From Bacilli bacterium (GTDB taxonomy: Bacteria > Bacillota_I > Bacilli_A > ML615J-28 > CAG-698): DNA of 64,000 bases. Shown one piece after another: positions 1 to 64,000 of the stretch. Within the stretch, counting starts at the first letter, position 1; every line of letters starts with the position of its first letter. A program made the translations under genes and the position numbers. The stretch lies in contig JAFZWP010000021.1 of the NCBI GenBank assembly GCA_017617065.1, positions 1 to 64,000 on the forward strand, written 5' to 3'. The notes under the pieces are model-generated. The model saw only the letters and a list, made by a program, of their open reading frames with translations, was not told the DNA's origin and did not search any database.

Positions 1-327
1 ATCACTTTTTTCATTTACGGGTATTTCACTAACGCAATAAATATTATTTTTATACCAAACGTAGAAGTTATAAAAATCTTCTATTTTCACAATGAATGCA
101 TCGACATCATAAAGATTTGATTTTTCGGTAGGCATATAATTTCCTAAGACTTCATATTCAACTTCATTTTCGTTAGAACTTAATATCTCATCGAATTTTT
201 TTTCAAAACGTTCTTGATGTAAATTTGTTCCCTTACTAGGTAAAAAGTAATCATTATTAAAAGGCTTAGCGCATGAACATATGAATAAGCAAAAAGAAAG
301 TAATATTATAAATAATAGTTTTTTCAT
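1..327 (-). CDS. Putative lipoprotein, N-terminal part (cut by window start)
   Basis: An open frame of 109 codons runs from an ATG at 327 to the window edge with no stop, so only the N-terminal part is visible. The first 19 residues form a lysine-headed hydrophobic signal peptide ending in an Ile-Cys-Ser-Cys lipobox, which places the lipid-modified Cys at residue 19. The rest is soluble, rich in Glu, Asn and Tyr, and matches no family I recognise. I chose the ATG at 327 over the in-frame ATG at 333 because the GGGGGAG Shine-Dalgarno abuts the latter but lies about 7 nt from the former. It is preceded by its own promoter and by the terminator of the upstream yitT-like gene, so it is a separate unit. 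Surface location is inferred; function unknown. Confidence 0.75.
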   Translation of the reverse strand, partial: MKKLLFIILLSFCLFICSCAKPFNNDYFLPSKGTNLHQERFEKKFDEILSSNENEVEYEVLGNYMPTEKSNLYDVDAFIVKIEDFYNFYVWYKNNIYCVSEIPVNEKSD

Positions 328-383
328 AATCATACTCCCCCTGACACAAATACAACAAGTTAACAAAATATTTTTCTAATACA

Positions 384-389
384 ATTATA
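384..389 (-). promoter_or_regulatory. Promoter -10 for the 5'-truncated lipoprotein gene
   Basis: On the minus strand TATAAT is preceded by TGA, an extended -10. No good -35 is seen at 16-18 bp. It lies 57 bp upstream of the lipoprotein ATG. Confidence 0.5.
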
Positions 390-455
390 TCATTTTTTTT
401 ACTTCTAAACACCTTTTCTAATAATTGCTGTAAAATTGTACCATTCGCAAAAAAA

Positions 456-503
456 GACCATACCTAAGTGAAATGATAAACTATTAGTTTATCATTTCAC
501 TTA
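456..503 (-). terminator. Rho-independent terminator after the YitT-like gene
   Basis: A perfect 17-bp inverted repeat (465-481 with 487-503, 5-nt loop) lies 20 bp after the stop of the 524-1468 gene. On the minus strand it is followed by GGTATGGTC and then a run of T. Confidence 0.8.
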
Positions 504-523
504 TTGCATGATCTTATTCATTC

Positions 524-1468
524 TTATTGGGCTTTTGCTTTTATGATGTCTGAAACATCCTGTAAAGATATAAATGCTTTATCATCTATATCATGTACAA
601 TTTGTTTTAACTTATTAATTTGAAAATGATTAATTATGAAATAAATAATATTTTTCTCCTCCTTAGAGAACCCACCAATAGCATTAACTATTGTTCCACT
701 TGCACCAAATTGATTTGAAATTGCCTCCGATACTTCTTTAGCTTTTGTTGTTACAATCATTGCACATTTTGATCTATTAAATCCTTCAACTATAAAATTA
801 ATTGTCTTTGATCCAACAAAATACGTAACAATAGAATATAAAGGCAATATCCAACTATTAATAGCGATTCCACAAATGATATATAGTATTGTATTGAAAA
901 TCATCACAAATGTACCTATAGATATACCAATCTTTTTTGCGAACACAACCGATAATATATCTATTCCATCGATAGCTCCCCCAAATCTAATTGTAAGTCC
1001 GCTTCCAACTCCAGAAATTACTCCACCAAAAATAGCACAAAGTAATAGATCTGAACCCGCAAGTGGAGAGATGATTGAAACATCTATTGGTAAAACATAC
1101 ATTATTAAATATGACATTAGTGAATATATTATAACAGTAAATATTGAGTATGTTGTAAAAGCTAATCCTTGTCTCTTTAATCCAAAAATAAAGATTGGAA
1201 TATTTAATACAACAAGAAACATAGGAAGCGTTAAAAATGCTGGTGTTATTTGATCTAATAACATTGATGTTCCTGATATACCACTATCATATAATTTAAC
1301 AGGAAACAGGAATAAAGTAACACCAAAAGCATTAATAATTCCTGCAATGGTAAGATATAAGAAATTTATAGGTTTTAATTCTTTAAATTTAGTTTTCAAT
1401 TCAACTCTTTTTTTCTTTTTTACTTCAACAATTTCTTCGCTTTGTTTGATTTCCTTTTGTTCTTCCAT
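524..1468 (-). CDS. YitT-family membrane protein (YitT domain plus C-terminal DUF2179)
   Basis: The 314-residue protein has a short basic cytoplasmic N-terminus (residues 1-32, Lys/Glu-rich), about five to six membrane segments between residues 35 and 225, and a soluble C-terminal domain from about 230 to 314. This is the layout of Bacillus YitT-family proteins (YitT_membrane followed by DUF2179), whose transport substrate is not established. The glycine-rich stretch in the middle (IFGGVISGVGSGLTIRFGG) is typical. The start is supported by a promoter with TTGTAT and TATAAT at 17 bp and a GGAAG box 7 nt upstream. The gene stands alone between its promoter and a strong terminator. Membrane location is clear from the sequence; role unknown. 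Confidence 0.88.
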   Translation of the reverse strand: MEEQKEIKQSEEIVEVKKKKRVELKTKFKELKPINFLYLTIAGIINAFGVTLFLFPVKLYDSGISGTSMLLDQITPAFLTLPMFLVVLNIPIFIFGLKRQGLAFTTYSIFTVIIYSLMSYLIMYVLPIDVSIISPLAGSDLLLCAIFGGVISGVGSGLTIRFGGAIDGIDILSVVFAKKIGISIGTFVMIFNTILYIICGIAINSWILPLYSIVTYFVGSKTINFIVEGFNRSKCAMIVTTKAKEVSEAISNQFGASGTIVNAIGGFSKEEKNIIYFIINHFQINKLKQIVHDIDDKAFISLQDVSDIIKAKAQ

Positions 1469-1507
1469 TTATGCTTCCATACCTTTCAATAGATTAATTC
1501 AACTATA

Positions 1508-1536
1508 ATTATAGCGCGCTTATTTACAATATACAA
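1508..1536 (-). promoter_or_regulatory. Promoter of the YitT-like gene
   Basis: TTGTAT (1531-1536) and TATAAT (1508-1513) on the minus strand, spaced 17 bp, 39 bp upstream of the start codon. Confidence 0.7.
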
Positions 1537-1544
1537 TAAACATT

Positions 1545-1735
1545 AAAAAAGACCATGCATTTTGCAATGATCTATTTCTTGTTATTTACTTATTTTATGC
1601 TAATCATCAGCTAAGCCACCAAGAGAGACATTTTTGTATTCATGTGAAACTTTGAGCTTGTGCTTATACAATTTGTACAAGCACAGCCTCACTTCTCCTC
1701 CAATGCACAGAAAAGTCTCGCCTCGCCAAGCGCCT
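1545..1735 (-). ncRNA. Candidate small RNA from repeat copy A
   Basis: Predicted minus-strand transcript of about 190 nt starting a few bases after the -10 TATAAT (1742-1747) and ending at a hairpin plus T6 (1545-1572). The hairpin at 1655-1688 is shared with copies B and C and here uses a G-U pair where copy C has G-C. The second hairpin of copies B-D is largely lost here. Expression is inferred, not shown. Confidence 0.45.
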
Positions 1736-1850
1736 GCATGCATTATATCGCACTACTCTCAATCCGTAAGCCCCTTTGTTAATAATTTGCATAAAACTTG
1801 CAATAAACGCAAAAAAAGCCAGGCTTGAGCCCAGCATTGCATAAAAAAAA
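1545..1850 (-). repeat. Dispersed ~300-bp repeat, copy A
   Basis: This stretch shares long near-identical blocks with the tandem copies at 6629-7346, for example the conserved block around TAATAATTTGCATAAAACTT and the block around TGCATGCATTATATCG. The order of elements is the same in each copy: terminator hairpin, hairpin near 1655-1688, -10-like box at 1742-1747, A-rich conserved block, then a GC-rich terminator hairpin (about 1817-1838). The repeat sits between the yitT-like promoter and the 3' end of the phosphorelay operon. No transposase gene and no terminal inverted repeats are visible. Confidence 0.85.
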
Positions 1851-1873
1851 GACTATGCGTTTTGCATAATCTT
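1845..1873 (-). terminator. Terminator of the phosphorelay operon
   Basis: AGACTATGC and GCATAATCT pair around a short loop, with A8 on the left and T6 on the right, so it can act in both directions. It lies 14 bp after the HPt stop codon and coincides with the boundary of repeat copy A. Confidence 0.75.
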
Positions 1874-1886
1874 TTTTAAAAATTTT

Positions 1887-2231
1887 TTAACTATTACAAA
1901 TCTCTTCTAGTTCTTGCCTTCTTGTTTCAATCATTTCCAAATACTTTGAATAGTCTAGTTTATTTTTATTTCTTAGTAGTTCGGTTATTTGGACAACTGG
2001 CTCAATTAATGGGGTTAATTCTAAACTTAATAATACTCCTTTTAACCCATGAGCATATTGAAAAGCGCCATCTAAATCATTCTTATTAATTGCTTGTTCT
2101 AGTTTCTTAAAGCTTTCATTGCCTGGAATCATTTTAACTAATCGTAAATACAATTCTTCTTTATTAGCACACCTTTGTACTCCTATTTTTGTATTAGCAC
2201 CGAAAGAATCTAGTTTTTCTAGAGTTAACAT
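1887..2231 (-). CDS. HPt domain phosphotransfer protein
   Basis: A 114-residue single-domain protein, mostly helical, with the HPt signature Ala-His-Gly-Leu-Lys-Gly (His61 is the likely phosphorylated residue). Stand-alone HPt proteins shuttle phosphate between receiver domains of hybrid kinases and response regulators in the cytoplasm. The start has an AGGAGG site 6 nt upstream and the gene overlaps the upstream REC-EAL gene by 7 nt, so the two are translationally coupled. With the hybrid kinase and REC-EAL protein this completes a His-Asp-His-Asp relay encoded in one operon. It is the last gene before a terminator. Confidence 0.88.
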   Translation of the reverse strand: MLTLEKLDSFGANTKIGVQRCANKEELYLRLVKMIPGNESFKKLEQAINKNDLDGAFQYAHGLKGVLLSLELTPLIEPVVQITELLRNKNKLDYSKYLEMIETRRQELEEICNS

Positions 2232-3898
2232 TTCTTTCCTCCTAATAAATATACAAATTCTTTTTCGCTTAATGGCTTACTGAAGTAATATCCTTGAATA
2301 ACACTATAACCAAATTTCTTAAGTTGATTTAATTGTTCAATCGTCTCTACGCCTTCAGCAACTAATATAACATCTAAATATTTAGCAATATCCGATACAA
2401 GTTCAATAACTTTTAATGTTTTATCATTACTATACATTTCCTTAACAAATAACATATCCAGTTTTAAAACATCAAATGGAACAGTAGTCAAAGCATTCAA
2501 AGATGAGTATCCAGCGCCAAAATCATCAATCTCAATTTTGAATCCTTTTTCTTTAAGTTTTGTAATAATTTCTACTAAATGATTAATATCGCTATTATAT
2601 GCGGACTCGGTAATTTCTAGATATACGTATTTGTTGTCGACATTGTATTTTTTAGTAATAGAATCTAATATATCTACAATGCTATCATCTAATAAGTCTA
2701 TTCTACTAACGTTTAGACTAATTGGAACAATATTAATATTATTAGTTTTCCACTGTGCTAAATTTTTAATTGCTTCTTCCCAAACATAATGATCTAAATC
2801 TCTAATAAAGCCACGCTCTTCAAAAAGGGGAATAAATAGTTTGGGAGAAACCATCCCTAATGTTGGATGGATCCATCTAACTAATGCTTCAGCAGAACAT
2901 ATATAAGGCTTATTTTCAATATTATATTTAGGTTGATAATAAACAATGAATTCTCTATTCATAAGCGAATTATGAAAATCATATGCTAACTGTTCATAAA
3001 TAAGTGCATTATTTTGGCTAATGTCATTAAATGCTAGGTATTTATTATGTGAGAATTTTCCTACTTGATTGCATGATAATTTAGCTCTATTAATACGAAC
3101 ATCGATGTCTACTGTCTTATCATCAATTTCATAAACCCCTAATTTTAAGTTTATCCCTGATACACCATATTTTTCTAACGATATTTCAAACCTTTTAACT
3201 AATTCATTATAATCGTTAACATGTTTGTGAAACATCACAAAATATTCATCTTCTAACTTACCAACAATACCATCATAGACTTTAACATTATTTTTTAACT
3301 CGTCAGCAATATGGCTTATAACTTCATCTGCTTTTTCTTGACCATATAATTCATGAATTACTTGTAAGTTTTCAACAAGCAATACGTTCAAATCCATCCT
3401 ATCATTTGGATTATATTCCTCAATCATCTTTACATATTCTTTGAATACATTTTTATTATACACATGCGTTAATTCATCGCGTTCTGATGCATTGATTATT
3501 AATCTATCTTCAAATAATTCTATTAGTCTTGCTACTCTTGCAAGCATTACTTCAGGTAATTCAAACGGTCTTTTTATAAAGTCGATAGCGCCAAGTTTTA
3601 AACATTCAAGTTCAGTATCAGCTTCTGATGTGATAACAATAGTTGGTATTCTTTTGATGTTTTTTTCGTTTAATTTTTTTAAGAAATCGATACCATTCAT
3701 CATCGGCATATTAATATCAAGCATTATCAAAGAAATAGGTGTTATTGATTTTGTCAGCTTCTGAATTGCTTCAATACCATTACTAGCTATTTCTACATTA
3801 TATTTTGTGCTTAATACTTCTTTTAATATTTCTTGATTAATTACTTCATCTTCAACAACAAGTATTGTTCTTTTAATCTCGCTAATAATATTACTCAC
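2225..3898 (-). CDS. Response regulator with degenerate GGDEF and intact EAL domain (c-di-GMP phosphodiesterase)
   Basis: Domain order in 557 residues: receiver (about 10-130; phospho-acceptor Asp61 in IMLDINMP, conserved Lys in FIKRPF), a GGDEF-fold region (about 140-290) and an EAL domain (about 300-550). The GGDEF motif reads Leu-Glu-Asp-Glu-Tyr near 215-219, so cyclase activity is unlikely. The EAL domain keeps its metal and catalytic motifs: EALVRW at 337, a conserved Glu at 428, DDFGAGYSS at 458, EGVET and QGYYFSKP. The protein should therefore hydrolyse cyclic di-GMP under control of phosphorylation. Start is GTG with GAGG 8 nt upstream. It overlaps the kinase gene by 8 nt and the HPt gene by 7 nt. 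Confidence 0.92.
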   Translation of the reverse strand: MSNIISEIKRTILVVEDEVINQEILKEVLSTKYNVEIASNGIEAIQKLTKSITPISLIMLDINMPMMNGIDFLKKLNEKNIKRIPTIVITSEADTELECLKLGAIDFIKRPFELPEVMLARVARLIELFEDRLIINASERDELTHVYNKNVFKEYVKMIEEYNPNDRMDLNVLLVENLQVIHELYGQEKADEVISHIADELKNNVKVYDGIVGKLEDEYFVMFHKHVNDYNELVKRFEISLEKYGVSGINLKLGVYEIDDKTVDIDVRINRAKLSCNQVGKFSHNKYLAFNDISQNNALIYEQLAYDFHNSLMNREFIVYYQPKYNIENKPYICSAEALVRWIHPTLGMVSPKLFIPLFEERGFIRDLDHYVWEEAIKNLAQWKTNNINIVPISLNVSRIDLLDDSIVDILDSITKKYNVDNKYVYLEITESAYNSDINHLVEIITKLKEKGFKIEIDDFGAGYSSLNALTTVPFDVLKLDMLFVKEMYSNDKTLKVIELVSDIAKYLDVILVAEGVETIEQLNQLKKFGYSVIQGYYFSKPLSEKEFVYLLGGKKC

Positions 3899-6494
3899 TA
3901 TTATTTCCTCGATTCTTAATTGTTTCTATTAGAGTTTTATATAGTTCCGTATCATCAAGTGGTTTAGCAAGATGGGCAACCATTCCTACTTGCAAACATC
4001 TTTTTGCATCTTCAATAAAAGCATCAGCTGTCATAGCAATAATTGGTACGTCATTATCTATTCTATCTAATGATTTGATTGCTTCAGTTGCTTCAAACCC
4101 ATCCATTTTTGGCATTCTTAGGTCCATTAAAATGACATCATAATAATTGATATCCGAATGTTTAAATTTTTCGTAACATTCTTCACCATTATTTGTCACA
4201 TCAACAATTACTCCCTTTTCTTCAAGTAATGTCTTAACAATTTCAATATTTATATCATAATCTTCAGCAACAAGTACATGCTTATTTAAAAGATATTTAT
4301 AATCTTGATCAACGTCCAATAAGTCTTCATTCACTTCATTATTAATATATTTCCTTATTTCGTGATAAAGCGTTGATTTAAATAATGGTTTTTCAATGAA
4401 TCCATTAACTCCAGCACCTCTTGCCTCATCAACAATCATTGAGTAATCATATGCAGAAATAAGAATAATTGGTATATCATTACCTATTATTTTTCTAATC
4501 TTTCTTGCCACTTCAATACCATTAATGTCATTTAAGCGATAATCAATTATGCACATATAAAAACCATCATTTGTTTCACTTGCCTTTTCTACAATTGAAA
4601 TTGCAGCATTACCACTTGTTACAATAGTTGGAGTTAGACCTATTTCTTTTAAAGAAATAGCAATTGATTTACATACATCTAAATTATCATCTACTACTAA
4701 AACATTTAAGTCTGGCAAAATCATTTCTTTATAAGAATTATCTTCAATCTCTAAATCAAGTATGATATGAAATCTAGTGCCTTCTCCTAATTTTGATTCA
4801 ACCTCAATTTTCCCTTCTAAAGCATCAATAATATATTTTGTAATGGCAAGGCCTAATCCACTGCCTTCAGTTTTATGAACTCTCTTACTATCCTCTCTTT
4901 CAAAAGAGTTGAACATTTTATCCATAAAATCTTCACTCATACCCATTCCGTTATCTTTAACAATAAAATGAGTTCTTACTTTTGATTTATCTCCTAGTTC
5001 TTCTTGATATAAAGATAACTCAATAGATCCACCTTCTGGTGTAAATTTTAGAGCGTTTGATAGCAAATTTAATAAAACTTGATTAATTCTTACCGAATCA
5101 CAGTACACATCTTCGTGATATATACTATTAATAAATACATCAAACTTTTGGTCTTTCATATCTACTTGTGGCTTAATAATATTGCAAATGGATTTCACAA
5201 TATCTTTTAAAGATACTAAATCAATGTGCATTGTCATCTTACCACTTTCAATTTTAGACATATCTAAGATATCATTGATTAAACCCAATAATTGTTTTGA
5301 AGAATAAGTTATTTTTTCTAAGCAATGTGACACTTGTTCTTTATCATCAATATTTGCTTGAGCAATAGTAGTCATACCGACGATTGCATTCATTGGTGTT
5401 CTAATATCATGACTCATATTTGATAAGAATTCACTCTTTGCTTTATTAGCTTTTTCTGCATGAACTTTAGCGCTTTCTAAAGCACTATTCATTTTTCTTA
5501 ATTCTAAGATTTGTTCACGTGACTGAATAATAAAGAAAACAACAAAAACTAAAAGAACTATCAATACGACAGCTATACTTATGATTGTTTCAACATTCCT
5601 TTGCACACTAATGCTATTAACCATTTCGTCTAATGCACCATAAGGCATAACCGTAACTAAATACCATTTAGTATTAGGTAATGGTGTCAGTTTAACGCTT
5701 CGCTTTTGACTGATTTCTTCATTGACGTATTGTTGATTATATGTATATGTTTCTCCGTTTTTTATTGCATCTTTAATCTCTTTGATTAATGTTTCTTTGC
5801 TCATATCAAAAGGATTAACATATTTTTCTATTTTTGTATAATAATTGGATTCATTATTGTCTTCATTAGATAATATATAGTCACCATTATCCAAAATGAT
5901 TGATGAATAAACTAATCCGCCTTCATTATCAAGTCTCATATATTTTGCAAAAGATTCATATTCTCTACACAATAATAAGGCAATACTATTGTTTCCGTTT
6001 TCCATTTGAACTTGATACGGAAAGCCATAAACTATTTGCATGTAACTACCACTTGCATACGAGATGGCAATATTATTGTTTTGAACAATTTCGGTGACAT
6101 ATTCATAACTATAAATACTTGTTATATCATCACCAGCTATTTTCTCTATATTTCCTTTGCTATCATAGAATCCTGCAAAAGTAAAATTATAAGTGGCCAT
6201 TTGTTCAGATATCTTTTCTTTTATGTTTTCCTTATCCGTTAAATCTTTTACACTATTTAGTATTTGCGTTCCTTCATCTTTACGAATTGACGTTATAGTG
6301 GCAAAATGATTAGCTATTTGCCTAGATACACCATTTACATAAGTAGAAGCAATTTCATTAGATTCTTGCTTAGTTTGCTTATTTAAATACGTGGTTAAAA
6401 CTACAAAAAATAAAGCTATAATTACTAAACTAATTGCAGCAACTATAATTATTCTAATACTTCTTTTTCTATTTTCTTTTGCCTCGTTGTACAT
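3891..6494 (-). CDS. Hybrid sensor histidine kinase with extracellular sensor and two receiver domains
   Basis: The 867-residue protein has a membrane segment (about 14-37), an extracytoplasmic region of about 265 residues that looks like a double-Cache sensor, a second membrane segment (about 303-323), a short coiled linker, and HisKA with the phosphorylated His362 in SHDIRTP. HATPase_c follows (N box near 472-485, DNGMGMS near 514, GSGLGLA near 544), then two receivers with Asp651 and Asp791. All catalytic motifs are intact. It would autophosphorylate and pass phosphate through its receivers and the neighbouring HPt protein to the REC-EAL protein. It is first in a three-gene overlapping operon with its own promoter at 6574-6601. 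The ligand is unknown. Confidence 0.93.
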   Translation of the reverse strand: MYNEAKENRKRSIRIIIVAAISLVIIALFFVVLTTYLNKQTKQESNEIASTYVNGVSRQIANHFATITSIRKDEGTQILNSVKDLTDKENIKEKISEQMATYNFTFAGFYDSKGNIEKIAGDDITSIYSYEYVTEIVQNNNIAISYASGSYMQIVYGFPYQVQMENGNNSIALLLCREYESFAKYMRLDNEGGLVYSSIILDNGDYILSNEDNNESNYYTKIEKYVNPFDMSKETLIKEIKDAIKNGETYTYNQQYVNEEISQKRSVKLTPLPNTKWYLVTVMPYGALDEMVNSISVQRNVETIISIAVVLIVLLVFVVFFIIQSREQILELRKMNSALESAKVHAEKANKAKSEFLSNMSHDIRTPMNAIVGMTTIAQANIDDKEQVSHCLEKITYSSKQLLGLINDILDMSKIESGKMTMHIDLVSLKDIVKSICNIIKPQVDMKDQKFDVFINSIYHEDVYCDSVRINQVLLNLLSNALKFTPEGGSIELSLYQEELGDKSKVRTHFIVKDNGMGMSEDFMDKMFNSFEREDSKRVHKTEGSGLGLAITKYIIDALEGKIEVESKLGEGTRFHIILDLEIEDNSYKEMILPDLNVLVVDDNLDVCKSIAISLKEIGLTPTIVTSGNAAISIVEKASETNDGFYMCIIDYRLNDINGIEVARKIRKIIGNDIPIILISAYDYSMIVDEARGAGVNGFIEKPLFKSTLYHEIRKYINNEVNEDLLDVDQDYKYLLNKHVLVAEDYDINIEIVKTLLEEKGVIVDVTNNGEECYEKFKHSDINYYDVILMDLRMPKMDGFEATEAIKSLDRIDNDVPIIAMTADAFIEDAKRCLQVGMVAHLAKPLDDTELYKTLIETIKNRGNNSE

Positions 6495-6573
6495 ATCTAG
6501 CTTATAACCTTACCCTTTCTATTATTCATATATTCATCAGTTTTGTTTAATAAAAATGTATTACCTCTATAGT

Positions 6574-6601
6574 ATTCTAACATATATTTCTATTTTCTCA
6601 A
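6574..6601 (-). promoter_or_regulatory. Promoter of the phosphorelay operon
   Basis: Minus-strand TTGAGA (6596-6601) and TAGAAT (6574-6579) with a 16-bp spacer and an extended -10 TGT. The predicted leader to the kinase ATG is about 75 nt. Confidence 0.65.
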
Positions 6602-6628
6602 TAATATTGATTTAAAAAGGTGAATAAC

Positions 6629-6828
6629 AAAAAAGACCATACCTAAAGTATGATCAATTCTCTAAAATCTTATTATTAGCACTAGCTTGCTATGCATGGC
6701 ATTTTTGTGCACCATGTGAGATTTAAGCTTGTGCTGATACAGCAATTGTACAAGCACAGCCTCAATTCTTCCCATATGCACAACAATCCTGCTCCTCCCA
6801 AAATCTATTTAAAACTCAGCACCAGCCT
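6629..6828 (-). ncRNA. Candidate small RNA from repeat copy B
   Basis: Predicted minus-strand transcript of about 200 nt from the -10 TATAAT (6835-6840) to a terminator hairpin (6635-6655) followed by T6. It contains the conserved hairpin 6725-6762 and the covarying hairpin 6695-6716 (arms CATGG and CCATG around the loop TGCACAAAAATG). Expression is inferred. Confidence 0.5.
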
Positions 6829-6936
6829 GCATGCATTATATCGTGTATTGCTTTATTTGCGAGCCCCTTTGTTAATAATTTGCATAAAACTTGCAATAAA
6901 CGCAAAAAAAGCCAGGCATAAGCCCAGCATTGCACA
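6629..6936 (-). repeat. Tandem ~300-bp repeat, copy B
   Basis: First of the tandem copies. Its terminator hairpin starts 308 bp before that of copy C. It shares with copies A and C the hairpin block at 6725-6762, the -10-like block at 6835-6840, the A-rich block near 6870-6910 and the GC-rich hairpin near 6911-6932. The middle (about 6785-6825) diverges from A and C. Confidence 0.88.
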
Positions 6937-7114
6937 AAAAAAGACCATACCTTAAGTATGATCAATTTCCTAAAATCTTGTTATTAGCACTAGCTAGCTA
7001 AGCGCAGCATTTTTGTGCACTGCAGGAGCATAGGGCTTGTGCTGATACAAGTTGTACAAGCACAGCCTCACTTCTCCCCATATGCACAGAAAAGCCTCGC
7101 CTCGCCAAGCACCT
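6936..7114 (-). ncRNA. Candidate small RNA from repeat copy C
   Basis: Predicted minus-strand transcript of about 180 nt from -10 TATAAT (7121-7126) to the terminator hairpin 6943-6963 plus T7. Hairpin 7034-7067 is conserved. Hairpin 7003-7024 has arms TGCAG and CTGCG around the same loop TGCACAAAAATG as in copies B and D, a compensatory change at several positions. Expression is inferred. Confidence 0.5.
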
Positions 7115-7221
7115 GCATGCATTATATCGCACTACTCTCAATTCGTAAGCCCCTTTGATAATAATTTGCATAAATCTTGCAATAAACGCAAAAAAACCAA
7201 GCATAAGCCCAGCATTGCATA
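6936..7221 (-). repeat. Tandem ~300-bp repeat, copy C
   Basis: Second tandem copy, 285 bp to the hairpin of copy D. It resembles copy A most in its upstream half (the CTCGCCTCGCCAAG block and CTACTCTCAAT) and copies B and D in its downstream half. Confidence 0.88.
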
Positions 7222-7345
7222 AAAAAAGACCATACCTAAAGTATGATCAATTTTCTAAAATCTTGTTATTAGCACTAGCTAGCTATGCATGGCATTTTTG
7301 TGCACCATGTGAGATTTGAGCTTGTGCTGATACACAAGTTGTAAA
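7221..7345 (-). repeat. Truncated repeat copy D abutting the rpsR stop codon
   Basis: Only the terminator-proximal ~125 bp of the repeat remains: terminator hairpin 7228-7248 with T7, and the second hairpin with arms at 7288-7292 and 7305-7309 identical to copy B. The half carrying the -10 box is missing and is replaced by the 3' end of rpsR, so D probably terminates rpsF-ssb-rpsR rather than making its own RNA. A short hairpin (CTTGTG with CACAAG) sits just after the rpsR stop. Confidence 0.82.
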
Positions 7346-7570
7346 CTACTCTCTAGCAAATGGTAATAAAGCCATATGTCTAGCACGTTTAATTGCAACT
7401 GCTAATTGTCTTTGATAAATTGCTTTTGTTCCTGTAACTCTACGTGGTAAGATTTTGCCACGGTCAGTTACATAACGACGTAATAATTCATAATCTGTCC
7501 AGTCAATTTTATCAATATTATGTTCTGTAAAATAACATGTCTTTTTTCTTTTTGGACGAAATCCTGGCAT
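7346..7570 (-). CDS. rpsR: 30S ribosomal protein S18
   Basis: A 74-residue basic protein with the S18 pattern: an RPKRKK-type N-terminus, then the core [14 protein letters not shown] and a [12 protein letters not shown]-terminus. Length is normal for the family. It joins S6 on the platform of the 30S subunit. It is last in the standard rpsF-ssb-rpsR operon, 18 bp after ssb, with a TAGGAGG site about 9 nt from the ATG. Its stop codon directly borders the truncated repeat copy D, whose hairpin is the likely terminator. Confidence 0.97.
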
Positions 7571-7588
7571 TTTTATAATCCTCCTATT

Positions 7589-8173
7589 TTAGAATGGCAA
7601 GTCATCGCTTGAAACATCAAATTTAGCATCGATGTCATCAAATGGATTTTCTTGCTTTTGTTCAGGCTTTTGTTGGTTATTATTTGGATAATTATTATAA
7701 CCATTATTTTGTTGATAAGGGTTTTGATAATTATTCATATTGTTATAACCATTGTTGTAACCATTATTAGCTGGTCGATTATAGCCTTGGTTGTTGTATG
7801 ATTGTGGTGATACCATGTCTGCAAATGGATTAACATTTTGATTTGCACCATCTTGTCTCTTTTCTAAGAAATGTACTTGTTCCACAAGTACGTTAGTAGA
7901 TGTGCGACGCATACCAGTTTGGGGATCATCATATGAATTAGTCTGAATTTGGCCTTCAATTCCGATTAATGTTCCTTTATGAAAGAATCTTCCAATTAAG
8001 TCTGCAGTAGCTCTCCATGCAATACAGTTGATGAAATCAGCAGGACGAACACCATTTTCATTTTTATAATTTCTATCTACCGCAATTGTAAATTGCGCAT
8101 ATGGTAAATTCGTATTAGTCATTTTGACTTCTGGGTCTCTAGTAAGTCTACCAATTAATATTACTCTATTCAT
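7589..8173 (-). CDS. ssb: Single-stranded DNA-binding protein
   Basis: Residues 1-110 form the OB-fold domain starting MNRVILIGRLTRDPE, with typical core motifs. Residues about 115-178 are a disordered linker very rich in Asn, Tyr, Gln and Pro. The end is acidic with the DDLPF tip that recruits repair and replication partners. At 194 residues it is somewhat longer than many because of the Asn-rich linker. It coats single-stranded DNA in replication and repair. The gene lies between rpsF (16 bp) and rpsR, the usual order in Bacillota. Confidence 0.97.
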   Translation of the reverse strand: MNRVILIGRLTRDPEVKMTNTNLPYAQFTIAVDRNYKNENGVRPADFINCIAWRATADLIGRFFHKGTLIGIEGQIQTNSYDDPQTGMRRTSTNVLVEQVHFLEKRQDGANQNVNPFADMVSPQSYNNQGYNRPANNGYNNGYNNMNNYQNPYQQNNGYNNYPNNNQQKPEQKQENPFDDIDAKFDVSSDDLPF

Positions 8174-8189
8174 AGAATACTATACTCCA

Positions 8190-8471
8190 TTATTCTCTAA
8201 CTAAAATGTGTCTGATTACATCTTCACGAATGTTACAAATACGATCATATTCTAATACTGCATCATCATTAGCGTTAACTAAGATAACAACATAATAGCC
8301 TTTCTTAAAATCGTTGATTTCGTAAGCTAATTCGCGTGCACCCCATTCATTAACTTCTAAGATTTCTCCTCCGCGAGTTGTAAAGATATTATTGATATCT
8401 TCAATTACTGCTTTTGTTTGTTCTTCAGTTAAATCTGGACGAATGATGTACATACCTTTATATTGTCTCAT
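8190..8471 (-). CDS. rpsF: 30S ribosomal protein S6
   Basis: A 93-residue protein with the S6 pattern (MRQYKGMYIIRPDLTEEQ at the start, WGARELAYEI in the middle, YYVVILVNAN near the C-terminal half). It binds S18 and the central domain of 16S rRNA. It is the first gene of rpsF-ssb-rpsR with a strong AAAGGAGGG site and a near-perfect promoter about 80 bp upstream. The leader between the two folds into a hairpin that may be an S6:S18 autoregulatory site. Confidence 0.97.
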   Translation of the reverse strand: MRQYKGMYIIRPDLTEEQTKAVIEDINNIFTTRGGEILEVNEWGARELAYEINDFKKGYYVVILVNANDDAVLEYDRICNIREDVIRHILVRE

Positions 8472-8483
8472 TTATACACCCTC

Positions 8484-8540
8484 CTTTTGGTCTAATGGCC
8501 GTTTCCGGCAAGGTTAAAAGCTATAGGCCAATAGCTCTTA
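8484..8540 (-). promoter_or_regulatory. rpsF leader hairpin, possible S6:S18 autoregulatory element
   Basis: Segments 8526-8534 and 8492-8500 can pair (CTATTGGCC with GGCCATTAG, one mismatch) and enclose a loop that contains GCCGGAAAC. Known S6:S18 leaders present a CCG element that mimics the 16S site. The match here is by eye, so the assignment is tentative. Confidence 0.45.
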
Positions 8541-8551
8541 ATTCCTATACG

Positions 8552-8580
8552 ATTATACTACTAATTGAAGCATTTGTCAA
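8552..8580 (-). promoter_or_regulatory. Promoter of rpsF-ssb-rpsR
   Basis: Consensus TTGACA (8575-8580) and TATAAT (8552-8557) on the minus strand, spaced exactly 17 bp. Confidence 0.9.
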
Positions 8581-8600
8581 AACAATTCTTCTTAGATAGA

Positions 8601-8628
8601 AAATAAGTCTCTAGATAGAGACTTATTT
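8601..8628. terminator. Terminator hairpin after the P-type ATPase
   Basis: A perfect 12-bp stem (8601-8612 with 8617-8628, loop AGAT) directly after the ATPase stop codon. The T run on the minus strand is short. Confidence 0.65.
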
Positions 8629-11172
8629 TTATATTTGTTTTCGGTAAGGATTTCTTACCTTCTTTGGCTTTGTTGCTAACATCTTCTTGAATGATTGAAG
8701 AATATAGTAAGATCCTAAAGCAAAGCAAGCAAGAAGTAAGAAAAATGCATGATTGTCTGTTGTTAAATTTACAGCCTTAACATATTCAAATACGGCGCCA
8801 TTAAATGATCCAGCCATTGATAATATATATGCAGCTACTGTAATTGCACTAAATACCACATACATTACTATCTTCCACCATGTCCATGGCTTACACTGTT
8901 CGAATAATACAAACAAGAATACAATATTTGTAATTATTATAGCAATTGTATTAAATACTTCTGCTGTTAGAGGAAATACACCAAGTGCTACTAGTGCATA
9001 TAAAACACCATGGCATACTATAATAGTTAAAGCTGCTGGAATTACAGTCTTCATGACATTAGCAAAGAATTTACCTTTAACTTTTTCATGGTTAGGCTGT
9101 AGTGCAAGTACTGCTGCTGGAATACCAACCGCAAATATTTCAATTAACATTAACATACTTGGTTTCGCAAATGGATATGTATAGAATGGTTTAACAAACT
9201 TACCAAGTAATAAATATATAATTGTTAATAAAATAACAGCCATTGTCTTAAGTAAGAATAATGAAGATGTTCTTTGAATATTGTTAATAACTCTTCTACC
9301 TTCAGCTACTACTTGAGGCATAGATGCAAAGTTAGAATCAAGCAATACTAATTGACTTACATATTTTGTAGCATCAGAACCTGATGCCATAGCTATTGAA
9401 CAATCAGCTTCTTTTAAAGCTAAAATATCATTAACGCCATCACCTGTCATCGCTACAGTTTTCTTTTGTGCTTTAAATGCTTGAACTAATACTTTCTTTT
9501 GAACTGGTGTTACACGACCAAATACTGTATATTCAAAAGCAATATCAGCTACTTCTTCATCAGTCATACCTTCTAGGCTAATATATCTATTAGCATTAGC
9601 AACTCCTGCACGTCTAGCAATTTCCGATACAGTTATTGGATTATCACCAGATATTACTTTAACATCTACATCATTTTGTTTGAAATAATCAATTGTTTTA
9701 TAAGCTTCGTCTCTAATATGGTCTTGGATAACAATTAAAGCAACAGTTTTAACGTTTTTCGGAGTTTGACCATCGCGTAATCCGGTATTAGTATGACCAA
9801 GTACGATTACTCTACAACCTTGAGATGCAAATCTTTCAACTTTAGATTTAAGCTTTTCATATTGATCAGTTAATACAAATTCAGGAGCGCCTAAGTAGAA
9901 TGTACCCACGGAATTATTTGTTTCTGGATCTTTAAATGATACAGCACTAAATTTTCTCTTTGAAGAGAAAGGAACAATATTAACTGGCGTTAATACTTTG
10001 TTAGTATCAAAATATCTGATTAGAGCATCTGATGTGGCATTAGTTTCAGAAAACGCACTCATCATTGATCCAATTATTTCTCTAATTGTGAAATCAGTAG
10101 GGTTCTTAACTTCAATACAATCCACTACATGCATCGTACCATCAGTAATAGTACCAGTCTTATCTAAACATAAAATATCAACTCTAGCTAGTGTTTCAAT
10201 ACAATATATTTCTTGAACTAATGTTTTTCTTTTAGCTAGATTTAATACACCTACAAATAAAGCTACACTAGTAAGCAAGAATAGGCCTGATGGAATCATA
10301 CCTAAAATTACTGCTGATGTCTTAGGAACGGCTTCAATTATCTTTTCCCATAAAGTAAGTGATTCACTTGCAAGCTTTTGTACCTCTAAATACATTGTTA
10401 GGGCACCAAGTGGAATAATAATGAAACCAACTACTTTAATGATAATCTTTAAAGTCTTTAATAATTCTGACTTTGGAGCATCATGTTTTTTAGCTTCACT
10501 TGCTAATTTTTCAATATAGTTATCTTTACCAACATGATCAATTCTAGCTTTACATGTACCACTAGATACAAAACTACCAGAGAATAATGAATCACCATTC
10601 TTTTTAGTAATCGCATCAGATTCGCCGGTTAGTAATGACTCGTTAGCTTCAATTACACCATCTACTACAATTGCATCTGAATAGATTTGATCACCAGCTT
10701 TTAAAATTACGATATCATCTAATACTATTTCGTTTGTTGGGATATGTTGCTCAACACCATCTCTAATAACAGTTGCTTGTGGAGCTGTGATTAGACTTAA
10801 TTTATCAATAGTTAGTTTAGCTTTTATTTCTTGGTAAATTCCAATTGCTAAGTTAGGAATAACTATAAATAAATAGAACATATCGCTCCAAGAATGAGCA
10901 ATACATAACATTATAGTTATACCTAAATAAAGCATATTAAAGAATGTAAATACATTATCCACAATAATTCGTGGAATTGATTTACCTTTCTTAGCCACAT
11001 AGTTATTAACTTGACCAGCTTCTATTCTTTTATTAACTTCACTAGTAGATAAACCATTTAATAAATCATTATCTTCTGGTTCAGTTACATCAGTCATTTG
11101 AATATCAACTTCTTCAGTTTTGTTATTAACTACTTTCTTCTTTTCAATTGTATCGGTGCTCTTTTTTGCCAT
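8629..11172 (-). CDS. Cation-transporting P-type ATPase, CtpE/Exp7-like
   Basis: The 847-residue protein has all P-type ATPase hallmarks: TGESDA in the actuator domain, the phosphorylation motif DKTGT with Asp337, and the hinge GDGVNDILAL. Predicted membrane helices sit near residues 75-115, 245-315 and six more after about residue 630. The segment VILGMIPSGLFLLTSVAL and the conserved ASGSDATKYVSQLVLLDSNF resemble the CtpE/Exp7 group found in mycobacteria and Gram-positive bacteria, some of which move calcium. The ion cannot be fixed from sequence alone. Residues 1-45 are an unusual charged N-terminus. It is a single-gene unit with its own promoter and a hairpin after the stop. Confidence 0.88.
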   Translation of the reverse strand: MAKKSTDTIEKKKVVNNKTEEVDIQMTDVTEPEDNDLLNGLSTSEVNKRIEAGQVNNYVAKKGKSIPRIIVDNVFTFFNMLYLGITIMLCIAHSWSDMFYLFIVIPNLAIGIYQEIKAKLTIDKLSLITAPQATVIRDGVEQHIPTNEIVLDDIVILKAGDQIYSDAIVVDGVIEANESLLTGESDAITKKNGDSLFSGSFVSSGTCKARIDHVGKDNYIEKLASEAKKHDAPKSELLKTLKIIIKVVGFIIIPLGALTMYLEVQKLASESLTLWEKIIEAVPKTSAVILGMIPSGLFLLTSVALFVGVLNLAKRKTLVQEIYCIETLARVDILCLDKTGTITDGTMHVVDCIEVKNPTDFTIREIIGSMMSAFSETNATSDALIRYFDTNKVLTPVNIVPFSSKRKFSAVSFKDPETNNSVGTFYLGAPEFVLTDQYEKLKSKVERFASQGCRVIVLGHTNTGLRDGQTPKNVKTVALIVIQDHIRDEAYKTIDYFKQNDVDVKVISGDNPITVSEIARRAGVANANRYISLEGMTDEEVADIAFEYTVFGRVTPVQKKVLVQAFKAQKKTVAMTGDGVNDILALKEADCSIAMASGSDATKYVSQLVLLDSNFASMPQVVAEGRRVINNIQRTSSLFLLKTMAVILLTIIYLLLGKFVKPFYTYPFAKPSMLMLIEIFAVGIPAAVLALQPNHEKVKGKFFANVMKTVIPAALTIIVCHGVLYALVALGVFPLTAEVFNTIAIIITNIVFLFVLFEQCKPWTWWKIVMYVVFSAITVAAYILSMAGSFNGAVFEYVKAVNLTTDNHAFFLLLACFALGSYYILQSFKKMLATKPKKVRNPYRKQI

Positions 11173-11210
11173 AATTTCACCTAGAAAAAATAAATAAATT
11201 GATTAAATCC

Positions 11211-11239
11211 ATTGTATCATATAATCAAAAATTAAACAA
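11211..11239 (-). promoter_or_regulatory. Promoter of the P-type ATPase gene
   Basis: TTGTTT (11234-11239) and TACAAT (11211-11216) with a 17-bp spacer and extended -10 TGA; about 39 bp upstream of the ATG. Confidence 0.65.
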
Positions 11240-11242
11240 GAG

Positions 11243-11270
11243 AAAAAAGGCCTACAAAATGTAGGCCTTT
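11243..11270 (-). terminator. Terminator of the coaX-tkt-trmB operon
   Basis: AAAGGCCTAC (11246-11255) pairs perfectly with GTAGGCCTTT (11261-11270), and the minus strand continues into a T6 run. It lies a few bases after the DJ-1 gene stop. Confidence 0.88.
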
Positions 11271-11274
11271 AACA

Positions 11275-11823
11275 TTAATTTTTACCCATAATTTGGGCTT
11301 TAATTTCTTTTGCTTTAGAACTACCTAGTGCTTTTTCAATAATAGCTAATGCAAAATCAGCGCTGTAATACATCGATCTAGCAGTAATAAAATTACCATC
11401 AACTACTATTTCTTTACCGGTATTAGTCCCTTTTGTAATCGGACCATCACATCCAGGAAAGCATGTATATTTCTTACCTTCAAATAAACCAAGTTTACCA
11501 ACAAGTGATGGAGCCGCACAAATTGAAGCAACGATTTTGTTTTTCTTAGCATAATCTAAAATGATTAAGCTAATTGCTTCCATTTGGTGAAGCTCTTTAA
11601 ATACAGCTGGCCCACCTGGAAGTAATAAGATATCATAACTAGTATAATCTATTTCTTTTAATGTTTTATTTGCTTCTACTTTAAATCCATGTGCAGATTT
11701 AATTATCTTTTCTTGATACATTGAAACTGTATCTACATTTATTCCTGCTCTTCTTAAAACATCAATTGTTGTTATTGCTTCACTATCTTCAAAGCCGTTT
11801 ACTAATATTGCTAAACAGTTCAT
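11275..11823 (-). CDS. DJ-1/PfpI family protein
   Basis: The 182-residue protein has the DJ-1 fold pattern: LAILVNGFEDSEA at the N-terminus, LLLPGGP near residue 67 and the nucleophile elbow ASICAAPSLV with Cys102. Conserved Glu12 is in place. Length and motif order fit the DJ-1/YajL subfamily, whose members act on methylglyoxal-type damage or as redox-responsive proteins; the actual activity is not predictable here. It is the last gene of a seven-gene operon, overlaps trmB by 4 nt (ATGA) and has a strong AAGGAGG site, followed by a terminator. Confidence 0.88.
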   Translation of the reverse strand: MNCLAILVNGFEDSEAITTIDVLRRAGINVDTVSMYQEKIIKSAHGFKVEANKTLKEIDYTSYDILLLPGGPAVFKELHQMEAISLIILDYAKKNKIVASICAAPSLVGKLGLFEGKKYTCFPGCDGPITKGTNTGKEIVVDGNFITARSMYYSADFALAIIEKALGSSKAKEIKAQIMGKN

Positions 11824-12461
11824 TTTGCCTCCTTATAATTCACATGTATATAGTTAATCTTATTACCTAAACTTGTGAATCTATCTTCGTATTCGGTAGT
11901 AATAATATCTTGTTTATCTTTATGTAAATCATATGTTAGTTCTAAAATACTAAACTTTGCTTCTTTAAATGATTCAACACTATATTCAAATAAATCAAAG
12001 TTATCTGTTTTCATTTCAATATCACATGGATCATTTAAGATGACTTTGTATTTTTCCAAATTAGCAATATAAGTTAATCTTCTTTTAGCATGCCTTGCTT
12101 TAGGCCATGGATCAGAAAAGTTTAAATATAACTTATCTACTTCGTTTTCACTAAATACATCTAAGATATTAGTGGCATCAAAATGCACGAATATTAAATT
12201 AGGAATTCTTTCTTCTAACTTTTCCGCGGCTTTAATTAAGCAGCTTATTTCTTTTTCTAAACCGATATAATTGATATCAGGGTTCTTTTTAGCAAGACTA
12301 ATGATAAATTGACCTTTGCCCATACCAATTTCTAAATGGATTGGTTTATCGTTACCAAAGAAAAATTTCCACCTTCCTTTTAAGCTTTCTGCGTCTTGTA
12401 CAATTAATTCTTTGCTTGCCTCAAGCCTTTTATCTAAGTTTTTAACTTTACGTAAACGCAT
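11820..12461 (-). CDS. trmB: tRNA (guanine-N7-)-methyltransferase
   Basis: A 213-residue SAM-dependent methyltransferase with the TrmB pattern: HLEIGMGKGQF as the SAM-binding loop, FDATNI, and the family signature NFSDPWPKARHAKRRLT around residue 115. It makes m7G46 in the tRNA variable loop. It ends in TGA inside an ATGA overlap with the DJ-1 gene, which also shows that TGA is a stop here. It starts 4 nt after pepV; its Shine-Dalgarno is weak, so coupling to pepV is likely. Confidence 0.95.
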   Translation of the reverse strand: MRLRKVKNLDKRLEASKELIVQDAESLKGRWKFFFGNDKPIHLEIGMGKGQFIISLAKKNPDINYIGLEKEISCLIKAAEKLEERIPNLIFVHFDATNILDVFSENEVDKLYLNFSDPWPKARHAKRRLTYIANLEKYKVILNDPCDIEMKTDNFDLFEYSVESFKEAKFSILELTYDLHKDKQDIITTEYEDRFTSLGNKINYIHVNYKEAK

Positions 12462-12465
12462 ATTC

Positions 12466-13839
12466 TTACTTCGCTAATTTATAGATAGCATCACTAAATA
12501 TTGCTACTGATTTTACTAGCACATCTATATCTACATATTCGTTTGCTTGATGCATTACATCTTCTGCTCCCGGCATTAAAATACCAAATGCTACCGCATT
12601 ATTAAATGAACGCGCATATGTTCCCCCACCAATAGTAATTGGTTTATGAGAGTAATCGTTCATATATTTTTGATATGTTTCAAATAGCGTTTTTACTAAA
12701 TCAGAATTCTTATCTACATAATGAGGCTTACTGTTTCCTAATGCAACGCATTTAACACCAAATTCACTGGCTACTTTTTGTAGCCCTAAATAGAATGCAT
12801 CATAATCAAAATGAATTGGATAACGAATGTTAATACCTACTTTTTCGCTATTTTCATTCATCTTAAAGTTAGCTACATTTACAGTTAAGTCTCCCATTTC
12901 TGGATCTCTAAACTGCAAGTTAGCTTGGCCCATTCTTGAATCACATAAATATTTAGATACAAACTTAATCATACCATCATCAAAATAATCTTTAGCGAAA
13001 TGACAAAGATTTACTAATGCATTTACACCATTTCTTGGTTCCATAGCGTGAGCACGTTTACCTTGAAGCATATATGTATATAAACCATTTTCTTCTTTTA
13101 CTTCACCATTTAATTTATTTGCTTTTAAGAATTCGTAGTATTTATCTTTTAAATCGATGGTAGCTACGATTTTAGCTTTTTCAGGTACAACATTATATAC
13201 ATCACCTGAATCAATGCTTATGATTTTAGAATCTTTCTTTTCGCTTAGAAAATCAAAACTAGCAATTCCTTTTTCTCCATATATTACAGGGTAATCAGCA
13301 TCAGGTGAAAATGCCACATCAGGGATTCTTTCAGTTTGCATATAACGCGCTAAACATCTAGAGCCACTTTCTTCATCAGTACCTACAATAATTCTTACAA
13401 TCTTATTCAATTTAATATTGTTTTCTTTTAAGCATTTAAGTGCATAAAAGGCTGCCATTACTGGTCCTTTATCATCAATTGATCCTCTAGCATATAGCCT
13501 GTTACCAACTCTAGTTGCAATAAAAGGATCAGTTTTCCAAGCATCTAAATCACCAGTTGGTACAACATCTAAGTGACCGAGTATTCCAAGCATTTCTGCT
13601 TTTTCATCTAGGTCCGAATCATACTCTATATAGCCAACTATATTATCAATATTTTTAACTTTAAAGCCTGCTTGTTTTCCTTTTTCTAATATCCAGTTTA
13701 AGCATTCAACTAAAGGTTTACCAAATGGTGCTTCCTTTACATCGGGTTGATTGCATAATACACTAGGAAATTTAATTAATTCAGATAAATCAGCAAGCAA
13801 TGCATCTTCATGCTTTTTTGCATATTCTAAAAAATCCAT
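12466..13839 (-). CDS. pepV: Dipeptidase PepV-like (M20 metallopeptidase)
   Basis: The 457-residue protein follows the PepV layout: N-terminal catalytic part with GHLDVVPTGD (metal-binding His and Asp), RGSIDDKGP (metal-bridging Asp) and TDEESGS (catalytic Glu-Glu), a lid/dimerisation insertion, and a C-terminal GGGTYARSF with metal ligand region AEDVMHQANEY. PepV enzymes cut dipeptides in the cytoplasm using two zinc ions. The gene is 7 bp after tkt and 4 bp before trmB, inside the coaX-tkt operon. Confidence 0.93.
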   Translation of the reverse strand: MDFLEYAKKHEDALLADLSELIKFPSVLCNQPDVKEAPFGKPLVECLNWILEKGKQAGFKVKNIDNIVGYIEYDSDLDEKAEMLGILGHLDVVPTGDLDAWKTDPFIATRVGNRLYARGSIDDKGPVMAAFYALKCLKENNIKLNKIVRIIVGTDEESGSRCLARYMQTERIPDVAFSPDADYPVIYGEKGIASFDFLSEKKDSKIISIDSGDVYNVVPEKAKIVATIDLKDKYYEFLKANKLNGEVKEENGLYTYMLQGKRAHAMEPRNGVNALVNLCHFAKDYFDDGMIKFVSKYLCDSRMGQANLQFRDPEMGDLTVNVANFKMNENSEKVGINIRYPIHFDYDAFYLGLQKVASEFGVKCVALGNSKPHYVDKNSDLVKTLFETYQKYMNDYSHKPITIGGGTYARSFNNAVAFGILMPGAEDVMHQANEYVDIDVLVKSVAIFSDAIYKLAK

Positions 13840-13846
13840 ATTTCAC

Positions 13847-15766
13847 CTATTTCAAAGATAAATATTTATCCATTACTTTTTCTACACTAAAGCCAAATTC
13901 AGGCATAACTAGTTGATACTTACCACTAATACCAAATCTTTCAATATTGCACATTGCTCCATCTAAACCTACATATTTATATAGGTGCGCAGCTTCGCTC
14001 ATTTCGATACCTAAACGTTTTGTTAATTTATGAGGTAATACTTGCTCTTTATATGCTTCATCTTGTTTATCAAATAAATACATTGATGGCATACTTACTA
14101 CTCTTACTGACTTACCAACTTCAGCTAACTTATCAGCTACATGTAAAGCTAAAGCAACTTCTGATCCAGTAGCAATTAAGATACCTTCATCGCTACCAGT
14201 GCTTCTAACTACATATGCGCCTTTACTTAAATCACCATGGATTGGTAGGCTTTCCGTATTTTGACGAGTTAAAGCGATAAATGTAGGACCATCAATTGAT
14301 GTGAATGCTTGCTTATATGCTTGAATACATTCATTAGCATCTGCTGGTCTAATAACATTTAAGCCAGGTATACTACGTAGTCCTGTTAATTGTTCAACAG
14401 GTTGATGAGTTGGTCCATCTTCACCTACGGCAATTGAATCATGAGAGAAGATATATACAACTCTTAGATGTTGCATCGCAGCTAGTCTAATAGCTGGTTT
14501 TGCATAATCACTAAATACGAAGAATCCACTACAGAATGGAATTAAACCTCCATGAATAGCAATACCATTACAAATAGATGCCATTGCATGTTCTCTTACA
14601 CCAAACATAATGTTTCTACCTAAGTGGTTTTCCGAACTAAAGTTACCATCAGCACCTTTAACTTTTGTTGAGGCAATTAAGTCAGCCGATCCACCAATTA
14701 ATCTAGGATCTAATTTATTCAAAGCATCTAAAATCTTTCCGCCAATATTACGTGTAGCTGCATTAACAAAATCTTCTTCATTAATTAATGTATCATAATC
14801 AATATTAAATTCACCATTTAACATCTTATTTAGTTCTGCAAGTTCTGCTTCTTTACAACCCTTTTGCCAATTAGCATAAAGCGCACTACCTTTTTTAGCT
14901 ACTTCGCTATAATATTCTCTTACATCTTGATCTACAGTGAAAGCATCTCCACCAAGCAAGCTTCTTAGTCTAGATACTTCTTCAGCACCAAGTGGGCTTC
15001 CGTGACACTTGCTAGTTCCTTCAGTTACGCAACCATATCCAATAATTGTTTTACATTCAATCATAGTTGGTTTGTCTTGAGCCTTAGCACGCTTAATTGC
15101 TTCAATTATAGCATCAACATTATTTCCATCTTCCACTAGCTCGTAATTCCAGTTTAGAGCTTCCATACGCATTTTGATGTTTTCGTTAAAGCATGCTTTA
15201 ACTTCTCCATCAAGTTGGATATCATTTGAATCAAATAAACAAATTAATTTATTTAAACCAAGCTTACCTGCTAGGCTCATGCCTTCATATGCTACGCCTT
15301 CTTGGAATTCTCCATCCGTACAAAGCACATAAGTATAGTGATCAATTACACTTGGAAACTTTTCATGTAAATGCGCTTCCGCAATTGCCATACCAACAGC
15401 AGTTGGTACGCCTTGTCCTAATGGTCCACTAGAGCAATCAACTCCATCAGTTACCCCAAGTTCAGGGTGACCTGGAGTTAAAGTATGAATCTTTCTAAAA
15501 CCTTTTAAATCATCTATTGATAATTTATAGCCAGCTAAATGAAGCACACTATAAAGTAAGCTTGATCCGTGTCCACCAGCTAAAACAAATCTATCCCTAT
15601 TAATCCAATTAGAGTGTGCTGGATCAATATTCATTGCATGATAATATAAGCTATGAATTAAACTAGCAGCACCTAAAGCAATTCCGGGATGGCCTGAATT
15701 TGCTTCATTAATCTCTTCAGCTGATAAAACTCTTAAAGTTTGAATTGCTTTATCTTGAATATTCAT
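13847..15766 (-). CDS. tkt: Transketolase
   Basis: At 639 residues it is close to the usual length. It has the thiamine-diphosphate region GHPGIALGAA, GPLGQGVPTAVGMA and DGEFQEGVAYEG near residues 24-165, the pyrimidine-domain stretch MFGVREHAMASICNG and DSIAVGEDGPTHQPVEQL, and the C-terminal domain. It exchanges two-carbon units in the pentose phosphate pathway. GAGGT lies at a good distance from the ATG. Its start codon overlaps the stop of the EIIB-like gene by one base, tying it to that gene and coaX. Confidence 0.97.
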   Translation of the reverse strand: MNIQDKAIQTLRVLSAEEINEANSGHPGIALGAASLIHSLYYHAMNIDPAHSNWINRDRFVLAGGHGSSLLYSVLHLAGYKLSIDDLKGFRKIHTLTPGHPELGVTDGVDCSSGPLGQGVPTAVGMAIAEAHLHEKFPSVIDHYTYVLCTDGEFQEGVAYEGMSLAGKLGLNKLICLFDSNDIQLDGEVKACFNENIKMRMEALNWNYELVEDGNNVDAIIEAIKRAKAQDKPTMIECKTIIGYGCVTEGTSKCHGSPLGAEEVSRLRSLLGGDAFTVDQDVREYYSEVAKKGSALYANWQKGCKEAELAELNKMLNGEFNIDYDTLINEEDFVNAATRNIGGKILDALNKLDPRLIGGSADLIASTKVKGADGNFSSENHLGRNIMFGVREHAMASICNGIAIHGGLIPFCSGFFVFSDYAKPAIRLAAMQHLRVVYIFSHDSIAVGEDGPTHQPVEQLTGLRSIPGLNVIRPADANECIQAYKQAFTSIDGPTFIALTRQNTESLPIHGDLSKGAYVVRSTGSDEGILIATGSEVALALHVADKLAEVGKSVRVVSMPSMYLFDKQDEAYKEQVLPHKLTKRLGIEMSEAAHLYKYVGLDGAMCNIERFGISGKYQLVMPEFGFSVEKVMDKYLSLK

Positions 15767-16146
15767 TATTTACCTCCATTTAAACTTGCATATACATTAT
15801 CGATATTATCAAATGTACTCTTTACTTGATTTCCGACAATCAATACATTTTTAGCACCTAATTCTTTAATTGCCTCAGGATTTACTTTGTCTAAATCATT
15901 AACTGCTACAGTTAGTCTAGTCATTTCTTTAGAAACAGACTCAATATTACTAGCTCCACCATATGCAAGTAATATATCTTCGTTTACTACTACTAGCTTT
16001 TTGCCTTTACGGTTTAGCTTAATAGTCTTTGTTAGTCTAATAATAAAAGCAACAATGGCAAGTATTACAATTAAACATACCGGTACAATTAATATCCATC
16101 CCCAAACAGGAATATTATTTTCAATTAATAATAAGTTTATTCTCAT
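15766..16146 (-). CDS. Membrane-anchored PTS EIIB-like protein lacking the phosphocysteine
   Basis: A 126-residue protein with one membrane helix (about 14-37), a basic linker, and a C-terminal domain (about 53-122) that matches the glucose-family PTS IIB fold: LLAYGGASNIESV, then MTRLTVAV, then ELGAKNVLIVGNQV. In active IIB domains this strand starts Cys-Ile-Thr-Arg-Leu; here the Cys position is Glu74 (Glu-Met-Thr-Arg-Leu). It therefore cannot carry phosphate on cysteine. No IIA or IIC partner is nearby. It overlaps coaX by 4 nt and tkt by 1 nt. A regulatory or scaffold role in sugar metabolism is a guess; the fold call is good, the function unknown. Confidence 0.75.
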   Translation of the reverse strand: MRINLLLIENNIPVWGWILIVPVCLIVILAIVAFIIRLTKTIKLNRKGKKLVVVNEDILLAYGGASNIESVSKEMTRLTVAVNDLDKVNPEAIKELGAKNVLIVGNQVKSTFDNIDNVYASLNGGK

Positions 16147-16904
16147 TTTGCTTTAACCACCTTTTTTAAATATATATAGGCAAGTCCTAAATGAATCAAA
16201 TCTTTTTCATAAATACTGCCATCAAAATAATCTAAATAGTGTCTACTAGCTCCCCCAGTGAATACTATTTTTGCATCCTTCACATATGATTTATATCTAG
16301 CAATGATTTCTTTTAAAGCACCAATTGTTCCATATAGCATACCGCTTCTTAATGCATCTACGGTATTTCCACCAATAAAGCGTTCTGGTTCTTTAATATC
16401 TGTACAGTTTAGCAAAGCCGTTGCAGAACATAAATCATTAAAGGCAGCAGTTACACCTGGATAAATTGTGCAAGCAAGAAGTGTATTATCTTTTACCAGT
16501 GTAAGTGTAATAGCTGTTCCCATATCAATGGTAATTGATGATCTAAAACGTCTAGCACTTTCAATACAGCCACAGAATATATCAGCACCTAGCTCGTATT
16601 TACCTAATACATCAAGTTTTAATAAATCCTCATATTCAGTTGGTGTAATAAACATTGCATTAATATCAACTTCTTTTAAAGCCGCTTTAATCTTTTTATC
16701 TACATCAGGTACTACACTACTAACCAAAGCTGCAAGTGGTACAAATTTGTCTTTTAAATTCAAAAAGTCTTTGCAAAGTGTCGCTTTTTTCACATCGTCA
16801 TCTTTGTACTTTTGACTCCACTTGATATCTTTGCTTTGATAATCAATAACTACAATACTAGTATTAGTATTACCTACATCTATTGTTATAATATTTCTTC
16901 CCAT
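16143..16904 (-). CDS. coaX: Type III pantothenate kinase
   Basis: A 253-residue protein of the ASKHA fold with IDVGNTNTSIVV (phosphate loop) at the start, YELGADIFCGC near residue 102, SITIDMGTAITL near 122 and IYPGVTAAFNDLCSATALL near 150. These are the CoaX signature motifs. It phosphorylates pantothenate, the first step to coenzyme A; type III enzymes need a monovalent cation and are not feedback-inhibited by CoA. It has a TAGGTAAG site and follows a lipoprotein gene by 8 bp. Its TGA stop overlaps the next ATG. Confidence 0.94.
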   Translation of the reverse strand: MGRNIITIDVGNTNTSIVVIDYQSKDIKWSQKYKDDDVKKATLCKDFLNLKDKFVPLAALVSSVVPDVDKKIKAALKEVDINAMFITPTEYEDLLKLDVLGKYELGADIFCGCIESARRFRSSITIDMGTAITLTLVKDNTLLACTIYPGVTAAFNDLCSATALLNCTDIKEPERFIGGNTVDALRSGMLYGTIGALKEIIARYKSYVKDAKIVFTGGASRHYLDYFDGSIYEKDLIHLGLAYIYLKKVVKAK

Positions 16905-16912
16905 ATTCTTAC

Positions 16913-17302
16913 CTACTCTTCATTTTTCCAATCAAATAATAATTCGCCTTTAAATACATTAGCACTCTCTAACTCAAACCTATAATTACCTTTTTCTAAA
17001 TCAAAATAATAAGTATTGTTTGTGGACTTAGTTACTTCAATTGTATGAAGCACATCATTATCTTTAGTGATTTTGATGTATAATACATCATCTTCTGTCT
17101 CAGTGTAAGTTACTATTCTTACACGAGTATCTTCTGAAAAACTCTTTTTAAAAGTATAAGTCCCTTTAAATGCTCCAAAGTTATAATGATTGAAACTTTT
17201 ATTTTCTTCGGTTGATGATGCTCCCATAACATAGCTTGGCATGCAGCCACTAAACATTATAAAAACAAATAAAATTAGACTGATTGTTAATAACTTTTTC
17301 AT
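16913..17302 (-). CDS. Small lipoprotein of unknown function
   Basis: The 129-residue product starts MKKLLTISLILFVFIMFSGC, a classic lipoprotein signal with lipidated Cys20. The mature part is about 110 residues, beta-rich in appearance, acidic, with no recognised domain; TYTFKKSF, VRIVTYTETEDD and YRFELESANVFKGELLF suggest a beta sandwich. It is the first gene of the operon leading to coaX and tkt. The promoter -10 lies so close to the ATG that the transcript may have no leader, and no Shine-Dalgarno is visible. Confidence 0.8.
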   Translation of the reverse strand: MKKLLTISLILFVFIMFSGCMPSYVMGASSTEENKSFNHYNFGAFKGTYTFKKSFSEDTRVRIVTYTETEDDVLYIKITKDNDVLHTIEVTKSTNNTYYFDLEKGNYRFELESANVFKGELLFDWKNEE

Positions 17303-17308
17303 ATATCA

Positions 17309-17337
17309 ATTATATCATTTAATTATCTTTTATTCAA
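17309..17337 (-). promoter_or_regulatory. Promoter of the lipoprotein-coaX-tkt operon
   Basis: TTGAAT (17332-17337) and TATAAT (17309-17314) spaced 17 bp with an extended TGA. The expected start of transcription falls on or next to the ATG at 17302. Confidence 0.75.
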
Positions 17338-17363
17338 TTTACAAAATTATATATATTTATGAG

Positions 17364-17392
17364 TTGAGAACTTTAGGCTTTTTTTGTATAAT
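17364..17392 (+). promoter_or_regulatory. Promoter of the metallo-beta-lactamase-fold gene
   Basis: TTGAGA (17364-17369) and TATAAT (17387-17392), 17-bp spacer, divergent from the lipoprotein-operon promoter and 23 bp from the ATG. Confidence 0.75.
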
Positions 17393-17415
17393 GGTATTAA
17401 TTTAGGGGTAAAGTT

Positions 17416-18324
17416 ATGGAAAAATTACATTTCATGAATTACATATGGAGTGATTGTATCTTAGTAGAAAGTGATGGTTTATATGCGCTTGTAGATACTG
17501 GAGAAGTCAACCACTTAAATAAAACATTAGCATATCTTGATTATCTAGGAGTTAAAGAATTAGAATTTGTTTATATCACTCATTTTCATTATGATCACTA
17601 TAGTGGAGCGGAAGCAATTTTAAAAACATATAAAGTTAAAAACTTCTTTATGCAAGCATATAGTGGGACTGATGGTGATGATGGATCAGGTAATAAACAA
17701 CCAGGACTAGATGATGAATATCATTTCGATGCTAATTATCAATTTAAAAAGATTCTAGAATTAGCTAATAAGAAATGTGAACATGTGGAAGTGGTAAGCG
17801 ATAACATGGCAAGTGTTGAATGTGGAAAATTCAAATTCAAACCATTTAGAACCGCAAATTACGTAAGACAAGCATATGAAGATAAAAATGCATATTGTTA
17901 TCATCAATGCTTGTTGAGTGAAAATGGTAACTCTTCGCCACTATTTGCTCATGTTAATGGTAAAAACATATTCTTAGGTAGCGATATAGCTGACTATAAT
18001 GCTGAGGTAGAATATTTATCTTATGTTAATTTAAATATTGCAAAAGAGCTTAATTGCCAAATTGATATATATAAAGTACCACATCATGGTACAAGTGGCT
18101 GTAACACCAAAGAAACCCTTGCTATATATAGACCAAAACATGCTATCATTACTAATAGCTATTGGTATTTAGAAAGATGGTCAACTATTAAAGATTTAAT
18201 GGAAGCAAATAAAGATTGTAGAATCTTAACAACCGAAAGAAAGTATCTAATCTATACAATTCCAAAAAATGGTGAAATTAGTGTAGATATGATTAGTTAT
18301 GATGAATTATATAATCGTAAATAA
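17416..18324 (+). CDS. Metallo-beta-lactamase-fold hydrolase
   Basis: The 302-residue protein carries the metal-binding motif THFHYDH (His56, His58, Asp60, His61) and later HLxx-type ligands: GSDIADYN near 193 and PHHGTSG near 215. This is the arrangement of ComEC-like or generic MBL-fold hydrolases with a dinuclear metal site. No signal peptide or membrane segment is seen, so it is likely cytoplasmic. Substrate unknown. It is a lone plus-strand gene between divergent and convergent neighbours, with AGGGGT upstream and a strong bidirectional terminator after it. Confidence 0.85.
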   Translation: MEKLHFMNYIWSDCILVESDGLYALVDTGEVNHLNKTLAYLDYLGVKELEFVYITHFHYDHYSGAEAILKTYKVKNFFMQAYSGTDGDDGSGNKQPGLDDEYHFDANYQFKKILELANKKCEHVEVVSDNMASVECGKFKFKPFRTANYVRQAYEDKNAYCYHQCLLSENGNSSPLFAHVNGKNIFLGSDIADYNAEVEYLSYVNLNIAKELNCQIDIYKVPHHGTSGCNTKETLAIYRPKHAIITNSYWYLERWSTIKDLMEANKDCRILTTERKYLIYTIPKNGEISVDMISYDELYNRK

Positions 18325-18357
18325 AAGAAGGACTATTGTGAAATAATCCTTCTTTTT
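18323..18357. terminator. Bidirectional terminator between convergent genes
   Basis: GAAGGACTATT pairs with AATAATCCTTC (one mismatch), flanked by A4 on the left and T5 on the right. It ends the plus-strand MBL gene and the minus-strand pheST-epimerase operon. Confidence 0.85.
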
Positions 18358-19216
18358 ATATTCTTTCTATAATATAAGAAAACTCTTTTTCTTCACCTGG
18401 ATTAATATCAATTAAATCAGGTTTAGTATAAAATTCATGATTTGAATTTACTAAATCATCATAGCCACACCAAGGTTCTAAACATATATATTTGCTTCTT
18501 GGCTTTGTCCATAAAGCTAAAGTATTTAAGTTTTCAAATGTAAACTTAATTCCTTTGTTATTCTTATTTAATAAGTATACAACTCTAGACTTAATATCTT
18601 TAATAATTAAAGCATCTACTTCAAATAATTTATAGTCTAAGTTTAATTCTTTTAGATTATCAAATTTATATAGATAATTATTAAAATCAATTAATCCTTC
18701 TGGATATGATGGGCTTACGAATGATTCTTCTTTTTCAAATACGATTTTATAATCATCAAATTCTTCATTATCATTAAATGGGCAGTTAAATCCTGGGTGG
18801 CCACCAATACTGAATTTAAAGGATACGTTATCTATATTTTTAACTCTAATTGTTGTTTTTAAACCACTATCAATTAATTTATAAGTAACATATACTTCAT
18901 ATTTAAATGGAAACATTTTTAATGATGAATCACTATATGTATCCTTAAATGTAAGTGCATCTTTAGTCTTATTTATCAAAACTAAATCGTGATCTCTTAA
19001 GAATCCATGCTTAGTGATGTTGTACTTTTCTTTATTAATAATTGTAAAACCATTTTTTAAGCATCCTACTATTGGAAATAAGAATGGAGCGCTTCTTCCC
19101 CAAACTTCATCTTTTTGCCTAATAATGCTTAAACCATCAATTACTAACTTTGCAGTTTCTGCTCCATGGTTATCTACTTCTAAATAAATATGATCATTGC
19201 TAATAGAATACAACAT
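18356..19216 (-). CDS. Aldose 1-epimerase family protein (copy 2)
   Basis: The 286-residue protein has the galactose-mutarotase-like fold pattern: APFLFPIVGCLKNG near residue 45, KHGFLRDHDLV near 67, the conserved IGGHPGFNCPF near 137 and WTKPRSKYICLEPW near 235. It resembles the LacX/YphB-type subgroup, which acts on aldose sugars or sugar phosphates by interconverting anomers. It lies 8 bp after a paralogue of the same length with which it shares most motifs, so the pair arose by tandem duplication. The stop overlaps the terminator stem. Confidence 0.87.
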   Translation of the reverse strand: MLYSISNDHIYLEVDNHGAETAKLVIDGLSIIRQKDEVWGRSAPFLFPIVGCLKNGFTIINKEKYNITKHGFLRDHDLVLINKTKDALTFKDTYSDSSLKMFPFKYEVYVTYKLIDSGLKTTIRVKNIDNVSFKFSIGGHPGFNCPFNDNEEFDDYKIVFEKEESFVSPSYPEGLIDFNNYLYKFDNLKELNLDYKLFEVDALIIKDIKSRVVYLLNKNNKGIKFTFENLNTLALWTKPRSKYICLEPWCGYDDLVNSNHEFYTKPDLIDINPGEEKEFSYIIERI

Positions 19217-19224
19217 ATTATTAC

Positions 19225-20088
19225 CTATATAATTTCAATATTAAATGATACTTCTTTTTCTTCACCTGGCATAATATTAATTAAATCAGGTTTTGTTAAG
19301 AAATCTTGATTGGTATTATATAAATCAGCATATCCATGCCATGGTTCAAAGCATAAATATTTGCTACCTGGTCTAGTCCAAAAAGCAATAGTATTAAAGC
19401 CATTATATGTGAATTTAATTCCATGATTGTTTTGATTTAATAAACATATTGTATCCGATTTAAGATTACGATTTACAATGGCATCGACTAAGAAATATTT
19501 ATAATCTAGGTCAATTCTATCAATATTTATAAATTCAAAACTAGGATGATCAAAGTCAAGCATACATCCACTTGCTATACTAGGAGACGCAAATGTTTCT
19601 TTTTTATTAAATAAGATATGATAATCATTAAACTGTTCGTATTTATTCAAAGGGCAAACAATTCCTGGATGACCACCAATATTATATTTATAACTAACTT
19701 CATCAATGTTTTTAACTTTAATGATTGTATCATATGATTTTTTATTTAATCTATATGTTACATATAGTTCATATTTAAATGGATATAACGCAAGAGTTTC
19801 TTCATCATATTTATCAAAGAATGTTATTTCATCATCTTTTTGACTTATTACGCTAAACTCGCGACTTGCCGCAAACCCATGAACACCTAAAGTTATTTTC
19901 TTACCTTCATAATAAGCATATCCGTCTTTAAGTCTACCAACAATTGGAAAAAGAATTGGTGCAGTGCGGTCCCATACTTCATCTCTTTCGCGCAAATAGT
20001 TTACACCTTTGTGAACTAAATGAAGAGCTTCAGCGCCAATGCTATCTAATTCTAGAGTTAAATATTTATTCTTAATTGTGTAAATCAT
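19225..20088 (-). CDS. Aldose 1-epimerase family protein (copy 1)
   Basis: The 287-residue protein has the same motifs as its downstream neighbour: APILFPIVGRLKDG, GVHGFAASREF (catalytic His region), YNIGGHPGIVCPL and WTRPGSKYLCFEPW. Expected reaction is anomer interconversion of an aldose in the cytoplasm. It overlaps the P-loop kinase gene by 17 nt and has AAAAGG upstream of the ATG. Its location behind pheST and a kinase does not reveal the sugar. The two copies differ throughout, so the duplication is not recent. Confidence 0.87.
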   Translation of the reverse strand: MIYTIKNKYLTLELDSIGAEALHLVHKGVNYLRERDEVWDRTAPILFPIVGRLKDGYAYYEGKKITLGVHGFAASREFSVISQKDDEITFFDKYDEETLALYPFKYELYVTYRLNKKSYDTIIKVKNIDEVSYKYNIGGHPGIVCPLNKYEQFNDYHILFNKKETFASPSIASGCMLDFDHPSFEFINIDRIDLDYKYFLVDAIVNRNLKSDTICLLNQNNHGIKFTYNGFNTIAFWTRPGSKYLCFEPWHGYADLYNTNQDFLTKPDLINIMPGEEKEVSFNIEII

Positions 20089-20539
20089 TTTTAATTACCT
20101 TTCTAAAAATAAATCCTTCATCTTCTTTAGGTGCTATTATCTTTTCTCCATAAGATAATATTACTTCAGGCGGAATAAATCTTTCCCCCGGCATATTATT
20201 TCTTTTAACAGCGCGATCATAACATATCTTAGGGTCTACATCAAAATAATAAGTACCTATTTCAAAATCATTAGAATATTCTTTAATTTTATCTTTGAAG
20301 TTATTTCTTACTTTAGGAGTAATGTTAGTAGCATCATATATAAAGTCTTGATTATTTAAAACATTATTAATACATGCCTCAAATATAAGTGGCCAAATAT
20401 CACTTTCTTTAGTATCGGGATGGAGGTTGCGCATTTCATCACTTGATACAATTGGAATATTAAGTTCTTTTGATAACTTTTTTGCGTATGTGGTTTTACC
20501 ACTAGCAGGTATTCCTACTAACATATGGATTCTAACCAT
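20072..20539 (-). CDS. P-loop kinase, polynucleotide-kinase/zeta-like
   Basis: A 155-residue single-domain protein with the Walker A loop VGIPASGKTTYAKKL (residues 8-18), IVSSDEMR near 31 (substrate-binding Asp), DATNITPKVRNNF near 70 and a lid DRAVKRNNMPGERFIPPEV near 108. This order is typical of small AAA kinases related to polynucleotide kinase 5' domains and zeta-toxin folds, which phosphorylate sugars, nucleotides or RNA ends. No antitoxin-like partner is seen. It sits 9 bp after pheT and overlaps the epimerase gene. The substrate is unknown. Confidence 0.82.
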   Translation of the reverse strand: MVRIHMLVGIPASGKTTYAKKLSKELNIPIVSSDEMRNLHPDTKESDIWPLIFEACINNVLNNQDFIYDATNITPKVRNNFKDKIKEYSNDFEIGTYYFDVDPKICYDRAVKRNNMPGERFIPPEVILSYGEKIIAPKEDEGFIFRKVIKNDLHN

Positions 20540-20548
20540 TTTAATCTC

Positions 20549-22954
20549 CTAAATCTCTCTTAATTTTGCTCCTACTCTAAATGATAAATCTTTTAGAATC
20601 TTCTTAATCTTTTCATTAATGATTTCATCAGTTAATTGACTTTGTGATGTGAATACAAGTTTTAAAGCAACACTCTTTTCATCACTTGCTACTTTTTCAC
20701 CTACGTATACATCAAATACCTTAACATCACTTAATAATTCTTTTTCGCTTTTTCTAATTGAAGCTATGATATCACTTGCTAGTACGTTTTTCTTAACGAC
20801 TAATGCTAAGTCTCTTTCTACGCTAGGTAGCTTATTAATAGGCGTATATTTTCTAATTGGTTCCACATAATCAAGTAACCAATCAATCTTTAATTCATAT
20901 ACATATGTTTCATCTAAGCCGTTATCACGAGCATATTTTGGATGAAGTTGACCAATAAATCCAATTGTCTCTCCATTATATAATACAGTAGCACTACGTT
21001 TTGGGTGAAGTTCGGTTACTTCTTTATCAATTGGTTTATATTCTAGTTTTAAATCAAACTTAGCAAATAAGAAATCAATAATTCCTTTTACTAAATAGAA
21101 ATCAACTTTTTCAAGTTTAGCTGAATGTAGTGTAGATGAGAATGTTCCACTCATAATACCAGCTAGGCGGTATTCTTCTAAATATGAATCAGTTTCATTT
21201 TTAGTATTGTCAAAATATACTTTTCCAATTTCAAAAGCAGAATAGTCTTTACATTTTCTTGATACATTATATTTACATACATCAACTAAAGATGGAACTA
21301 ATGATTTTCTTAATACGCTTCTATCTTCAGTCAAAGGCATTAATAATTTAATGTTATCTAAATCAAGATGATTATATGTGAACTGCTTATTTTGCGCTTC
21401 ATTTACTAAAGAATATGTAACTGTTTCAAATAAACCAAGTCCTGATAATGTATCTTTAATCTTAGCTTCGTTTGCTTGCATGTTATTTAGCCCGCCTACT
21501 AAGCTATCAGTTGGAGTGGTAGCTGGTAAGTTTTCATAACCATATAGTCTACCTACTTCTTCTACGATATCTTGCATAATTGTAATATCAGGTCTACGCG
21601 ATGGTACATATACTTTTAGTTTTTCACCATTTGCTTCTACTTTAAATCTTAAATCTTCTAAAATCTTTACGATTTGTTTAGTTTCAATATTAGTACCAAG
21701 TAGGTGATTTACATTATAACTTGTTAAATTTACTACTGTATCAGCCACTTCGCTAATTCCGGCATGTACCCACTCTTTATCTACTTTTGCATCAGCTAAA
21801 GTAGTAAATAAGTAGTTAGTATAATCTAGAGCTAACTTAGTTCTATTTAAATCTACACCTCTTTCAAATCGCATAGATGATTCTGAATGCAAGTTAAGTC
21901 TAGCAGCAGTTTTTCTAACTGTCATAGGATCAAAGATAGCTGCTTCAATTAATACATTTTTAGTTGTATCTTTAATATCTGAATTAGCTCCACCCATTAC
22001 ACCAGCTAGTGCTACACCCTTTAATCCATCTGTAATTAATAAATCAGTTGGTTCTAGTTTACGTTCTATATCATCTAGAGTTGTAATAGTTTCACCTTGC
22101 TTAGCATATCTTACTACAATCTTATTACCAAGTACGTCATAATCAAATGAATGAAGTGGTTGACCAAATAAAGCTAAAATATAATTAGTAATATCAACTA
22201 CATTATTAATTGGTCTAACCCCAAAGGCAATAAGCCTTGCTTTTAACCATAGAGGAGATGGTTTAATGTGTACATCTCTAATAACTTGTGCATAGTATGA
22301 TTTACATGCATCAGCTTCAATTCTTACTTCTAAATCTTTATCCATTAAACTACTACGTTTATAATCGTAAGTAAGTTGCTTAAGTGGGCGATTGAAAGCA
22401 GCAGATAATTCGTAAGCAACACCAATCATACTAAGTAGGTCACCCCTATTAGGTGTAATACCAAGTTCTATTACATAATCATCCATATTTAATGCTTTTA
22501 GTGCATCAGTGCCTGGAGTAATTTCATCTTCAAAATAATAAATGCCATGAGCATATTTTTCAGGTATAAATTTTGCTTCAATTCCAAGTTCAGCTAAAGA
22601 GCAGCACATACCAAAGCTTTCTACGCCTCTAATCTTAGATGCTTTGATTTCGCCTCCTGGTAGGATAGCTCCAACTAAAGCAACAATTACGTATTGGCCT
22701 GCTTCAACATTTGGTGCTCCACAAACAATTTGAAGAGTCTCTTTGCCTACATCTACTGTTAACACATTTAAGTGATCTGAATCAGGATGAGGAGTTTTAG
22801 TTAATACGTGACCGATAACTAAATTTGAAGCATCTACTAATTTTTCTAAGTTTTCTACTTCAATACTATATAAACTAACTTTATCTACAATATCTTTAAC
22901 GCTTAATCCTGTTAAATCTACTAATTCATTTAACCATTCTAATTTTACTCGCAT
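20549..22954 (-). CDS. pheT: Phenylalanyl-tRNA synthetase beta subunit
   Basis: About 801 residues, the normal length for bacterial PheT. The N-terminal EMAPII-like tRNA-binding domain (IGHVLTKTPHPDSDHLNV near 50) is followed by B3/B4 editing, B5, the catalytic-like core and a C-terminal anticodon-binding (ferredoxin-like) domain ending in SFRVGAKLREI. It pairs with PheS to charge tRNA-Phe and clear mischarged Tyr. I prefer the ATG at 22954 over an upstream in-frame GTG at 22963, because AGAGGTGG lies 8 nt before it. It is 11 bp downstream of pheS. Confidence 0.97.
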   Translation of the reverse strand: MRVKLEWLNELVDLTGLSVKDIVDKVSLYSIEVENLEKLVDASNLVIGHVLTKTPHPDSDHLNVLTVDVGKETLQIVCGAPNVEAGQYVIVALVGAILPGGEIKASKIRGVESFGMCCSLAELGIEAKFIPEKYAHGIYYFEDEITPGTDALKALNMDDYVIELGITPNRGDLLSMIGVAYELSAAFNRPLKQLTYDYKRSSLMDKDLEVRIEADACKSYYAQVIRDVHIKPSPLWLKARLIAFGVRPINNVVDITNYILALFGQPLHSFDYDVLGNKIVVRYAKQGETITTLDDIERKLEPTDLLITDGLKGVALAGVMGGANSDIKDTTKNVLIEAAIFDPMTVRKTAARLNLHSESSMRFERGVDLNRTKLALDYTNYLFTTLADAKVDKEWVHAGISEVADTVVNLTSYNVNHLLGTNIETKQIVKILEDLRFKVEANGEKLKVYVPSRRPDITIMQDIVEEVGRLYGYENLPATTPTDSLVGGLNNMQANEAKIKDTLSGLGLFETVTYSLVNEAQNKQFTYNHLDLDNIKLLMPLTEDRSVLRKSLVPSLVDVCKYNVSRKCKDYSAFEIGKVYFDNTKNETDSYLEEYRLAGIMSGTFSSTLHSAKLEKVDFYLVKGIIDFLFAKFDLKLEYKPIDKEVTELHPKRSATVLYNGETIGFIGQLHPKYARDNGLDETYVYELKIDWLLDYVEPIRKYTPINKLPSVERDLALVVKKNVLASDIIASIRKSEKELLSDVKVFDVYVGEKVASDEKSVALKLVFTSQSQLTDEIINEKIKKILKDLSFRVGAKLREI

Positions 22955-22965
22955 AGTTACCACCT

Positions 22966-23994
22966 CTAAAATTGCTTTAAGAATCTAACATCATCGTTAT
23001 AGAAATTACGGATGTCATCGATTCCATATTTAAGCATTGCGATTCTTTCAATTCCAATACCAAATGCAAATCCTTGCATCTTTTCTGGATCATATCCAGC
23101 CATTTTAAGTACATTAGGATGAACCATTCCCGCACCTAACACTTCAATCCATCCATTTTGTTTACAAAGTGGACAACCTTTTCCATGGCATTTGAAGCAA
23201 GAGAAGTCTACTTCTACACTAGGTTCTGTAAATGGGAAGAATGATGGACGGAATCTTACCTTAACATCTTGGCCAAATAGTTTTCTAAAAATAGTTTGTA
23301 GAGTCCCTTTTAAATCAGCCATAGTAACATTAGGTCCAACTACTAAACCTTCACATTGCATGAATTGATGAGAATGTGTTGCATCATCATTATCTCTTCT
23401 ATAAACTTTACCAGGACAAATAATCTTAACTGGTTCACCCTTAGCTGCTAAAAGCGTTCTAATTTGAACTGGAGAAGTTTGTGTACGAAGTAACATGTTT
23501 TCTGTAATGTAATATGAATCTTGCATTTCACGAGCAGGATGACCTTTAGGTAAGTTAAGCATTTCAAAATTATATAAGTCGCATTCTACTTCTGGTCCAT
23601 CAGCTACTTTAAAGCCCATTGAAGAGCATATTTCTTCAATTTCACTATATATCTTAGTTAGAGGATGTAAGTTACCACTTGACATCTCTTTGCCAGGTAG
23701 TGTTACATCGATTTCTTGAGATTCAAGCAAAGCGTTAATTCTTGCTTCTTCTAAAGAAGCAATTTTATCTCTAACTTTATTTTCTAGGTTAGTTTTAAAG
23801 TTATTTATCTTTTCACCTAATTCTTTTCTGCCTTCAGCGCCTAAATCTTTCATTGTTGACATAAGAGCGTTTAATTTGCTTTTTTTGCCCAAAAATTGCG
23901 CCTTGGCTTCGTTTACTTCTTGTACTTGACTTGCTTTATCAATCGTAAGATTTGCCTCTTCTTCCAAAGATTTTAATAATTCTTCAGTTTCCAT
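22966..23994 (-). CDS. pheS: Phenylalanyl-tRNA synthetase alpha subunit
   Basis: A 342-residue class II synthetase subunit: N-terminal coiled-coil (about 1-90) that contacts tRNA, then the catalytic core with HPLTKIYSEIE, FNFEMLNLPKGHPAREMQDSYY-type motif 1/2 area, TSPVQIRTL, HSHQFMQCEGL and motif 3 GFAFGIGIERIAML near 312. An insert with Cys pairs (CFKCHGKGCPLCKQ, near 263) is common in this family and may bind zinc. It forms the PheST heterotetramer. It has AAAAGGAG before the ATG and is regulated, with the preceding nitroreductase-like gene, by a T-box. Confidence 0.97.
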   Translation of the reverse strand: METEELLKSLEEEANLTIDKASQVQEVNEAKAQFLGKKSKLNALMSTMKDLGAEGRKELGEKINNFKTNLENKVRDKIASLEEARINALLESQEIDVTLPGKEMSSGNLHPLTKIYSEIEEICSSMGFKVADGPEVECDLYNFEMLNLPKGHPAREMQDSYYITENMLLRTQTSPVQIRTLLAAKGEPVKIICPGKVYRRDNDDATHSHQFMQCEGLVVGPNVTMADLKGTLQTIFRKLFGQDVKVRFRPSFFPFTEPSVEVDFSCFKCHGKGCPLCKQNGWIEVLGAGMVHPNVLKMAGYDPEKMQGFAFGIGIERIAMLKYGIDDIRNFYNDDVRFLKQF

Positions 23995-24009
23995 ATTTAT
24001 CTCCTTTTA

Positions 24010-24762
24010 TTAATTAATCTCATAAATTGCATTTAAAAATAGTTCTTGACTACTATTATCTTCTTTAACTAGCTTGCGCTTAAAGTCTAAGCCATTATGG
24101 TATAAACATTGTTCTAAAAAGCACATAAATATACCAATATCAATACTATTATAAAAATCAACCATTTTAACTGGCATTATTCCTCTTTTACCAGCTTTCT
24201 TATAACGGTATACTTTGATCTCTTTTTGACTAGCTTCTACTACCCATGGTTGTGAATTGCACGCACTTGGTGCAAACCTGCATATGTTACCAATATCTTG
24301 ATAATAATCACCGCGCCAAATGTCAGCTAGCTCTTTTCTTTTAGATTTAAACATATCTTTTCTAAATTTAGTTTCATCATCGACTTTCGCAATCGCAATC
24401 ATTATCACAAATTGTAACCCGTCTAACACCTCTTCTTTAGGCCTACCTATACCAAACCACAATGTGCCAATATTTTTTGACACTAAATATAGATCAAGTT
24501 GTTCACCTAAATAACCAATATTGCGCAAATAATTATCTTTAAGTTCCGAATAAAAGACGATGCAATATTCTTGTCCACGCTTGCAAGATGTATCTTTAGT
24601 AATCTTAATCTTCACTTTGATTCCTTCTTCTAAAGGCGTGAGCGTATAAAAATAATCTTCAATCTCTTTTAATTCATCGATAGTTAAATGATTGTTACCA
24701 ATATTTCTAAATAGATGAAATGATTTACGTTTAAAAATATTACTATATAATTTTTTATCCAT
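24010..24762 (-). CDS. Nitroreductase-family protein
   Basis: A 250-residue protein of the FMN-dependent nitroreductase superfamily: FKRKSFHLFRN at the start replaces the usual RRSxRxF FMN-phosphate loop, LGEQLDLYLVSKNIGTLWFGIGRPK near 82 is the conserved central helix, and RFAPSACNSQPW near 162 is the second signature. It most resembles a subgroup with a duplicated or TM1586-like arrangement. It probably binds FMN, but its substrate is unknown. It is the first gene after the Phe T-box leader and lies 15 bp upstream of pheS, an unusual place for such a gene. Confidence 0.78.
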   Translation of the reverse strand: MDKKLYSNIFKRKSFHLFRNIGNNHLTIDELKEIEDYFYTLTPLEEGIKVKIKITKDTSCKRGQEYCIVFYSELKDNYLRNIGYLGEQLDLYLVSKNIGTLWFGIGRPKEEVLDGLQFVIMIAIAKVDDETKFRKDMFKSKRKELADIWRGDYYQDIGNICRFAPSACNSQPWVVEASQKEIKVYRYKKAGKRGIMPVKMVDFYNSIDIGIFMCFLEQCLYHNGLDFKRKLVKEDNSSQELFLNAIYEIN

Positions 24763-24772
24763 ACCTTCTCCA

Positions 24773-24998
24773 ATAAAAAAATCCTTAAACCATATATAGT
24801 TTAAGGACTAGATTTCTAGCGGTACCACCTTAATTAAAGAAAAATTCTTTTCTTTCACTTCATTGACTTTTAACGCTTGCTAGCGGGTATGATTAGTACC
24901 TCTCCAAAGACGAATTCACAAAGTTATTTAAAAGTGTTTCACCATCCCACTTCTCTCTAAATAAATAATCATTTGTTACTACTTCTTTATCTACGATT
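24773..24998 (-). promoter_or_regulatory. T-box riboswitch, Phe-specific
   Basis: The minus strand contains the T-box sequence AAGGTGGTACCGCT (24818-24831), which pairs with uncharged tRNA ends, and a terminator stem (24782-24790 with 24799-24807) followed by T8. A stem I region follows the transcription start, with a specifier-loop context GTGAATTCGTC that offers UUC at 24912-24914, a Phe codon. This matches the pheS and pheT genes downstream. Uncharged tRNA-Phe should favour antitermination and raise expression of the nitroreductase-like gene, pheS, pheT and the genes after them. Confidence 0.95.
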
Positions 24999-25004
24999 TA
25001 ATCC

Positions 25005-25033
25005 ATTATAACATTAACTAACATTTTTATCAA
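25005..25033 (-). promoter_or_regulatory. Promoter of the T-box pheST operon
   Basis: TTGATA (25028-25033) and TATAAT (25005-25010), 17-bp spacer, extended -10 TGT. Confidence 0.85.
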
Positions 25034-25040
25034 TAATTTT

Positions 25041-25070
25041 AAAAAAAGAGCAATACCTAAGGTATTGCTC
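25041..25070 (-). terminator. Terminator of the DUF4886 lipoprotein gene
   Basis: GAGCAATACC (25048-25057) pairs perfectly with GGTATTGCTC (25061-25070); minus-strand T7 follows. It lies 8 bp after the stop and only 7 bp before the next -35 box. Confidence 0.9.
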
Positions 25071-25077
25071 AAATCAA

Positions 25078-27516
25078 TTATTCTTTTGGAATATAAATAT
25101 TAAAGTTAGCAAGTGCAGCATCATATGCCTCTCCTGTTAAAACACCACCACCAACTTTAGAAATATTGAATGCACGATAAATATAATTTCCCCACCATGC
25201 TTCATCAACTACTATTACGGCTTCAGTAGTATTTGGATTTCTAGAAGTTTGTTTTGCTTCATCAATCCATCCTTCAGGACGATATTGATATCCATTACCT
25301 AGTGCAATTATTGATCCGATTGGCAAATCTTCTTTTGTTAATAGTTTAGTAGTAATAAAACCATTACAGAAATCAGATCCATCATTAATTCTTGTTAAGA
25401 ATTTTGTACTATCTTGAGAGTTATAATATCCATTACCAACGATATATTCGCTATGAGGTAATAAATCATAATTATCGTAATTGATTACTACTTGATTATT
25501 ATCTTCTGTATAAATTGAATTTGTAATTTCAAACGGAGCAAGACATGCATTTTTAGCTGCTTCTTTACAAAGTGGATCATACTTAGCAGATACACTGGCT
25601 GGTCTTACAATATTATCTATGTCTTTACCAGTTAATTTAATTGCCCAAGTTAGTGCTGCAGCATATCTACCGAATGCTTCATTTAAGTGGTAACCATCAC
25701 GTGTAATTGTATCGCCTAAGAATGTAGTTCTTAAGTTTTGAATAGTTGTTCCACTTGGTACAACAATTGGATTATGGCTATTAGGTACAATAACAGTTTG
25801 TACTGCATTTAAAATACCATTATACATAGTAAGTTGATCTTTATTATAATTTACAAAAGCAGAATGAGTTGAGTTTTGTTGATAAGCCCAAGTCATATGC
25901 CATACAAACTTAACATCAGGGTTCTTTTCTTTTGCAATATTTAAAGCATATTCGTAAATATAATTAATATCCGCTTCCACATACTTATCAACTAAACCAC
26001 TATGATCTGATGCTTGTTGAAGTGAGATATAATCCCATCTTTGTTCAGCTAATGCTTTAGAAGCTTTATAACCATTCTTGTTATTCCATGTACCATCTTT
26101 ATTTATACGATAAGTATAAGCTGAGGCATCATTTTCTAAATTAGATTTATGTATAGCTACAGTACATCCACCAATATAAAGGTTAGCAACAATTATATCA
26201 TCATATCCTAACTGTTCCAAGATATCATAAAGTAACCATAAACCATCATCTGAAAAACTATTACCAATTGCTAAGATATGAATTGGATTTTCACCAGGAA
26301 CTCTTTCAGTTTCAGGAACAGGTTCTTTTAAAACTGCTTTAATTGAAATTAATTCATATGTTCCAGTAACTGGTGCAGCAGTTGTTCCCGTTAAACCTTT
26401 ATGGCCAAATATAACTAGACGAGCAGAATTAACAGCTGACTCACTAATCTTCATAGTATATTCTTGAACTTCGCCCGTACCTACAACTGCCTCTTCTTGA
26501 TTGCCATCTCCACCTTCTACTTTAAATAAGTATTCTACACCTTTTTCACCTTTGAATTTAAATGTAATTGAAGATAGTAATCCTGATTCTTCTGATGTAA
26601 ATGGTCGAATAATACATGACCAATTCTTTCCTTCAGCTTTACTATAAGTAACAGTTAATTTACCAGTTTCGTTATCAAATGCTAATTGGTGAACGGAACC
26701 TTTATCATTATCATAAAATGTATTATCCAATAATTCTTTAACTTGCTCAACTTCACTAGCAAGTTTTATTCCTTTAAATCGAGCAACTGTATCTTGTACA
26801 GTTTTTTCCTCATTTACATTTACTACACGATTAGCTATATCTTTTCCATCTAACATAACTTCTGCCACTCCAGATCCATTTTCTTCATCAAATATAGCGT
26901 ATTTATATTCAATATTTTTACCTTCTTCAAATTCTAATGTAACTATATATTTATCACCATCTTTAGTAAGTTTGTTAGCTGCAAGGCATTTCCAATTACT
27001 AAACGATCCTTTGATAACAAATTCATAGTCCGTCTTATCTAAAGCAGGAACTGTTAATTCAAATGTGATTGCTATTTTATTTACAGGTTGAATAGTTTCT
27101 TTTATGAATGTACCATGTTTATTAGTAACAGTGTTTTCACCAAACGTACAATATACTTTTTCTTCATCTTCTAGAATATAAATTCTTCCATCGCTTTCTA
27201 CATATAAAATATATTGCAATGTTTTTCCTGTGGAATCAGTGATGCTTACTTTTGTCTCTTCCACAACCACCACTATATCTTCTGCTTTGTATGTACCACG
27301 TAAGGCCTCTCCAACAGATGCTATAGTGTGAGTGGCGGTTTCTCCACCTTGATTCTCACCGCCCTGGTTTTCGCCACCTTGATTCTCACCGCCTTGATTT
27401 TCGCCTTGATTGCCTCCCGGATTATCTGTGCTAGGTGTTTCTCCACAACCAATTAACACTAATCCTAAAGCTATAAATAGTATTAAAATAATTGTCCTTT
27501 TAAAAATTTTAGTCAT
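25078..27516 (-). CDS. Lipoprotein with C-terminal DUF4886 (SGNH-hydrolase-like) domain
   Basis: The 812-residue protein starts with a lipoprotein signal ending LVLIGC (Cys24), then a Gly-Gly-Glu-Asn-Gln repeat linker (about 35-58), several beta-rich extracellular regions (about 60-400, including one resembling a glycan-binding starch-type module around ELTVPALDKTDYEF) and a C-terminal domain beginning ILAIGNSFSDDGLWLL near residue 415. GNSFSDDG is the block I serine motif of SGNH/GDSL-type hydrolases in DUF4886, and RDGYHLNEAFGRYAAAL carries the Asp-x-x-His block V motif. An esterase acting on decorated glycans outside the cell is a reasonable inference. The gene is a single-gene unit with its own promoter and terminator. 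Confidence 0.85.
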   Translation of the reverse strand: MTKIFKRTIILILFIALGLVLIGCGETPSTDNPGGNQGENQGGENQGGENQGGENQGGETATHTIASVGEALRGTYKAEDIVVVVEETKVSITDSTGKTLQYILYVESDGRIYILEDEEKVYCTFGENTVTNKHGTFIKETIQPVNKIAITFELTVPALDKTDYEFVIKGSFSNWKCLAANKLTKDGDKYIVTLEFEEGKNIEYKYAIFDEENGSGVAEVMLDGKDIANRVVNVNEEKTVQDTVARFKGIKLASEVEQVKELLDNTFYDNDKGSVHQLAFDNETGKLTVTYSKAEGKNWSCIIRPFTSEESGLLSSITFKFKGEKGVEYLFKVEGGDGNQEEAVVGTGEVQEYTMKISESAVNSARLVIFGHKGLTGTTAAPVTGTYELISIKAVLKEPVPETERVPGENPIHILAIGNSFSDDGLWLLYDILEQLGYDDIIVANLYIGGCTVAIHKSNLENDASAYTYRINKDGTWNNKNGYKASKALAEQRWDYISLQQASDHSGLVDKYVEADINYIYEYALNIAKEKNPDVKFVWHMTWAYQQNSTHSAFVNYNKDQLTMYNGILNAVQTVIVPNSHNPIVVPSGTTIQNLRTTFLGDTITRDGYHLNEAFGRYAAALTWAIKLTGKDIDNIVRPASVSAKYDPLCKEAAKNACLAPFEITNSIYTEDNNQVVINYDNYDLLPHSEYIVGNGYYNSQDSTKFLTRINDGSDFCNGFITTKLLTKEDLPIGSIIALGNGYQYRPEGWIDEAKQTSRNPNTTEAVIVVDEAWWGNYIYRAFNISKVGGGVLTGEAYDAALANFNIYIPKE
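27342..27420 (-). repeat. 15-nt coding repeat (Gly-Gly-Glu-Asn-Gln)
   Basis: In-frame units of 15 nt encode GGENQ; two codon versions alternate so the DNA has a 30-nt higher-order period. Unit number can change by slippage without breaking the frame. Confidence 0.85.
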
Positions 27517-27545
27517 TAGTTTCTTTCCTTTCCTTTAACAAACCC

Positions 27546-27574
27546 ATTATAACAAACATATAAACTTTGCGCAA
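27546..27574 (-). promoter_or_regulatory. Promoter of the DUF4886 lipoprotein gene
   Basis: TTGCGC (27569-27574) and TATAAT (27546-27551), 17-bp spacer, extended -10 TGT. Confidence 0.65.
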
Positions 27575-27590
27575 TTATATGGCTTTTGAT

Positions 27591-27619
27591 TTGATATAAT
27601 TATATATGTGTGTTAAAAT
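27591..27619 (+). promoter_or_regulatory. Promoter of clpP
   Basis: TTGATA (27591-27596) and TAAAAT (27614-27619), 17-bp spacer, extended TGT. No CtsR heptad or CIRCE inverted repeat was seen nearby. Confidence 0.65.
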
Positions 27620-27642
27620 GGTATTACTTTTAGGAGGTAAGT

Positions 27643-28212
27643 ATGTATATTCCTTATGTAATTGAAAAATCTAGCCAAGGCGAAAGAAGTTATGATATCT
27701 ATTCTAGATTATTAGAAGATAGAATTATTATGCTTTGTGGGGAAATTGATGATAACCTTGCTAGTAGTATTGTTAGCCAGCTTTTATTCCTAGCAGCTAC
27801 AGATAGTGAAAAAGATATTAGTATTTATATTAATTCACCAGGCGGATCAATTAGTGCTGGTATGGCGATTGTTGATACGATGAATTTAATCAAACCTGAT
27901 GTATCCACAATCTGTGTTGGCATGGCCGCATCAATGGGTGCCTTCATTTTAGCTCACGGTGCTAAAGGTAAAAGATATGCCTTGCCTAATAGTGAAGTTA
28001 TGATTCATCAACCACTTGGTGGCATTCAAGGCCAAGCAACTGATATGGAAATAACAACTAAACATATCATTCGTATTAAAAACAAAATGAACGAAATGTT
28101 ATCTATCGCTACAGGTAAACCTCTAAACGTAATCAAAAAAGATACCGAAAGAGATAATTACATGTTTGCAGATGAAGCTCTAGATTATGGAATCATTGAC
28201 AAAATATTATAA
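27643..28212 (+). CDS. clpP: ATP-dependent Clp protease proteolytic subunit
   Basis: A 189-residue protein, slightly shorter than the usual ~195, with the whole ClpP fold: the Gly-rich oxyanion region [11 protein letters not shown], catalytic Ser97 in GMAASMGA, His122 in MIHQPLGG and the Asp of ERDNYM near 171. It forms the barrel that degrades proteins fed by Clp ATPases. Start is supported by TAGGAGG 6 nt upstream. It is one of few plus-strand genes, monocistronic, with a promoter and a strong terminator. Confidence 0.98.
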
Positions 28213-28242
28213 AAAAGTCTACTCTTCAGAGTAGACTTCTTT
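28213..28242. terminator. Terminator shared by clpP and nagB
   Basis: AAGTCTACTCT (28215-28225) pairs with AGAGTAGACTT (28228-28238); T6 follows on the plus strand and A-rich sequence on the left serves the minus strand. Confidence 0.87.
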
Positions 28243-28243
28243 T

Positions 28244-28975
28244 TTATTTATCAATTAAGCTTGCGGCATCTTCGTCCACAATAATTGTTACATTATCATG
28301 TAAATTTAGGGCAGATGCTGGTAAATCTTCACTTACTTCACCACTAACAAGTTTTGCTATAGCTTCAGCTTTATTTTTACCATTAGCTACAAGTAAAATT
28401 GATTTAGCATTTAGAATGTTTTTAATTCCCATTGTAATAGCATATTTTGGAACTTGGTTGATATCACCATCAAAGAATCTCTTGTTATCTTCTCTAGTTT
28501 TATCAGTTAATTTAATAACTGATGTTTCATTTTTGAATGGAGTACCTGGTTCATTAAAACCGATATGACCATTTGCACCAATTCCTAATAATTGTAAATC
28601 TACAACTGTAGAATTCAATAACTTATTGTATGCTTTACAATTTGCTTGTAAATCAGATCCTTCACTTGAAGGTAAGTGTGTATTTTCTTCTTTGATATCG
28701 ATATGGTCAAATAAGTTAGCATGCATAAATGAATAATAGCTTTCGCGGTGAGTTTTAGGTAACTCGCAATATTCATCTAAGTTATATGATTTAACATCTT
28801 TAAAGGAAATTACACCATCTTCACAAGCTTTAATTAAATTCTTATATAAACCAATTGGGCTAGATCCTGTTGCTAGGCCTAAAGTACAACTTGGATTATT
28901 CTTAACTAAATCAATAATAATTTCAGCGGCTTTTTCGCTTAATTCTTGATAATCTTTAGTAATTATAATTTTCAT
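28244..28975 (-). CDS. nagB: Glucosamine-6-phosphate deaminase
   Basis: A 243-residue protein of standard length with LGLATGSSPIGLYKNLI (phosphate loop), YNLDEYCELP near residue 64 and GIGANGHIGFNEPGTPF near 127, the NagB catalytic motifs. It converts glucosamine-6-phosphate to fructose-6-phosphate and ammonia, feeding amino sugars into glycolysis. It lies downstream of the glycan transport operon on the same strand, separated by a 63-bp gap with a strong hairpin but no clear promoter; a good AGAGG site precedes the ATG. Read-through from the glycan operon is therefore likely, which fits its role as the last catabolic step. nagA is not in the window. Confidence 0.95.
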   Translation of the reverse strand: MKIIITKDYQELSEKAAEIIIDLVKNNPSCTLGLATGSSPIGLYKNLIKACEDGVISFKDVKSYNLDEYCELPKTHRESYYSFMHANLFDHIDIKEENTHLPSSEGSDLQANCKAYNKLLNSTVVDLQLLGIGANGHIGFNEPGTPFKNETSVIKLTDKTREDNKRFFDGDINQVPKYAITMGIKNILNAKSILLVANGKNKAEAIAKLVSGEVSEDLPASALNLHDNVTIIVDEDAASLIDK

Positions 28976-28996
28976 TTTATACCTCTTTCCTTTTAA

Positions 28997-29032
28997 AAGG
29001 TTACATACTTAGGATTTTAAGTATGTAACCTT
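28997..29032 (-). terminator. Intra-operon hairpin before nagB
   Basis: A perfect 15-bp stem (28997-29011 with 29018-29032, 6-nt loop) 6 bp after the last permease gene. The T tract on the minus strand is only T4, so it may be a leaky terminator or an mRNA-stabilising end rather than a full stop. Confidence 0.6.
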
Positions 29033-29038
29033 GGTTTA

Positions 29039-30100
29039 TTACATACCAGTTAAACCAGTACGTTCAATACTTTCTACGAATAATCTTTGAACGAAGAAGT
29101 AACCAATTAATAATGGTACCATCATGATCAAAGCGCATGTATTACCAATCAAACCTACCATTCTTTCGTCAATGATTAAGGCTTCACCGAATATTAATCT
29201 AAACTCTTCATATAATTGTACAACTAGTTTAATTGAAGATGATGAAATGTTAGCAAGTCTAGTAGCGATTGTGTTAATTCCATAAATACTAGCATAATAT
29301 GAATCATTATATTGCCATACAAATGCGAATAACGCTACAGTAATAATTGTACCTCTTGCATTAGGGAACATTACTCTCCAGAATGTTTGAGTAACAGTTG
29401 CACCATCAACTTGTGCTGATTCTTCAAGTTCTATTGGAACATTTCTAAAGAACTGTCTAAATAGATAAATGAAGATTGAGCTACGTAACCCTTGTCCAAA
29501 GGCAGACATGATAAATACTGCGGCACAGTTTCTTAATATTTGCCATGGAACAAATGAACTTGTATATGTAGATAATTTGATTAAGTTAATCCATAAGAAT
29601 CTATTATTTGAGAAGAATAGAGATCTTGTACCTTTCAATGCTTCATCTGGAACTACAATTGCAAATAATACGATATAGAAGAAAATATTACTTCCTTTAA
29701 ATTTTAATCTTGCAAAAGCATATCCAGCAATAGCTGTTGATAATACTTGAAGGACTGTAGTTATAGCTGATAAAGTTAGGCTTACCCAGAATGATCTACT
29801 AAATTGTAAACATTCTAGACCAATCTTATAGTTAACTACTGACCATGTCTCTGGAATCCAAATAACAAGTGGATTATCAGTATCGGTTACATATCTAAAT
29901 GAATAAGATAGTTTTTGAATAAATGGCATTAAAATTATGAAGCATAATCCAATTAATAAGAATGCTCTAAAAATCGATGCAATTGTCGATAATAGTCCTG
30001 TAAGCCTAATCTTTCTTCTAATTGGGTTTTGCATATCTTCTTTGAAGTATGCGATTGCTTCTCTTATTGTCCTAGGTTCTGGTCTTTCATTAATCGTCAT
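29039..30100 (-). CDS. Carbohydrate ABC transporter permease, MalG-type (pair 2)
   Basis: A 353-residue membrane protein with an N-terminal cytoplasmic segment (about 1-35), first helix about 40-65, then five further helices. The ABC permease EAA loop reads EESAQVDGATVTQTFWRVMFPN near residue 235, the site that contacts the ATPase. It ends VESIERTGLTGM, like MalG-type partners. With the 30090-31181 gene it forms the second permease pair of this locus. It overlaps that gene by 11 nt; the weak Shine-Dalgarno suggests coupling. Substrate inferred from neighbours: an N-acetylhexosamine glycan. Confidence 0.9.
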   Translation of the reverse strand: MTINERPEPRTIREAIAYFKEDMQNPIRRKIRLTGLLSTIASIFRAFLLIGLCFIILMPFIQKLSYSFRYVTDTDNPLVIWIPETWSVVNYKIGLECLQFSRSFWVSLTLSAITTVLQVLSTAIAGYAFARLKFKGSNIFFYIVLFAIVVPDEALKGTRSLFFSNNRFLWINLIKLSTYTSSFVPWQILRNCAAVFIMSAFGQGLRSSIFIYLFRQFFRNVPIELEESAQVDGATVTQTFWRVMFPNARGTIITVALFAFVWQYNDSYYASIYGINTIATRLANISSSSIKLVVQLYEEFRLIFGEALIIDERMVGLIGNTCALIMMVPLLIGYFFVQRLFVESIERTGLTGM

Positions 30101-31181
30101 AGTAGAATACCAACCTTGACAAAATTCCTAACACAATAGCAACAATTAATACACTCATCAAGCAGAATACTACAGACATCGCTGCATTAATACCATAATT
30201 TGATAATGTGCCTAAAGTCTTACTTCCATATGTACCTGTACCTTTTGCATACCAAGCTTGAATACTTGTTAAGATTGGTGATCTTAAGAAAGCATCTACT
30301 ACAGTATAAACAGCACAAGTTAACATCATTGGTGATACCATTGGGAATGTAATCTTCCAGAACATATCGTATTGTGTTGCACCTTCCATTTTAGCTGCTT
30401 CATATAGATGTACAGGAACACCTTGAATAGCAGTAAGGAAGATAATAATTTGAATACCTGAGTAACTAATAATATCGTAGATCTTCGTTGAAACGCTACC
30501 GATAAATGATACTAAGAAGTATGGGATACCGGCATTTTGAAGGAACGTACTAAAGTTAAACATTTGAGCGAACAAGTCGTTAGTTGAAGCACTTGCAGCA
30601 GCATTTAATGAACCTGATGTAGATGAAATGGCAGCTGTTACGGCTTGTGAGTTAAAGATAACTGGCACGAAGAATATACTTCTTACAAGTGCACGACCTT
30701 TAAACTTAGAGTTTAAAATTACGGCCATTAATAAACTAAAGATTAAGATTGTTGGAATATCAGTTAACATTGATAATACCGCTTTACTAAAGTTTTCTGT
30801 AAAGTTAGGATCTTCAGTAAAGATATAAATATAATTCTTAAATCCTACACCCCATTGTTCTAGTCCAGCATCTCCAATAGTTACAAAAGAGAAACTATAA
30901 ATGAACATTTGTACAAATGGAATTAAGAAGAAATAGATAAAACCAATTGTTAACGGAATTAAAAAGATTATTCCCCAAATAGCTTTTCTTTTACGATAAG
31001 GTATATGTTTTGCAATCTTGTTTGGTAAATAAGATAAAATCTCACCAAGCTTCTGCATAAACTTTGTTTGTCTTAGCTTGTAGAAGAAATTGCTAATGGC
31101 ATTACCAATCTTATGAAAGAAGTTTTTAATGCCTTGACCTAAGCGACGGAAAAATGGTACTTTTTCTTGTTTTGCTTCCAT
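30090..31181 (-). CDS. Carbohydrate ABC transporter permease, MalF-type (pair 2)
   Basis: A 363-residue protein with a long basic N-terminus (about 1-65, rich in Lys, Arg and Phe) before the first membrane helix near 70-95. The EAA loop is YEAAKMEGATQYDMFWKITFP near residue 250. A poly-Ala/Ser periplasm-facing stretch (near 185-200) is unusual. AAGGAGGG precedes the ATG. It follows the DUF5696-like gene by 21 bp. It would form the membrane channel with the MalG-type partner encoded next. Confidence 0.9.
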   Translation of the reverse strand: MEAKQEKVPFFRRLGQGIKNFFHKIGNAISNFFYKLRQTKFMQKLGEILSYLPNKIAKHIPYRKRKAIWGIIFLIPLTIGFIYFFLIPFVQMFIYSFSFVTIGDAGLEQWGVGFKNYIYIFTEDPNFTENFSKAVLSMLTDIPTILIFSLLMAVILNSKFKGRALVRSIFFVPVIFNSQAVTAAISSTSGSLNAAASASTNDLFAQMFNFSTFLQNAGIPYFLVSFIGSVSTKIYDIISYSGIQIIIFLTAIQGVPVHLYEAAKMEGATQYDMFWKITFPMVSPMMLTCAVYTVVDAFLRSPILTSIQAWYAKGTGTYGSKTLGTLSNYGINAAMSVVFCLMSVLIVAIVLGILSRLVFYYDD

Positions 31182-31202
31182 AATTTTCTCCCTCCTTAAG
31201 TC

Positions 31203-34200
31203 CTATAATTTGTACCAACTATATGCACTAATTGTCTTGCCATCATAAATGACATCACGACTATTAGTATTAACATATAGTTTGATACCATTACTGTATT
31301 CAACTTTCGCAATAAATAAACCATTTACATTGATTGTTTCATGTTTAACTAAATGTCCACCATGAATTCCAAGTTGATTTAATCTCTTTGTCATATCAAT
31401 GATTGTGTCTTTCCATTGATCGAAATGAACACGGTAATATTGAGTATAATCTGTTTCAAGTAAAATTGAATTATCTTTATAAGCTAATTGGAAATATAAG
31501 TTAGAACCAGTTTCAGCTGCTTTAGCTAAATACCATTCAACGCTATAGTCATTGGTACCATTGATGATTTCCATACTATAATCTACAAGTCCGCTTAATA
31601 CTAACTCATAGAAAGGAATAGTATAGTTAACAATTGGATCAAGTGTAGTTGTAAGTGGAGCACCTACAATACTTGAAGCTGAAGCAATTGCATAATCAAA
31701 TGGACGGTTAAGTTGTACTTTATAACCTGCTTCTTTCCAATAATTCATCGCATCGATTTGATAATATTTATTAGCTTCTGCGTAAATTGGATTACTCTTA
31801 CGATAATCACCAATCTTTTCATTGCCTAAGTCAATTAAATAAATACCATTAGCATTTGTCTTAGCAAATGATTTTGTTAAGATTTGTGAAATGTTTTGAT
31901 AGAACTTAGGAGATACAAGATATGTTGGTTTTGATTTTTTATCGTATTGGTTCTTTGATAAATCATATGCATATTCTTTAGCTGCAACGTTACCAACGCC
32001 TCTAGCTGTATATTTAGAATTACCAAATCCAAACTTATATCCTTTATTAGTGGAAATATTTAATTCTGGGTAGAAATCAATACCTTTACTTGCAAAGAAC
32101 TTGCTTAAGTCTTGCATGTCTTTCTTTCCACCTAAAGCATTTGAAATACTAAAGTTACGGCGTAATTTATATTCAAGAGCATCTTGTGTCCAGCCTTTAT
32201 ATGATACTGCCATATCGCTAATTCCATTATCGATTAATTCTTGAACAATTTCTTCAGCTTGTTCGAATGAAGTTAACGCACTCTTCTTATAATAAATTAT
32301 ACCTAATGTTAATTGATAATGGCGGTATGCACCAACCATGTTTAGATTAACTACAGTAGAGTTAGTATCATCAACTGGTGTGATATTGTACTGACTGCAT
32401 AAGTATGATTGATAAATCTTAGCTAAATTAGAATAATCTAGATCAGCTGGTTTTAAGAACCAATAATCATAAACAATATCTGTTGAGCACATATATTCAG
32501 CCCATTTATCAATTTTATAACGATACCATCCATAAGCTAATTCCAACTTTTCGATTTCACGAATATAAGTAGTGAACTTAGCATAGTTATATGGTGTACC
32601 TGAACGATTTGAGTCAGCTGAAAGTGAAGTTAAGTTTGCACCTTTTTTAACTACTCCCATGACACCTTTTCCACTAGCATTGTCTAAGAAGCCAAACATA
32701 GGGAACATAATATCTGGAGTTTGAGCTGTTTGGTTGTTAACTAAGAATGTTTCATCACTACCATAAATCATATGGTTGTAAGCTGAAGCGCCTCTATCTT
32801 CGGCGTGATTGTTGAACTCAATTACTGATCCACATCCATCAGGAAGAACAATTGTTCCTGCATTATCTGTAGCCATATATGATGAAGCTAACATTGGCAT
32901 CATTTCGATACGAGATAATTTACATTTAGCGTTATATTTCTTATCATCATTTTCTGTCCAATTAGATGAATCTAATAAAGAATCGTGAATTACTGATGCT
33001 TCTAAACCTTTATTAGTTAATTTAAATTGGATTGCTACTCTAAATACTGGAAGTAAGAATGAATCAGAGTTTTCACTACCAAAGTATGAAGCTTGTCTTT
33101 CAACTAAATCTACATCATAGAATCCTTGAACTGGTACTAAATTACCATCTTCATCTGTTTCATATAAGTAGTTACCATCTTCATCTTTCGCATGGAAACC
33201 ACCACGATAAACAGGTTCACCATTATCATACTTCAACTCAGTTGTTACGCCACTTGAAGTAACAGTTTGAACATGTTTAACATAGAAGAAATTGTATAAC
33301 TCTTTAGCTGTGGCAGTTGACATACTTGGAATATCAATTGCGTAATATGCTACTTTATTTCCATTTTCATCTACTAATGAATCAGAGATACCAGCATTAT
33401 AATATGAATCAGTTAAGTTACTCCATTCATTGAATGAGAAGAATGGGTTGTAAATTAATGGTGAGTTTTTACAATTCAAATATTCTCCATATGTATTGTA
33501 AAGTGGTTTATCTGGATTTAAATATACACGATATTCGTTTTCATGTACGGTCTTTTCTTTAGGATAATAAGCATCTCCTAAATCTTCATCATCATTATCT
33601 TCATAAATGATTAAGTTTTCGTCTTTTAGATATTGAAGAATATCTTCACCATAGCAATATGCATAACCAGTATATGAAATATTACCAGTTGCCCTTTGTT
33701 GGTTAATGTTTTCCTCAAAACGAATATTTCCACGAAGTAATTCATACCATTCAGACTTTCTTACTTTAGATGGGAAATATGCATCTTTCGAAGCAAATTT
33801 ACCAATGTCGTAGCATACTTGAACGAATCCTTCTTCTTGATTTTCATAGAATGAATAATGACGTTCGTATTCACCTGTTAATTCATTTTTGAAGGCAACA
33901 CTGTTTTCAATAACATTTAAACTACTACCACTTTCTTTTCCATCTTTCTTAATATAATAAAGAATGAAGTTAGAAAGTAGCGATTTTTTGTTTACTTCTT
34001 CTAATACAGGGTTTCCACCATCAATTAAGCCAGTATCTTGGCCCTCAGCTACATATTCACCTTCAGCGTTAGCTTCTGATGGGATAGCTGAAGAATAAGT
34101 TTTGCCAGTTATTTTATCTTCAATTGTAACTACAGTTGTATCTTCATCAAAATACATAATGAAGTTATCATTTTCCGCAATTTTCTTATTCTTGTTTAAA

Positions 34201-34367
34201 GTTTCTTGATCACTAGCTAAAATGAATTTTGAAATATCGAATGTAATATTATCAAATGATTTTGCATTAGCTTTTAAAGCCCCTACAAAATATAACATTA
34301 ATACAATGATTACTAAAATTAGAATCAAGGCTGGAATGATGAACTTAGCTTTTAAAAATCTCATCAT
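31203..34367 (-). CDS. DUF5696-like membrane-anchored extracellular protein, probable TIM-barrel glycosidase-like
   Basis: The 1054-residue protein has one N-terminal membrane helix (about 9-29) and a very large extracytoplasmic part. Residues about 50-600 are beta-rich (substrate-domain or mutarotase-like look); residues about 660-1000 look like a TIM barrel, with SALTSFEQAEEIVQELIDNGISDMAVSYKGW, DFYPELNISTNKG and NANGIYLIDLGNEKIGDY among strand-like blocks. From memory such DUF5696 proteins occur in Bacillota beside sugar ABC genes, Yip1 proteins and beta-propeller proteins, as here. A glycan-binding or glycan-cleaving role at the outer membrane face is inferred; catalytic residues cannot be named. 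It overlaps the Yip1 gene by 4 nt. Confidence 0.7.
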   Translation of the reverse strand: MMRFLKAKFIIPALILILVIIVLMLYFVGALKANAKSFDNITFDISKFILASDQETLNKNKKIAENDNFIMYFDEDTTVVTIEDKITGKTYSSAIPSEANAEGEYVAEGQDTGLIDGGNPVLEEVNKKSLLSNFILYYIKKDGKESGSSLNVIENSVAFKNELTGEYERHYSFYENQEEGFVQVCYDIGKFASKDAYFPSKVRKSEWYELLRGNIRFEENINQQRATGNISYTGYAYCYGEDILQYLKDENLIIYEDNDDEDLGDAYYPKEKTVHENEYRVYLNPDKPLYNTYGEYLNCKNSPLIYNPFFSFNEWSNLTDSYYNAGISDSLVDENGNKVAYYAIDIPSMSTATAKELYNFFYVKHVQTVTSSGVTTELKYDNGEPVYRGGFHAKDEDGNYLYETDEDGNLVPVQGFYDVDLVERQASYFGSENSDSFLLPVFRVAIQFKLTNKGLEASVIHDSLLDSSNWTENDDKKYNAKCKLSRIEMMPMLASSYMATDNAGTIVLPDGCGSVIEFNNHAEDRGASAYNHMIYGSDETFLVNNQTAQTPDIMFPMFGFLDNASGKGVMGVVKKGANLTSLSADSNRSGTPYNYAKFTTYIREIEKLELAYGWYRYKIDKWAEYMCSTDIVYDYWFLKPADLDYSNLAKIYQSYLCSQYNITPVDDTNSTVVNLNMVGAYRHYQLTLGIIYYKKSALTSFEQAEEIVQELIDNGISDMAVSYKGWTQDALEYKLRRNFSISNALGGKKDMQDLSKFFASKGIDFYPELNISTNKGYKFGFGNSKYTARGVGNVAAKEYAYDLSKNQYDKKSKPTYLVSPKFYQNISQILTKSFAKTNANGIYLIDLGNEKIGDYRKSNPIYAEANKYYQIDAMNYWKEAGYKVQLNRPFDYAIASASSIVGAPLTTTLDPIVNYTIPFYELVLSGLVDYSMEIINGTNDYSVEWYLAKAAETGSNLYFQLAYKDNSILLETDYTQYYRVHFDQWKDTIIDMTKRLNQLGIHGGHLVKHETINVNGLFIAKVEYSNGIKLYVNTNSRDVIYDGKTISAYSWYKL

Positions 34368-35110
34368 TTTCGGAACCTCAAAAGATCTCTTTGGGTTATC
34401 TCAGTATATAGTGTATAAAGGAAACCGAACATCTTTTGGAATAATTCATACATTAATAAGATTACAAAGACAATTACGATTGCGGCTATTAAAGTTAAAA
34501 TTAACGAGAATATCGTTTTACCTAAGCCAAATTCATGAATTGTAATCATACCTGTAATGATCATATAACCCATTAATACATAACCTAATGCATAGATTAA
34601 TCTATAAATGGCAAGTTCTGTACCAGTTAAAACATTACTTAATGCTAGAGCAATTCCACTACACCATGCAAGTGGGAATAAAGAATAACATGTCATTAAG
34701 AATATTTCTTTTAGTTTTCCTTTACCATCTAGAATTGTTGTACATGCCCAACTTGCAAATGTATATAACAATATTGGACCAACAATATAAGTTATTTGGG
34801 CAAAGAACTTTAAGTTCTTTAGATCACGGTCACGAATTTCAATCGAAACGTATTGGAAGTCTAGAATGTTAATGATAATAACAGCAACAGCATAGAAGAT
34901 TGCTGGACCCCATTTGGCGCGATGTTCTCTTTGGAACATTGTGAAACCTTTCATTGGGTGGGCAAGAATATAAAGTGGGAACTTAATATATTCTTCCACG
35001 AAATATTTCCAGAATCTTTTAAGCATTCCTAGAAACTTCTTTGCTTTGCTTTCGCTTTGTTCTTCAGAAGATTTATTTAATTGTTGAGTGTCTAATACTT
35101 CTTTTTCCAT
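34364..35110 (-). CDS. Yip1-family integral membrane protein
   Basis: About 248 residues with five to six membrane helices (about 60-80, 95-115, 120-145, 155-180, 190-225), preceded by a soluble segment and the motif YILAHPMKGFTMFQREHRAKWGPAIFYA, which is typical of Yip1-domain proteins. The bacterial function of this family is not established. I start it at the ATG at 35110 because GTGAGG lies 9 nt upstream; the in-frame GTG at 35125 has no site. It sits between the beta-propeller and DUF5696-like genes, so it may help assemble or regulate the import complex. Confidence 0.78.
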   Translation of the reverse strand: MEKEVLDTQQLNKSSEEQSESKAKKFLGMLKRFWKYFVEEYIKFPLYILAHPMKGFTMFQREHRAKWGPAIFYAVAVIIINILDFQYVSIEIRDRDLKNLKFFAQITYIVGPILLYTFASWACTTILDGKGKLKEIFLMTCYSLFPLAWCSGIALALSNVLTGTELAIYRLIYALGYVLMGYMIITGMITIHEFGLGKTIFSLILTLIAAIVIVFVILLMYELFQKMFGFLYTLYTEITQRDLLRFRK

Positions 35111-35111
35111 A

Positions 35112-37262
35112 TTATTCATCCTCACCCATATTTAATTCTTCTTTCTTTTTGCCTTTACCTAATTTCTTACGAATAATCTTAACAACTACTAATACAATTA
35201 CTAAACCAACAACTGTATATAGTACTGGTGGAGCATAGCGTTTAATTAAATTATTTCTATATAATTTATATGCTTCAGAGTATTGTAGTTTATTAGAACC
35301 ACTCTTGAAATATTGCATTGCAATTTTATACTCTTTATCTTTTAAGTATTTCTTACCAACACCAACATATGCATATTCATAGTTAGCATTGAATTTGATA
35401 ACTTTCTTCCAGTATTCTGCTGCTGTATCGATGTCACCACGGTATTCTTGTTCTACGGCTTTATTGATATAACTACCAATTTCAGTTGATACGAATACTT
35501 TTAATTCTTTTGTATTCTTATCTAGAACAACAATATCACCACCATAATATTGAATAGCAACTGGTGCATCTAATACATTAGTGTATTTACCACTTTCACC
35601 AGAGATATAAAGTAGATGTCCTTCATTGTCATATGTGAATAAACGATTACGTTTGCTATCAACTACTGTATACATTCCATATTCATTAACAGCGATTGCG
35701 TTAAAGCTTGATGGACCAACAGCAATTTCAGCACCGTTTGCCGTATCAGCTACATATGTCAAGTCTCCTTGAGGAGGAGCGTATCCATTACGACGTAATA
35801 CATCTTTTCCAGCTGGATTAAGTTTCTTAATCATAGCTGTTGAGTTAACACTACCATTTGAGTTTGTAATTGGTGAAGCTGTACTATAAATAAATGTACC
35901 ACTTACATCTACTGCCATACTTGTAAATGTAGTATTGATGTATGATTTTCTACTTTCGTATTGAGCTTCTGTTGATACTGATAACCAGAATATATCCCAT
36001 GCAGTAAGTGTTACATTGTTAACACCTGTAAATCTCTTATAAATACCACTAGCATCAAATTGAAGAATGCCTTCAAAGACACTATTAGCGATAACATAAA
36101 TTCTACCAGCGTTATCTGTAACAACCTTTTGAGGTTGGAATACTTGAGCATCAAATACTGGTACATTTTCATATTCATTAGGGTTAGTGATAACGATATT
36201 GATCTTTAATGTTTGTGAATCAATACATAATACTTGGTTGTTATCATAATCACAAATGTAAATGAAATCACGGTTATCTAAAGATTCATCCGCAAACTTA
36301 GTGATAACGCTACGATATGTTGATTTAGGGTTAGCTAAACCAATTACATAGTTTTCGTTATTTCTAATTGCAGCTAGTGACATTTCGCTACAATCACTTA
36401 CTAGTTTTGCTTGAACTGCATCTTTATTTGAGAAGTCTGATGCTACATAACTTGCACCTTCTACTTCGTGTAATGTATCGTTTGAATACTTTAATAAGTT
36501 AGCAATGTTGTTAGCTAACATTTTAGCCGAACTTACATCATATACTTCAGGTGTAGCACCTTGATAATCATAACCAATATTAGCTTTTGTACATGCACCA
36601 AGTAAATATTCATTATTTAAGTTAGCAGATGCTGCATATGATAAATACCAAGCCCATTTAGAAGTGAATGCTTTATCTAATTCTAAAATACCTTGTTTTG
36701 TGCTATCCCAACTTGCATCATCTTCACCATTACCAACAAGTATATACTTAGTTGATTCGTAGAAGTTATCTGCGGTAACGTTGCTAAGTGCAAAACCATT
36801 TGCTTTTAATGATTTATTAAATTCTTTTAAGAAATCATCTACGATTCTACTAGCTGAATCATATTTAACTACGATTTCAGAGCCATTACTTCTAATTGCT
36901 TTTAATTGATCATCACTAAATTTTGTTTGATCTAAAACAAATGAGTTATATGAATCAATCATATGGAATGATGTGTCAAGTACATATACTGAATTTGCTT
37001 TTGAATCTGTTAAATACATCTTTACTTCATCAGTAGTTGGATGGTTAAAGATGAAGAAATCTTCAGGAGAAGTTAGGTTACTATAACCAATTCCTAGAGT
37101 TTGACCATCAAAACTATGGTCATAGATTAAGCCTTCTGCTGAATAAATAATCTTTTTGTTGTGGTCATATGAATAACCAGTTGCTGCCTTGCTGTGTAAT
37201 CCTAAACCAACTAAACTGAACGCTAAAACTAGAATGAAGATTTTTGAAATAATTCTTTTCAT
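35112..37262 (-). CDS. Membrane-anchored extracellular beta-propeller (NHL-like) and TPR protein
   Basis: The 716-residue protein has an N-terminal secretion signal (about 1-27, cleavable AxA-type end at HSKAA), a long extracytoplasmic region with propeller-like blades such as DFIYICDYDNNQVLCIDSQT, VVTDNAGRIYVIANS and IAVNEYGMYTVVDSKRNRLFTYDNEGHLLYI, then a TPR-like helical segment (about 610-670), a membrane helix (about 677-697) and a short basic cytoplasmic tail. This is an outward sensor or binding platform tied to the membrane. It overlaps neighbours or lies within 10 bp of them in the glycan operon. The ligand is unknown. Confidence 0.78.
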   Translation of the reverse strand: MKRIISKIFILVLAFSLVGLGLHSKAATGYSYDHNKKIIYSAEGLIYDHSFDGQTLGIGYSNLTSPEDFFIFNHPTTDEVKMYLTDSKANSVYVLDTSFHMIDSYNSFVLDQTKFSDDQLKAIRSNGSEIVVKYDSASRIVDDFLKEFNKSLKANGFALSNVTADNFYESTKYILVGNGEDDASWDSTKQGILELDKAFTSKWAWYLSYAASANLNNEYLLGACTKANIGYDYQGATPEVYDVSSAKMLANNIANLLKYSNDTLHEVEGASYVASDFSNKDAVQAKLVSDCSEMSLAAIRNNENYVIGLANPKSTYRSVITKFADESLDNRDFIYICDYDNNQVLCIDSQTLKINIVITNPNEYENVPVFDAQVFQPQKVVTDNAGRIYVIANSVFEGILQFDASGIYKRFTGVNNVTLTAWDIFWLSVSTEAQYESRKSYINTTFTSMAVDVSGTFIYSTASPITNSNGSVNSTAMIKKLNPAGKDVLRRNGYAPPQGDLTYVADTANGAEIAVGPSSFNAIAVNEYGMYTVVDSKRNRLFTYDNEGHLLYISGESGKYTNVLDAPVAIQYYGGDIVVLDKNTKELKVFVSTEIGSYINKAVEQEYRGDIDTAAEYWKKVIKFNANYEYAYVGVGKKYLKDKEYKIAMQYFKSGSNKLQYSEAYKLYRNNLIKRYAPPVLYTVVGLVIVLVVVKIIRKKLGKGKKKEELNMGEDE

Positions 37263-37271
37263 ACTTTACTC

Positions 37272-38243
37272 CTACTTCATACCAGAATGAGCCATTGTTT
37301 CCATAACTTGTGATTGAGAAATTATGAATACAAGGATTGGCACTAAAATCATAATTAAACTAACGGCAGCTGATATACCTTCTAGGGCTGGTCCACCAGC
37401 AGAAATCTGACTTAAGGCATAACTTACTAACTTATAATCTTCACGATAGATGTAACTTGATCCATCTGCAGACCATAGATCTTGGATTAATAAGATAATC
37501 AAAGTTAACCATGCAGGTTTAACTAGAGGCATAACAATTTTCCAATAAATTCTAAACTCACCAGCACCATCAATCTTAGCTGATTCAAGAAGTTCGGTTG
37601 GTACACCAACCATAAACTGTCTCATTAAGAATAAACCAAGAGATGATTGTAGTGATGGTAAGATTATTGACCAGTGTGTATCAATCATTCCAAACCAGTT
37701 GAAAATGATATAACGAGGAATACCTGTTACGCTGCTTGGGAACATTAATGATAAAGTAATCATTGCTAAGATGAATGCGCCACCAGGAACTTTATATTTT
37801 GCTAGTGGGTATGCACACATTGAAGCAACAAGTAAATGACCAAATGTACCAGCAACAGTAATTAATATAGTATTGAAGAAATATCTTGAGAATGGAACTA
37901 ATGAACTAGTTAGAGCATTAGCCAAGTTTTCAAAGTTTGCAAGTGTTGGTTTACGAACGAAGAATCTTGGAGGGAATAAGAATAATTCATCAAGTGGTTT
38001 GAACGCATTATTAACTGTTAGTAATAATGGTAAGAAACTAAAGATTCCGCAAATCGATAAGAATACGATTAAGGCGATATCTCCACCTGTAGAACGGTTT
38101 ACTCTTTTCTTTTTCTTTGATCTACGATATACCTTCGAATTACTAATTTCTGAGAAAGGACGAGAATCAATTCTAGCAGATTTGATTTCGTTAACATCAC
38201 GTTTAGAACGCTTTACTCTAACTTTTTTAATCTTTTCTGCCAT
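37272..38243 (-). CDS. Carbohydrate ABC transporter permease, MalG-type (pair 1)
   Basis: About 323 residues: a very basic N-terminus (about 1-50, Arg/Lys-rich), six membrane helices, and the EAA loop LESAKIDGAGEFRIYWKIVMPLVKPAW near residue 213. The C-terminus QSQVMETMAHSGMK is typical of MalG-type permeases. I start at the ATG at 38243 with AGGTGA upstream rather than the in-frame GTG at 38252. It forms the first permease pair with the next gene upstream. Confidence 0.92.
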   Translation of the reverse strand: MAEKIKKVRVKRSKRDVNEIKSARIDSRPFSEISNSKVYRRSKKKKRVNRSTGGDIALIVFLSICGIFSFLPLLLTVNNAFKPLDELFLFPPRFFVRKPTLANFENLANALTSSLVPFSRYFFNTILITVAGTFGHLLVASMCAYPLAKYKVPGGAFILAMITLSLMFPSSVTGIPRYIIFNWFGMIDTHWSIILPSLQSSLGLFLMRQFMVGVPTELLESAKIDGAGEFRIYWKIVMPLVKPAWLTLIILLIQDLWSADGSSYIYREDYKLVSYALSQISAGGPALEGISAAVSLIMILVPILVFIISQSQVMETMAHSGMK

Positions 38244-38244
38244 T

Positions 38245-39246
38245 TTATTCACCTACCTTACTAATGATCTTTCTAATCAACTTATTAAGTCCGATAGAAG
38301 CTAAGAATAATAAGGTTGCAATTGCTGAAGCATAACCCATTTCGAAACGTAAGTTACCATAGTCTTGTAAGTGGTTTACAATCGTATGCGCAGCATAGTC
38401 AACTGAAGGGAATCCAGCAAGCGATACTGTAATTGATCCAATACCTAATGTACCAGAAATTTGAATTACGGCACTAAATACAAGTTGTGGCTTCATACTA
38501 GGAAGTGTGATGTACCATAACTCTTGCCATCTATTTTTAACACCGTCAACTGCTGCTGCTTCATATAGTGTTTTATCAACACCTTTTAGACCAGCAACTA
38601 GTGACAAGAAGTTAACACCTAAACTCATCCACAACTGTACTACAATTACAATTGCTAAGATGTATTTAGTATTTGTTAACCATTGAATTGGTTCTTGAAT
38701 TAAACCAAAGCTTACTAGGAACGCATTTGCATATCCATATGAGTCACTTGAGAAGATATATGTCCAAATAGCTAAGGCATTACCTGCAAGTGATGGTGCA
38801 TAGAATACTAATGTAATGATTGGTCGAATACGATCAGGTAATTCATTGATTAGCCAAGCAAATACGAATGCCATGATATAACCAACTGGACCAGTGATTA
38901 CAGCTAGTATTACAGTGTTCTTTAAAGCGGTAATAAAGATTTGGTCATCTAAGAATAAAGTTAAGTAGTTACTAAACCATATAAACTTAGGTGTCTCTAA
39001 CATGTTGTAGTAAGTAAAGCTTAAATATAAACTCATTACAACTGGAATAATTGTGAAGAATAAGAATAATAACAAGAATGGGAACATCATTAAGTATAAT
39101 GTTCTATTCAAATATAGTTTTCTTCTAATTGGTTTACCACGTTTACTCCATTTATCAATCTTTCTACCAGTTTCATTCCACCAGTTAGCAAACTTTTTCC
39201 AGCCTTTAACTAAAAAGTTAGGTTCTTTATTTATTGAGTTTTCCAT
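38245..39246 (-). CDS. Carbohydrate ABC transporter permease, MalF-type (pair 1)
   Basis: A 333-residue membrane protein with a basic N-terminus, six helices (first about 50-75) and the EAA loop YEAAAVDGVKNRWQELWYITLPSMKP near residue 225. It follows the solute-binding protein gene by 14 bp with AAGGAGGG before the ATG, the usual SBP-permease-permease order. It should receive sugar from that protein. Confidence 0.93.
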   Translation of the reverse strand: MENSINKEPNFLVKGWKKFANWWNETGRKIDKWSKRGKPIRRKLYLNRTLYLMMFPFLLLFLFFTIIPVVMSLYLSFTYYNMLETPKFIWFSNYLTLFLDDQIFITALKNTVILAVITGPVGYIMAFVFAWLINELPDRIRPIITLVFYAPSLAGNALAIWTYIFSSDSYGYANAFLVSFGLIQEPIQWLTNTKYILAIVIVVQLWMSLGVNFLSLVAGLKGVDKTLYEAAAVDGVKNRWQELWYITLPSMKPQLVFSAVIQISGTLGIGSITVSLAGFPSVDYAAHTIVNHLQDYGNLRFEMGYASAIATLLFLASIGLNKLIRKIISKVGE

Positions 39247-39260
39247 TATTTCCCTCCTTT

Positions 39261-42200
39261 TTAGCCGTAGTAGTCAGGTGATGTACCAAGTCCGAACTCA
39301 TCACGTTTACGGTTAATTTCGTTATTGATAGTTCTTACATAGTCATCAAGTGTCTCTCGAGGATTTGTTTTATTATTAACTACATATCTAAATGCATTTT
39401 CTAGGTTACGTCCAGTGTAGTATCCACCAGCAACTTCTGGTACACCAACTGTATTTTCCCATTGTTCCATTAATACTGCTAATTCTTCTACTGTCCAAGA
39501 TAATTGTTGGAAGGCTTCAATATTAGCAGTTGGATGACGAGCAGCTGCACCTAAGATAGATTCAATTTCACGAGCGTATTGGATTTGTGTATCAGCACTA
39601 GTCCACCACTTCATGAATTCCCAACCACCTTCTGGATTCTTGGCTTGTTTCATTAACATGATTGCGCTTCCACCAGCGGCTCCATCGATATGTAGGTCAC
39701 CGTTATCATCTACAGTTCCTGGCATTAGGGCAAATTTCCATTTACCTCTAATTTCTGGAGCTGATACTGCTAACGTATTATAAGTTTCATAACTTGCAAT
39801 ACCGATTGGCATTTCACCTGTTCTAAATCTATTGATGAATGTTCCACCACTTACTGAAAGTGAGAAACTATAATCTGTATAGAATGAACACCAGAATTCA
39901 AATGCATTGATTGCTTCTTCTGAATCAAAATTAGATTCCATATATTCTTTACCAGTAGCTTCGTTAATTCTAGTACGATAGAATCTACCGCCAGTTTGAT
40001 ATAAACGGCTAGCAAATACTTGGTTAACTACGCTACTTGCACCAACTGTATTTAGTGGTAAGTAGAATGATAAGTTCTGGAATTGTAATTCTGGAATTAA
40101 GTTAATAGCATCTGTCCAAGTTTGAGGAACATCCCATCCTTGAGCTTCGAAGATATCAGTACGGTAAAACATTACTAGGAATCCTTGAGTATTAGGTAGA
40201 GCATAGAAGCCACCTTCTAACTCATATGGAGTCATCGCACTATCTTGCCATCTTGATGTTGCTTCACCATCAACTTTTACTGAGTAGCTCTTATTTCCAT
40301 TAGCATCAACTTTTTCTTCAACTACGAAATCAGGGAATTGAGTTAAATCATAAATTGCTCCACGGATAGCGTAGTTTACAGGAGTACCATTATCTGCTTG
40401 AATAGCAACATCTGGACCATTTCCAGAAAGTGTAGCAGTTAATAATACGCTACTTGATACTGCTTTTAAGTCAACATTTATTCTATGTTGATGAGTAAAT
40501 GAACTATTTACTAGTGTTCTAATCGCATTAGCTTGTTCACGACCAGCCGATCCACCAGTAAGTAACCATACTTCAATATTTGAATAATCAGCTGTAGCAG
40601 GTGTTTTACCAATTGTTGTGTAATCAAAGAAGAATGATTTTACAAATGCTACAAGCTTAAATCCTAAACCACCAAAGAAGTTTTGATTAGCTCTTGGTAA
40701 TTTGTAATCTTTTGTATGAACATATATTTCATCAATTGTTAATGTTTGTTCTGTAACTGTTAAAATCCAAGTACCTAAAGCAGAAATATTAGAACTAAAT
40801 GTAGATAAGTTACGTTGAATGTTACGAGGCTTCTTAACAAATTTTTCTAACTGTAACGCCATTGTTTCTAATGATGCTGTTTCACCACTCTTTTCACCTG
40901 AAATTTCTGTGATTCTTGCAGCTATTTCTCTTAGTTCTCTTGCATATTCTTTAAATTTACCATCGTTTGCTTCTTCTGTATTAGGATTGTCAAATAATTC
41001 TGGTAATCTTTCTTTTAATTTATAGTTAATATAGTTATCTGGAGATGTACCAGTAATAGCAATAATTTCACGATATACATTATTTAAGTTATCGATAATT
41101 GTTTGTACGCTATTAATTTCACTACCATAATCACCAAGGCTTGCTTCAAGTGCAATAATGTTTTCACCTTGTTTTAGATGGAAGTAGAAATCACCATCTG
41201 CATTACCTAAAGTAACGATACTATAATTAGCACTATAATTAAATTTACAGTTCTTTGCTTCAGCGAATGGAATCTCATTGTTTATACTTACAGTTCTAAC
41301 TGCAAATAGTCCACGTGATGAGTTTTGCTTACATCTTAGAGAGATTTTATATAAGCCATCAACTGGGACATTTACATTCCAACTGATCCAGTCACCTGAA
41401 GTTGACCATTTAGCTCCACCAATTACATTTAAGATAATCTTAACATGATCGGTATTTTGTAAATTGCCTTCACCATCAATATAATGACTTAATTTTGAAG
41501 AACGATCAGATACTGCGTATAGTGTTGATGAAGAACGGTATGAAGCATTTTCAGCTTGAATTGTCCATTCATTTTGATTGATATCCATATGATCTTTATC
41601 AACAATCTTAACGCCATCAGCTATCCATTTGTTATATACGTCTTGATATGAGTCATATTTTTCTTTTGGTGTTAAATATACTTTATAAATACTCATGCAT
41701 TCTCTAACAGCTTCAATTGTTAATTTATGAGTACCTGCTGTAAAGAATACTAAGTAAGGCTCTGTTACATAACCAACTGAATCTTTAGCATAAACTTGAC
41801 GACGGAAGAAATATTCTGCTTGTTCAGGTTTAATTTGGTTGCCATTGATATCAGTGATGATTTCTGCACCAGGTGCATCCATCCATATACGTTGGAATGA
41901 TACATTTAATAATGCATCATATGGAGGTATGTAATTACCATTTGCATCTTGTTCTTCATCAACGATGAATTTACGTTCGATGTTTGCTCCACCGCTTTGT
42001 TCTGCTACATAATCAAGCATGATATTATAGAAACCATCTTGAGGAACATCAAATGTCCAAGTGGCAGAACCAGTCGCTCCCATATATACTACTTTATCGT
42101 TAACATCACTTTGAGCAACTGATAGATCAGTATAAGTAATTTCATCGTATCTAACACTGACTTCGTGTTCTACACCACGATCATCTCTTTCTTTATGAAC

Positions 42201-42503
42201 ATGATTTGAAGTTATTTCTTTGAAATATGTTTCGTTTGTTGAACCTGGAACTAAAACGGCATCTTTAGCTTCTAGTTCAATTGCTTCATCAGGATATAAA
42301 TCTGCATTTTCATAATTATGAAGTTCTAAGTATTTAAGGTATTTACCTGTAGGCGCTACATCTTTCATAATTGTTGAATTGGAAGATATATGGCCTTTAT
42401 TAAAACTTTGAACAATAGCAATTATTAAAATGACAAACACTACAACTCCAAGTGCTATGAAGAATATCTTCTTTAGCAACTTATCAGTAATTACTATTTT
42501 CAT
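39261..42503 (-). CDS. Giant membrane-anchored solute-binding protein with carbohydrate-binding-like modules
   Basis: At 1080 residues it is more than twice the usual length of a sugar-binding protein. The N-terminus has a membrane helix (about 11-33) rather than a lipobox. Two jelly-roll-like modules follow: about 85-275 (GSATWTFDVPQDGFYNIMLDY) and about 310-455 (ISWNVNVPVDGLYKISLRC), reminiscent of CBM6/CBM35-type folds. After a helical linker (about 460-600), the extracellular solute-binding fold runs about 640-1060 (VWLLTGGSAGREQANAIRTLV, GPDVAIQADNGTPVNYA, GGSAIMLMKQAKNPEGGWEFMKWW). It would capture an oligosaccharide and hand it to the permeases. Overlaps the GH20 gene by 4 nt; GGGAGG precedes the ATG. 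Confidence 0.85.
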   Translation of the reverse strand: MKIVITDKLLKKIFFIALGVVVFVILIIAIVQSFNKGHISSNSTIMKDVAPTGKYLKYLELHNYENADLYPDEAIELEAKDAVLVPGSTNETYFKEITSNHVHKERDDRGVEHEVSVRYDEITYTDLSVAQSDVNDKVVYMGATGSATWTFDVPQDGFYNIMLDYVAEQSGGANIERKFIVDEEQDANGNYIPPYDALLNVSFQRIWMDAPGAEIITDINGNQIKPEQAEYFFRRQVYAKDSVGYVTEPYLVFFTAGTHKLTIEAVRECMSIYKVYLTPKEKYDSYQDVYNKWIADGVKIVDKDHMDINQNEWTIQAENASYRSSSTLYAVSDRSSKLSHYIDGEGNLQNTDHVKIILNVIGGAKWSTSGDWISWNVNVPVDGLYKISLRCKQNSSRGLFAVRTVSINNEIPFAEAKNCKFNYSANYSIVTLGNADGDFYFHLKQGENIIALEASLGDYGSEINSVQTIIDNLNNVYREIIAITGTSPDNYINYKLKERLPELFDNPNTEEANDGKFKEYARELREIAARITEISGEKSGETASLETMALQLEKFVKKPRNIQRNLSTFSSNISALGTWILTVTEQTLTIDEIYVHTKDYKLPRANQNFFGGLGFKLVAFVKSFFFDYTTIGKTPATADYSNIEVWLLTGGSAGREQANAIRTLVNSSFTHQHRINVDLKAVSSSVLLTATLSGNGPDVAIQADNGTPVNYAIRGAIYDLTQFPDFVVEEKVDANGNKSYSVKVDGEATSRWQDSAMTPYELEGGFYALPNTQGFLVMFYRTDIFEAQGWDVPQTWTDAINLIPELQFQNLSFYLPLNTVGASSVVNQVFASRLYQTGGRFYRTRINEATGKEYMESNFDSEEAINAFEFWCSFYTDYSFSLSVSGGTFINRFRTGEMPIGIASYETYNTLAVSAPEIRGKWKFALMPGTVDDNGDLHIDGAAGGSAIMLMKQAKNPEGGWEFMKWWTSADTQIQYAREIESILGAAARHPTANIEAFQQLSWTVEELAVLMEQWENTVGVPEVAGGYYTGRNLENAFRYVVNNKTNPRETLDDYVRTINNEINRKRDEFGLGTSPDYYG

Positions 42504-44335
42504 TTAAGCCTCCCTATAAATTTCTCACACATAATCATTACATTAGTGATTTTTTGAATACTATCATCTAATTCACTATATTTGTTTCTCTCTAACCAAA
42601 TATATTTTAATGATTCAATTAATATGTCTTTTTGTTTTAAAATCTCTTTAAATCGTTTAATTCTAAACTTATTGTCATAGTCTTTATTTATTGCTAGCAA
42701 GAATGTAGCTAATGTTTTAAGCAAATGAATTGCAAATGCTAATTCATCTTTAACTAAGTTATCTACATCACAATCAAGTAATTGATTATATTTTGAATCA
42801 TAGAAATCCATGATTGCATTATATTTTTCAATTGTTAATTCCTTGCCTTCCATTCTCTGCACCATATAATCCACATAATCTTCTTGATCTTGATCAAGTG
42901 CATTGAATGCTTGAGTTATTACATGGAATGAATGAGTTGCATTACCTACATAATCATTTTCAAAATGATAATAATTACCTAAGTCTAGGATTAGATCGCA
43001 AATCATTCCACTACTGTCATTAAAGATTTCTCTATTTACAAACTTTCTTGCTTTCTTGAAGGCACCTTCATTACATCTATATGAAAGTAAACCCGCATAA
43101 GCTAAATAAGGAAAAGTAATTGGCAATGGTTGTAAATGACCATTATCGCCCCAATCAGTAAGTAATATTCCTTCACCACCATATTCATGGCAATAATAAC
43201 AAGCATTTAAGATGTTTTCGTAAGCGTCATCTTTTCTTCCTGTTATTGTATTCCAAGTTGATGTTCCGGGTGCTGCTAAGAATTTTATTCCTGCATTAGC
43301 TAATTTCTTTAGATGATCTTTAAATGGGTGTTCTGCTTCATATCCCCATTCAGCAAATATCATATCTTTTGGAATAAGAGGTAGAGCATCATCGTGATTA
43401 ATTAACACATCACCCCAAATAATTGGAATCTTTCCATATTTTTTAATCTCTTCATATGCCTTTAACATATAGTCAATATATACTTTTTCTTCACCATCTT
43501 TTTCTACAGCTTCTTTTGTTTTTTCTAAGCCTAATTCAAATGGTTCATCAAAGTTCATATTGAAGTATTTAGATTTCATATATGGAATCATATCCGCATA
43601 TGTCTTTTTAACTAGTTCAATAGATTCAGGGTCTAAAGCATTTAAAGTAGATGGCTTTCTAAATTTACCCCATTTATACATTCCCGCTTCAGTCTCGCCT
43701 AAATGTTTAAGTTCTGGAATAGCGAGCCATGCACTCATATGACCAAATCCATTCATATTTGGAACAAAATCAATGAATTTAGAATTAGCATATGCTTCTA
43801 TTTCTTGATATTCTTCAATCGATAAATATCCTTCATCATGAAGATACTCTGGAAATGATTTATAACCAAATGAGAATCCTTCCACATACAGCTCTAAATG
43901 ATTCATTTTAAGTTTAGCCATTATATCAATAATTAATTTAACTGTATCTACTTTTGGTACTTTATTACGACTTATGTCGTACATAAATCCACGTACCTTT
44001 AAGTCGGGTTCATCAATTATTGTTTGGCATTGTATAGAATTATCAAAAATTTGTTTTAACGTATTAGTACCGTAGAAGTGTCCTACTGCACTGGATGCAT
44101 AAACTAATATATCTTTTTCACTTACTACTAATTTGTATGCTTCTTCTGGCATTTCGTTATCAATTATGTATTTAAGATTAGCGCTATTTTTATCAGTTTC
44201 ACTAATTTCCACAAACGCTTTCAATTCTTGATATACAAAATCATTCTTTAGTTCACTAAAGACGCTAAGTTTTTCAGGCACTTCAAACACACCATCGTTT
44301 TTAATAACTTGTTTTGGTATAGGAAAAATACTCAT
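42500..44335 (-). CDS. Intracellular GH20 beta-N-acetylhexosaminidase
   Basis: The 611-residue protein has a zincin-like N-terminal domain (about 1-105, LVVSEKDILVYASSAVGHFYGTNTLKQIF), then a GH20 barrel beginning VRGFMYDISRNKVPKVDT near residue 118, with the catalytic Asp-Glu pair at 263-264 in NMNFDEPFELG. GILLTDWGDNGHLQ near 393 is another conserved barrel motif. No signal peptide, so it works in the cytoplasm on imported sugars, releasing GlcNAc or GalNAc from non-reducing ends. It most resembles the cytoplasmic GH20C type of streptococci. It is the first gene of the operon, with AAGGAG before the ATG and a promoter carrying direct repeats. Confidence 0.88.
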   Translation of the reverse strand: MSIFPIPKQVIKNDGVFEVPEKLSVFSELKNDFVYQELKAFVEISETDKNSANLKYIIDNEMPEEAYKLVVSEKDILVYASSAVGHFYGTNTLKQIFDNSIQCQTIIDEPDLKVRGFMYDISRNKVPKVDTVKLIIDIMAKLKMNHLELYVEGFSFGYKSFPEYLHDEGYLSIEEYQEIEAYANSKFIDFVPNMNGFGHMSAWLAIPELKHLGETEAGMYKWGKFRKPSTLNALDPESIELVKKTYADMIPYMKSKYFNMNFDEPFELGLEKTKEAVEKDGEEKVYIDYMLKAYEEIKKYGKIPIIWGDVLINHDDALPLIPKDMIFAEWGYEAEHPFKDHLKKLANAGIKFLAAPGTSTWNTITGRKDDAYENILNACYYCHEYGGEGILLTDWGDNGHLQPLPITFPYLAYAGLLSYRCNEGAFKKARKFVNREIFNDSSGMICDLILDLGNYYHFENDYVGNATHSFHVITQAFNALDQDQEDYVDYMVQRMEGKELTIEKYNAIMDFYDSKYNQLLDCDVDNLVKDELAFAIHLLKTLATFLLAINKDYDNKFRIKRFKEILKQKDILIESLKYIWLERNKYSELDDSIQKITNVMIMCEKFIGRLK

Positions 44336-44383
44336 TACTATCTCCTTTATGGCATAAAATTAGATATAGTTTCTCTAATTACT

Positions 44384-44412
44384 ATTTTACCTTTTTTTAT
44401 ACATTAATACAA
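44384..44412 (-). promoter_or_regulatory. Promoter of the glycan operon
   Basis: TTGTAT (44407-44412) and TAAAAT (44384-44389), 17-bp spacer, about 48 bp upstream of the GH20 ATG. Confidence 0.65.
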
Positions 44413-44429
44413 GCGTATAAATTAATACA
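44398..44429 (-). promoter_or_regulatory. Direct-repeat operator overlapping the glycan promoter
   Basis: Two 14-bp direct repeats on the minus strand, TGTATTAATTTATA (44416-44429) and TGTATTAATGTATA (44398-44411), identical at 13 of 14 positions and 18 bp apart. The second overlaps the -35 box. This looks like a site for a regulator that binds tandem half-sites, such as an AraC-type protein. No regulator gene is adjacent. Confidence 0.55.
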
Positions 44430-44493
44430 TCTTTTGTTTTTTATAATTTATTTTTATTGTTAAATATATTTTACTTATAATAATCTGATAATC

Positions 44494-44519
44494 AAAAAAA
44501 CACACACCATTTAGTGTGT
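44494..44519 (-). terminator. Terminator of dusB-queH
   Basis: ACACAC and GTGTGT pair (44514-44519 with 44502-44507), followed by T7 on the minus strand. The queH stop lies in or beside the loop. Confidence 0.7.
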
Positions 44520-45104
44520 ATTTTTATCCCTTAGTGAATATTCACATCCACAATAATCTTGTCTATATAGGCCCATGTCTTTTGATATTTGAATACTTCT
44601 TTTATATCCTTCTTTCTTTTTGAAGTCAGAATATAGAAATCTAGAACCATTTTCTTTATCTAATGATAAGCCGATCTCATTAATCCACTTAGAATTTTTG
44701 TGCGGTGAGATTGAAAGGGTTGTAGAAAAGTAATCAAAGCCAATTTCATTGGCTAAAGTGGCAGTTTTTTGAAGTCTTAATTCATAACATTTATAGCACC
44801 TTGCACCACCTTCAGCTACATCTTCTAACCCTTTAGAGACTGCTAAGAATTCTTCATGATTATAGTTTACTTTCATCATTTGAAAACCATCTAGTTTTTC
44901 AAACTCTAAATATCTTTTTTCAAATTCTATTTCTGGATAAGTGTTTGGATTATAATAAAGGATCGTTATATCAAAGTAAGGAGTTAACTGTTCTAGTACA
45001 GCACTAGAGCAAGGAGCGCAGCATGCTTGAAGAAGTAGAGTTGGCTTTTTGCCATCTAGTGATTTTAGTAATTTTAAATACTTTTCATAACTATCTATCA
45101 TCAT
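44511..45104 (-). CDS. queH: Epoxyqueuosine reductase QueH
   Basis: About 197 residues with the QueH (former DUF208) cysteine pattern: LLQACCAPCSS near residue 26, ARCYKCYELRL near 98 and YCGCEYS near the C-terminus, which bind iron-sulfur and metal. QueH reduces epoxyqueuosine in tRNA to queuosine, the last step of Q synthesis or salvage. I start it at an ATG at 45104 (45101 also possible) because AGGTGA lies just upstream; it overlaps dusB by about 14 nt. No other queuosine genes lie in the window. Confidence 0.9.
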   Translation of the reverse strand: MMIDSYEKYLKLLKSLDGKKPTLLLQACCAPCSSAVLEQLTPYFDITILYYNPNTYPEIEFEKRYLEFEKLDGFQMMKVNYNHEEFLAVSKGLEDVAEGGARCYKCYELRLQKTATLANEIGFDYFSTTLSISPHKNSKWINEIGLSLDKENGSRFLYSDFKKKEGYKRSIQISKDMGLYRQDYCGCEYSLRDKNTH

Positions 45105-46068
45105 CTTCACCTAATAAATACTTATCAATTAACTCAAGGAATTCATTTTTAGTTTTAACACTTACTAAAGCGCGTTTATATTCTTTAGTATTTTTCATTC
45201 CCTTTACATACCACCCAGCCATGCTTCGCATTTCTAAGACAGCGATCTTTTCGCCTTTTAATTTACACAGCTCATTGAAATGATAAATTAACATATCGAT
45301 TTTATCGGCTCTTGTTGGTGGGGCGAAAGTAATTCCTTGCATCTTTGATACGATTTCTTCAATTAACCATGGATTACCAAGTGTCGCTCTACCAATCATT
45401 ACACCATCGCAGCCTGTATATTCCATCATTTTAACAGCATCTTCATATGATGCTATATCCCCATTACCAATAACTGGTATTGATACTGCTTCTTTAACCA
45501 TTTTAATATAATCTAAATTAACTTTACCTGAATATAAATCGCTTTTTGTACGGCCATGTATTGTAATCATACTAGCCCCAGCAGCTTCAGCCATTTTTGC
45601 AACTTCTGCACAATTGATTGATTTATGATCCCAACCAGCTCTAATCTTAACCGTAACTGGTTTAGTTACATTATCGCATACAGCTTTTACTAGTTCATAA
45701 ACTAGCTTTGGATCCTTCAACAAAGCAGAGCCCGCACCAGTAGTTGCTACTTTTTTTACCGGGCAGCCCATATTGATATCAATAATATCGCATTTAGTTT
45801 CTTTATCAAGAATCTTAGCCGCAACAACTAAATCTTCTGCGGTTGAACCAAATATTTGCATTGAGCAAATACCTTCATCCCCTACTTCTAACATATCAAT
45901 TGTTTTTTGGTTTTCATAAAGCAAACCTTTAGCGCTAACCATTTCGCAACAAACCATTCCCGCTTTATGCTTATGCATAATCTCGCGATATACTTTATTA
46001 GTATAACCAGCAAGAGGCGCTACTATTATATTTGATGGTAAAATTATATCTTTGATTTTTAATTCCAT
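45091..46068 (-). CDS. dusB: tRNA-dihydrouridine synthase, DusB-like
   Basis: A 325-residue TIM-barrel flavoprotein: PLAGYTNKVYREI at the start, IDINMGCPVKKVATTGAGSALL near residue 96 (catalytic Cys in NMGCPVKK), KIRAGWDHKSINC near 141, HGRTKSDLYSG and VIGNGDIASYEDA, and GVMIGRATLGNPW near 222. Length fits DusB. It reduces uridines in the tRNA D-loop with FMN and NADPH. It has an extended -10 promoter about 20-25 bp upstream of its start and is coupled to queH. Confidence 0.94.
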   Translation of the reverse strand: MELKIKDIILPSNIIVAPLAGYTNKVYREIMHKHKAGMVCCEMVSAKGLLYENQKTIDMLEVGDEGICSMQIFGSTAEDLVVAAKILDKETKCDIIDINMGCPVKKVATTGAGSALLKDPKLVYELVKAVCDNVTKPVTVKIRAGWDHKSINCAEVAKMAEAAGASMITIHGRTKSDLYSGKVNLDYIKMVKEAVSIPVIGNGDIASYEDAVKMMEYTGCDGVMIGRATLGNPWLIEEIVSKMQGITFAPPTRADKIDMLIYHFNELCKLKGEKIAVLEMRSMAGWYVKGMKNTKEYKRALVSVKTKNEFLELIDKYLLGEDDDR

Positions 46069-46087
46069 TTTTAATACCTACTAGCAA

Positions 46088-46093
46088 ATTATA
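46088..46093 (-). promoter_or_regulatory. Promoter -10 of dusB-queH
   Basis: TATAAT preceded by TGT (extended -10) on the minus strand; the -35 region is poor and sits beside the terminator of the upstream ABC gene. Confidence 0.5.
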
Positions 46094-46103
46094 ACAAATA
46101 TTA

Positions 46104-46137
46104 ATAAAAAAGCCTACATTTTAGAAAATGTAGACTT
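46104..46137 (-). terminator. Terminator of the ABC-FtsX pair
   Basis: AAGTCTACATTTT pairs with AAAATGTAGGCTT (one G-U) and the minus strand continues with T6; it lies 7 bp after the stop. Confidence 0.85.
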
Positions 46138-46143
46138 AATTAT

Positions 46144-48915
46144 TTATTTCTTAAATTGCTTTACAGCAATAGATGTACAAAGTAATCCAATAAGAGCTGT
46201 AATAATAGTACCAATTATTGAATACATTAATGTATTGTTTGTTAGGATCATTCTAATACGATATACATTAAACAATCCTTCCACATCTCCTCTTGCATCA
46301 ATTACTTGAATTGTAAGAGTCATTGCATTGTTAGCAAGTAAACTAAATAGATATGTGCCAAGATAAGTTAAACCAAATACAAGTACAGCCATTAATAAGT
46401 ATGTAATAAACTGCATTGCCACAATCTTTCTAGGTCTTACACCTAGAATACACATCTTAACAATATACACTTTATGTTTACGCTCATTTAGATAAATACA
46501 ACCAATAGATACAATTAATGCCATTACTAGAGTAAAGATTGAAATTCTATTTAGAATTCTTAAGAAGTTATTCATCGATTTAACTGAAGAAGTATTATAG
46601 TATTCTGAATACATATTGTATAAAGATATATTACCATCTTCAGTTTCACCGATTGAATCGGTAATAACCGCAATGGATGCTTCCGGAATAAATTCAGAAT
46701 ATGCTCCTGGCATCACATCAACTGGACATAATACATATCCCAAATCAAATAATTTTTCCATTAACTTCTTTCTTTGGTTTAAATTCAGGCCATTTAAATC
46801 TAAAGTAACACCATAATTGATATTATCTTGGTTATTAGCAAATAGGTTAGCATATAGATTATCTGATAAATACATTGATATTCCATCATTATCTTTTGTA
46901 ATACCAACTATCTTACAATCTATTTCTAAATTAGTATTCTTTAATCCAAAATTAACCTTAACAACGCTATCTTTTAGATTTGTATTAAAGTAATTAGTAA
47001 TGCTAGCATCACTAGTTACATCAACGCTTGGTGCTATTTGTTTTAAAGCACTAGTTGTTAACATAATTTCGTTATCAACTAAAGTAGAATTTGTAGTTGA
47101 CTTAACAATAATTCTATCATCTCTATCTTTTGTTAAGTTATCCACATAATATACTGAATAATATCCATAATCTGGATCATTGTATCCTCTTACACGATAA
47201 TCATCAGTTCCTACAAATGCTTTAGTAGAAGCACTTAGATTTGAATTCATTAGTTTAATACTATTTAAACTTAAAGTATTGAATAGATATGGAACAGTTC
47301 TAATACCATCAATATCTTTCATAGTTACAATATAACCATATGGTTGGTTATGAGCTGAATTCATATAAGTTGCTTTACCAGTTTGTTGTTTGATCTTACT
47401 AGTATAGTAATAATCACCAGCATTATAGTAGAAATAATCAAGTTGGCCAGTTTTGATAATACCAGTTACTTTAAACTCTACCTCATTAGTGTAATAGAAT
47501 GTATTAACTTGATAATAAATATCTTTAATAACAACTGTATCACCAATTAGAGTAGTAATATCACCATTATATTGACCATAATAAATTGAATATCCACCAT
47601 CTACAAATGATCCATCTTCCGATCTGTTTCTACAGTAATAATCCGCAAACGTATCAGTTACTAATATTTCGTTTTCTTCTTTTGGAAGATTGCCAATTAT
47701 ATCGTAATCATTTGATGCATCATATAAGAAGTAATCAAAATGAGATCTGTAATATTCATTCCATAAAACTGATCCAACACCATTAATTGTAGCAGTGAAT
47801 TGATCTTGGAGTTTTGGACTTGCATATTTTAAAATCAAATTACCAACATCATAATTATTTACATTAATATTTGCACCACTTGCATACATTTTAATGATAT
47901 CTAAATCATCTTCAGTAAGCCCGCCATTTACATGACCTACTTCACTTAGATATTGATATGGTGATTCTTCGTTTGTAATTGGTGCTACTGTCCACAAATT
48001 AATATCATTCTTAATTTGTGTTAGAATCACTCTATCTACATTTACACCAGTATAACCTTCATTTTGATACTTTTGATATTCATCATAAATTAGTTTTTGT
48101 TCAGCTGATACAGCTAAAACTATCATTGCTAAAGCAAGAAGTAGTGTTACAAAAACATTTATGAATAAACCTCTAGTAAATTGGAACTTAAATACAGGTG
48201 CTAAAGCACTACCTTTAGGTTTTTTGTAGATATCTACAATCTCTTGATCAGGGCAATTAGTAATTAGTTTATCTTCTACTACATTACCATCACTAAATCT
48301 GATGATACGGTCAGCATATTGAAAGGCTTTTTTAGTATCATGAGTAACCGCAATTACTAATCTTTCTTTACTTATATCTTGAAGTAATTTAAAGATTTGA
48401 TGGCCATTTTTACTATCAAGTGCACTAGTAGGTTCGTCAGCCAAAATGATTGAACAATCTTTGATTAAAACTCTTGCGATACCTACACGCTGTTTTTCAC
48501 CACCAGATAAGTATTTAATTTTACGCTTTTCAAAGCCAGCAAGTCCGACTTTTTCTAATACTTCCGGAATACTTGCTTTTTTAGATTGCATATCTAAAAC
48601 AATATTTAAGTTTTCTTCTACTGTTAATTCTTCGAATAAATCTTCTTTTTGGAAGATATAACCAATCGTAAAGTTTTTATATTTTGATAATTGCTTATCG
48701 CTCATCTTTGATAAAACTTTACCACCAACATTTACTGTACCAATGTAATCATTATCCATTGAACCGATTACATTAAGTAATGTTGTCTTTCCGCAGCCAC
48801 TCTTACCGACAACGATATTTAATCCTGTTGCTGGAAACTCAAGATTAAGGTTAGAGATAACTGGTTCTTCTCTTGTATAATACTTAGTTAGGTGTTTAAT
48901 CTTTACGTAACTCAT
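46144..48915 (-). CDS. ABC transporter fusion: ATPase plus FtsX-type permease (second of pair)
   Basis: The 923-residue protein joins an ABC ATPase (about 1-220: Walker A VGKSGCGKTTLL, signature LSGGEKQRVGIARVL, Walker B IILADEPTS) to a MacB/FtsX-like permease: first helix about 245-265, a very large extracytoplasmic domain (about 270-790, Tyr/Asn/Asp-rich) and three C-terminal helices (about 795-920). This topology suits mechanotransmission exporters rather than importers. It probably dimerises with the neighbouring 760-residue fusion, which it follows by 9 bp. AGAGGTGG precedes the ATG. Substrate unknown; peptide, lipid or antimicrobial handling are options. Confidence 0.88.
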   Translation of the reverse strand: MSYVKIKHLTKYYTREEPVISNLNLEFPATGLNIVVGKSGCGKTTLLNVIGSMDNDYIGTVNVGGKVLSKMSDKQLSKYKNFTIGYIFQKEDLFEELTVEENLNIVLDMQSKKASIPEVLEKVGLAGFEKRKIKYLSGGEKQRVGIARVLIKDCSIILADEPTSALDSKNGHQIFKLLQDISKERLVIAVTHDTKKAFQYADRIIRFSDGNVVEDKLITNCPDQEIVDIYKKPKGSALAPVFKFQFTRGLFINVFVTLLLALAMIVLAVSAEQKLIYDEYQKYQNEGYTGVNVDRVILTQIKNDINLWTVAPITNEESPYQYLSEVGHVNGGLTEDDLDIIKMYASGANINVNNYDVGNLILKYASPKLQDQFTATINGVGSVLWNEYYRSHFDYFLYDASNDYDIIGNLPKEENEILVTDTFADYYCRNRSEDGSFVDGGYSIYYGQYNGDITTLIGDTVVIKDIYYQVNTFYYTNEVEFKVTGIIKTGQLDYFYYNAGDYYYTSKIKQQTGKATYMNSAHNQPYGYIVTMKDIDGIRTVPYLFNTLSLNSIKLMNSNLSASTKAFVGTDDYRVRGYNDPDYGYYSVYYVDNLTKDRDDRIIVKSTTNSTLVDNEIMLTTSALKQIAPSVDVTSDASITNYFNTNLKDSVVKVNFGLKNTNLEIDCKIVGITKDNDGISMYLSDNLYANLFANNQDNINYGVTLDLNGLNLNQRKKLMEKLFDLGYVLCPVDVMPGAYSEFIPEASIAVITDSIGETEDGNISLYNMYSEYYNTSSVKSMNNFLRILNRISIFTLVMALIVSIGCIYLNERKHKVYIVKMCILGVRPRKIVAMQFITYLLMAVLVFGLTYLGTYLFSLLANNAMTLTIQVIDARGDVEGLFNVYRIRMILTNNTLMYSIIGTIITALIGLLCTSIAVKQFKK

Positions 48916-48924
48916 AATCCACCT

Positions 48925-51207
48925 CTAAATATCCTTAATTATCTCAACAGGGCTCTTACGCATGATTGAAGAAATCATGATCAGTAAGCTTGCCACCATT
49001 AATAATGATATCAACAAATTCCAGCCGATGATAACAAAGCTTGAGATATAGAAGAACGATGCTTCTTTGTATGCAAATTCATCCGCAATATTAACAAGTC
49101 TTAATACTGCTGGATAACCAAACTTTGCAATAACAAAGCTAACAACAAAACCTATAATTAAATATAAGCAATATTCTAAGATATATGGAGTAACAATCTT
49201 CTTTCTAGATAAACCTAAAGAATACTTGATACCAATCTTACGTTTTTCGTTTGATAAAGTATATGAATTAATAAATCCGCCAAAAGCAATAATTATTACT
49301 ATGATTGCAAATAACACTTCAAATATCGCAATCTTCGTAGAAGAGATACGATCATTTATGCTTTTTGCGTATACAAATGTTTGATTTATTACATTTTCAT
49401 TATTTACGATTTCATTATATTTTTTATCATTTACGGAAATGGCAAGTCTACCATATCCTACACGTTCAATGGCGTAAGTTTTGAATGTGGAATCAGCTAA
49501 AATGATTTCATATTTATTGCTTTCAAATACGCCGCCAACTTGGAATGTAACTGCACATCTGCTACGATCATAAAATGTCATAGCTGGTGCATATTTAGAT
49601 ACAGCACCACGGTAATTAGATCCAAACCCAAGTTTATTAATTAAAGCAGAAGAGAAATATGCAGTTCTACCACCAATTGTAGGGTAACCTCTTACCGATG
49701 TACTAAGTAAAGTAACGTGTTTACTTGATTCTGAATAAACTGTAATATCGATATCTCTAATTACTTCGTTGCTATTAAGTGGTGTGCACATAAATACTTC
49801 ATTATACTGAGTGCATCTACGAACAAATGAATTAGCATCAAGAGAATCACCATAACTTGCTTCATCCATAATGATTGAATTATAAATGTATAAGTTATCT
49901 TCAAATGACATTCTTACGAATTCATCTTCCATATTGGCATTTATAAACTTTTCATAATTAGTATCCGCAATTCCTACTACATCATATGTATGACCATAGA
50001 TACTAAGTTTGTCTGGAGCATAACCTAAATAATATTCTAAGCTTGCTTCTAAATAATCGGTAATTACTATCTCATCAGTATTAGTAGGTTCCATTCCATC
50101 AATCTTGAAAAATCCATCTTGATAAATGGCTACATGTTTAATTTCATTTGTATAGAATGGATCATAATCTGGGTCTTCTTCATTAATATCTTTAAATACT
50201 ATTGATGTATTAAATATTTGAATTAGTTTACTGCCAGGATATTCATTGAAGATATCAGTATATGAATCAGCATCATAATAAACATTAAGTCCTCTTTTAT
50301 CCATTGCTAGTATTACATAATCAGAATTGTATTTCTTTTGGTGTGATTGATATGTCTTAGCAACATTAAAGAATCCATATCCGGCAAGTATGGCACCAAT
50401 TATAGGTATTAACAATAAGGTAATAAAAATAGTTAAAGATCTAGCTATATATCTTTTTATAAAGCTTTTAGTAAATCTAACTTGATTTTTAAATGTGACA
50501 ATAGGTTGCATAAATACCGGTTCACTATTATCGTTATCTTGCGCAAGTGGTTTTGAATCGCTTAAGATTTTACCATCTTCAATTTCAATAATACGATCAC
50601 CGAATTTATGAGCTGCGTAATCATCATGTGTTATTACAACAACTAATTTTTCTTTACTAACTTCTTTTAGTAGATTTAAAACGATATCTCCGTTTGTAGA
50701 GTCAAGGTTTCCTGTAGGTTCATCAGCTAAAATGATGTTAGCATCTTTTACTAACGCTCTAGCAATAGCAACTCTTTGCATTTGTCCTGAAGAAATTTCA
50801 GTAACTTTATGGTGAATTATATCTTCAATATCAATTGCTTTAATTACTTCATCAACTTTAGAAAAATCAGTTTTACCTAGTAATTCTAAAGGAAGTTTGA
50901 TGTTATCGTATACATCTAGGTCATCTATTAAATTGTAATCTTGGAAAATTAAGCCAACATACGAATTACGGTATCCAAACATTTCGCCACTTTCTTGATC
51001 ATATAGGCTTTTACCACCAACGATTACATCACCATTAGATGGTTTATCAATGCCAGATAACATATTCATTAGCGTAGATTTACCAGAACCGCTAACGCCG
51101 ACAATAAAAACTAAACCTTTCTCATCAAAGTTTAGTGTCATATCGTTAAGGGCTTTAACGGTATCATATTTTCCACGATAGATTTTGCTCAAATTATTTA
51201 TTCTCAT
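48925..51207 (-). CDS. ABC transporter fusion: ATPase plus FtsX-type permease (first of pair)
   Basis: The 760-residue protein has an ABC ATPase (about 1-220: GVSGSGKSTLMNML, SSGQMQRVAIARAL, ILADEPTGNLDS) fused to a permease with one helix near 250-280, a large outer domain (about 285-625) and three helices at the C-terminus ending RKSPVEIIKDI. Same plan as the following gene but a shorter outer domain, so the pair looks like an asymmetric heterodimer. The gene begins 22 bp after the SRP RNA region with GGGGGA before the ATG; no separate promoter is evident, so expression may come from upstream. Confidence 0.88.
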   Translation of the reverse strand: MRINNLSKIYRGKYDTVKALNDMTLNFDEKGLVFIVGVSGSGKSTLMNMLSGIDKPSNGDVIVGGKSLYDQESGEMFGYRNSYVGLIFQDYNLIDDLDVYDNIKLPLELLGKTDFSKVDEVIKAIDIEDIIHHKVTEISSGQMQRVAIARALVKDANIILADEPTGNLDSTNGDIVLNLLKEVSKEKLVVVITHDDYAAHKFGDRIIEIEDGKILSDSKPLAQDNDNSEPVFMQPIVTFKNQVRFTKSFIKRYIARSLTIFITLLLIPIIGAILAGYGFFNVAKTYQSHQKKYNSDYVILAMDKRGLNVYYDADSYTDIFNEYPGSKLIQIFNTSIVFKDINEEDPDYDPFYTNEIKHVAIYQDGFFKIDGMEPTNTDEIVITDYLEASLEYYLGYAPDKLSIYGHTYDVVGIADTNYEKFINANMEDEFVRMSFEDNLYIYNSIIMDEASYGDSLDANSFVRRCTQYNEVFMCTPLNSNEVIRDIDITVYSESSKHVTLLSTSVRGYPTIGGRTAYFSSALINKLGFGSNYRGAVSKYAPAMTFYDRSRCAVTFQVGGVFESNKYEIILADSTFKTYAIERVGYGRLAISVNDKKYNEIVNNENVINQTFVYAKSINDRISSTKIAIFEVLFAIIVIIIAFGGFINSYTLSNEKRKIGIKYSLGLSRKKIVTPYILEYCLYLIIGFVVSFVIAKFGYPAVLRLVNIADEFAYKEASFFYISSFVIIGWNLLISLLMVASLLIMISSIMRKSPVEIIKDI

Positions 51208-51229
51208 AAATAATCCCCCATTATTAATA

Positions 51230-51341
51230 AATCTCGCCTCATGTACCCATACTCACAAATTAAATAAGCTTAAGGCTGCTTCTGTCACGACCTGACCTGG
51301 TTCACCATTTAATCTTGAATATGGGTACATCAAGCGAGATT
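51230..51341 (-). ncRNA. ffs: Signal recognition particle RNA, small bacterial type
   Basis: The minus strand contains the SRP domain IV core: ACCAGGTCAGGTC, the GNRA tetraloop GTGA, then CAGAAGCAGCC, matching the Ffh-binding hairpin of 4.5S-type RNA. The ends close by a long stem in which AATCTCGC (51334-51341) pairs with GCGAGATT (51230-51237) and the next ~14 bp also pair. Total about 112 nt, with no Alu domain. It targets ribosomes making membrane proteins with Ffh. Its 5' end overlaps the last codon of tadA, and no terminator is seen before the ABC gene. Confidence 0.95.
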
Positions 51342-51798
51342 ATTGTTTACGAAGACCTTTAAAGAAATCTTTCATTAGTTTTTCGATTTCTTCTTTTAAA
51401 ATTCCTTTATTTATAACAACATTCGTAAATATCTTTTGATTATTTGTTATATCACAGACGCTTTCGCATACTCCATATTTGGGACTAGCTACGCCATATA
51501 CTATTTTTTTTATTCTAGCTTGGCTTATAGCTCCTGCACACATTAGGCATGGTTCTGCGGTGATGTAGATTATGCAATCATCCAATATCCATCTATTTAA
51601 ATTCTTACACGCTTTTTGAATTGCTACTATTTCGGCGTGTTTTGTTACATCTTTTCTATTTTCTCTTAAATTGTGTCCTCTAGCAATTACTTTACCATCA
51701 CAAACGATGCAAGCTCCAACTGGGACTTCATTTTTTTGATATGCTTTTTTTGCTTCATTTAAAGCAATCCGCATATAGTATGTATCATCTTTAATCAT
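51340..51798 (-). CDS. tadA: tRNA-specific adenosine deaminase
   Basis: A 152-residue zinc deaminase with the catalytic HAE motif (His54, Glu56) and PCLMC (Cys84, Cys87), flanked by RENRKDVTKHAEI and ISQARIKKIVYG. It makes inosine at wobble position 34 of tRNA-Arg. It follows tdk by one base and its stop codon overlaps the SRP RNA 5' end. tadA beside the SRP RNA gene is a common order in Bacillota. Confidence 0.95.
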   Translation of the reverse strand: MIKDDTYYMRIALNEAKKAYQKNEVPVGACIVCDGKVIARGHNLRENRKDVTKHAEIVAIQKACKNLNRWILDDCIIYITAEPCLMCAGAISQARIKKIVYGVASPKYGVCESVCDITNNQKIFTNVVINKGILKEEIEKLMKDFFKGLRKQ

Positions 51799-51799
51799 T

Positions 51800-52372
51800 T
51801 TATTTCACAATATGATGGTGTCTACATCTTGCTTCGTATGATTCAGTAGCACCAACTAAAATTACAGGATCAGTATATTTTGCTGGTTCACCATTAATTA
51901 TTCTTTGTGTACGAGTAGCTGGCGCTCCACATACTTGGCAAATAGCACTTAGTTTTGTGATATCTTCAGCTCTAGCAAGTAATTCTGGAACTGGTCCAAA
52001 TGGTTCTCCTCTAAAATCACAATCAAGTCCTGCTACAATTACTCTAATACCGCTATTAGCTAAACTATTGCATACGCCAACAATATCATTATCAAAGAAT
52101 TGCACTTCATCGATTGCTACCGCATAAGTATTTTGTGTAATATGTTTAAAGATTTCACTTGATTTAGAAATACTAACTGATTTTAATTGATTTTTGTTAT
52201 GTGATACAACTGCTTCTTCGCTATAGCGATTATCAATCTTAGGTTTAAATAAAACTACTTCCTTTTTTGCATATTGTATACGGCGAACACGACGCAATAA
52301 TTCTTCAGTTTTACCTGCGTACATGCATCCACAAATAACTTCTATCCAACCAGCTTGTAAAGGCAAATCCAT
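51800..52372 (-). CDS. tdk: Thymidine kinase
   Basis: A 190-residue type II thymidine kinase: P-loop [16 protein letters not shown] near residue 10-25, [12 protein letters not shown] near 88 (catalytic Glu region) and a zinc site formed by CQVCG near 150 and the C-terminal RCRHHH. It phosphorylates thymidine in salvage. It has a strong promoter 35-60 bp upstream and begins the tdk-tadA-SRP unit. Confidence 0.95.
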
Positions 52373-52405
52373 ATTGATACTCCTATAATTTTTAATTCTA
52401 TTAAA

Positions 52406-52434
52406 ATTGTATAATAACTATTTTTGAATGTCAA
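52406..52434 (-). promoter_or_regulatory. Promoter of tdk-tadA
   Basis: TTGACA (52429-52434) and TACAAT (52406-52411), 17-bp spacer. Confidence 0.8.
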
Positions 52435-52493
52435 AACAATAATGATTATAATGTTATAAAAATTTATGATATTAAACAAATATTAAATAATCA

Positions 52494-52522
52494 TTGCATT
52501 TATATTAAGTTTATAGTATAAT
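52494..52522 (+). promoter_or_regulatory. Promoter of rpmE
   Basis: TTGCAT (52494-52499) and TATAAT (52517-52522), 17-bp spacer; predicted leader about 77 nt. Confidence 0.8.
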
Positions 52523-52528
52523 GGATAA

Positions 52529-52605
52529 GGAACTAAGGAAGGTTATCCTTCTTTTTTAAATAAACTTACTATGGTTCGAATCTATCATGGCGGAAGGAGA
52601 AAAAA
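52529..52605 (+). promoter_or_regulatory. rpmE leader with hairpin and T6, possible L31 autoregulatory attenuator
   Basis: GAAGG (52538-52542) pairs with CCTTC (52547-52551), followed at once by T6, a short terminator-like hairpin inside the leader. The same CCTTC could pair with GAAGG of the Shine-Dalgarno. L31 leader motifs are known in Bacillota; the match here is not verified. Confidence 0.4.
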
Positions 52606-52818
52606 ATGAAAAAAGGTATTCATCCAACTTACAATAAAGTTACTGTTACTTGTACATCATGCGGCGCAACTTTTGAAAGTGGATCAACATTAAAGGAGCT
52701 ACGTGTAGATACATGTTCTAAATGTCATCCATTCTACACAGGACAACAAAAGTTTGTTCAAGCAGCTGGTCGTGTTGAACGTTTCAATAAGCGTTTAGAA
52801 AAGAAAGAAAACAAATAA
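52606..52818 (+). CDS. rpmE: 50S ribosomal protein L31
   Basis: A 70-residue L31 beginning [16 protein letters not shown], with a zinc-type pair of Cys motifs (CTSC near residue 16 and CSKC near 37) and the [20 protein letters not shown] core. This is the zinc-binding (C+) form. It is on the plus strand between convergent and divergent minus-strand genes, with GGAAGGAG before the ATG, its own promoter, a structured leader and a clear terminator. Confidence 0.97.
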
Positions 52819-52830
52819 TTGACAATATAA

Positions 52831-52856
52831 AAATGTCCCAACAGGGACATTTTTTA
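52831..52856 (+). terminator. Terminator of rpmE
   Basis: AAATGTCCC (52831-52839) pairs with GGGACATTT (52844-52852), loop AACA, then T-rich sequence. Confidence 0.88.
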
Positions 52857-53555
52857 TTTTATATATTCATTTATCATTTGTTTATATTCATCCCACACTT
52901 TTCCATTCGGTTTAATACAAAACTTCATAACTTCTTTTGTTACCGGATGAGTAAACTCTAAATAATAACAAAATAGTGCTAAATCAAATTTATTTGCTGG
53001 ACATGTTTTATCATATTTATAATCGTTTAGAATTGGATGAAAAATATGAGCAAAACTAAATCTAATTTGATTATATCTACCTGTTAGTAAATTAACATCA
53101 ACTAGTGAATTATTATTTTTAATACCAATTAACTCATACTCTAATTTTGCTTCTTTTCCGTTTTTGTCTAAAATTGCAACATTATTCTTTTCATCTTTGC
53201 TTATTTTTAAGCAAATATTTCCGCACTTCTCTACCTCGCCTTTGCAAACGCAAAGGTATTTTTTTACCATATTATGATTAGCAATATCGCCAGATAATCT
53301 GCTTGCGGCTTTACTTGTTTTAGCAAACACCATGACTCCACCTACACGGCGGTCTAATCTATGCACTAATCCTAAATATACATTACCAGGTTTATTATAT
53401 TTATTTTTGATATATGCTTTTACAATTTCACACATATCAATATCACCAGTTATATCTTTTTGCGATAATATATTCACGAATTTTTCACAAACAATCAAGT
53501 GATTATCTTCATAAATTATATTAAGCTTATCCACATAATCATTAACATTCATCAT
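52854..53555 (-). CDS. RluA-family pseudouridine synthase
   Basis: About 233 residues with the catalytic motif GLVHRLDRRVGGVMVFAKT near residue 70 (Asp in HRLDR), followed by LTGRYNQIRFSFAH and HPILNDYKYD, the RluA/RluC order. No S4 domain is seen. It would isomerise uridine in rRNA or tRNA; the target base is unknown. I start it at one of two adjacent ATGs at 53555/53552 with TTGAGG just upstream, not at an upstream in-frame start at 53594; the gene overlaps the preceding one by about 14 nt. Confidence 0.88.
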   Translation of the reverse strand: MMNVNDYVDKLNIIYEDNHLIVCEKFVNILSQKDITGDIDMCEIVKAYIKNKYNKPGNVYLGLVHRLDRRVGGVMVFAKTSKAASRLSGDIANHNMVKKYLCVCKGEVEKCGNICLKISKDEKNNVAILDKNGKEAKLEYELIGIKNNNSLVDVNLLTGRYNQIRFSFAHIFHPILNDYKYDKTCPANKFDLALFCYYLEFTHPVTKEVMKFCIKPNGKVWDEYKQMINEYIK

Positions 53556-54306
53556 AACTGGCCTCAACCATACTAGTAATCTTTTCAAAGTCATCTACGT
53601 TTCTAATTAAATAACTTTTATATTTGCCACCTTGAAGAATGCTTAGCTTTATACCATCACTAAATAATAAATAAGCAAACGTATTAATCTTACGATAAGC
53701 TAAATAATTTAGGTTACCAACCTCAATTACTTCATCACCTAGTGATAAAACAAAATCACTTATATATTTATATAAATCATAGTTTATCTTTTTTAAATCT
53801 AGTTTTAGTGATGAATGATCAATGTTTTTACTTTGATATACTTTTTCAAATGCTAAATAGTTTTCAAAATATTTAACTTGAATTAATTCAATTGTATAAG
53901 GTAGTTGTTTAATTGCATAATGGTCATAACTATTAGCATCATCGCAGAATATTAATAGTCTTGCATTATAGTTTACTTGATTAACAATATCTTTATTGTA
54001 ATCGTTAATTAACATTCTAAATCTGCTTAAATGATCTTTGATATAGTCAATATAAAATAATCCCTTTTTAGTTAAAGACACAAATTTGCCATAGCGATAT
54101 TCAATTATAACTAGTTGCATATTTTCATCTAATCCTAAAAAGCTGATAGCATCATTACTGTTTTCTTCTAGGATTAAATCCTTAGCCAACAATTCTATTT
54201 TAAATACTTCTTTTAAGTGATCTTCGATTATATGCTTAATATCTAAAGCATTAATCTTCTTGATCTCTTTTTTATTCTTTAAATCATATAATTTAATATC
54301 GCTCAT
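53542..54306 (-). CDS. PD-(D/E)XK nuclease-fold-like protein of unknown function
   Basis: About 254 residues. Residues 55-75 read ISFLGLDENMQLVIIEYR, the pattern of Asp (60) and Glu-x-Lys in PD-(D/E)XK folds, but the lysine position is Arg71, so activity is uncertain. The next segment (LTKKGLFYIDYIKDHL) resembles the helix that follows in such predicted nuclease or DUF4268-type proteins. The C-terminal half is mixed alpha/beta without a known domain. ATG at 54306 has AAGTAGG upstream; an in-frame ATG 6 nt earlier has none. It is the fourth gene of an aspartase-to-RluA operon. Confidence 0.6.
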   Translation of the reverse strand: MSDIKLYDLKNKKEIKKINALDIKHIIEDHLKEVFKIELLAKDLILEENSNDAISFLGLDENMQLVIIEYRYGKFVSLTKKGLFYIDYIKDHLSRFRMLINDYNKDIVNQVNYNARLLIFCDDANSYDHYAIKQLPYTIELIQVKYFENYLAFEKVYQSKNIDHSSLKLDLKKINYDLYKYISDFVLSLGDEVIEVGNLNYLAYRKINTFAYLLFSDGIKLSILQGGKYKSYLIRNVDDFEKITSMVEASYDEC

Positions 54307-54314
54307 ATACATAC

Positions 54315-54833
54315 CTACTTATGATATAAATATTTTTTAATCTTAATATTTTTTCTTGCTATTAAATCTCTAATACTTATAATTGATGCTTCTGTTAATT
54401 CTTTCTTTTGAACAATTAATGCACCATATTTAGTACTATATAAATAAATATATTTTTTTGTTTCACATACTTCAATAATTCTAGTCCATTCATATGTTAC
54501 TTTATTATTAACATTGTATTGAACTAGATTATCATTGGTAATTTTTAATCTTTGACCAGGCCTACTTAAGGCTCTAAAATCTTGTCTTCTTATTGCTCTA
54601 CGCATTTGGAGAGGATAATTAACAATAATTACTAAACCGATTATCATACAAGCAATACCAACAGCTGGTATTTTAATAATAAACCATAACACTGCTCCAG
54701 CACCTGCAGCTACAAGTGCAGCTAGTATGAATAACCATTTAGTTTTTTGCCTTACGTTTATTTGAAACTTAAAGAAGTCCGTAAGGACTTCTTCTTTATA
54801 ATCTAGAGAAACATCAAATGTTTGATTATCCAC
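54315..54833 (-). CDS. YcxB-like membrane protein (paralogue 1)
   Basis: A 172-residue protein with a short N-terminal segment, two membrane helices (about 33-52 and 55-75) and a C-terminal beta-rich domain in which WTRIIEVCETKKYIYLYSTKYGALIVQKKEL is the family-like stretch. This resembles YcxB/PH-like membrane proteins; their function is unknown. Start is GTG with AGAGG 7 nt upstream. It overlaps nothing but lies 2-3 bp from both neighbours. Two paralogues lie in this window. Confidence 0.72.
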   Translation of the reverse strand: MDNQTFDVSLDYKEEVLTDFFKFQINVRQKTKWLFILAALVAAGAGAVLWFIIKIPAVGIACMIIGLVIIVNYPLQMRRAIRRQDFRALSRPGQRLKITNDNLVQYNVNNKVTYEWTRIIEVCETKKYIYLYSTKYGALIVQKKELTEASIISIRDLIARKNIKIKKYLYHK

Positions 54834-54835
54834 TC

Positions 54836-55690
54836 TTATTCCTCTTTATTTTCACTAACTTCTGCAGCTGCTTCTTCAGATGATTCTTCTACAGGCTCAG
54901 CGCTTTCTTCTACAACTTCAGCTTCCGCTGCATCTGCTGGTTTATCTTCTTCTTTGTTTTCTTCTAAAGATGCTTGTTCTTCTGCTCTAGCAGCATCCAT
55001 TGCATCATAATCTGGATAATTAAATTCTACAGGTTCTTTTAAGATATTCTTATCTAATGATTTAAATGGTTTCTTAGTTGCTTGAGATGCGATAATTCCT
55101 TCTAAATCTTCTTTAGTACCTTCTAGTATCATATCTTCATTTCGATCTACAATAATAGGTTGTTTACCTAAATATAAATAATAGAATTGAGGAATTTGAT
55201 AAATGTGAGTTACATATACCCATTCATAATTGATTGGATCGCCGCCCTCAGCAGGAACAACAGTGATTCCTTCATCAGTAAATGTGTATTCTTGTACTTG
55301 AGGACGTCTTCTCATAAAGTGGGCAGTTAGTTGTCTATCTATTGTTCTTTCAATTGATAACATTTGATAAACTAAATATAAAGCAAATACTGCCATTAAT
55401 GCTACAACAACATATGTCTTAACGATTACTGAATAAACAATACCACCAATTAATAACAATAAGAATATTGCATATAACCAATAAAACTTTCTAACATATT
55501 TTAAAACATAAACATTATAGTATTTTAAAGTACGATAATCGACATTTAGCTTTACTCTTACTTTTCTAGTACTAGCTTCTAATACTTCTTCTTGATTTTC
55601 TTCTTTATCACTTTCTGGAAGAATTTCATCATTTGTTTCTTCTGCACTAATTTCTTCTAATACTTCTTTTTCTAAATCTTTTTGTGACAT
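54836..55690 (-). CDS. YcxB-like membrane protein with acidic tails (paralogue 2)
   Basis: A 284-residue protein with an acidic N-terminus (about 1-42), two membrane helices (about 70-90 and 94-112), a YcxB-like domain (about 115-225: YEWVYVTHIYQIPQFYYLYLGKQPIIVDRNED) and a long acidic Glu/Ala-rich C-terminal tail (about 230-284). The acidic tails are low-complexity and probably disordered. It is the second gene of the aspartase-to-RluA operon, 2 bp from paralogue 1, with AAAGGAG before the ATG. Function unknown. Confidence 0.72.
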   Translation of the reverse strand: MSQKDLEKEVLEEISAEETNDEILPESDKEENQEEVLEASTRKVRVKLNVDYRTLKYYNVYVLKYVRKFYWLYAIFLLLLIGGIVYSVIVKTYVVVALMAVFALYLVYQMLSIERTIDRQLTAHFMRRRPQVQEYTFTDEGITVVPAEGGDPINYEWVYVTHIYQIPQFYYLYLGKQPIIVDRNEDMILEGTKEDLEGIIASQATKKPFKSLDKNILKEPVEFNYPDYDAMDAARAEEQASLEENKEEDKPADAAEAEVVEESAEPVEESSEEAAAEVSENKEE

Positions 55691-55730
55691 ATTAATCTCC
55701 TTTTTATTAATTATATCTATCTTACCTTAA

Positions 55731-57095
55731 TTATACCTTACTTTTATTATGAATGATATCTAAAATCTCTTTTACATGATCACTTGGCATAATATTATTT
55801 TTAATTACGTAGTCGGCAATCGATGCTTCATCACAGCTATTAACAATTTCTAAGCATCGATGATATCCAACTTCACCTGTGATGTATGCTACAAACATAT
55901 TGTTTTCTTGGATTTGATTTATTACTGTTTCGTTTACTTGAATGTTTTCTACAACTTTACTCCTTAAAGTTGCTATTGTTCTTCTAACAAAATTCAAGCT
56001 TTCAAATAAGCAAGCAAGCACAATTGGTAATGTATTATTTAATTCTAGTTCACCGCTTTCAGCGCTTCTAGCTATCGTTAAATCGTTACCTTCAATATAA
56101 TATACTACTTGATTAACCATTTCTAAGATAACTGGAATACTTCTGCCTGGGTAATTTGTACTACCAGCTTGTACGCGTGGAATTGTAATGTTACCAATAA
56201 TTGTACTCATTAATCTAAAATCATTAGCTACTTTGTTTAAATTGATGGCAAATAATTTTAAAGATGAGCTCATCCATACAAAGGCATCAATGTGTCTTGT
56301 GGTATCTACCATGTTAGATGATTGATAAAACTTTTCACTAGTAAACTTAACAACATATGTACATACTTTTTCTTTATATACTTCATTTGCATTAAAGCCT
56401 GTTCCCGTAATTGTTCCACCTAGTGGAAGTTCTAGTAGTCCTTTATTTGCTGCCTCAAGTTTAGCAATATCACGTTCTATTGAATTAGCTAGTGAATCAA
56501 AGATAGTACCAAAAGATATTGGTCCACTTTCAATTAAGTGTGTTCTTGCAATTGTATAAGCACTTCTAAATTCTTCTGCTTTTTGAATGTAAGCATCTCT
56601 AAGCTTTTTCATCTCTACAATCAACTTTTTAGATAATCTTAAAGCAGCAATCCTTCCTGCTGTAGCTATGACATCGTTAGTTGATTGACACAAATTAACA
56701 TGATCAATTGGATGAACCGGATAGTATTCCCCTTTTTCATGGCCTAACATTTCATTAGCACGATTGGCAATTACTTCGTTAGCATTCATATTCATACCAA
56801 AACCAGCACCACCTTGAATAAGGTCAGTAACGAATTGACCATGTAGTCGGCCATTTAAAATCTCATCGCAACAAAGTGATATTACATCTCTAATTTCTTT
56901 AGAGATTAGCCCTGCATCATAATTTGCATAAGCAGCTGCTTTCTTTACGATAGCAAGACCTTTAATCATTTGTCTGCAAATCGGTCTTTTTGATATTTGA
57001 AAGTTTTCTTTAGCACGATATGTGTGAATGCCATAATACACCTCAGCTGGCATTACCACTTCGCCTAATTCATCTTTTTCTATTCTAATACGCAT
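55731..57095 (-). CDS. Aspartase/fumarase-superfamily lyase-like protein with altered active-site loop
   Basis: About 454 residues, the length of aspartate ammonia-lyase, with its overall pattern: MPAEVYYGIHT, NMNANEVIANRAN near 102, VHPIDHVNLCQSTND near 127, and PLGGTITGTGFNA near 224. The two substrate loops are changed: canonical GGAGTSTNMN reads GGAGFGMNMN (95-104), and the catalytic loop GSSIMPGKVNP reads GSTNYPGRSIP (311-321), replacing the catalytic Ser, the Met, the Lys and the Asn. Aspartase activity is therefore doubtful; a new substrate or a non-catalytic role is possible. I start at the ATG at 57095 with GAGAGG 7 nt upstream. It heads an operon with YcxB-like genes. Confidence 0.82.
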   Translation of the reverse strand: MRIRIEKDELGEVVMPAEVYYGIHTYRAKENFQISKRPICRQMIKGLAIVKKAAAYANYDAGLISKEIRDVISLCCDEILNGRLHGQFVTDLIQGGAGFGMNMNANEVIANRANEMLGHEKGEYYPVHPIDHVNLCQSTNDVIATAGRIAALRLSKKLIVEMKKLRDAYIQKAEEFRSAYTIARTHLIESGPISFGTIFDSLANSIERDIAKLEAANKGLLELPLGGTITGTGFNANEVYKEKVCTYVVKFTSEKFYQSSNMVDTTRHIDAFVWMSSSLKLFAINLNKVANDFRLMSTIIGNITIPRVQAGSTNYPGRSIPVILEMVNQVVYYIEGNDLTIARSAESGELELNNTLPIVLACLFESLNFVRRTIATLRSKVVENIQVNETVINQIQENNMFVAYITGEVGYHRCLEIVNSCDEASIADYVIKNNIMPSDHVKEILDIIHNKSKV

Positions 57096-57112
57096 AAGTA
57101 TACCTCTCATTC

Positions 57113-57141
57113 ATTTTAACATATGTATGAGCATTATACAA
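57113..57141 (-). promoter_or_regulatory. Promoter of the aspartase-like operon
   Basis: TTGTAT (57136-57141) and TAAAAT (57113-57118), 17-bp spacer, extended TGT. Confidence 0.7.
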
Positions 57142-57143
57142 AA

Positions 57144-57173
57144 TAAAAAAAATTATACACCTAAGTGTATAAT
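57144..57173 (-). terminator. Terminator of the tRNA pair
   Basis: ATTATACAC pairs with GTGTATAAT (57152-57160 with 57165-57173), T8 follows on the minus strand; it lies 16 bp after tRNA-Gln. Confidence 0.85.
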
Positions 57174-57189
57174 CAAGATTTCGTATAGA

Positions 57190-57264
57190 TGGCAGGGCTA
57201 TCTGGATTCGAACCAGAGAGTGTCAGAGTCAAAGTCTGATGCCTTACCGCTTGGCTATAGCCCT
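57190..57264 (-). tRNA. tRNA-Gln (anticodon TTG)
   Basis: A 75-nt cloverleaf with acceptor AGGGCTA/TAGCCCT, discriminator G, encoded CCA, anticodon stem TCAGA/TCTGA with loop CTTTGAC giving anticodon TTG, and the T-loop GGTTCGAATCC. It is 6 bp downstream of tRNA-Tyr. Confidence 0.95.
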
Positions 57265-57270
57265 AGAAAA

Positions 57271-57355
57271 TGGTGGTGGGGAGTGGATTCGAACCACCGA
57301 ACTCGTTGAGAGCGGATTTACAGTCCGCCGCGTTTAGCCACTTCGCTACCCCACC
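57271..57355 (-). tRNA. tRNA-Tyr (anticodon GTA)
   Basis: An 85-nt class II tRNA with acceptor GGTGGGG/CCCCACC, anticodon stem GCGGA/TCCGC and loop CTGTAAA giving GTA, a long variable arm, T-loop GGTTCGAATCC and encoded CCA. Confidence 0.96.
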
Positions 57356-57383
57356 ATTAAGCTATTTTCTTTTTACCTTAACC

Positions 57384-57412
57384 ATTATACTATGATAGGC
57401 TATAAAATGCAA
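57384..57412 (-). promoter_or_regulatory. Promoter of the tRNA-Tyr/tRNA-Gln unit
   Basis: TTGCAT (57407-57412) and TATAAT (57384-57389), 17-bp spacer, about 28 bp before the tRNA-Tyr 5' end. Confidence 0.85.
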
Positions 57413-57421
57413 GATATTTTT

Positions 57422-57940
57422 CTATTTATTGATACAATATGGAATTTCTTCTTCAAATTTATTGAAACATACAATTTTATAATCATATGTATTCTTTGTA
57501 ATATCTATATTTTCTAATTCACATTCATTTATATATTTTAAAATGTGTTCAGTAGAATAGTATACAATAATTATTTTTTTACCATCAACTATGCTACCTG
57601 CAAAGTCTTCAATTTCAGTTAGATATCTATTATTTGGATATGCACGACCTACTTTAGCACTACTTCCACCCCAAGATAATCTCCACTTCTCTTTACAGTT
57701 AATGGTAATTTGCGAATTTGATGGAATCATCAAATATTTAAAATAAATTTTTTGGCCTTCTTTTTCTAACACCAAATCAGATAGCTTGTTATGTTTAACC
57801 TCACTATATCCTATATTATTAAAATAAGATAATACTTTTTGGCTAATTAGCTTTTTAATTTGTATAGGTCTAATTATAAATATATAAATAAGAAGTAAGA
57901 TAACAATAGATGCAATTATGATATAAGGTATATATTTCAT
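57422..57940 (-). CDS. Single-pass membrane protein of unknown function
   Basis: About 172 residues: one N-terminal membrane helix (about 4-26), a short basic turn, and a soluble alpha/beta domain with no family I recognise (LEKEGQKIYFKYLMIPSNSQITIN, KKIIIVYYSTEHILKYI). The second half carries a strand-helix pattern like a restriction- or Rossmann-type core but no conserved motif. I start at the ATG at 57940 because GGGAGG is about 5 nt upstream; an in-frame start 30 nt earlier has no such site. It is a single-gene unit beside the tRNA promoter. Confidence 0.65.
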   Translation of the reverse strand: MKYIPYIIIASIVILLLIYIFIIRPIQIKKLISQKVLSYFNNIGYSEVKHNKLSDLVLEKEGQKIYFKYLMIPSNSQITINCKEKWRLSWGGSSAKVGRAYPNNRYLTEIEDFAGSIVDGKKIIIVYYSTEHILKYINECELENIDITKNTYDYKIVCFNKFEEEIPYCINK

Positions 57941-57995
57941 ATAGGCCTCCCATATGGGCAATTGTAACATATGCAGTTAACATTTGCAATTCTAT

Positions 57996-58024
57996 TTGCT
58001 TTTATAGGTTTCAAGTGTTAAAAT
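57996..58024 (+). promoter_or_regulatory. Promoter of lysS
   Basis: TTGCTT (57996-58001) and TAAAAT (58019-58024), 17-bp spacer, extended TGT. Confidence 0.65.
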
Positions 58025-58046
58025 GATAGAGAAATAGAGGTGTACT

Positions 58047-59957
58047 ATGGAAGAAATTAAATTAAATGATCAGGAACTTGTCCGTCGTAGCAAGGCAAAA
58101 GAATTAAGAGAACTTGGAATTGATCCATTCGGAGCTAGATTTGATCGTAAATCTACAAGCGAAGAATTAAAACAAAAATATGCCAACTTTACAAAAGAAG
58201 AATTACAAGAAATGAATATTACTACTAGTGTAGCTGGTAGAATTATGTCACTTCGCCGTAAAGGTAAAGTTGCATTTATGCACATTCAAGATAGATTTGG
58301 TCAAATTCAAGCATATGTTCGTCAAGATGTACTAGGTGAAGCACCTTATGAAATCTTTAAAAAAGCCGACATTGGTGATATTTGTGGAGTAGAAGGTGAA
58401 GTTATTAAAACTGATACTGGTGAGTTAACTATTAGAGCTACCGTTTATACTCACTTATCTAAAGCATTAAGACCACTTCCAGAAAAATTCCACGGTCTTC
58501 AAGATAAAGAAGAAGCTAGACGTCACCGTTATGTAGATTTAATTATGAACGAAGAATCAAAACGTAATGCATTCTTACGTCCAAGAATCATTCGTTCAAT
58601 TCAAAGATTCTTTGATGGTAGAGGGTTTGTGGAAGTAGAAACACCAGTATTACAACCAATTCTTGGTGGTGCTGCTGCTAGACCATTTATAACTCATCAT
58701 AATACTTTAGATAAAGATTTCTATTTACGTATCGCTACAGAGCTTTCTTTAAAGAAATTAATCGTTGGTGGAATGGAAAGAGTTTATGAAATTGGTAGAC
58801 TATTCCGTAACGAAGGAATGGACTCAATGCATAATCCTGAATTTACTACGGTTGAAGCATATCAAGCATATTCAGATATTGATGGTATGATGGAACTAGC
58901 TGAAAGTTTATTTAAATATGTTGCTAATGATGTATTAGGTAAAACTACTGTTAATAATCATGATGTGGAAATTGATTTAGGTAAACCATTTAAAAAGATT
59001 CATATGGCTGATGCCGTAAAAGATGCTACTGGAATTGATTTCAAAAAGATTACTGATGTAAATGAAGCACTTGATTTAGCAGCTAAACACGAAATCAAAG
59101 TGCAAAATCACGAGCATACTGTTGGTCATATCTTAAACTTATTCTTTGAAAAGTATGTAGAAGAAACATTAATTCAACCTACATTTGTTTATGGCCATCC
59201 AATTGAGATATCTCCGCTTGCTAAGAAGAATAAAGTTGATCCTCGTTATACTGATAGATTTGAATTATTTATTGCTGGTCATGAATATGCTAATGCATTT
59301 AGTGAATTAAATGATCCAATCGATCAACGCGAAAGATTTGAAAAACAATTAGCTGAAAAAGAATTAGGTAACGATGAAGCTAATGAAATGGATACTGATT
59401 TCTTAGAAGCACTAGAATATGGTATGGCTCCTACTGGTGGAATTGGTATTGGTATCGATAGACTTGTTATGTTACTTGGTGAAATTGAGTCAATTCGTGA
59501 TGCAATCTTATTCCCTCAAATGAAAGATGTAGGTAAGAAAAAAGAAGTTAAGAAGACAGTTGAAAAAAGTAGTGAAGTAATTGATTTTTCTAATGTGGAA
59601 GTTGAACCATTATTTAGTGACTTTGTAGACTTTGAAACATTCTCTAAATCCGACTTTAGAGTTGTTAAAGTATTAGATTGCGTAGCTGTAGAAAAGAGTA
59701 AAAAGCTACTTAAGTTCACATTAAATGACGGAACTGATAATCCTCGCGTTATCTTAAGTGGAATTCATCCATTCTACGAACCAGAAGACTTACTTGGCAA
59801 GACACTTGTTGCTATTACTAACTTACCTCCAAGAGCAATGATGGGTATTGAATCTTGTGGAATGTTATTAAGTGCAGTTCACCATGAAAATGGTGAAGAA
59901 AAGCTTCACTTAATAATGTTAGATAATCATATCCCTGCTGGAGCTAAATTATATTAA
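58047..59957 (+). CDS. lysS: Lysyl-tRNA synthetase with C-terminal tRNA-binding domain
   Basis: Residues about 1-500 are a class II LysRS: OB-fold anticodon domain ([21 protein letters not shown]), motif 2 [21 protein letters not shown] near 250 and motif 3 [13 protein letters not shown] near 470. A basic Lys/Val linker (about 492-510) leads to an extra domain (about 525-636) of the Trbp111/EMAPII type: [51 protein letters not shown]. That domain usually ends MetRS; on LysRS it lengthens the enzyme to 636 residues from about 500. It should add non-specific tRNA binding. AGAGGTG precedes the ATG; plus-strand single-gene unit. Confidence 0.96.
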
Positions 59958-59962
59958 TATAT

Positions 59963-60001
59963 AAGAAAAGAAGACTTAGTATACTAAGTCTTCTTTTTCA
60001 T
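59963..60001. terminator. Bidirectional terminator after lysS
   Basis: A perfect palindrome, AAAAGAAGACTTAGTA with its complement (59966-59981 and 59982-59997). The last codons of the minus-strand 59976-60929 gene lie inside it. Confidence 0.85.
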
Positions 60002-60929
60002 CTTCCTCTATTTCTTTTTCTTCTTTTTCTTTCTTCATTGCTTCAATTTGTTCATTGGTCTTCTCTTGCATAGTTCTTAATGCCTTAACATCATCTTGAA
60101 TGTTTTGCAAAGTTTCATCTTGCTTCTTTAAATTAATAGCTTCTTTAATTGTATCAGCGCGATGATTAATCATATACTTAAGAAGAACTTTAACATCTTG
60201 AATAGAGTAATTTGGTAAAGCAAGTGGATATTTACTAAAATATTCTTTTTCTTTGTTTGTAATTAGTTGTTCTTTCTCATTAGATAGACTAGCAACCATT
60301 TCATTTGCTTCATCCACATTTCCTTCACATTCAAATAATAGTTTGTTTAATTTGTTCTTAACTCTATTTAAATGTATTCTCCTAATAATCATTGATATAA
60401 CTAAAATTACAATAGAACCTAAAGTTAAATACCAAAAGATATGATTGATTTGATCAAAACGAGCATTATGGAATAATGCATAATATAAATTAGGTTGACC
60501 GTCTTTTATACTAACAAAATATAAAGTACCACCAAATAATAAACCATTTGTTAACCAATATAACAAATGAGCAATAAATGTTTTTTTAGATCCTCTTGCC
60601 CAAAAGATATACGGAATAACAAATAGAACTGTAGCCATTGCACAATATGGTGCATATGGTTTAAACAATTCAACGAACGAAGGAACTATATATAATACAG
60701 CACATAAAATTATAAGTATTAAAGCGCCAAGGCTTCTACCATAATCTAAAGTATCGATAGTTCTTTTTAGGCTTTCTACTTCTTTTGCTTGCGACTGTGC
60801 TTTATTTTTAAAATCTTGAATTCTTGCTTCATAATTATCATTTGTTTTTTGCTTCCAATTATTCCAAGCTTCAAGAATTATTATTTGATTGTTAAGTAAT
60901 GTGATGTCATTTGCTCTTTTAGTATCCAT
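59976..60929 (-). CDS. Membrane protein with flanking coiled coils, unknown function
   Basis: The 317-residue protein has an N-terminal helical coiled-coil segment (about 1-60), four membrane helices (about 65-85, 92-110, 117-137, 160-182) and a long C-terminal coiled coil (about 190-315) that turns into a run of Lys/Glu. No domain is recognised. Last of a three-gene operon with two other genes of unknown function, 11 bp after the second, with AAGGAGG before the ATG. Its last four codons and stop form half of the terminator palindrome. Confidence 0.7.
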   Translation of the reverse strand: MDTKRANDITLLNNQIIILEAWNNWKQKTNDNYEARIQDFKNKAQSQAKEVESLKRTIDTLDYGRSLGALILIILCAVLYIVPSFVELFKPYAPYCAMATVLFVIPYIFWARGSKKTFIAHLLYWLTNGLLFGGTLYFVSIKDGQPNLYYALFHNARFDQINHIFWYLTLGSIVILVISMIIRRIHLNRVKNKLNKLLFECEGNVDEANEMVASLSNEKEQLITNKEKEYFSKYPLALPNYSIQDVKVLLKYMINHRADTIKEAINLKKQDETLQNIQDDVKALRTMQEKTNEQIEAMKKEKEEKEIEEDEKEDLVY

Positions 60930-60940
60930 TTGACACCTCC

Positions 60941-61498
60941 TTAATCTTGTTTATCGAAATGTTTGTGATCTTTCATTATTAATAATTCATCATATATTTG
61001 ATTAAATACTTCAGGTACTGTTTGAAGCATTTTATCTGATGGAATAAAAGAAGATACAACTATATCAAACTCTTCTAACATATCCCTCTTAAATGGCTTA
61101 CGATCATTAATTGTATCTAGTATTTTATTTTGAATATTATCGAATGCTTCTTTGATTACTTTAGTATCCATATCTTCTCTATCAAACGCATCAGCAATAT
61201 CTTCTAAGAATAAATAATATCTAAATAATTCTTCATACTTTAAGAAAGCATGTAAATCACCAATAAAGTCTTGCTTTAGACAAGTCTTTATATAATTAAA
61301 GCGATCGTAGATATATGCATACCCTTCATCAAATATTACTTCTAAATCATTATCAATTTCTGATGGATCTAAATCTTTGATGTAATTTAGAACTTTTATT
61401 ATATTTTTGTATTCTTCATATAATAATGAATCGTGATGTTCTAAATGTTCAAGTAAGTCTTTATTTTCTTTGTACCAATATTCGTAATCTTTATACAT
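60941..61498 (-). CDS. Acidic helical protein of unknown function
   Basis: A 185-residue acidic protein, largely helical (many Asp/Glu/Leu/Tyr/Phe), starting MYKDYEYWYKENKDLLEHLEHHD and containing DLDPSEIDNDLEVIFDEGY. No membrane segment, signal peptide or known domain. It lies between a YcxB-like membrane protein gene (9 bp) and a coiled-coil membrane protein gene (11 bp), so it probably works with them at the membrane. TAAGGAGG precedes the ATG. Confidence 0.65.
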   Translation of the reverse strand: MYKDYEYWYKENKDLLEHLEHHDSLLYEEYKNIIKVLNYIKDLDPSEIDNDLEVIFDEGYAYIYDRFNYIKTCLKQDFIGDLHAFLKYEELFRYYLFLEDIADAFDREDMDTKVIKEAFDNIQNKILDTINDRKPFKRDMLEEFDIVVSSFIPSDKMLQTVPEVFNQIYDELLIMKDHKHFDKQD

Positions 61499-61507
61499 AG
61501 CGCCTCC

Positions 61508-62122
61508 TTAGAAAGGCTTTTTCTTGCTTACAAAGTAATAATGATAATCGACCTTTCCTTTTTTGTTTTTACGCATATTCTTTTTAGCTAGTTCTCTAAA
61601 TGTTACTACATTACCTTCAGTGATATCTTTCTTTACAATAAAGATACCTTGTTTAGGACCAGTATAAATAAATATATAATTCTTAGTTTCGCAAATAGAT
61701 TCTACTTGATACCAAGAAATTACTACTTTTGCTTTTAATGCTGGATTGCTTCTAACAATCTTTACTTTATTAGCTTCGATTGTATCAACACCATCTCTTA
61801 ATTCTGGTGTTTCTTTTTTAATAACGCTATTAACTGATCCAATCATTAAGAATGGTACCATCATAGCTGTAGCAGCGGTTAGAGTCCACACCATAATAAT
61901 TGTGTTAAATGAATCAGTTTCTTGCATTCTTAGCGTAGTTCTAATGGCATAAAATACCATAAAGCCAAGAAGTGCTAGTACAAGTAATGGTGTAGAACTT
62001 CTAAAGAATGTATGAAATGTATAAAATCTCTTATGATCTTTCCTTCTATATTCGCTTCTTGATATTACATGATCATATATGATATTGGCTTCTAATGTTT
62101 TATCTTGTTTATCTTTCATCAT
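61508..62122 (-). CDS. YcxB-like membrane protein (paralogue 3)
   Basis: A 204-residue protein with two membrane helices (about 48-66 and 80-105) and a C-terminal YcxB-like domain (KVVISWYQVESICETKNYIFIYTGPKQGIFIVKKDI). That C-terminal segment lines up with paralogue 1 (WTRIIEVCETKKYIYLYSTKYGALIVQKKE) in order and spacing. It is the first gene of its operon, with ACGGAGG before ATG ATG. Function unknown. Confidence 0.75.
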   Translation of the reverse strand: MMKDKQDKTLEANIIYDHVISRSEYRRKDHKRFYTFHTFFRSSTPLLVLALLGFMVFYAIRTTLRMQETDSFNTIIMVWTLTAATAMMVPFLMIGSVNSVIKKETPELRDGVDTIEANKVKIVRSNPALKAKVVISWYQVESICETKNYIFIYTGPKQGIFIVKKDITEGNVVTFRELAKKNMRKNKKGKVDYHYYFVSKKKPF

Positions 62123-62140
62123 TTGCCTCCGTGTATAGCC

Positions 62141-62169
62141 ATTATATCATATTAAGTAAATTATGTTAA
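62141..62169 (-). promoter_or_regulatory. Promoter of the YcxB paralogue 3 operon
   Basis: TTAACA (62164-62169) and TATAAT (62141-62146), 17-bp spacer, extended TGA. Confidence 0.7.
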
Positions 62170-62223
62170 GATAATTAAAGAATACTTTAAGGAATGGATA
62201 TTTATCTTTTTTACAGGTTATGA

Positions 62224-62229
62224 TATAAT
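62224..62229 (+). promoter_or_regulatory. Promoter -10 of hslO
   Basis: Extended -10 TGATATAAT; the -35 is poor. It lies 16 bp before the ATG at 62246. Confidence 0.5.
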
Positions 62230-62245
62230 CGAATAGGTGATTTAT

Positions 62246-63115
62246 ATGGGAAATTATTTAATTAAAGCTTTAGCTTATAAAGAGCAAGTAAGAGTATTTT
62301 TAGTTAATGCACCAAATGCATTAAATGAAGCAATCAAGCGCCATGATGTATGGCCATCTGCTGCTAGTTGTCTTGGTAAAATTATGACAATGGGTCTATT
62401 TTTAGGCGCCAATCTAAAAGGTGATGAAGCAGTTACTGTAAAATATAATGCGGAAGGGCCTATTGGATCAATTGTTGTTGATGCTAATGCAAATGGTGAT
62501 GTAAGAGGCTACGTTCAATCTAATCATATTAATTTTGTTAATAATGATGGCGGCTTAAATGAAGCAATGACTTTAGGCAATGCTGGATTTTTAGATGTTA
62601 TTAAAGATTTGCATTTAAAAGATTTCTTTACATCTTCAGTAGAAGCAACTGGAAATATTGCTAACGATTTTACTAAATATTATGTGGAGAGTGAACAAAC
62701 ACCTACACTAATTAGTTTAGGAACATTAATTGATGTTAATAACTTAGCAATTATCAATGGCGGTATTTTAATTCAACTATTACCTAATGCTACTGAAGAA
62801 GCTATTAATTATATTGAATCAAAATATGATATCTTAAAAAAGATGTCTAGCTTACTTCAATCTTCATCTTTAGAAGAAATATTATCAATGATATTTGAAG
62901 ATGGAGAGATTGTTGGAAGACTTGATATTAAGTTTAGTTGCCCATGCAATAAAGATAGATTTAAAGAAGGCTTATTAACATTATCAAAAAAAGATTTAGA
63001 AGAAATGATTAATGATAATAAACCGATTGAAACTATTTGTCATTATTGTGGGGAAAAGTATGAATTTAGTGTTGAAGAATTAAAAGAGATATTAAAGCAA
63101 AAAGGAAGTAAATAA
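62246..63115 (+). CDS. hslO: Redox-regulated chaperone Hsp33
   Basis: About 289 residues with the Hsp33 N-terminal domain (YLIKALAYKEQVRVFLVNA, VKYNAEGPIGSIVVDANANGDVRGYV) and a C-terminal zinc-redox switch made of CPC near 231 and CHYC near 264 (CxC and CxxC). Oxidation releases zinc and activates the holdase in the cytoplasm. I start at the ATG at 62246 with AGGTGA 6 nt upstream rather than an in-frame GTG at 62237, which sits inside that site. Plus-strand, single-gene unit. Confidence 0.95.
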   Translation: MGNYLIKALAYKEQVRVFLVNAPNALNEAIKRHDVWPSAASCLGKIMTMGLFLGANLKGDEAVTVKYNAEGPIGSIVVDANANGDVRGYVQSNHINFVNNDGGLNEAMTLGNAGFLDVIKDLHLKDFFTSSVEATGNIANDFTKYYVESEQTPTLISLGTLIDVNNLAIINGGILIQLLPNATEEAINYIESKYDILKKMSSLLQSSSLEEILSMIFEDGEIVGRLDIKFSCPCNKDRFKEGLLTLSKKDLEEMINDNKPIETICHYCGEKYEFSVEELKEILKQKGSK

Positions 63116-63127
63116 TTTACTTCCTTT
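63101..63127. terminator. Terminator after hslO
   Basis: AAAGGAAGTAAAT pairs with ATTTACTTCCTTT across a short loop; the hslO stop codon is inside the stem, and the minus-strand transporter gene ends 11 bp beyond. Confidence 0.8.
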
Positions 63128-63138
63128 TATTATGGCTT

Positions 63139-64000
63139 TTATTCATTAGTTTCAGTTGAAGCTTCTTCTTCATGATGCTCTTTTTTAGTTTCAATATCAG
63201 CCATCATCTTATCATAATATTCTTCATCCACGATGAATTTCTTTCTTTGAACCCACATTGATCCAAACATTAATAAACATGGAACAACGCAGCATGAAAT
63301 TCTAATTACTAATCTTGTACCAAATGTACGTTTAGCATCATATATTTCATCTGCTGCATTATGAATTTCTGAATTTGATGCATCAGACACTGTAATTAAT
63401 AATTGATAATCATACCCATCAACTACAAATACTAAAGCAGTATCATCTTTTAATTGTACAGAATCTAGATATTTACCTTTATCATCAACTCTTACAATAT
63501 ACATATATCCAATGGCATCTAGATATTCTGGATTTACTTGACACTTATTAAGTGTTTCATAATTACCATTTGCCATTGTTTCATTTAATTCTTCTACTGT
63601 AGCTCCATTTGCTTCTAATGCTTTAAGAGCTTTATATTCAGTTACATAATCGCGAGCGGTTTGAGCTGTTTCATAACGTTTTTCAAATACATTCTTTTGT
63701 GTTTCAATTGTACTAATGTTTTGTGTAATTGCATATAAGCCTGAAACAATTAACGTAACTGTTACTACTAAATATTTAACAGCATCCGCAAACTTAACAA
63801 TTAATGGTCTCATTGTAGTTACAACTGCTTCTTCACGTCTGCCTGTTAAGAATTCATTGTATTCTACGCAGTTATTTAAGTTAACAAGTTCAGCTACGTA
63901 GAATAATGTGTTACCAGCAAATACAAGTAATGCAAATGCACATAGAGGAATAATTAGAGGAATACCAGTATTAAACCAGCCCATTAAGCCAAGTCCAATA
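63139..64000 (-). CDS. GPH-type MFS sugar transporter, C-terminal part (cut by window end)
   Basis: The frame is open through the window end, so the N-terminus is missing; 287 codons are visible. The segment VEYNEFLTGRREEAVVTTMRPLIVKFADAVKYLV is typical of glycoside-pentoside-hexuronide MFS transporters (the VEYNE-TGRREE loop), with helices on both sides. A large extracytoplasmic insert (about 95-215) separates this from a last helix (about 225-245), and the tail is acidic and charged. GPH proteins couple sugars to cations. The big insert is unusual for the family. The substrate is unknown. Confidence 0.8.
   Translation of the reverse strand, partial: IGLGLMGWFNTGIPLIIPLCAFALLVFAGNTLFYVAELVNLNNCVEYNEFLTGRREEAVVTTMRPLIVKFADAVKYLVVTVTLIVSGLYAITQNISTIETQKNVFEKRYETAQTARDYVTEYKALKALEANGATVEELNETMANGNYETLNKCQVNPEYLDAIGYMYIVRVDDKGKYLDSVQLKDDTALVFVVDGYDYQLLITVSDASNSEIHNAADEIYDAKRTFGTRLVIRISCCVVPCLLMFGSMWVQRKKFIVDEEYYDKMMADIETKKEHHEEEASTETNE

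Follow-up and report, generated by a model that had tools for sequence, protein, structure and literature searches.

The window, the whole stretch of 64,000 nucleotides analysed here, carries an operon of ten open reading frames, all on the minus strand, which lie where the initial annotation had placed them (Table 1). The gene order from GH20 to nagB was borne out by our analysis, as was the close packing of the genes, which overlap by 4-14 bp or are separated by gaps of 9-21 bp up to permease pair 2. The 63 bp between permease 2b and nagB contain the hairpin reported earlier; its presence was confirmed, but it is unconvincing as a terminator because the T-run behind it on the coding strand is just a short TTTT. 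The whole unit is bracketed by terminator-like hairpins (44525-44496 and 28242-28211), and promoter-like sites are found at 44495-44463, after the hairpin upstream of GH20. A close copy of the operon is present in the yak-rumen MAG RGIG10139, with 83-96% identity for the proteins compared.

Table 1. Features of the operon and of its borders in the window
Feature	Coordinates	Strand	Match or remark
Terminator-like hairpin closing the unit after nagB	28211-28242	(-)	Bidirectional; common to convergent clpP
nagB, glucosamine-6-phosphate deaminase	28244..28975	(-)	NCBIfam TIGR00502 above cut-off, 4e-89; Pfam Glucosamine_iso
Inverted repeat, 16 bp, perfect	28997-29032	(-)	Between permease 2b and nagB
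Permease 2b, 353 aa, EAA loop ESAQVDGATVTQTFWRVMFP	29039..30100	(-)	BPD_transp_1; own orthologous group
Permease 2a, 363 aa, EAA loop EAAKMEGATQYDMFWKITFP	30090..31181	(-)	BPD_transp_1; own orthologous group
DUF5696 protein, 1054 aa, TM 10-28	31203..34367	(-)	PF18952, 6e-129
Yip1-family polytopic membrane protein, 253 aa	34364..35125	(-)	PF04893, 1.5e-12
NHL-type beta-propeller with TPR-like repeat, 716 aa	35112..37262	(-)	Weak Pfam NHL match; PDB profile matches
Permease 1b, 326 aa, EAA loop ESAKIDGAGEFRIYWKIVMP	37272..38252	(-)	BPD_transp_1; own orthologous group
Permease 1a, 333 aa	38245..39246	(-)	BPD_transp_1, 1.5e-11; own orthologous group
Giant SBP, 1080 aa	39261..42503	(-)	Pfam SBP_bac_1 (PF01547), 2e-21, residues 669-973
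GH20 beta-N-acetylhexosaminidase, 611 aa	42500..44335	(-)	Pfam GH20, 3e-22; GH20b, 2e-13
Terminator-like hairpin upstream of GH20	44496-44525	(-)	Hairpin search
Dus gene	45091..46068	(-)	Synteny anchor

Enzymes, substrate-binding protein and permeases

The Pfam and NCBIfam matches of these genes support the earlier reading of the operon as a sugar importer with GH20/NagB catabolism. The GH20 protein has an FDE pair at residues ~263-264 (motif NMNFDEPFELG) and, with neither a signal peptide nor an N-terminal hydrophobic segment, is predicted to be cytoplasmic. The giant SBP, which like the DUF5696 protein has one N-terminal TM (residues 13-31 in the SBP), continues with about 600 aa holding two carbohydrate-binding-like stretches and ends in the SBP domain (669-978). 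The two carbohydrate-binding-like modules of the initial annotation were recovered as matches to Golvesin_C (4e-5) and CBM_35 (7e-4), both below the families' own cut-offs.

The operon resembles the CUT1 importers (MalEFGK, UgpABCE, MsmEFGK, NgcEFG) in its extracellular SBP_bac_1-type receptor, and its BPD_transp_1 permeases with EAA loops, and it would probably rely, as they do, on a shared UgpC/MsmX-type ATPase. It departs from the CUT1 norm of one heterodimeric permease pair by having two, and differs further by an anchored SBP of 1000 aa and by obligatory propeller, Yip1 and DUF5696 partners. The EAA loops of permeases 1b, 2a and 2b were found intact by pattern search, while that of permease 1a (EAAAVDGVKNRWQELWYITLP) is one residue longer and hence falls outside the search pattern. 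The operon contains no UgpC/MsmK/MsmX ATPase gene; an orphan UgpC-type ATPase gene is present in the genome of the window (at C21), and ugpC is located directly upstream of the module in a Paenibacillus locus.

Conservation of the module

Comparison of homologous loci showed that eight genes (giant SBP, 1a, 1b, NHL-propeller/TPR, Yip1, DUF5696, 2a and 2b) form a block of fixed order in all 62 untruncated loci examined (related loci not being independent observations), the carriers ranging from Bacilli of the rumen to Butyrivibrio and Paenibacillus. Of 100 relatives, 53 had the module above the family cut-off, with up to seven copies per genome. Over 100 relatives, the propeller was within 7 kb at 88 of the 100 places of DUF5696, and DUF5696 was equally near at 88 of the 94 places of the propeller; most places without a partner within this distance are near contig ends. 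The giant SBP is kept in every untruncated locus, and a locus with only one permease pair was never found among these 62; gaps in the permease count of 11 loci were ORF-calling artefacts, four permease domains being present in each by stop-to-stop frames. Since the four permeases fall into four separate groups across loci, both pairs are old and co-inherited.

The initial annotation had suggested an uptake machine of several parts, to be refuted by a wide occurrence of the trio of propeller, Yip1 and DUF5696 without sugar permeases. In the 62 untruncated loci the trio was always accompanied by permeases, which supports this suggestion. The view that one SBP serves two pairs did not hold as a rule. 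Of the 43 loci outside the GH20 type, 24 have an additional plain SBP, or a gene resembling one, immediately upstream of the module, and in the copies from Butyrivibrio and Paenibacillus plain SBPs are found downstream of it.

These plain SBPs, the orthologous groups and EAA loops proper to each pair, and the position of DUF5696 before pair 2, as the SBP precedes pair 1, are what would be expected of two independent importers in one operon. The giant SBP would then serve pair 1, and pair 2 would be served by DUF5696 or a plain SBP, each pair taking up a different fragment (e.g., one a sugar, the other a fragment with peptide); the part of the propeller and Yip1 would be limited to assembly. 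The presence of both pairs in every untruncated locus and the invariant order, with the propeller and Yip1 lying between the pairs, argue however against such a division, to which we give appreciable but less than even weight.

No relatives of DUF5696, the SBP or Yip1 were found in viral contigs. A literature search, whose coverage took in few subscription journals, returned no description of DUF5696, of a two-permease-pair module or of Yip1 with a sugar ABC transporter; the eight-gene, two-pair importer is widespread and apparently undescribed.

DUF5696, propeller and Yip1 proteins

The DUF5696 protein matched the PDB profiles of 5opq (2.7e-11) and 5wzq (3e-4) and was related to GH129-like enzymes by hhalign (99.5%); such enzymes (L118-L122) surfaced in the DUF5696 search itself. 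The Pfam GH129 search of the phylum sample gave no match. Weak matches of DUF5696 to GH13 alpha-amylases were taken as general TIM-barrel similarity, and AlphaFold models of DUF5696 and the SBP (window and L034 copies), with a mean pLDDT of 29-30, were set aside.

The profile kinship of DUF5696 with GH129 and GH129-like enzymes (NagBb, DagB) extends over the beta-sandwich, the TIM barrel and the C-terminal domain, whereas the N-terminal membrane anchor and extension, the unconserved catalytic Asp/Glu and the obligatory link to permeases set DUF5696 apart. At the two catalytic columns, which are invariant in five GH129-like enzymes (Asp, D435 of NagBb, and Glu), Asp and Glu together reached at most 0.39 and 0.17 in 59 DUF5696 sequences, as mapped in a distant profile alignment that is of low confidence along this stretch. 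An Asp adjoins the aligned nucleophile site in 23 of the 59 sequences, the window copy included. This residue and the GH129-like profile would fit a catalytically active protein at the cell surface, which would represent a new GH family and shorten the glycan ahead of its import; we consider such an activity unlikely, however, as the positions invariant in the GH129-like enzymes show no conserved acidic residue. As a GH129/GH101 relative devoid of a conserved catalytic pair, DUF5696 is, judging from its sequence, probably a membrane-anchored, glycan-binding pseudo-glycosidase.

Among PDB profiles, the propeller protein matched NHL propellers and TPR proteins; it has a TM at 4-22 (signal or anchor) and a C-terminal TM at 679-697, and is taken to be extracellular. 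The Yip1 protein is found in nearly every module locus, coded with the ABC transporter, and in many homologous loci it forms a single polypeptide with the propeller protein, the fusion spanning a whole clade. The Yip1 protein YknW modulates the assembly of an ABC transporter (PMC4887032). The module thus resembles the Bacillus SDP efflux system YknWXYZ in having a Yip1-family protein alongside an ABC transporter, but YknWXYZ is a MacB-type exporter with a membrane-fusion protein while the module is a sugar importer.

Peptidoglycan genes around the GH20-type clade

The initial annotation had proposed a host-type N-acetylhexosamine glycan as substrate. Relatives of the operon proved instead to be embedded in peptidoglycan catabolism genes, which were found beside the module in 23 of the 27 loci of the GH20-type clade and in 0 of the 35 outside it. 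With the flanks restricted to 3.5 kb as a control for their unequal lengths, the counts were 22/27 and 0/35. The neighbour families are NamZ, MupG, AnmK, MurQ-like SIS, BadF kinase, NagZ-like GH3 (GH3_N), LD-carboxypeptidase (S66), M19, a beta-lactamase family, AmiE-like, GHL10 and LysA-like. AmiE and NagZ are proven murein-recycling enzymes and GHL10 (Cwp19) is a proven lytic transglycosylase. In relatives, LysA-like, M19, AmiE-like, GNAT, PIG-L, S66 and GHL10 genes lie between GH20 and Dus, an anchor that the window shares with them. Neighbours of 720-760 aa had been considered as GH112 (galacto-N-biose phosphorylase); those scanned were NAGPA, GHL10 or Big_2 proteins. Modules outside the clade carry other enzymes, such as GH43, and peptidoglycan is therefore not a substrate common to all modules.

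These loci compare with the murein recycling clusters of B. subtilis (murQ-murR-murP-amiE-nagZ-ybbC) and S. aureus (mupG-murQ-murP) in carrying NamZ, NagZ-like GH3, AmiE-like, MurQ-like and MupG genes. They differ in that uptake would be by an ABC transporter instead of the PTS MurP, in that genes for LD-carboxypeptidase, M19 and LysA-like proteins hint at fragments with peptide attached, and in that most of the peptidoglycan enzymes have no signal peptide, so that import of largely intact fragments is probable. Judging from the neighbouring genes, the cargo in the clade of the window would be bacterial cell-wall fragments.

Uptake of a host glycan (mucin, milk oligosaccharide) would suit GH20 and NagB, as well as the kinship of DUF5696 with the GH129/GH101 alpha-N-acetylgalactosaminidases. 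We judge it very improbable: peptidoglycan genes recur around the related GH20-type loci, no sialidase, fucosidase, GH112 or GH101 occurs among their identified neighbours, DUF5696 lacks the conserved catalytic pair and the nearest relative is the yak-rumen MAG.

By synteny, the operon of the window is a reduced form of the clade type, with the putatively cytoplasmic GH20 and nagB as its only enzymes. Its copy is nested in the GH20-type clade (12-row clade, support 100%). No match to AnmK, NamZ, GHL10 or MurQ was found in the genome of the window, which therefore probably makes no use of MurNAc, while two NagA are present. This gene content would agree with an import of GlcNAc oligosaccharides, of the chitin type or others (rumen fungi, chitin), by the window copy, the peptidoglycan link being confined to its relatives; a different GlcNAc glycan, e.g., chitobiose, may be what this copy takes up now. 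However, the giant SBP remains inside the peptidoglycan-linked clade (five-row support 99), and its similarity to the NgcE-type chitin SBP model TIGR03851 is weak (32.7 bits for a cut-off of 399.65); a chitin-type cargo is thus a possibility that we entertain with reserve.

Proposed mechanism

The reading that we favour, and consider reasonably probable, is that of one co-inherited importer built on two CUT1-type pairs, with peptidoglycan fragments as the cargo of the clade and a reduced copy in the window. For the eight-gene block, we infer a single complex, the loading of its pair 2, the sharing of its ATPase and its actual cargo, as follows. On the outer side of the membrane, a complex glycan would be captured by the giant SBP and the GH129-like DUF5696, both of them anchored, together with the propeller/TPR protein. 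Yip1, held to the propeller, would organise the assembly within the membrane, in the way that YknW acts on a different ABC transporter. The giant SBP would load pair 1, pair 2 would be loaded from DUF5696 or from a plain SBP where one is present, and a shared UgpC/MsmX-type ATPase would drive both. In the clade of the window, peptidoglycan fragments would enter largely intact and be taken apart in the cytoplasm; in the window itself, GH20 would free GlcNAc from the imported fragment for use by NagA/NagB.

More tentatively, the two pairs, the pseudo-glycosidase receptor, the propeller and the Yip1 scaffold might work as one machine, representing a class of multi-component ABC importer that would be new for Gram-positives and would carry whole peptide-bearing peptidoglycan oligomers into the cytoplasm. 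If true, the machine would play a part comparable to that of the SusCD and AmpG routes in Gram-negatives.

Significance

MurNAc or its disaccharide enters B. subtilis and S. aureus by the PTS MurP, and YejBEF-YepA is an oligopeptide-type, Gram-negative importer that is not known to include a propeller, Yip1 or DUF5696. To our knowledge, the uptake of large glycans, and of muropeptides in particular, by Gram-positive gut and rumen bacteria is poorly known. The module would resemble YejBEF-YepA of Agrobacterium, an ABC muropeptide importer (PMC9790009), in bringing in murein fragments by an ABC transporter where AmpG is absent. It is widespread and constant in its architecture, and one of its members, DUF5696, is a family without known function. 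The gene context points to a concrete cargo for one clade and to a concrete role for DUF5696, that of a glycan-binding pseudo-enzyme. The module is also a candidate ABC route for cell-wall scavenging by bacteria feeding among lysed neighbours.

Operon layout

The initial annotation had correct positions and family names for the ten operon genes, as judged by gene calls and family profile matches. Terminator-like hairpins bound the operon at both ends. A further hairpin before nagB is followed on the coding strand by no more than a short TTTT, so nagB is probably transcribed by read-through. N-terminal sequence analysis found no signal peptide in the window's GH20. Judged by their hydrophobic segments, the SBP, DUF5696 and propeller proteins, all anchored, probably face outward; Yip1 is polytopic.

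Features of the window within and around the operon
Feature	Position	Remarks
Terminator-like hairpin	44525-44496	start boundary of the operon, upstream of GH20
Perfect 16-bp repeat hairpin	28997-29032	before nagB
Bidirectional terminator-like hairpin	28242-28211	end boundary of the operon
Dus gene	45091-46068	neighbour of the operon
Gene for 812-aa protein	25078-27516	adjoins operon end; DUF4886 domain at residues 414-657; lipoprotein-like N-terminus and low-complexity linker
T-box leader, nitroreductase-like gene, pheS, pheT	20549-25002	minus strand, in this order; leader at 24800-25002

Conservation of the module

Of 100 relatives searched by profile, 53 had DUF5696 above the family cut-off, and the window's own genome has four copies. 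We inspected the neighbourhoods of 63 loci, Butyrivibrio fibrisolvens pNP243 and a Paenibacillus cellulosilyticus plasmid among them. All 62 untruncated loci carried the giant SBP, two permeases (pair 1: 1a, 1b), propeller, Yip1, DUF5696 and two permeases (pair 2: 2a, 2b), in that order. Eleven loci with seeming gaps each had four permease domains once frames were read from stop to stop, with pair 2 fused as one protein in two of them, and a separate Yip1 gene was uncalled in three loci. The pair 2 permeases of L037 (G000, the window's genome, contig C18) and L040 (G001, contig C6) form a single protein of ~638 aa. Across 100 genomes, 88 of 100 DUF5696 places had a propeller within 7 kb and 88 of 94 propeller places had a DUF5696 within 7 kb, the exceptions lying mostly near contig ends.

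The initial annotation held that the operon encodes an importer and that propeller, Yip1 and DUF5696 belong to it, and both points were borne out. It took these three proteins without sugar permeases as the refuting case; this was looked for and, because of the fixed order in 62 loci and the propeller-DUF5696 co-location, not seen. We found no published description of the module in the open literature.

Permeases, ATPase and binding proteins

In a tree of 199 permeases, 1a, 1b, 2a and 2b formed four separate groups (low support, 43, for 2a), so the two pairs are old rather than recent duplicates. The EAA loop, the contact point of a permease with its ATPase, was recognised by pattern in 1b, 2a and 2b and by eye, with one extra residue, in 1a. 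The window's unit contains no ATPase gene. The Paenibacillus locus has ugpC directly upstream, and contig C21 of the window's genome has an orphan UgpC-type gene, around which an inspected stretch of 18 kb showed no recognisable permease; we infer that a shared UgpC-type ATPase serves the module.

One SBP for both pairs is not the general arrangement. In GH20-type modules, it is the GH20 gene that occupies the place immediately before the giant SBP, where 24 of the 43 other modules have a plain SBP or SBP-like gene. Such a gene is present in all three other modules of the window's genome (L035-L037), by Pfam match in two and by similarity alone in one, and the Butyrivibrio and Paenibacillus copies have plain SBPs downstream. 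In the GH20 type, the protein that suggests itself as candidate loader of pair 2 is DUF5696, whose gene immediately precedes that pair.

Propeller, Yip1 and DUF5696

Among solved structures, the propeller protein's profile matched those of NHL propellers and TPR proteins. Yip1 is joined to the propeller C-terminus in two clades, across the whole of a large one and in a smaller one, which suggests that these proteins act together.

The DUF5696 profile matched DagB (5opq, 2.7e-11) and NagBb (5wzq, 3e-4), which have just one catalytic residue in common (PMC5698469), and aligned with GH129-like enzymes of related genomes at an hhalign probability of 99.5. The acids invariant in those enzymes were unconserved among 59 DUF5696 proteins, in a distant alignment of low local confidence around the catalytic strands, so that binding is more likely than catalysis. 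The stand-alone GH129-like enzymes L118-L122 (600-660 aa) exceed the DUF5696 Pfam cut-off, and databases may therefore mislabel true GH129-like enzymes as DUF5696.

Peptidoglycan genes around related modules

The giant SBP tree placed the window in a clade of 12 GH20-type modules (support 100), nested in a subgroup of five (support 99). Neighbours in this clade and a second GH20-type group encode GHL10, S66 LD-carboxypeptidase, M19 dipeptidase, a beta-lactamase-family (AmiE-like) protein, PIG-L, GNAT, a LysA-like decarboxylase, GH3_N (NagZ-like), NagB, NamZ, MupG, AnmK, a MurQ-like SIS protein and BadF-type kinases. Directly downstream of the modules in an adjacent group of six without GH20 lie NamZ, GH3 and kinase genes, together with MurQ-like or MupG/AnmK genes. 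The lytic transglycosylase function of the GHL10 domain is established (Cwp19, PMC6016235), as is the part of AmiE and NagZ in recycling (PMC5061867).

Counting only NamZ, MupG, AnmK, MurQ, S66, M19, beta-lactamase family and GHL10, at least one gene was present at 23 of 27 loci of the group and 0 of 35 outside, and within 3.5 kb of the core at 22 of 27 versus 0 of 35; the 27-row grouping has a support of 85, and the p-values are only indicative because the loci are related. Uptake of a host glycan, as initially proposed, was not supported, since peptidoglycan catabolism genes recur around related loci. Almost all the neighbouring peptidoglycan enzymes lack a signal-like N-terminus, except for the NAGPA proteins, which are secreted, and a minority of the GHL10 enzymes; this suggests that large fragments would be imported before digestion.

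A natural fusion of NagZ-like GH3 and NagB (~755 aa) in GH20-type operons (L067:13212-15491, G021; L068:4139-6400, G008) supports a shared role in GlcNAc recovery. The M19 proteins of L139-L141 (G011, G013 and G019), ~730 aa long, probably also carry a LysA-like (DAP decarboxylase) domain, a combination suggesting use of murein peptides. In L053, L064-L066, L152, L153 and L156, from a second family of the order, pair 2 is directly followed by genes for secreted NAGPA proteins (phosphodiester glycosidases) and for a small membrane protein, DUF624.

The window copy

The window copy is a reduced form. In several relatives, the same Dus gene lies upstream of peptidoglycan genes; in the window, the genes between Dus and GH20 are missing, as is the GH3 gene. 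Searches of its 98.75%-complete genome gave no GHL10, AnmK, NamZ or MurQ (the MurQ search, with a single protein, was weaker) but two NagA genes, so the organism can probably use only the GlcNAc part. The cargo of this copy may be peptidoglycan fragments, as before, or other GlcNAc saccharides after a change of substrate. The module as a whole is best called a variant of CUT1 ABC import, one branch of which is tied to peptidoglycan fragments.
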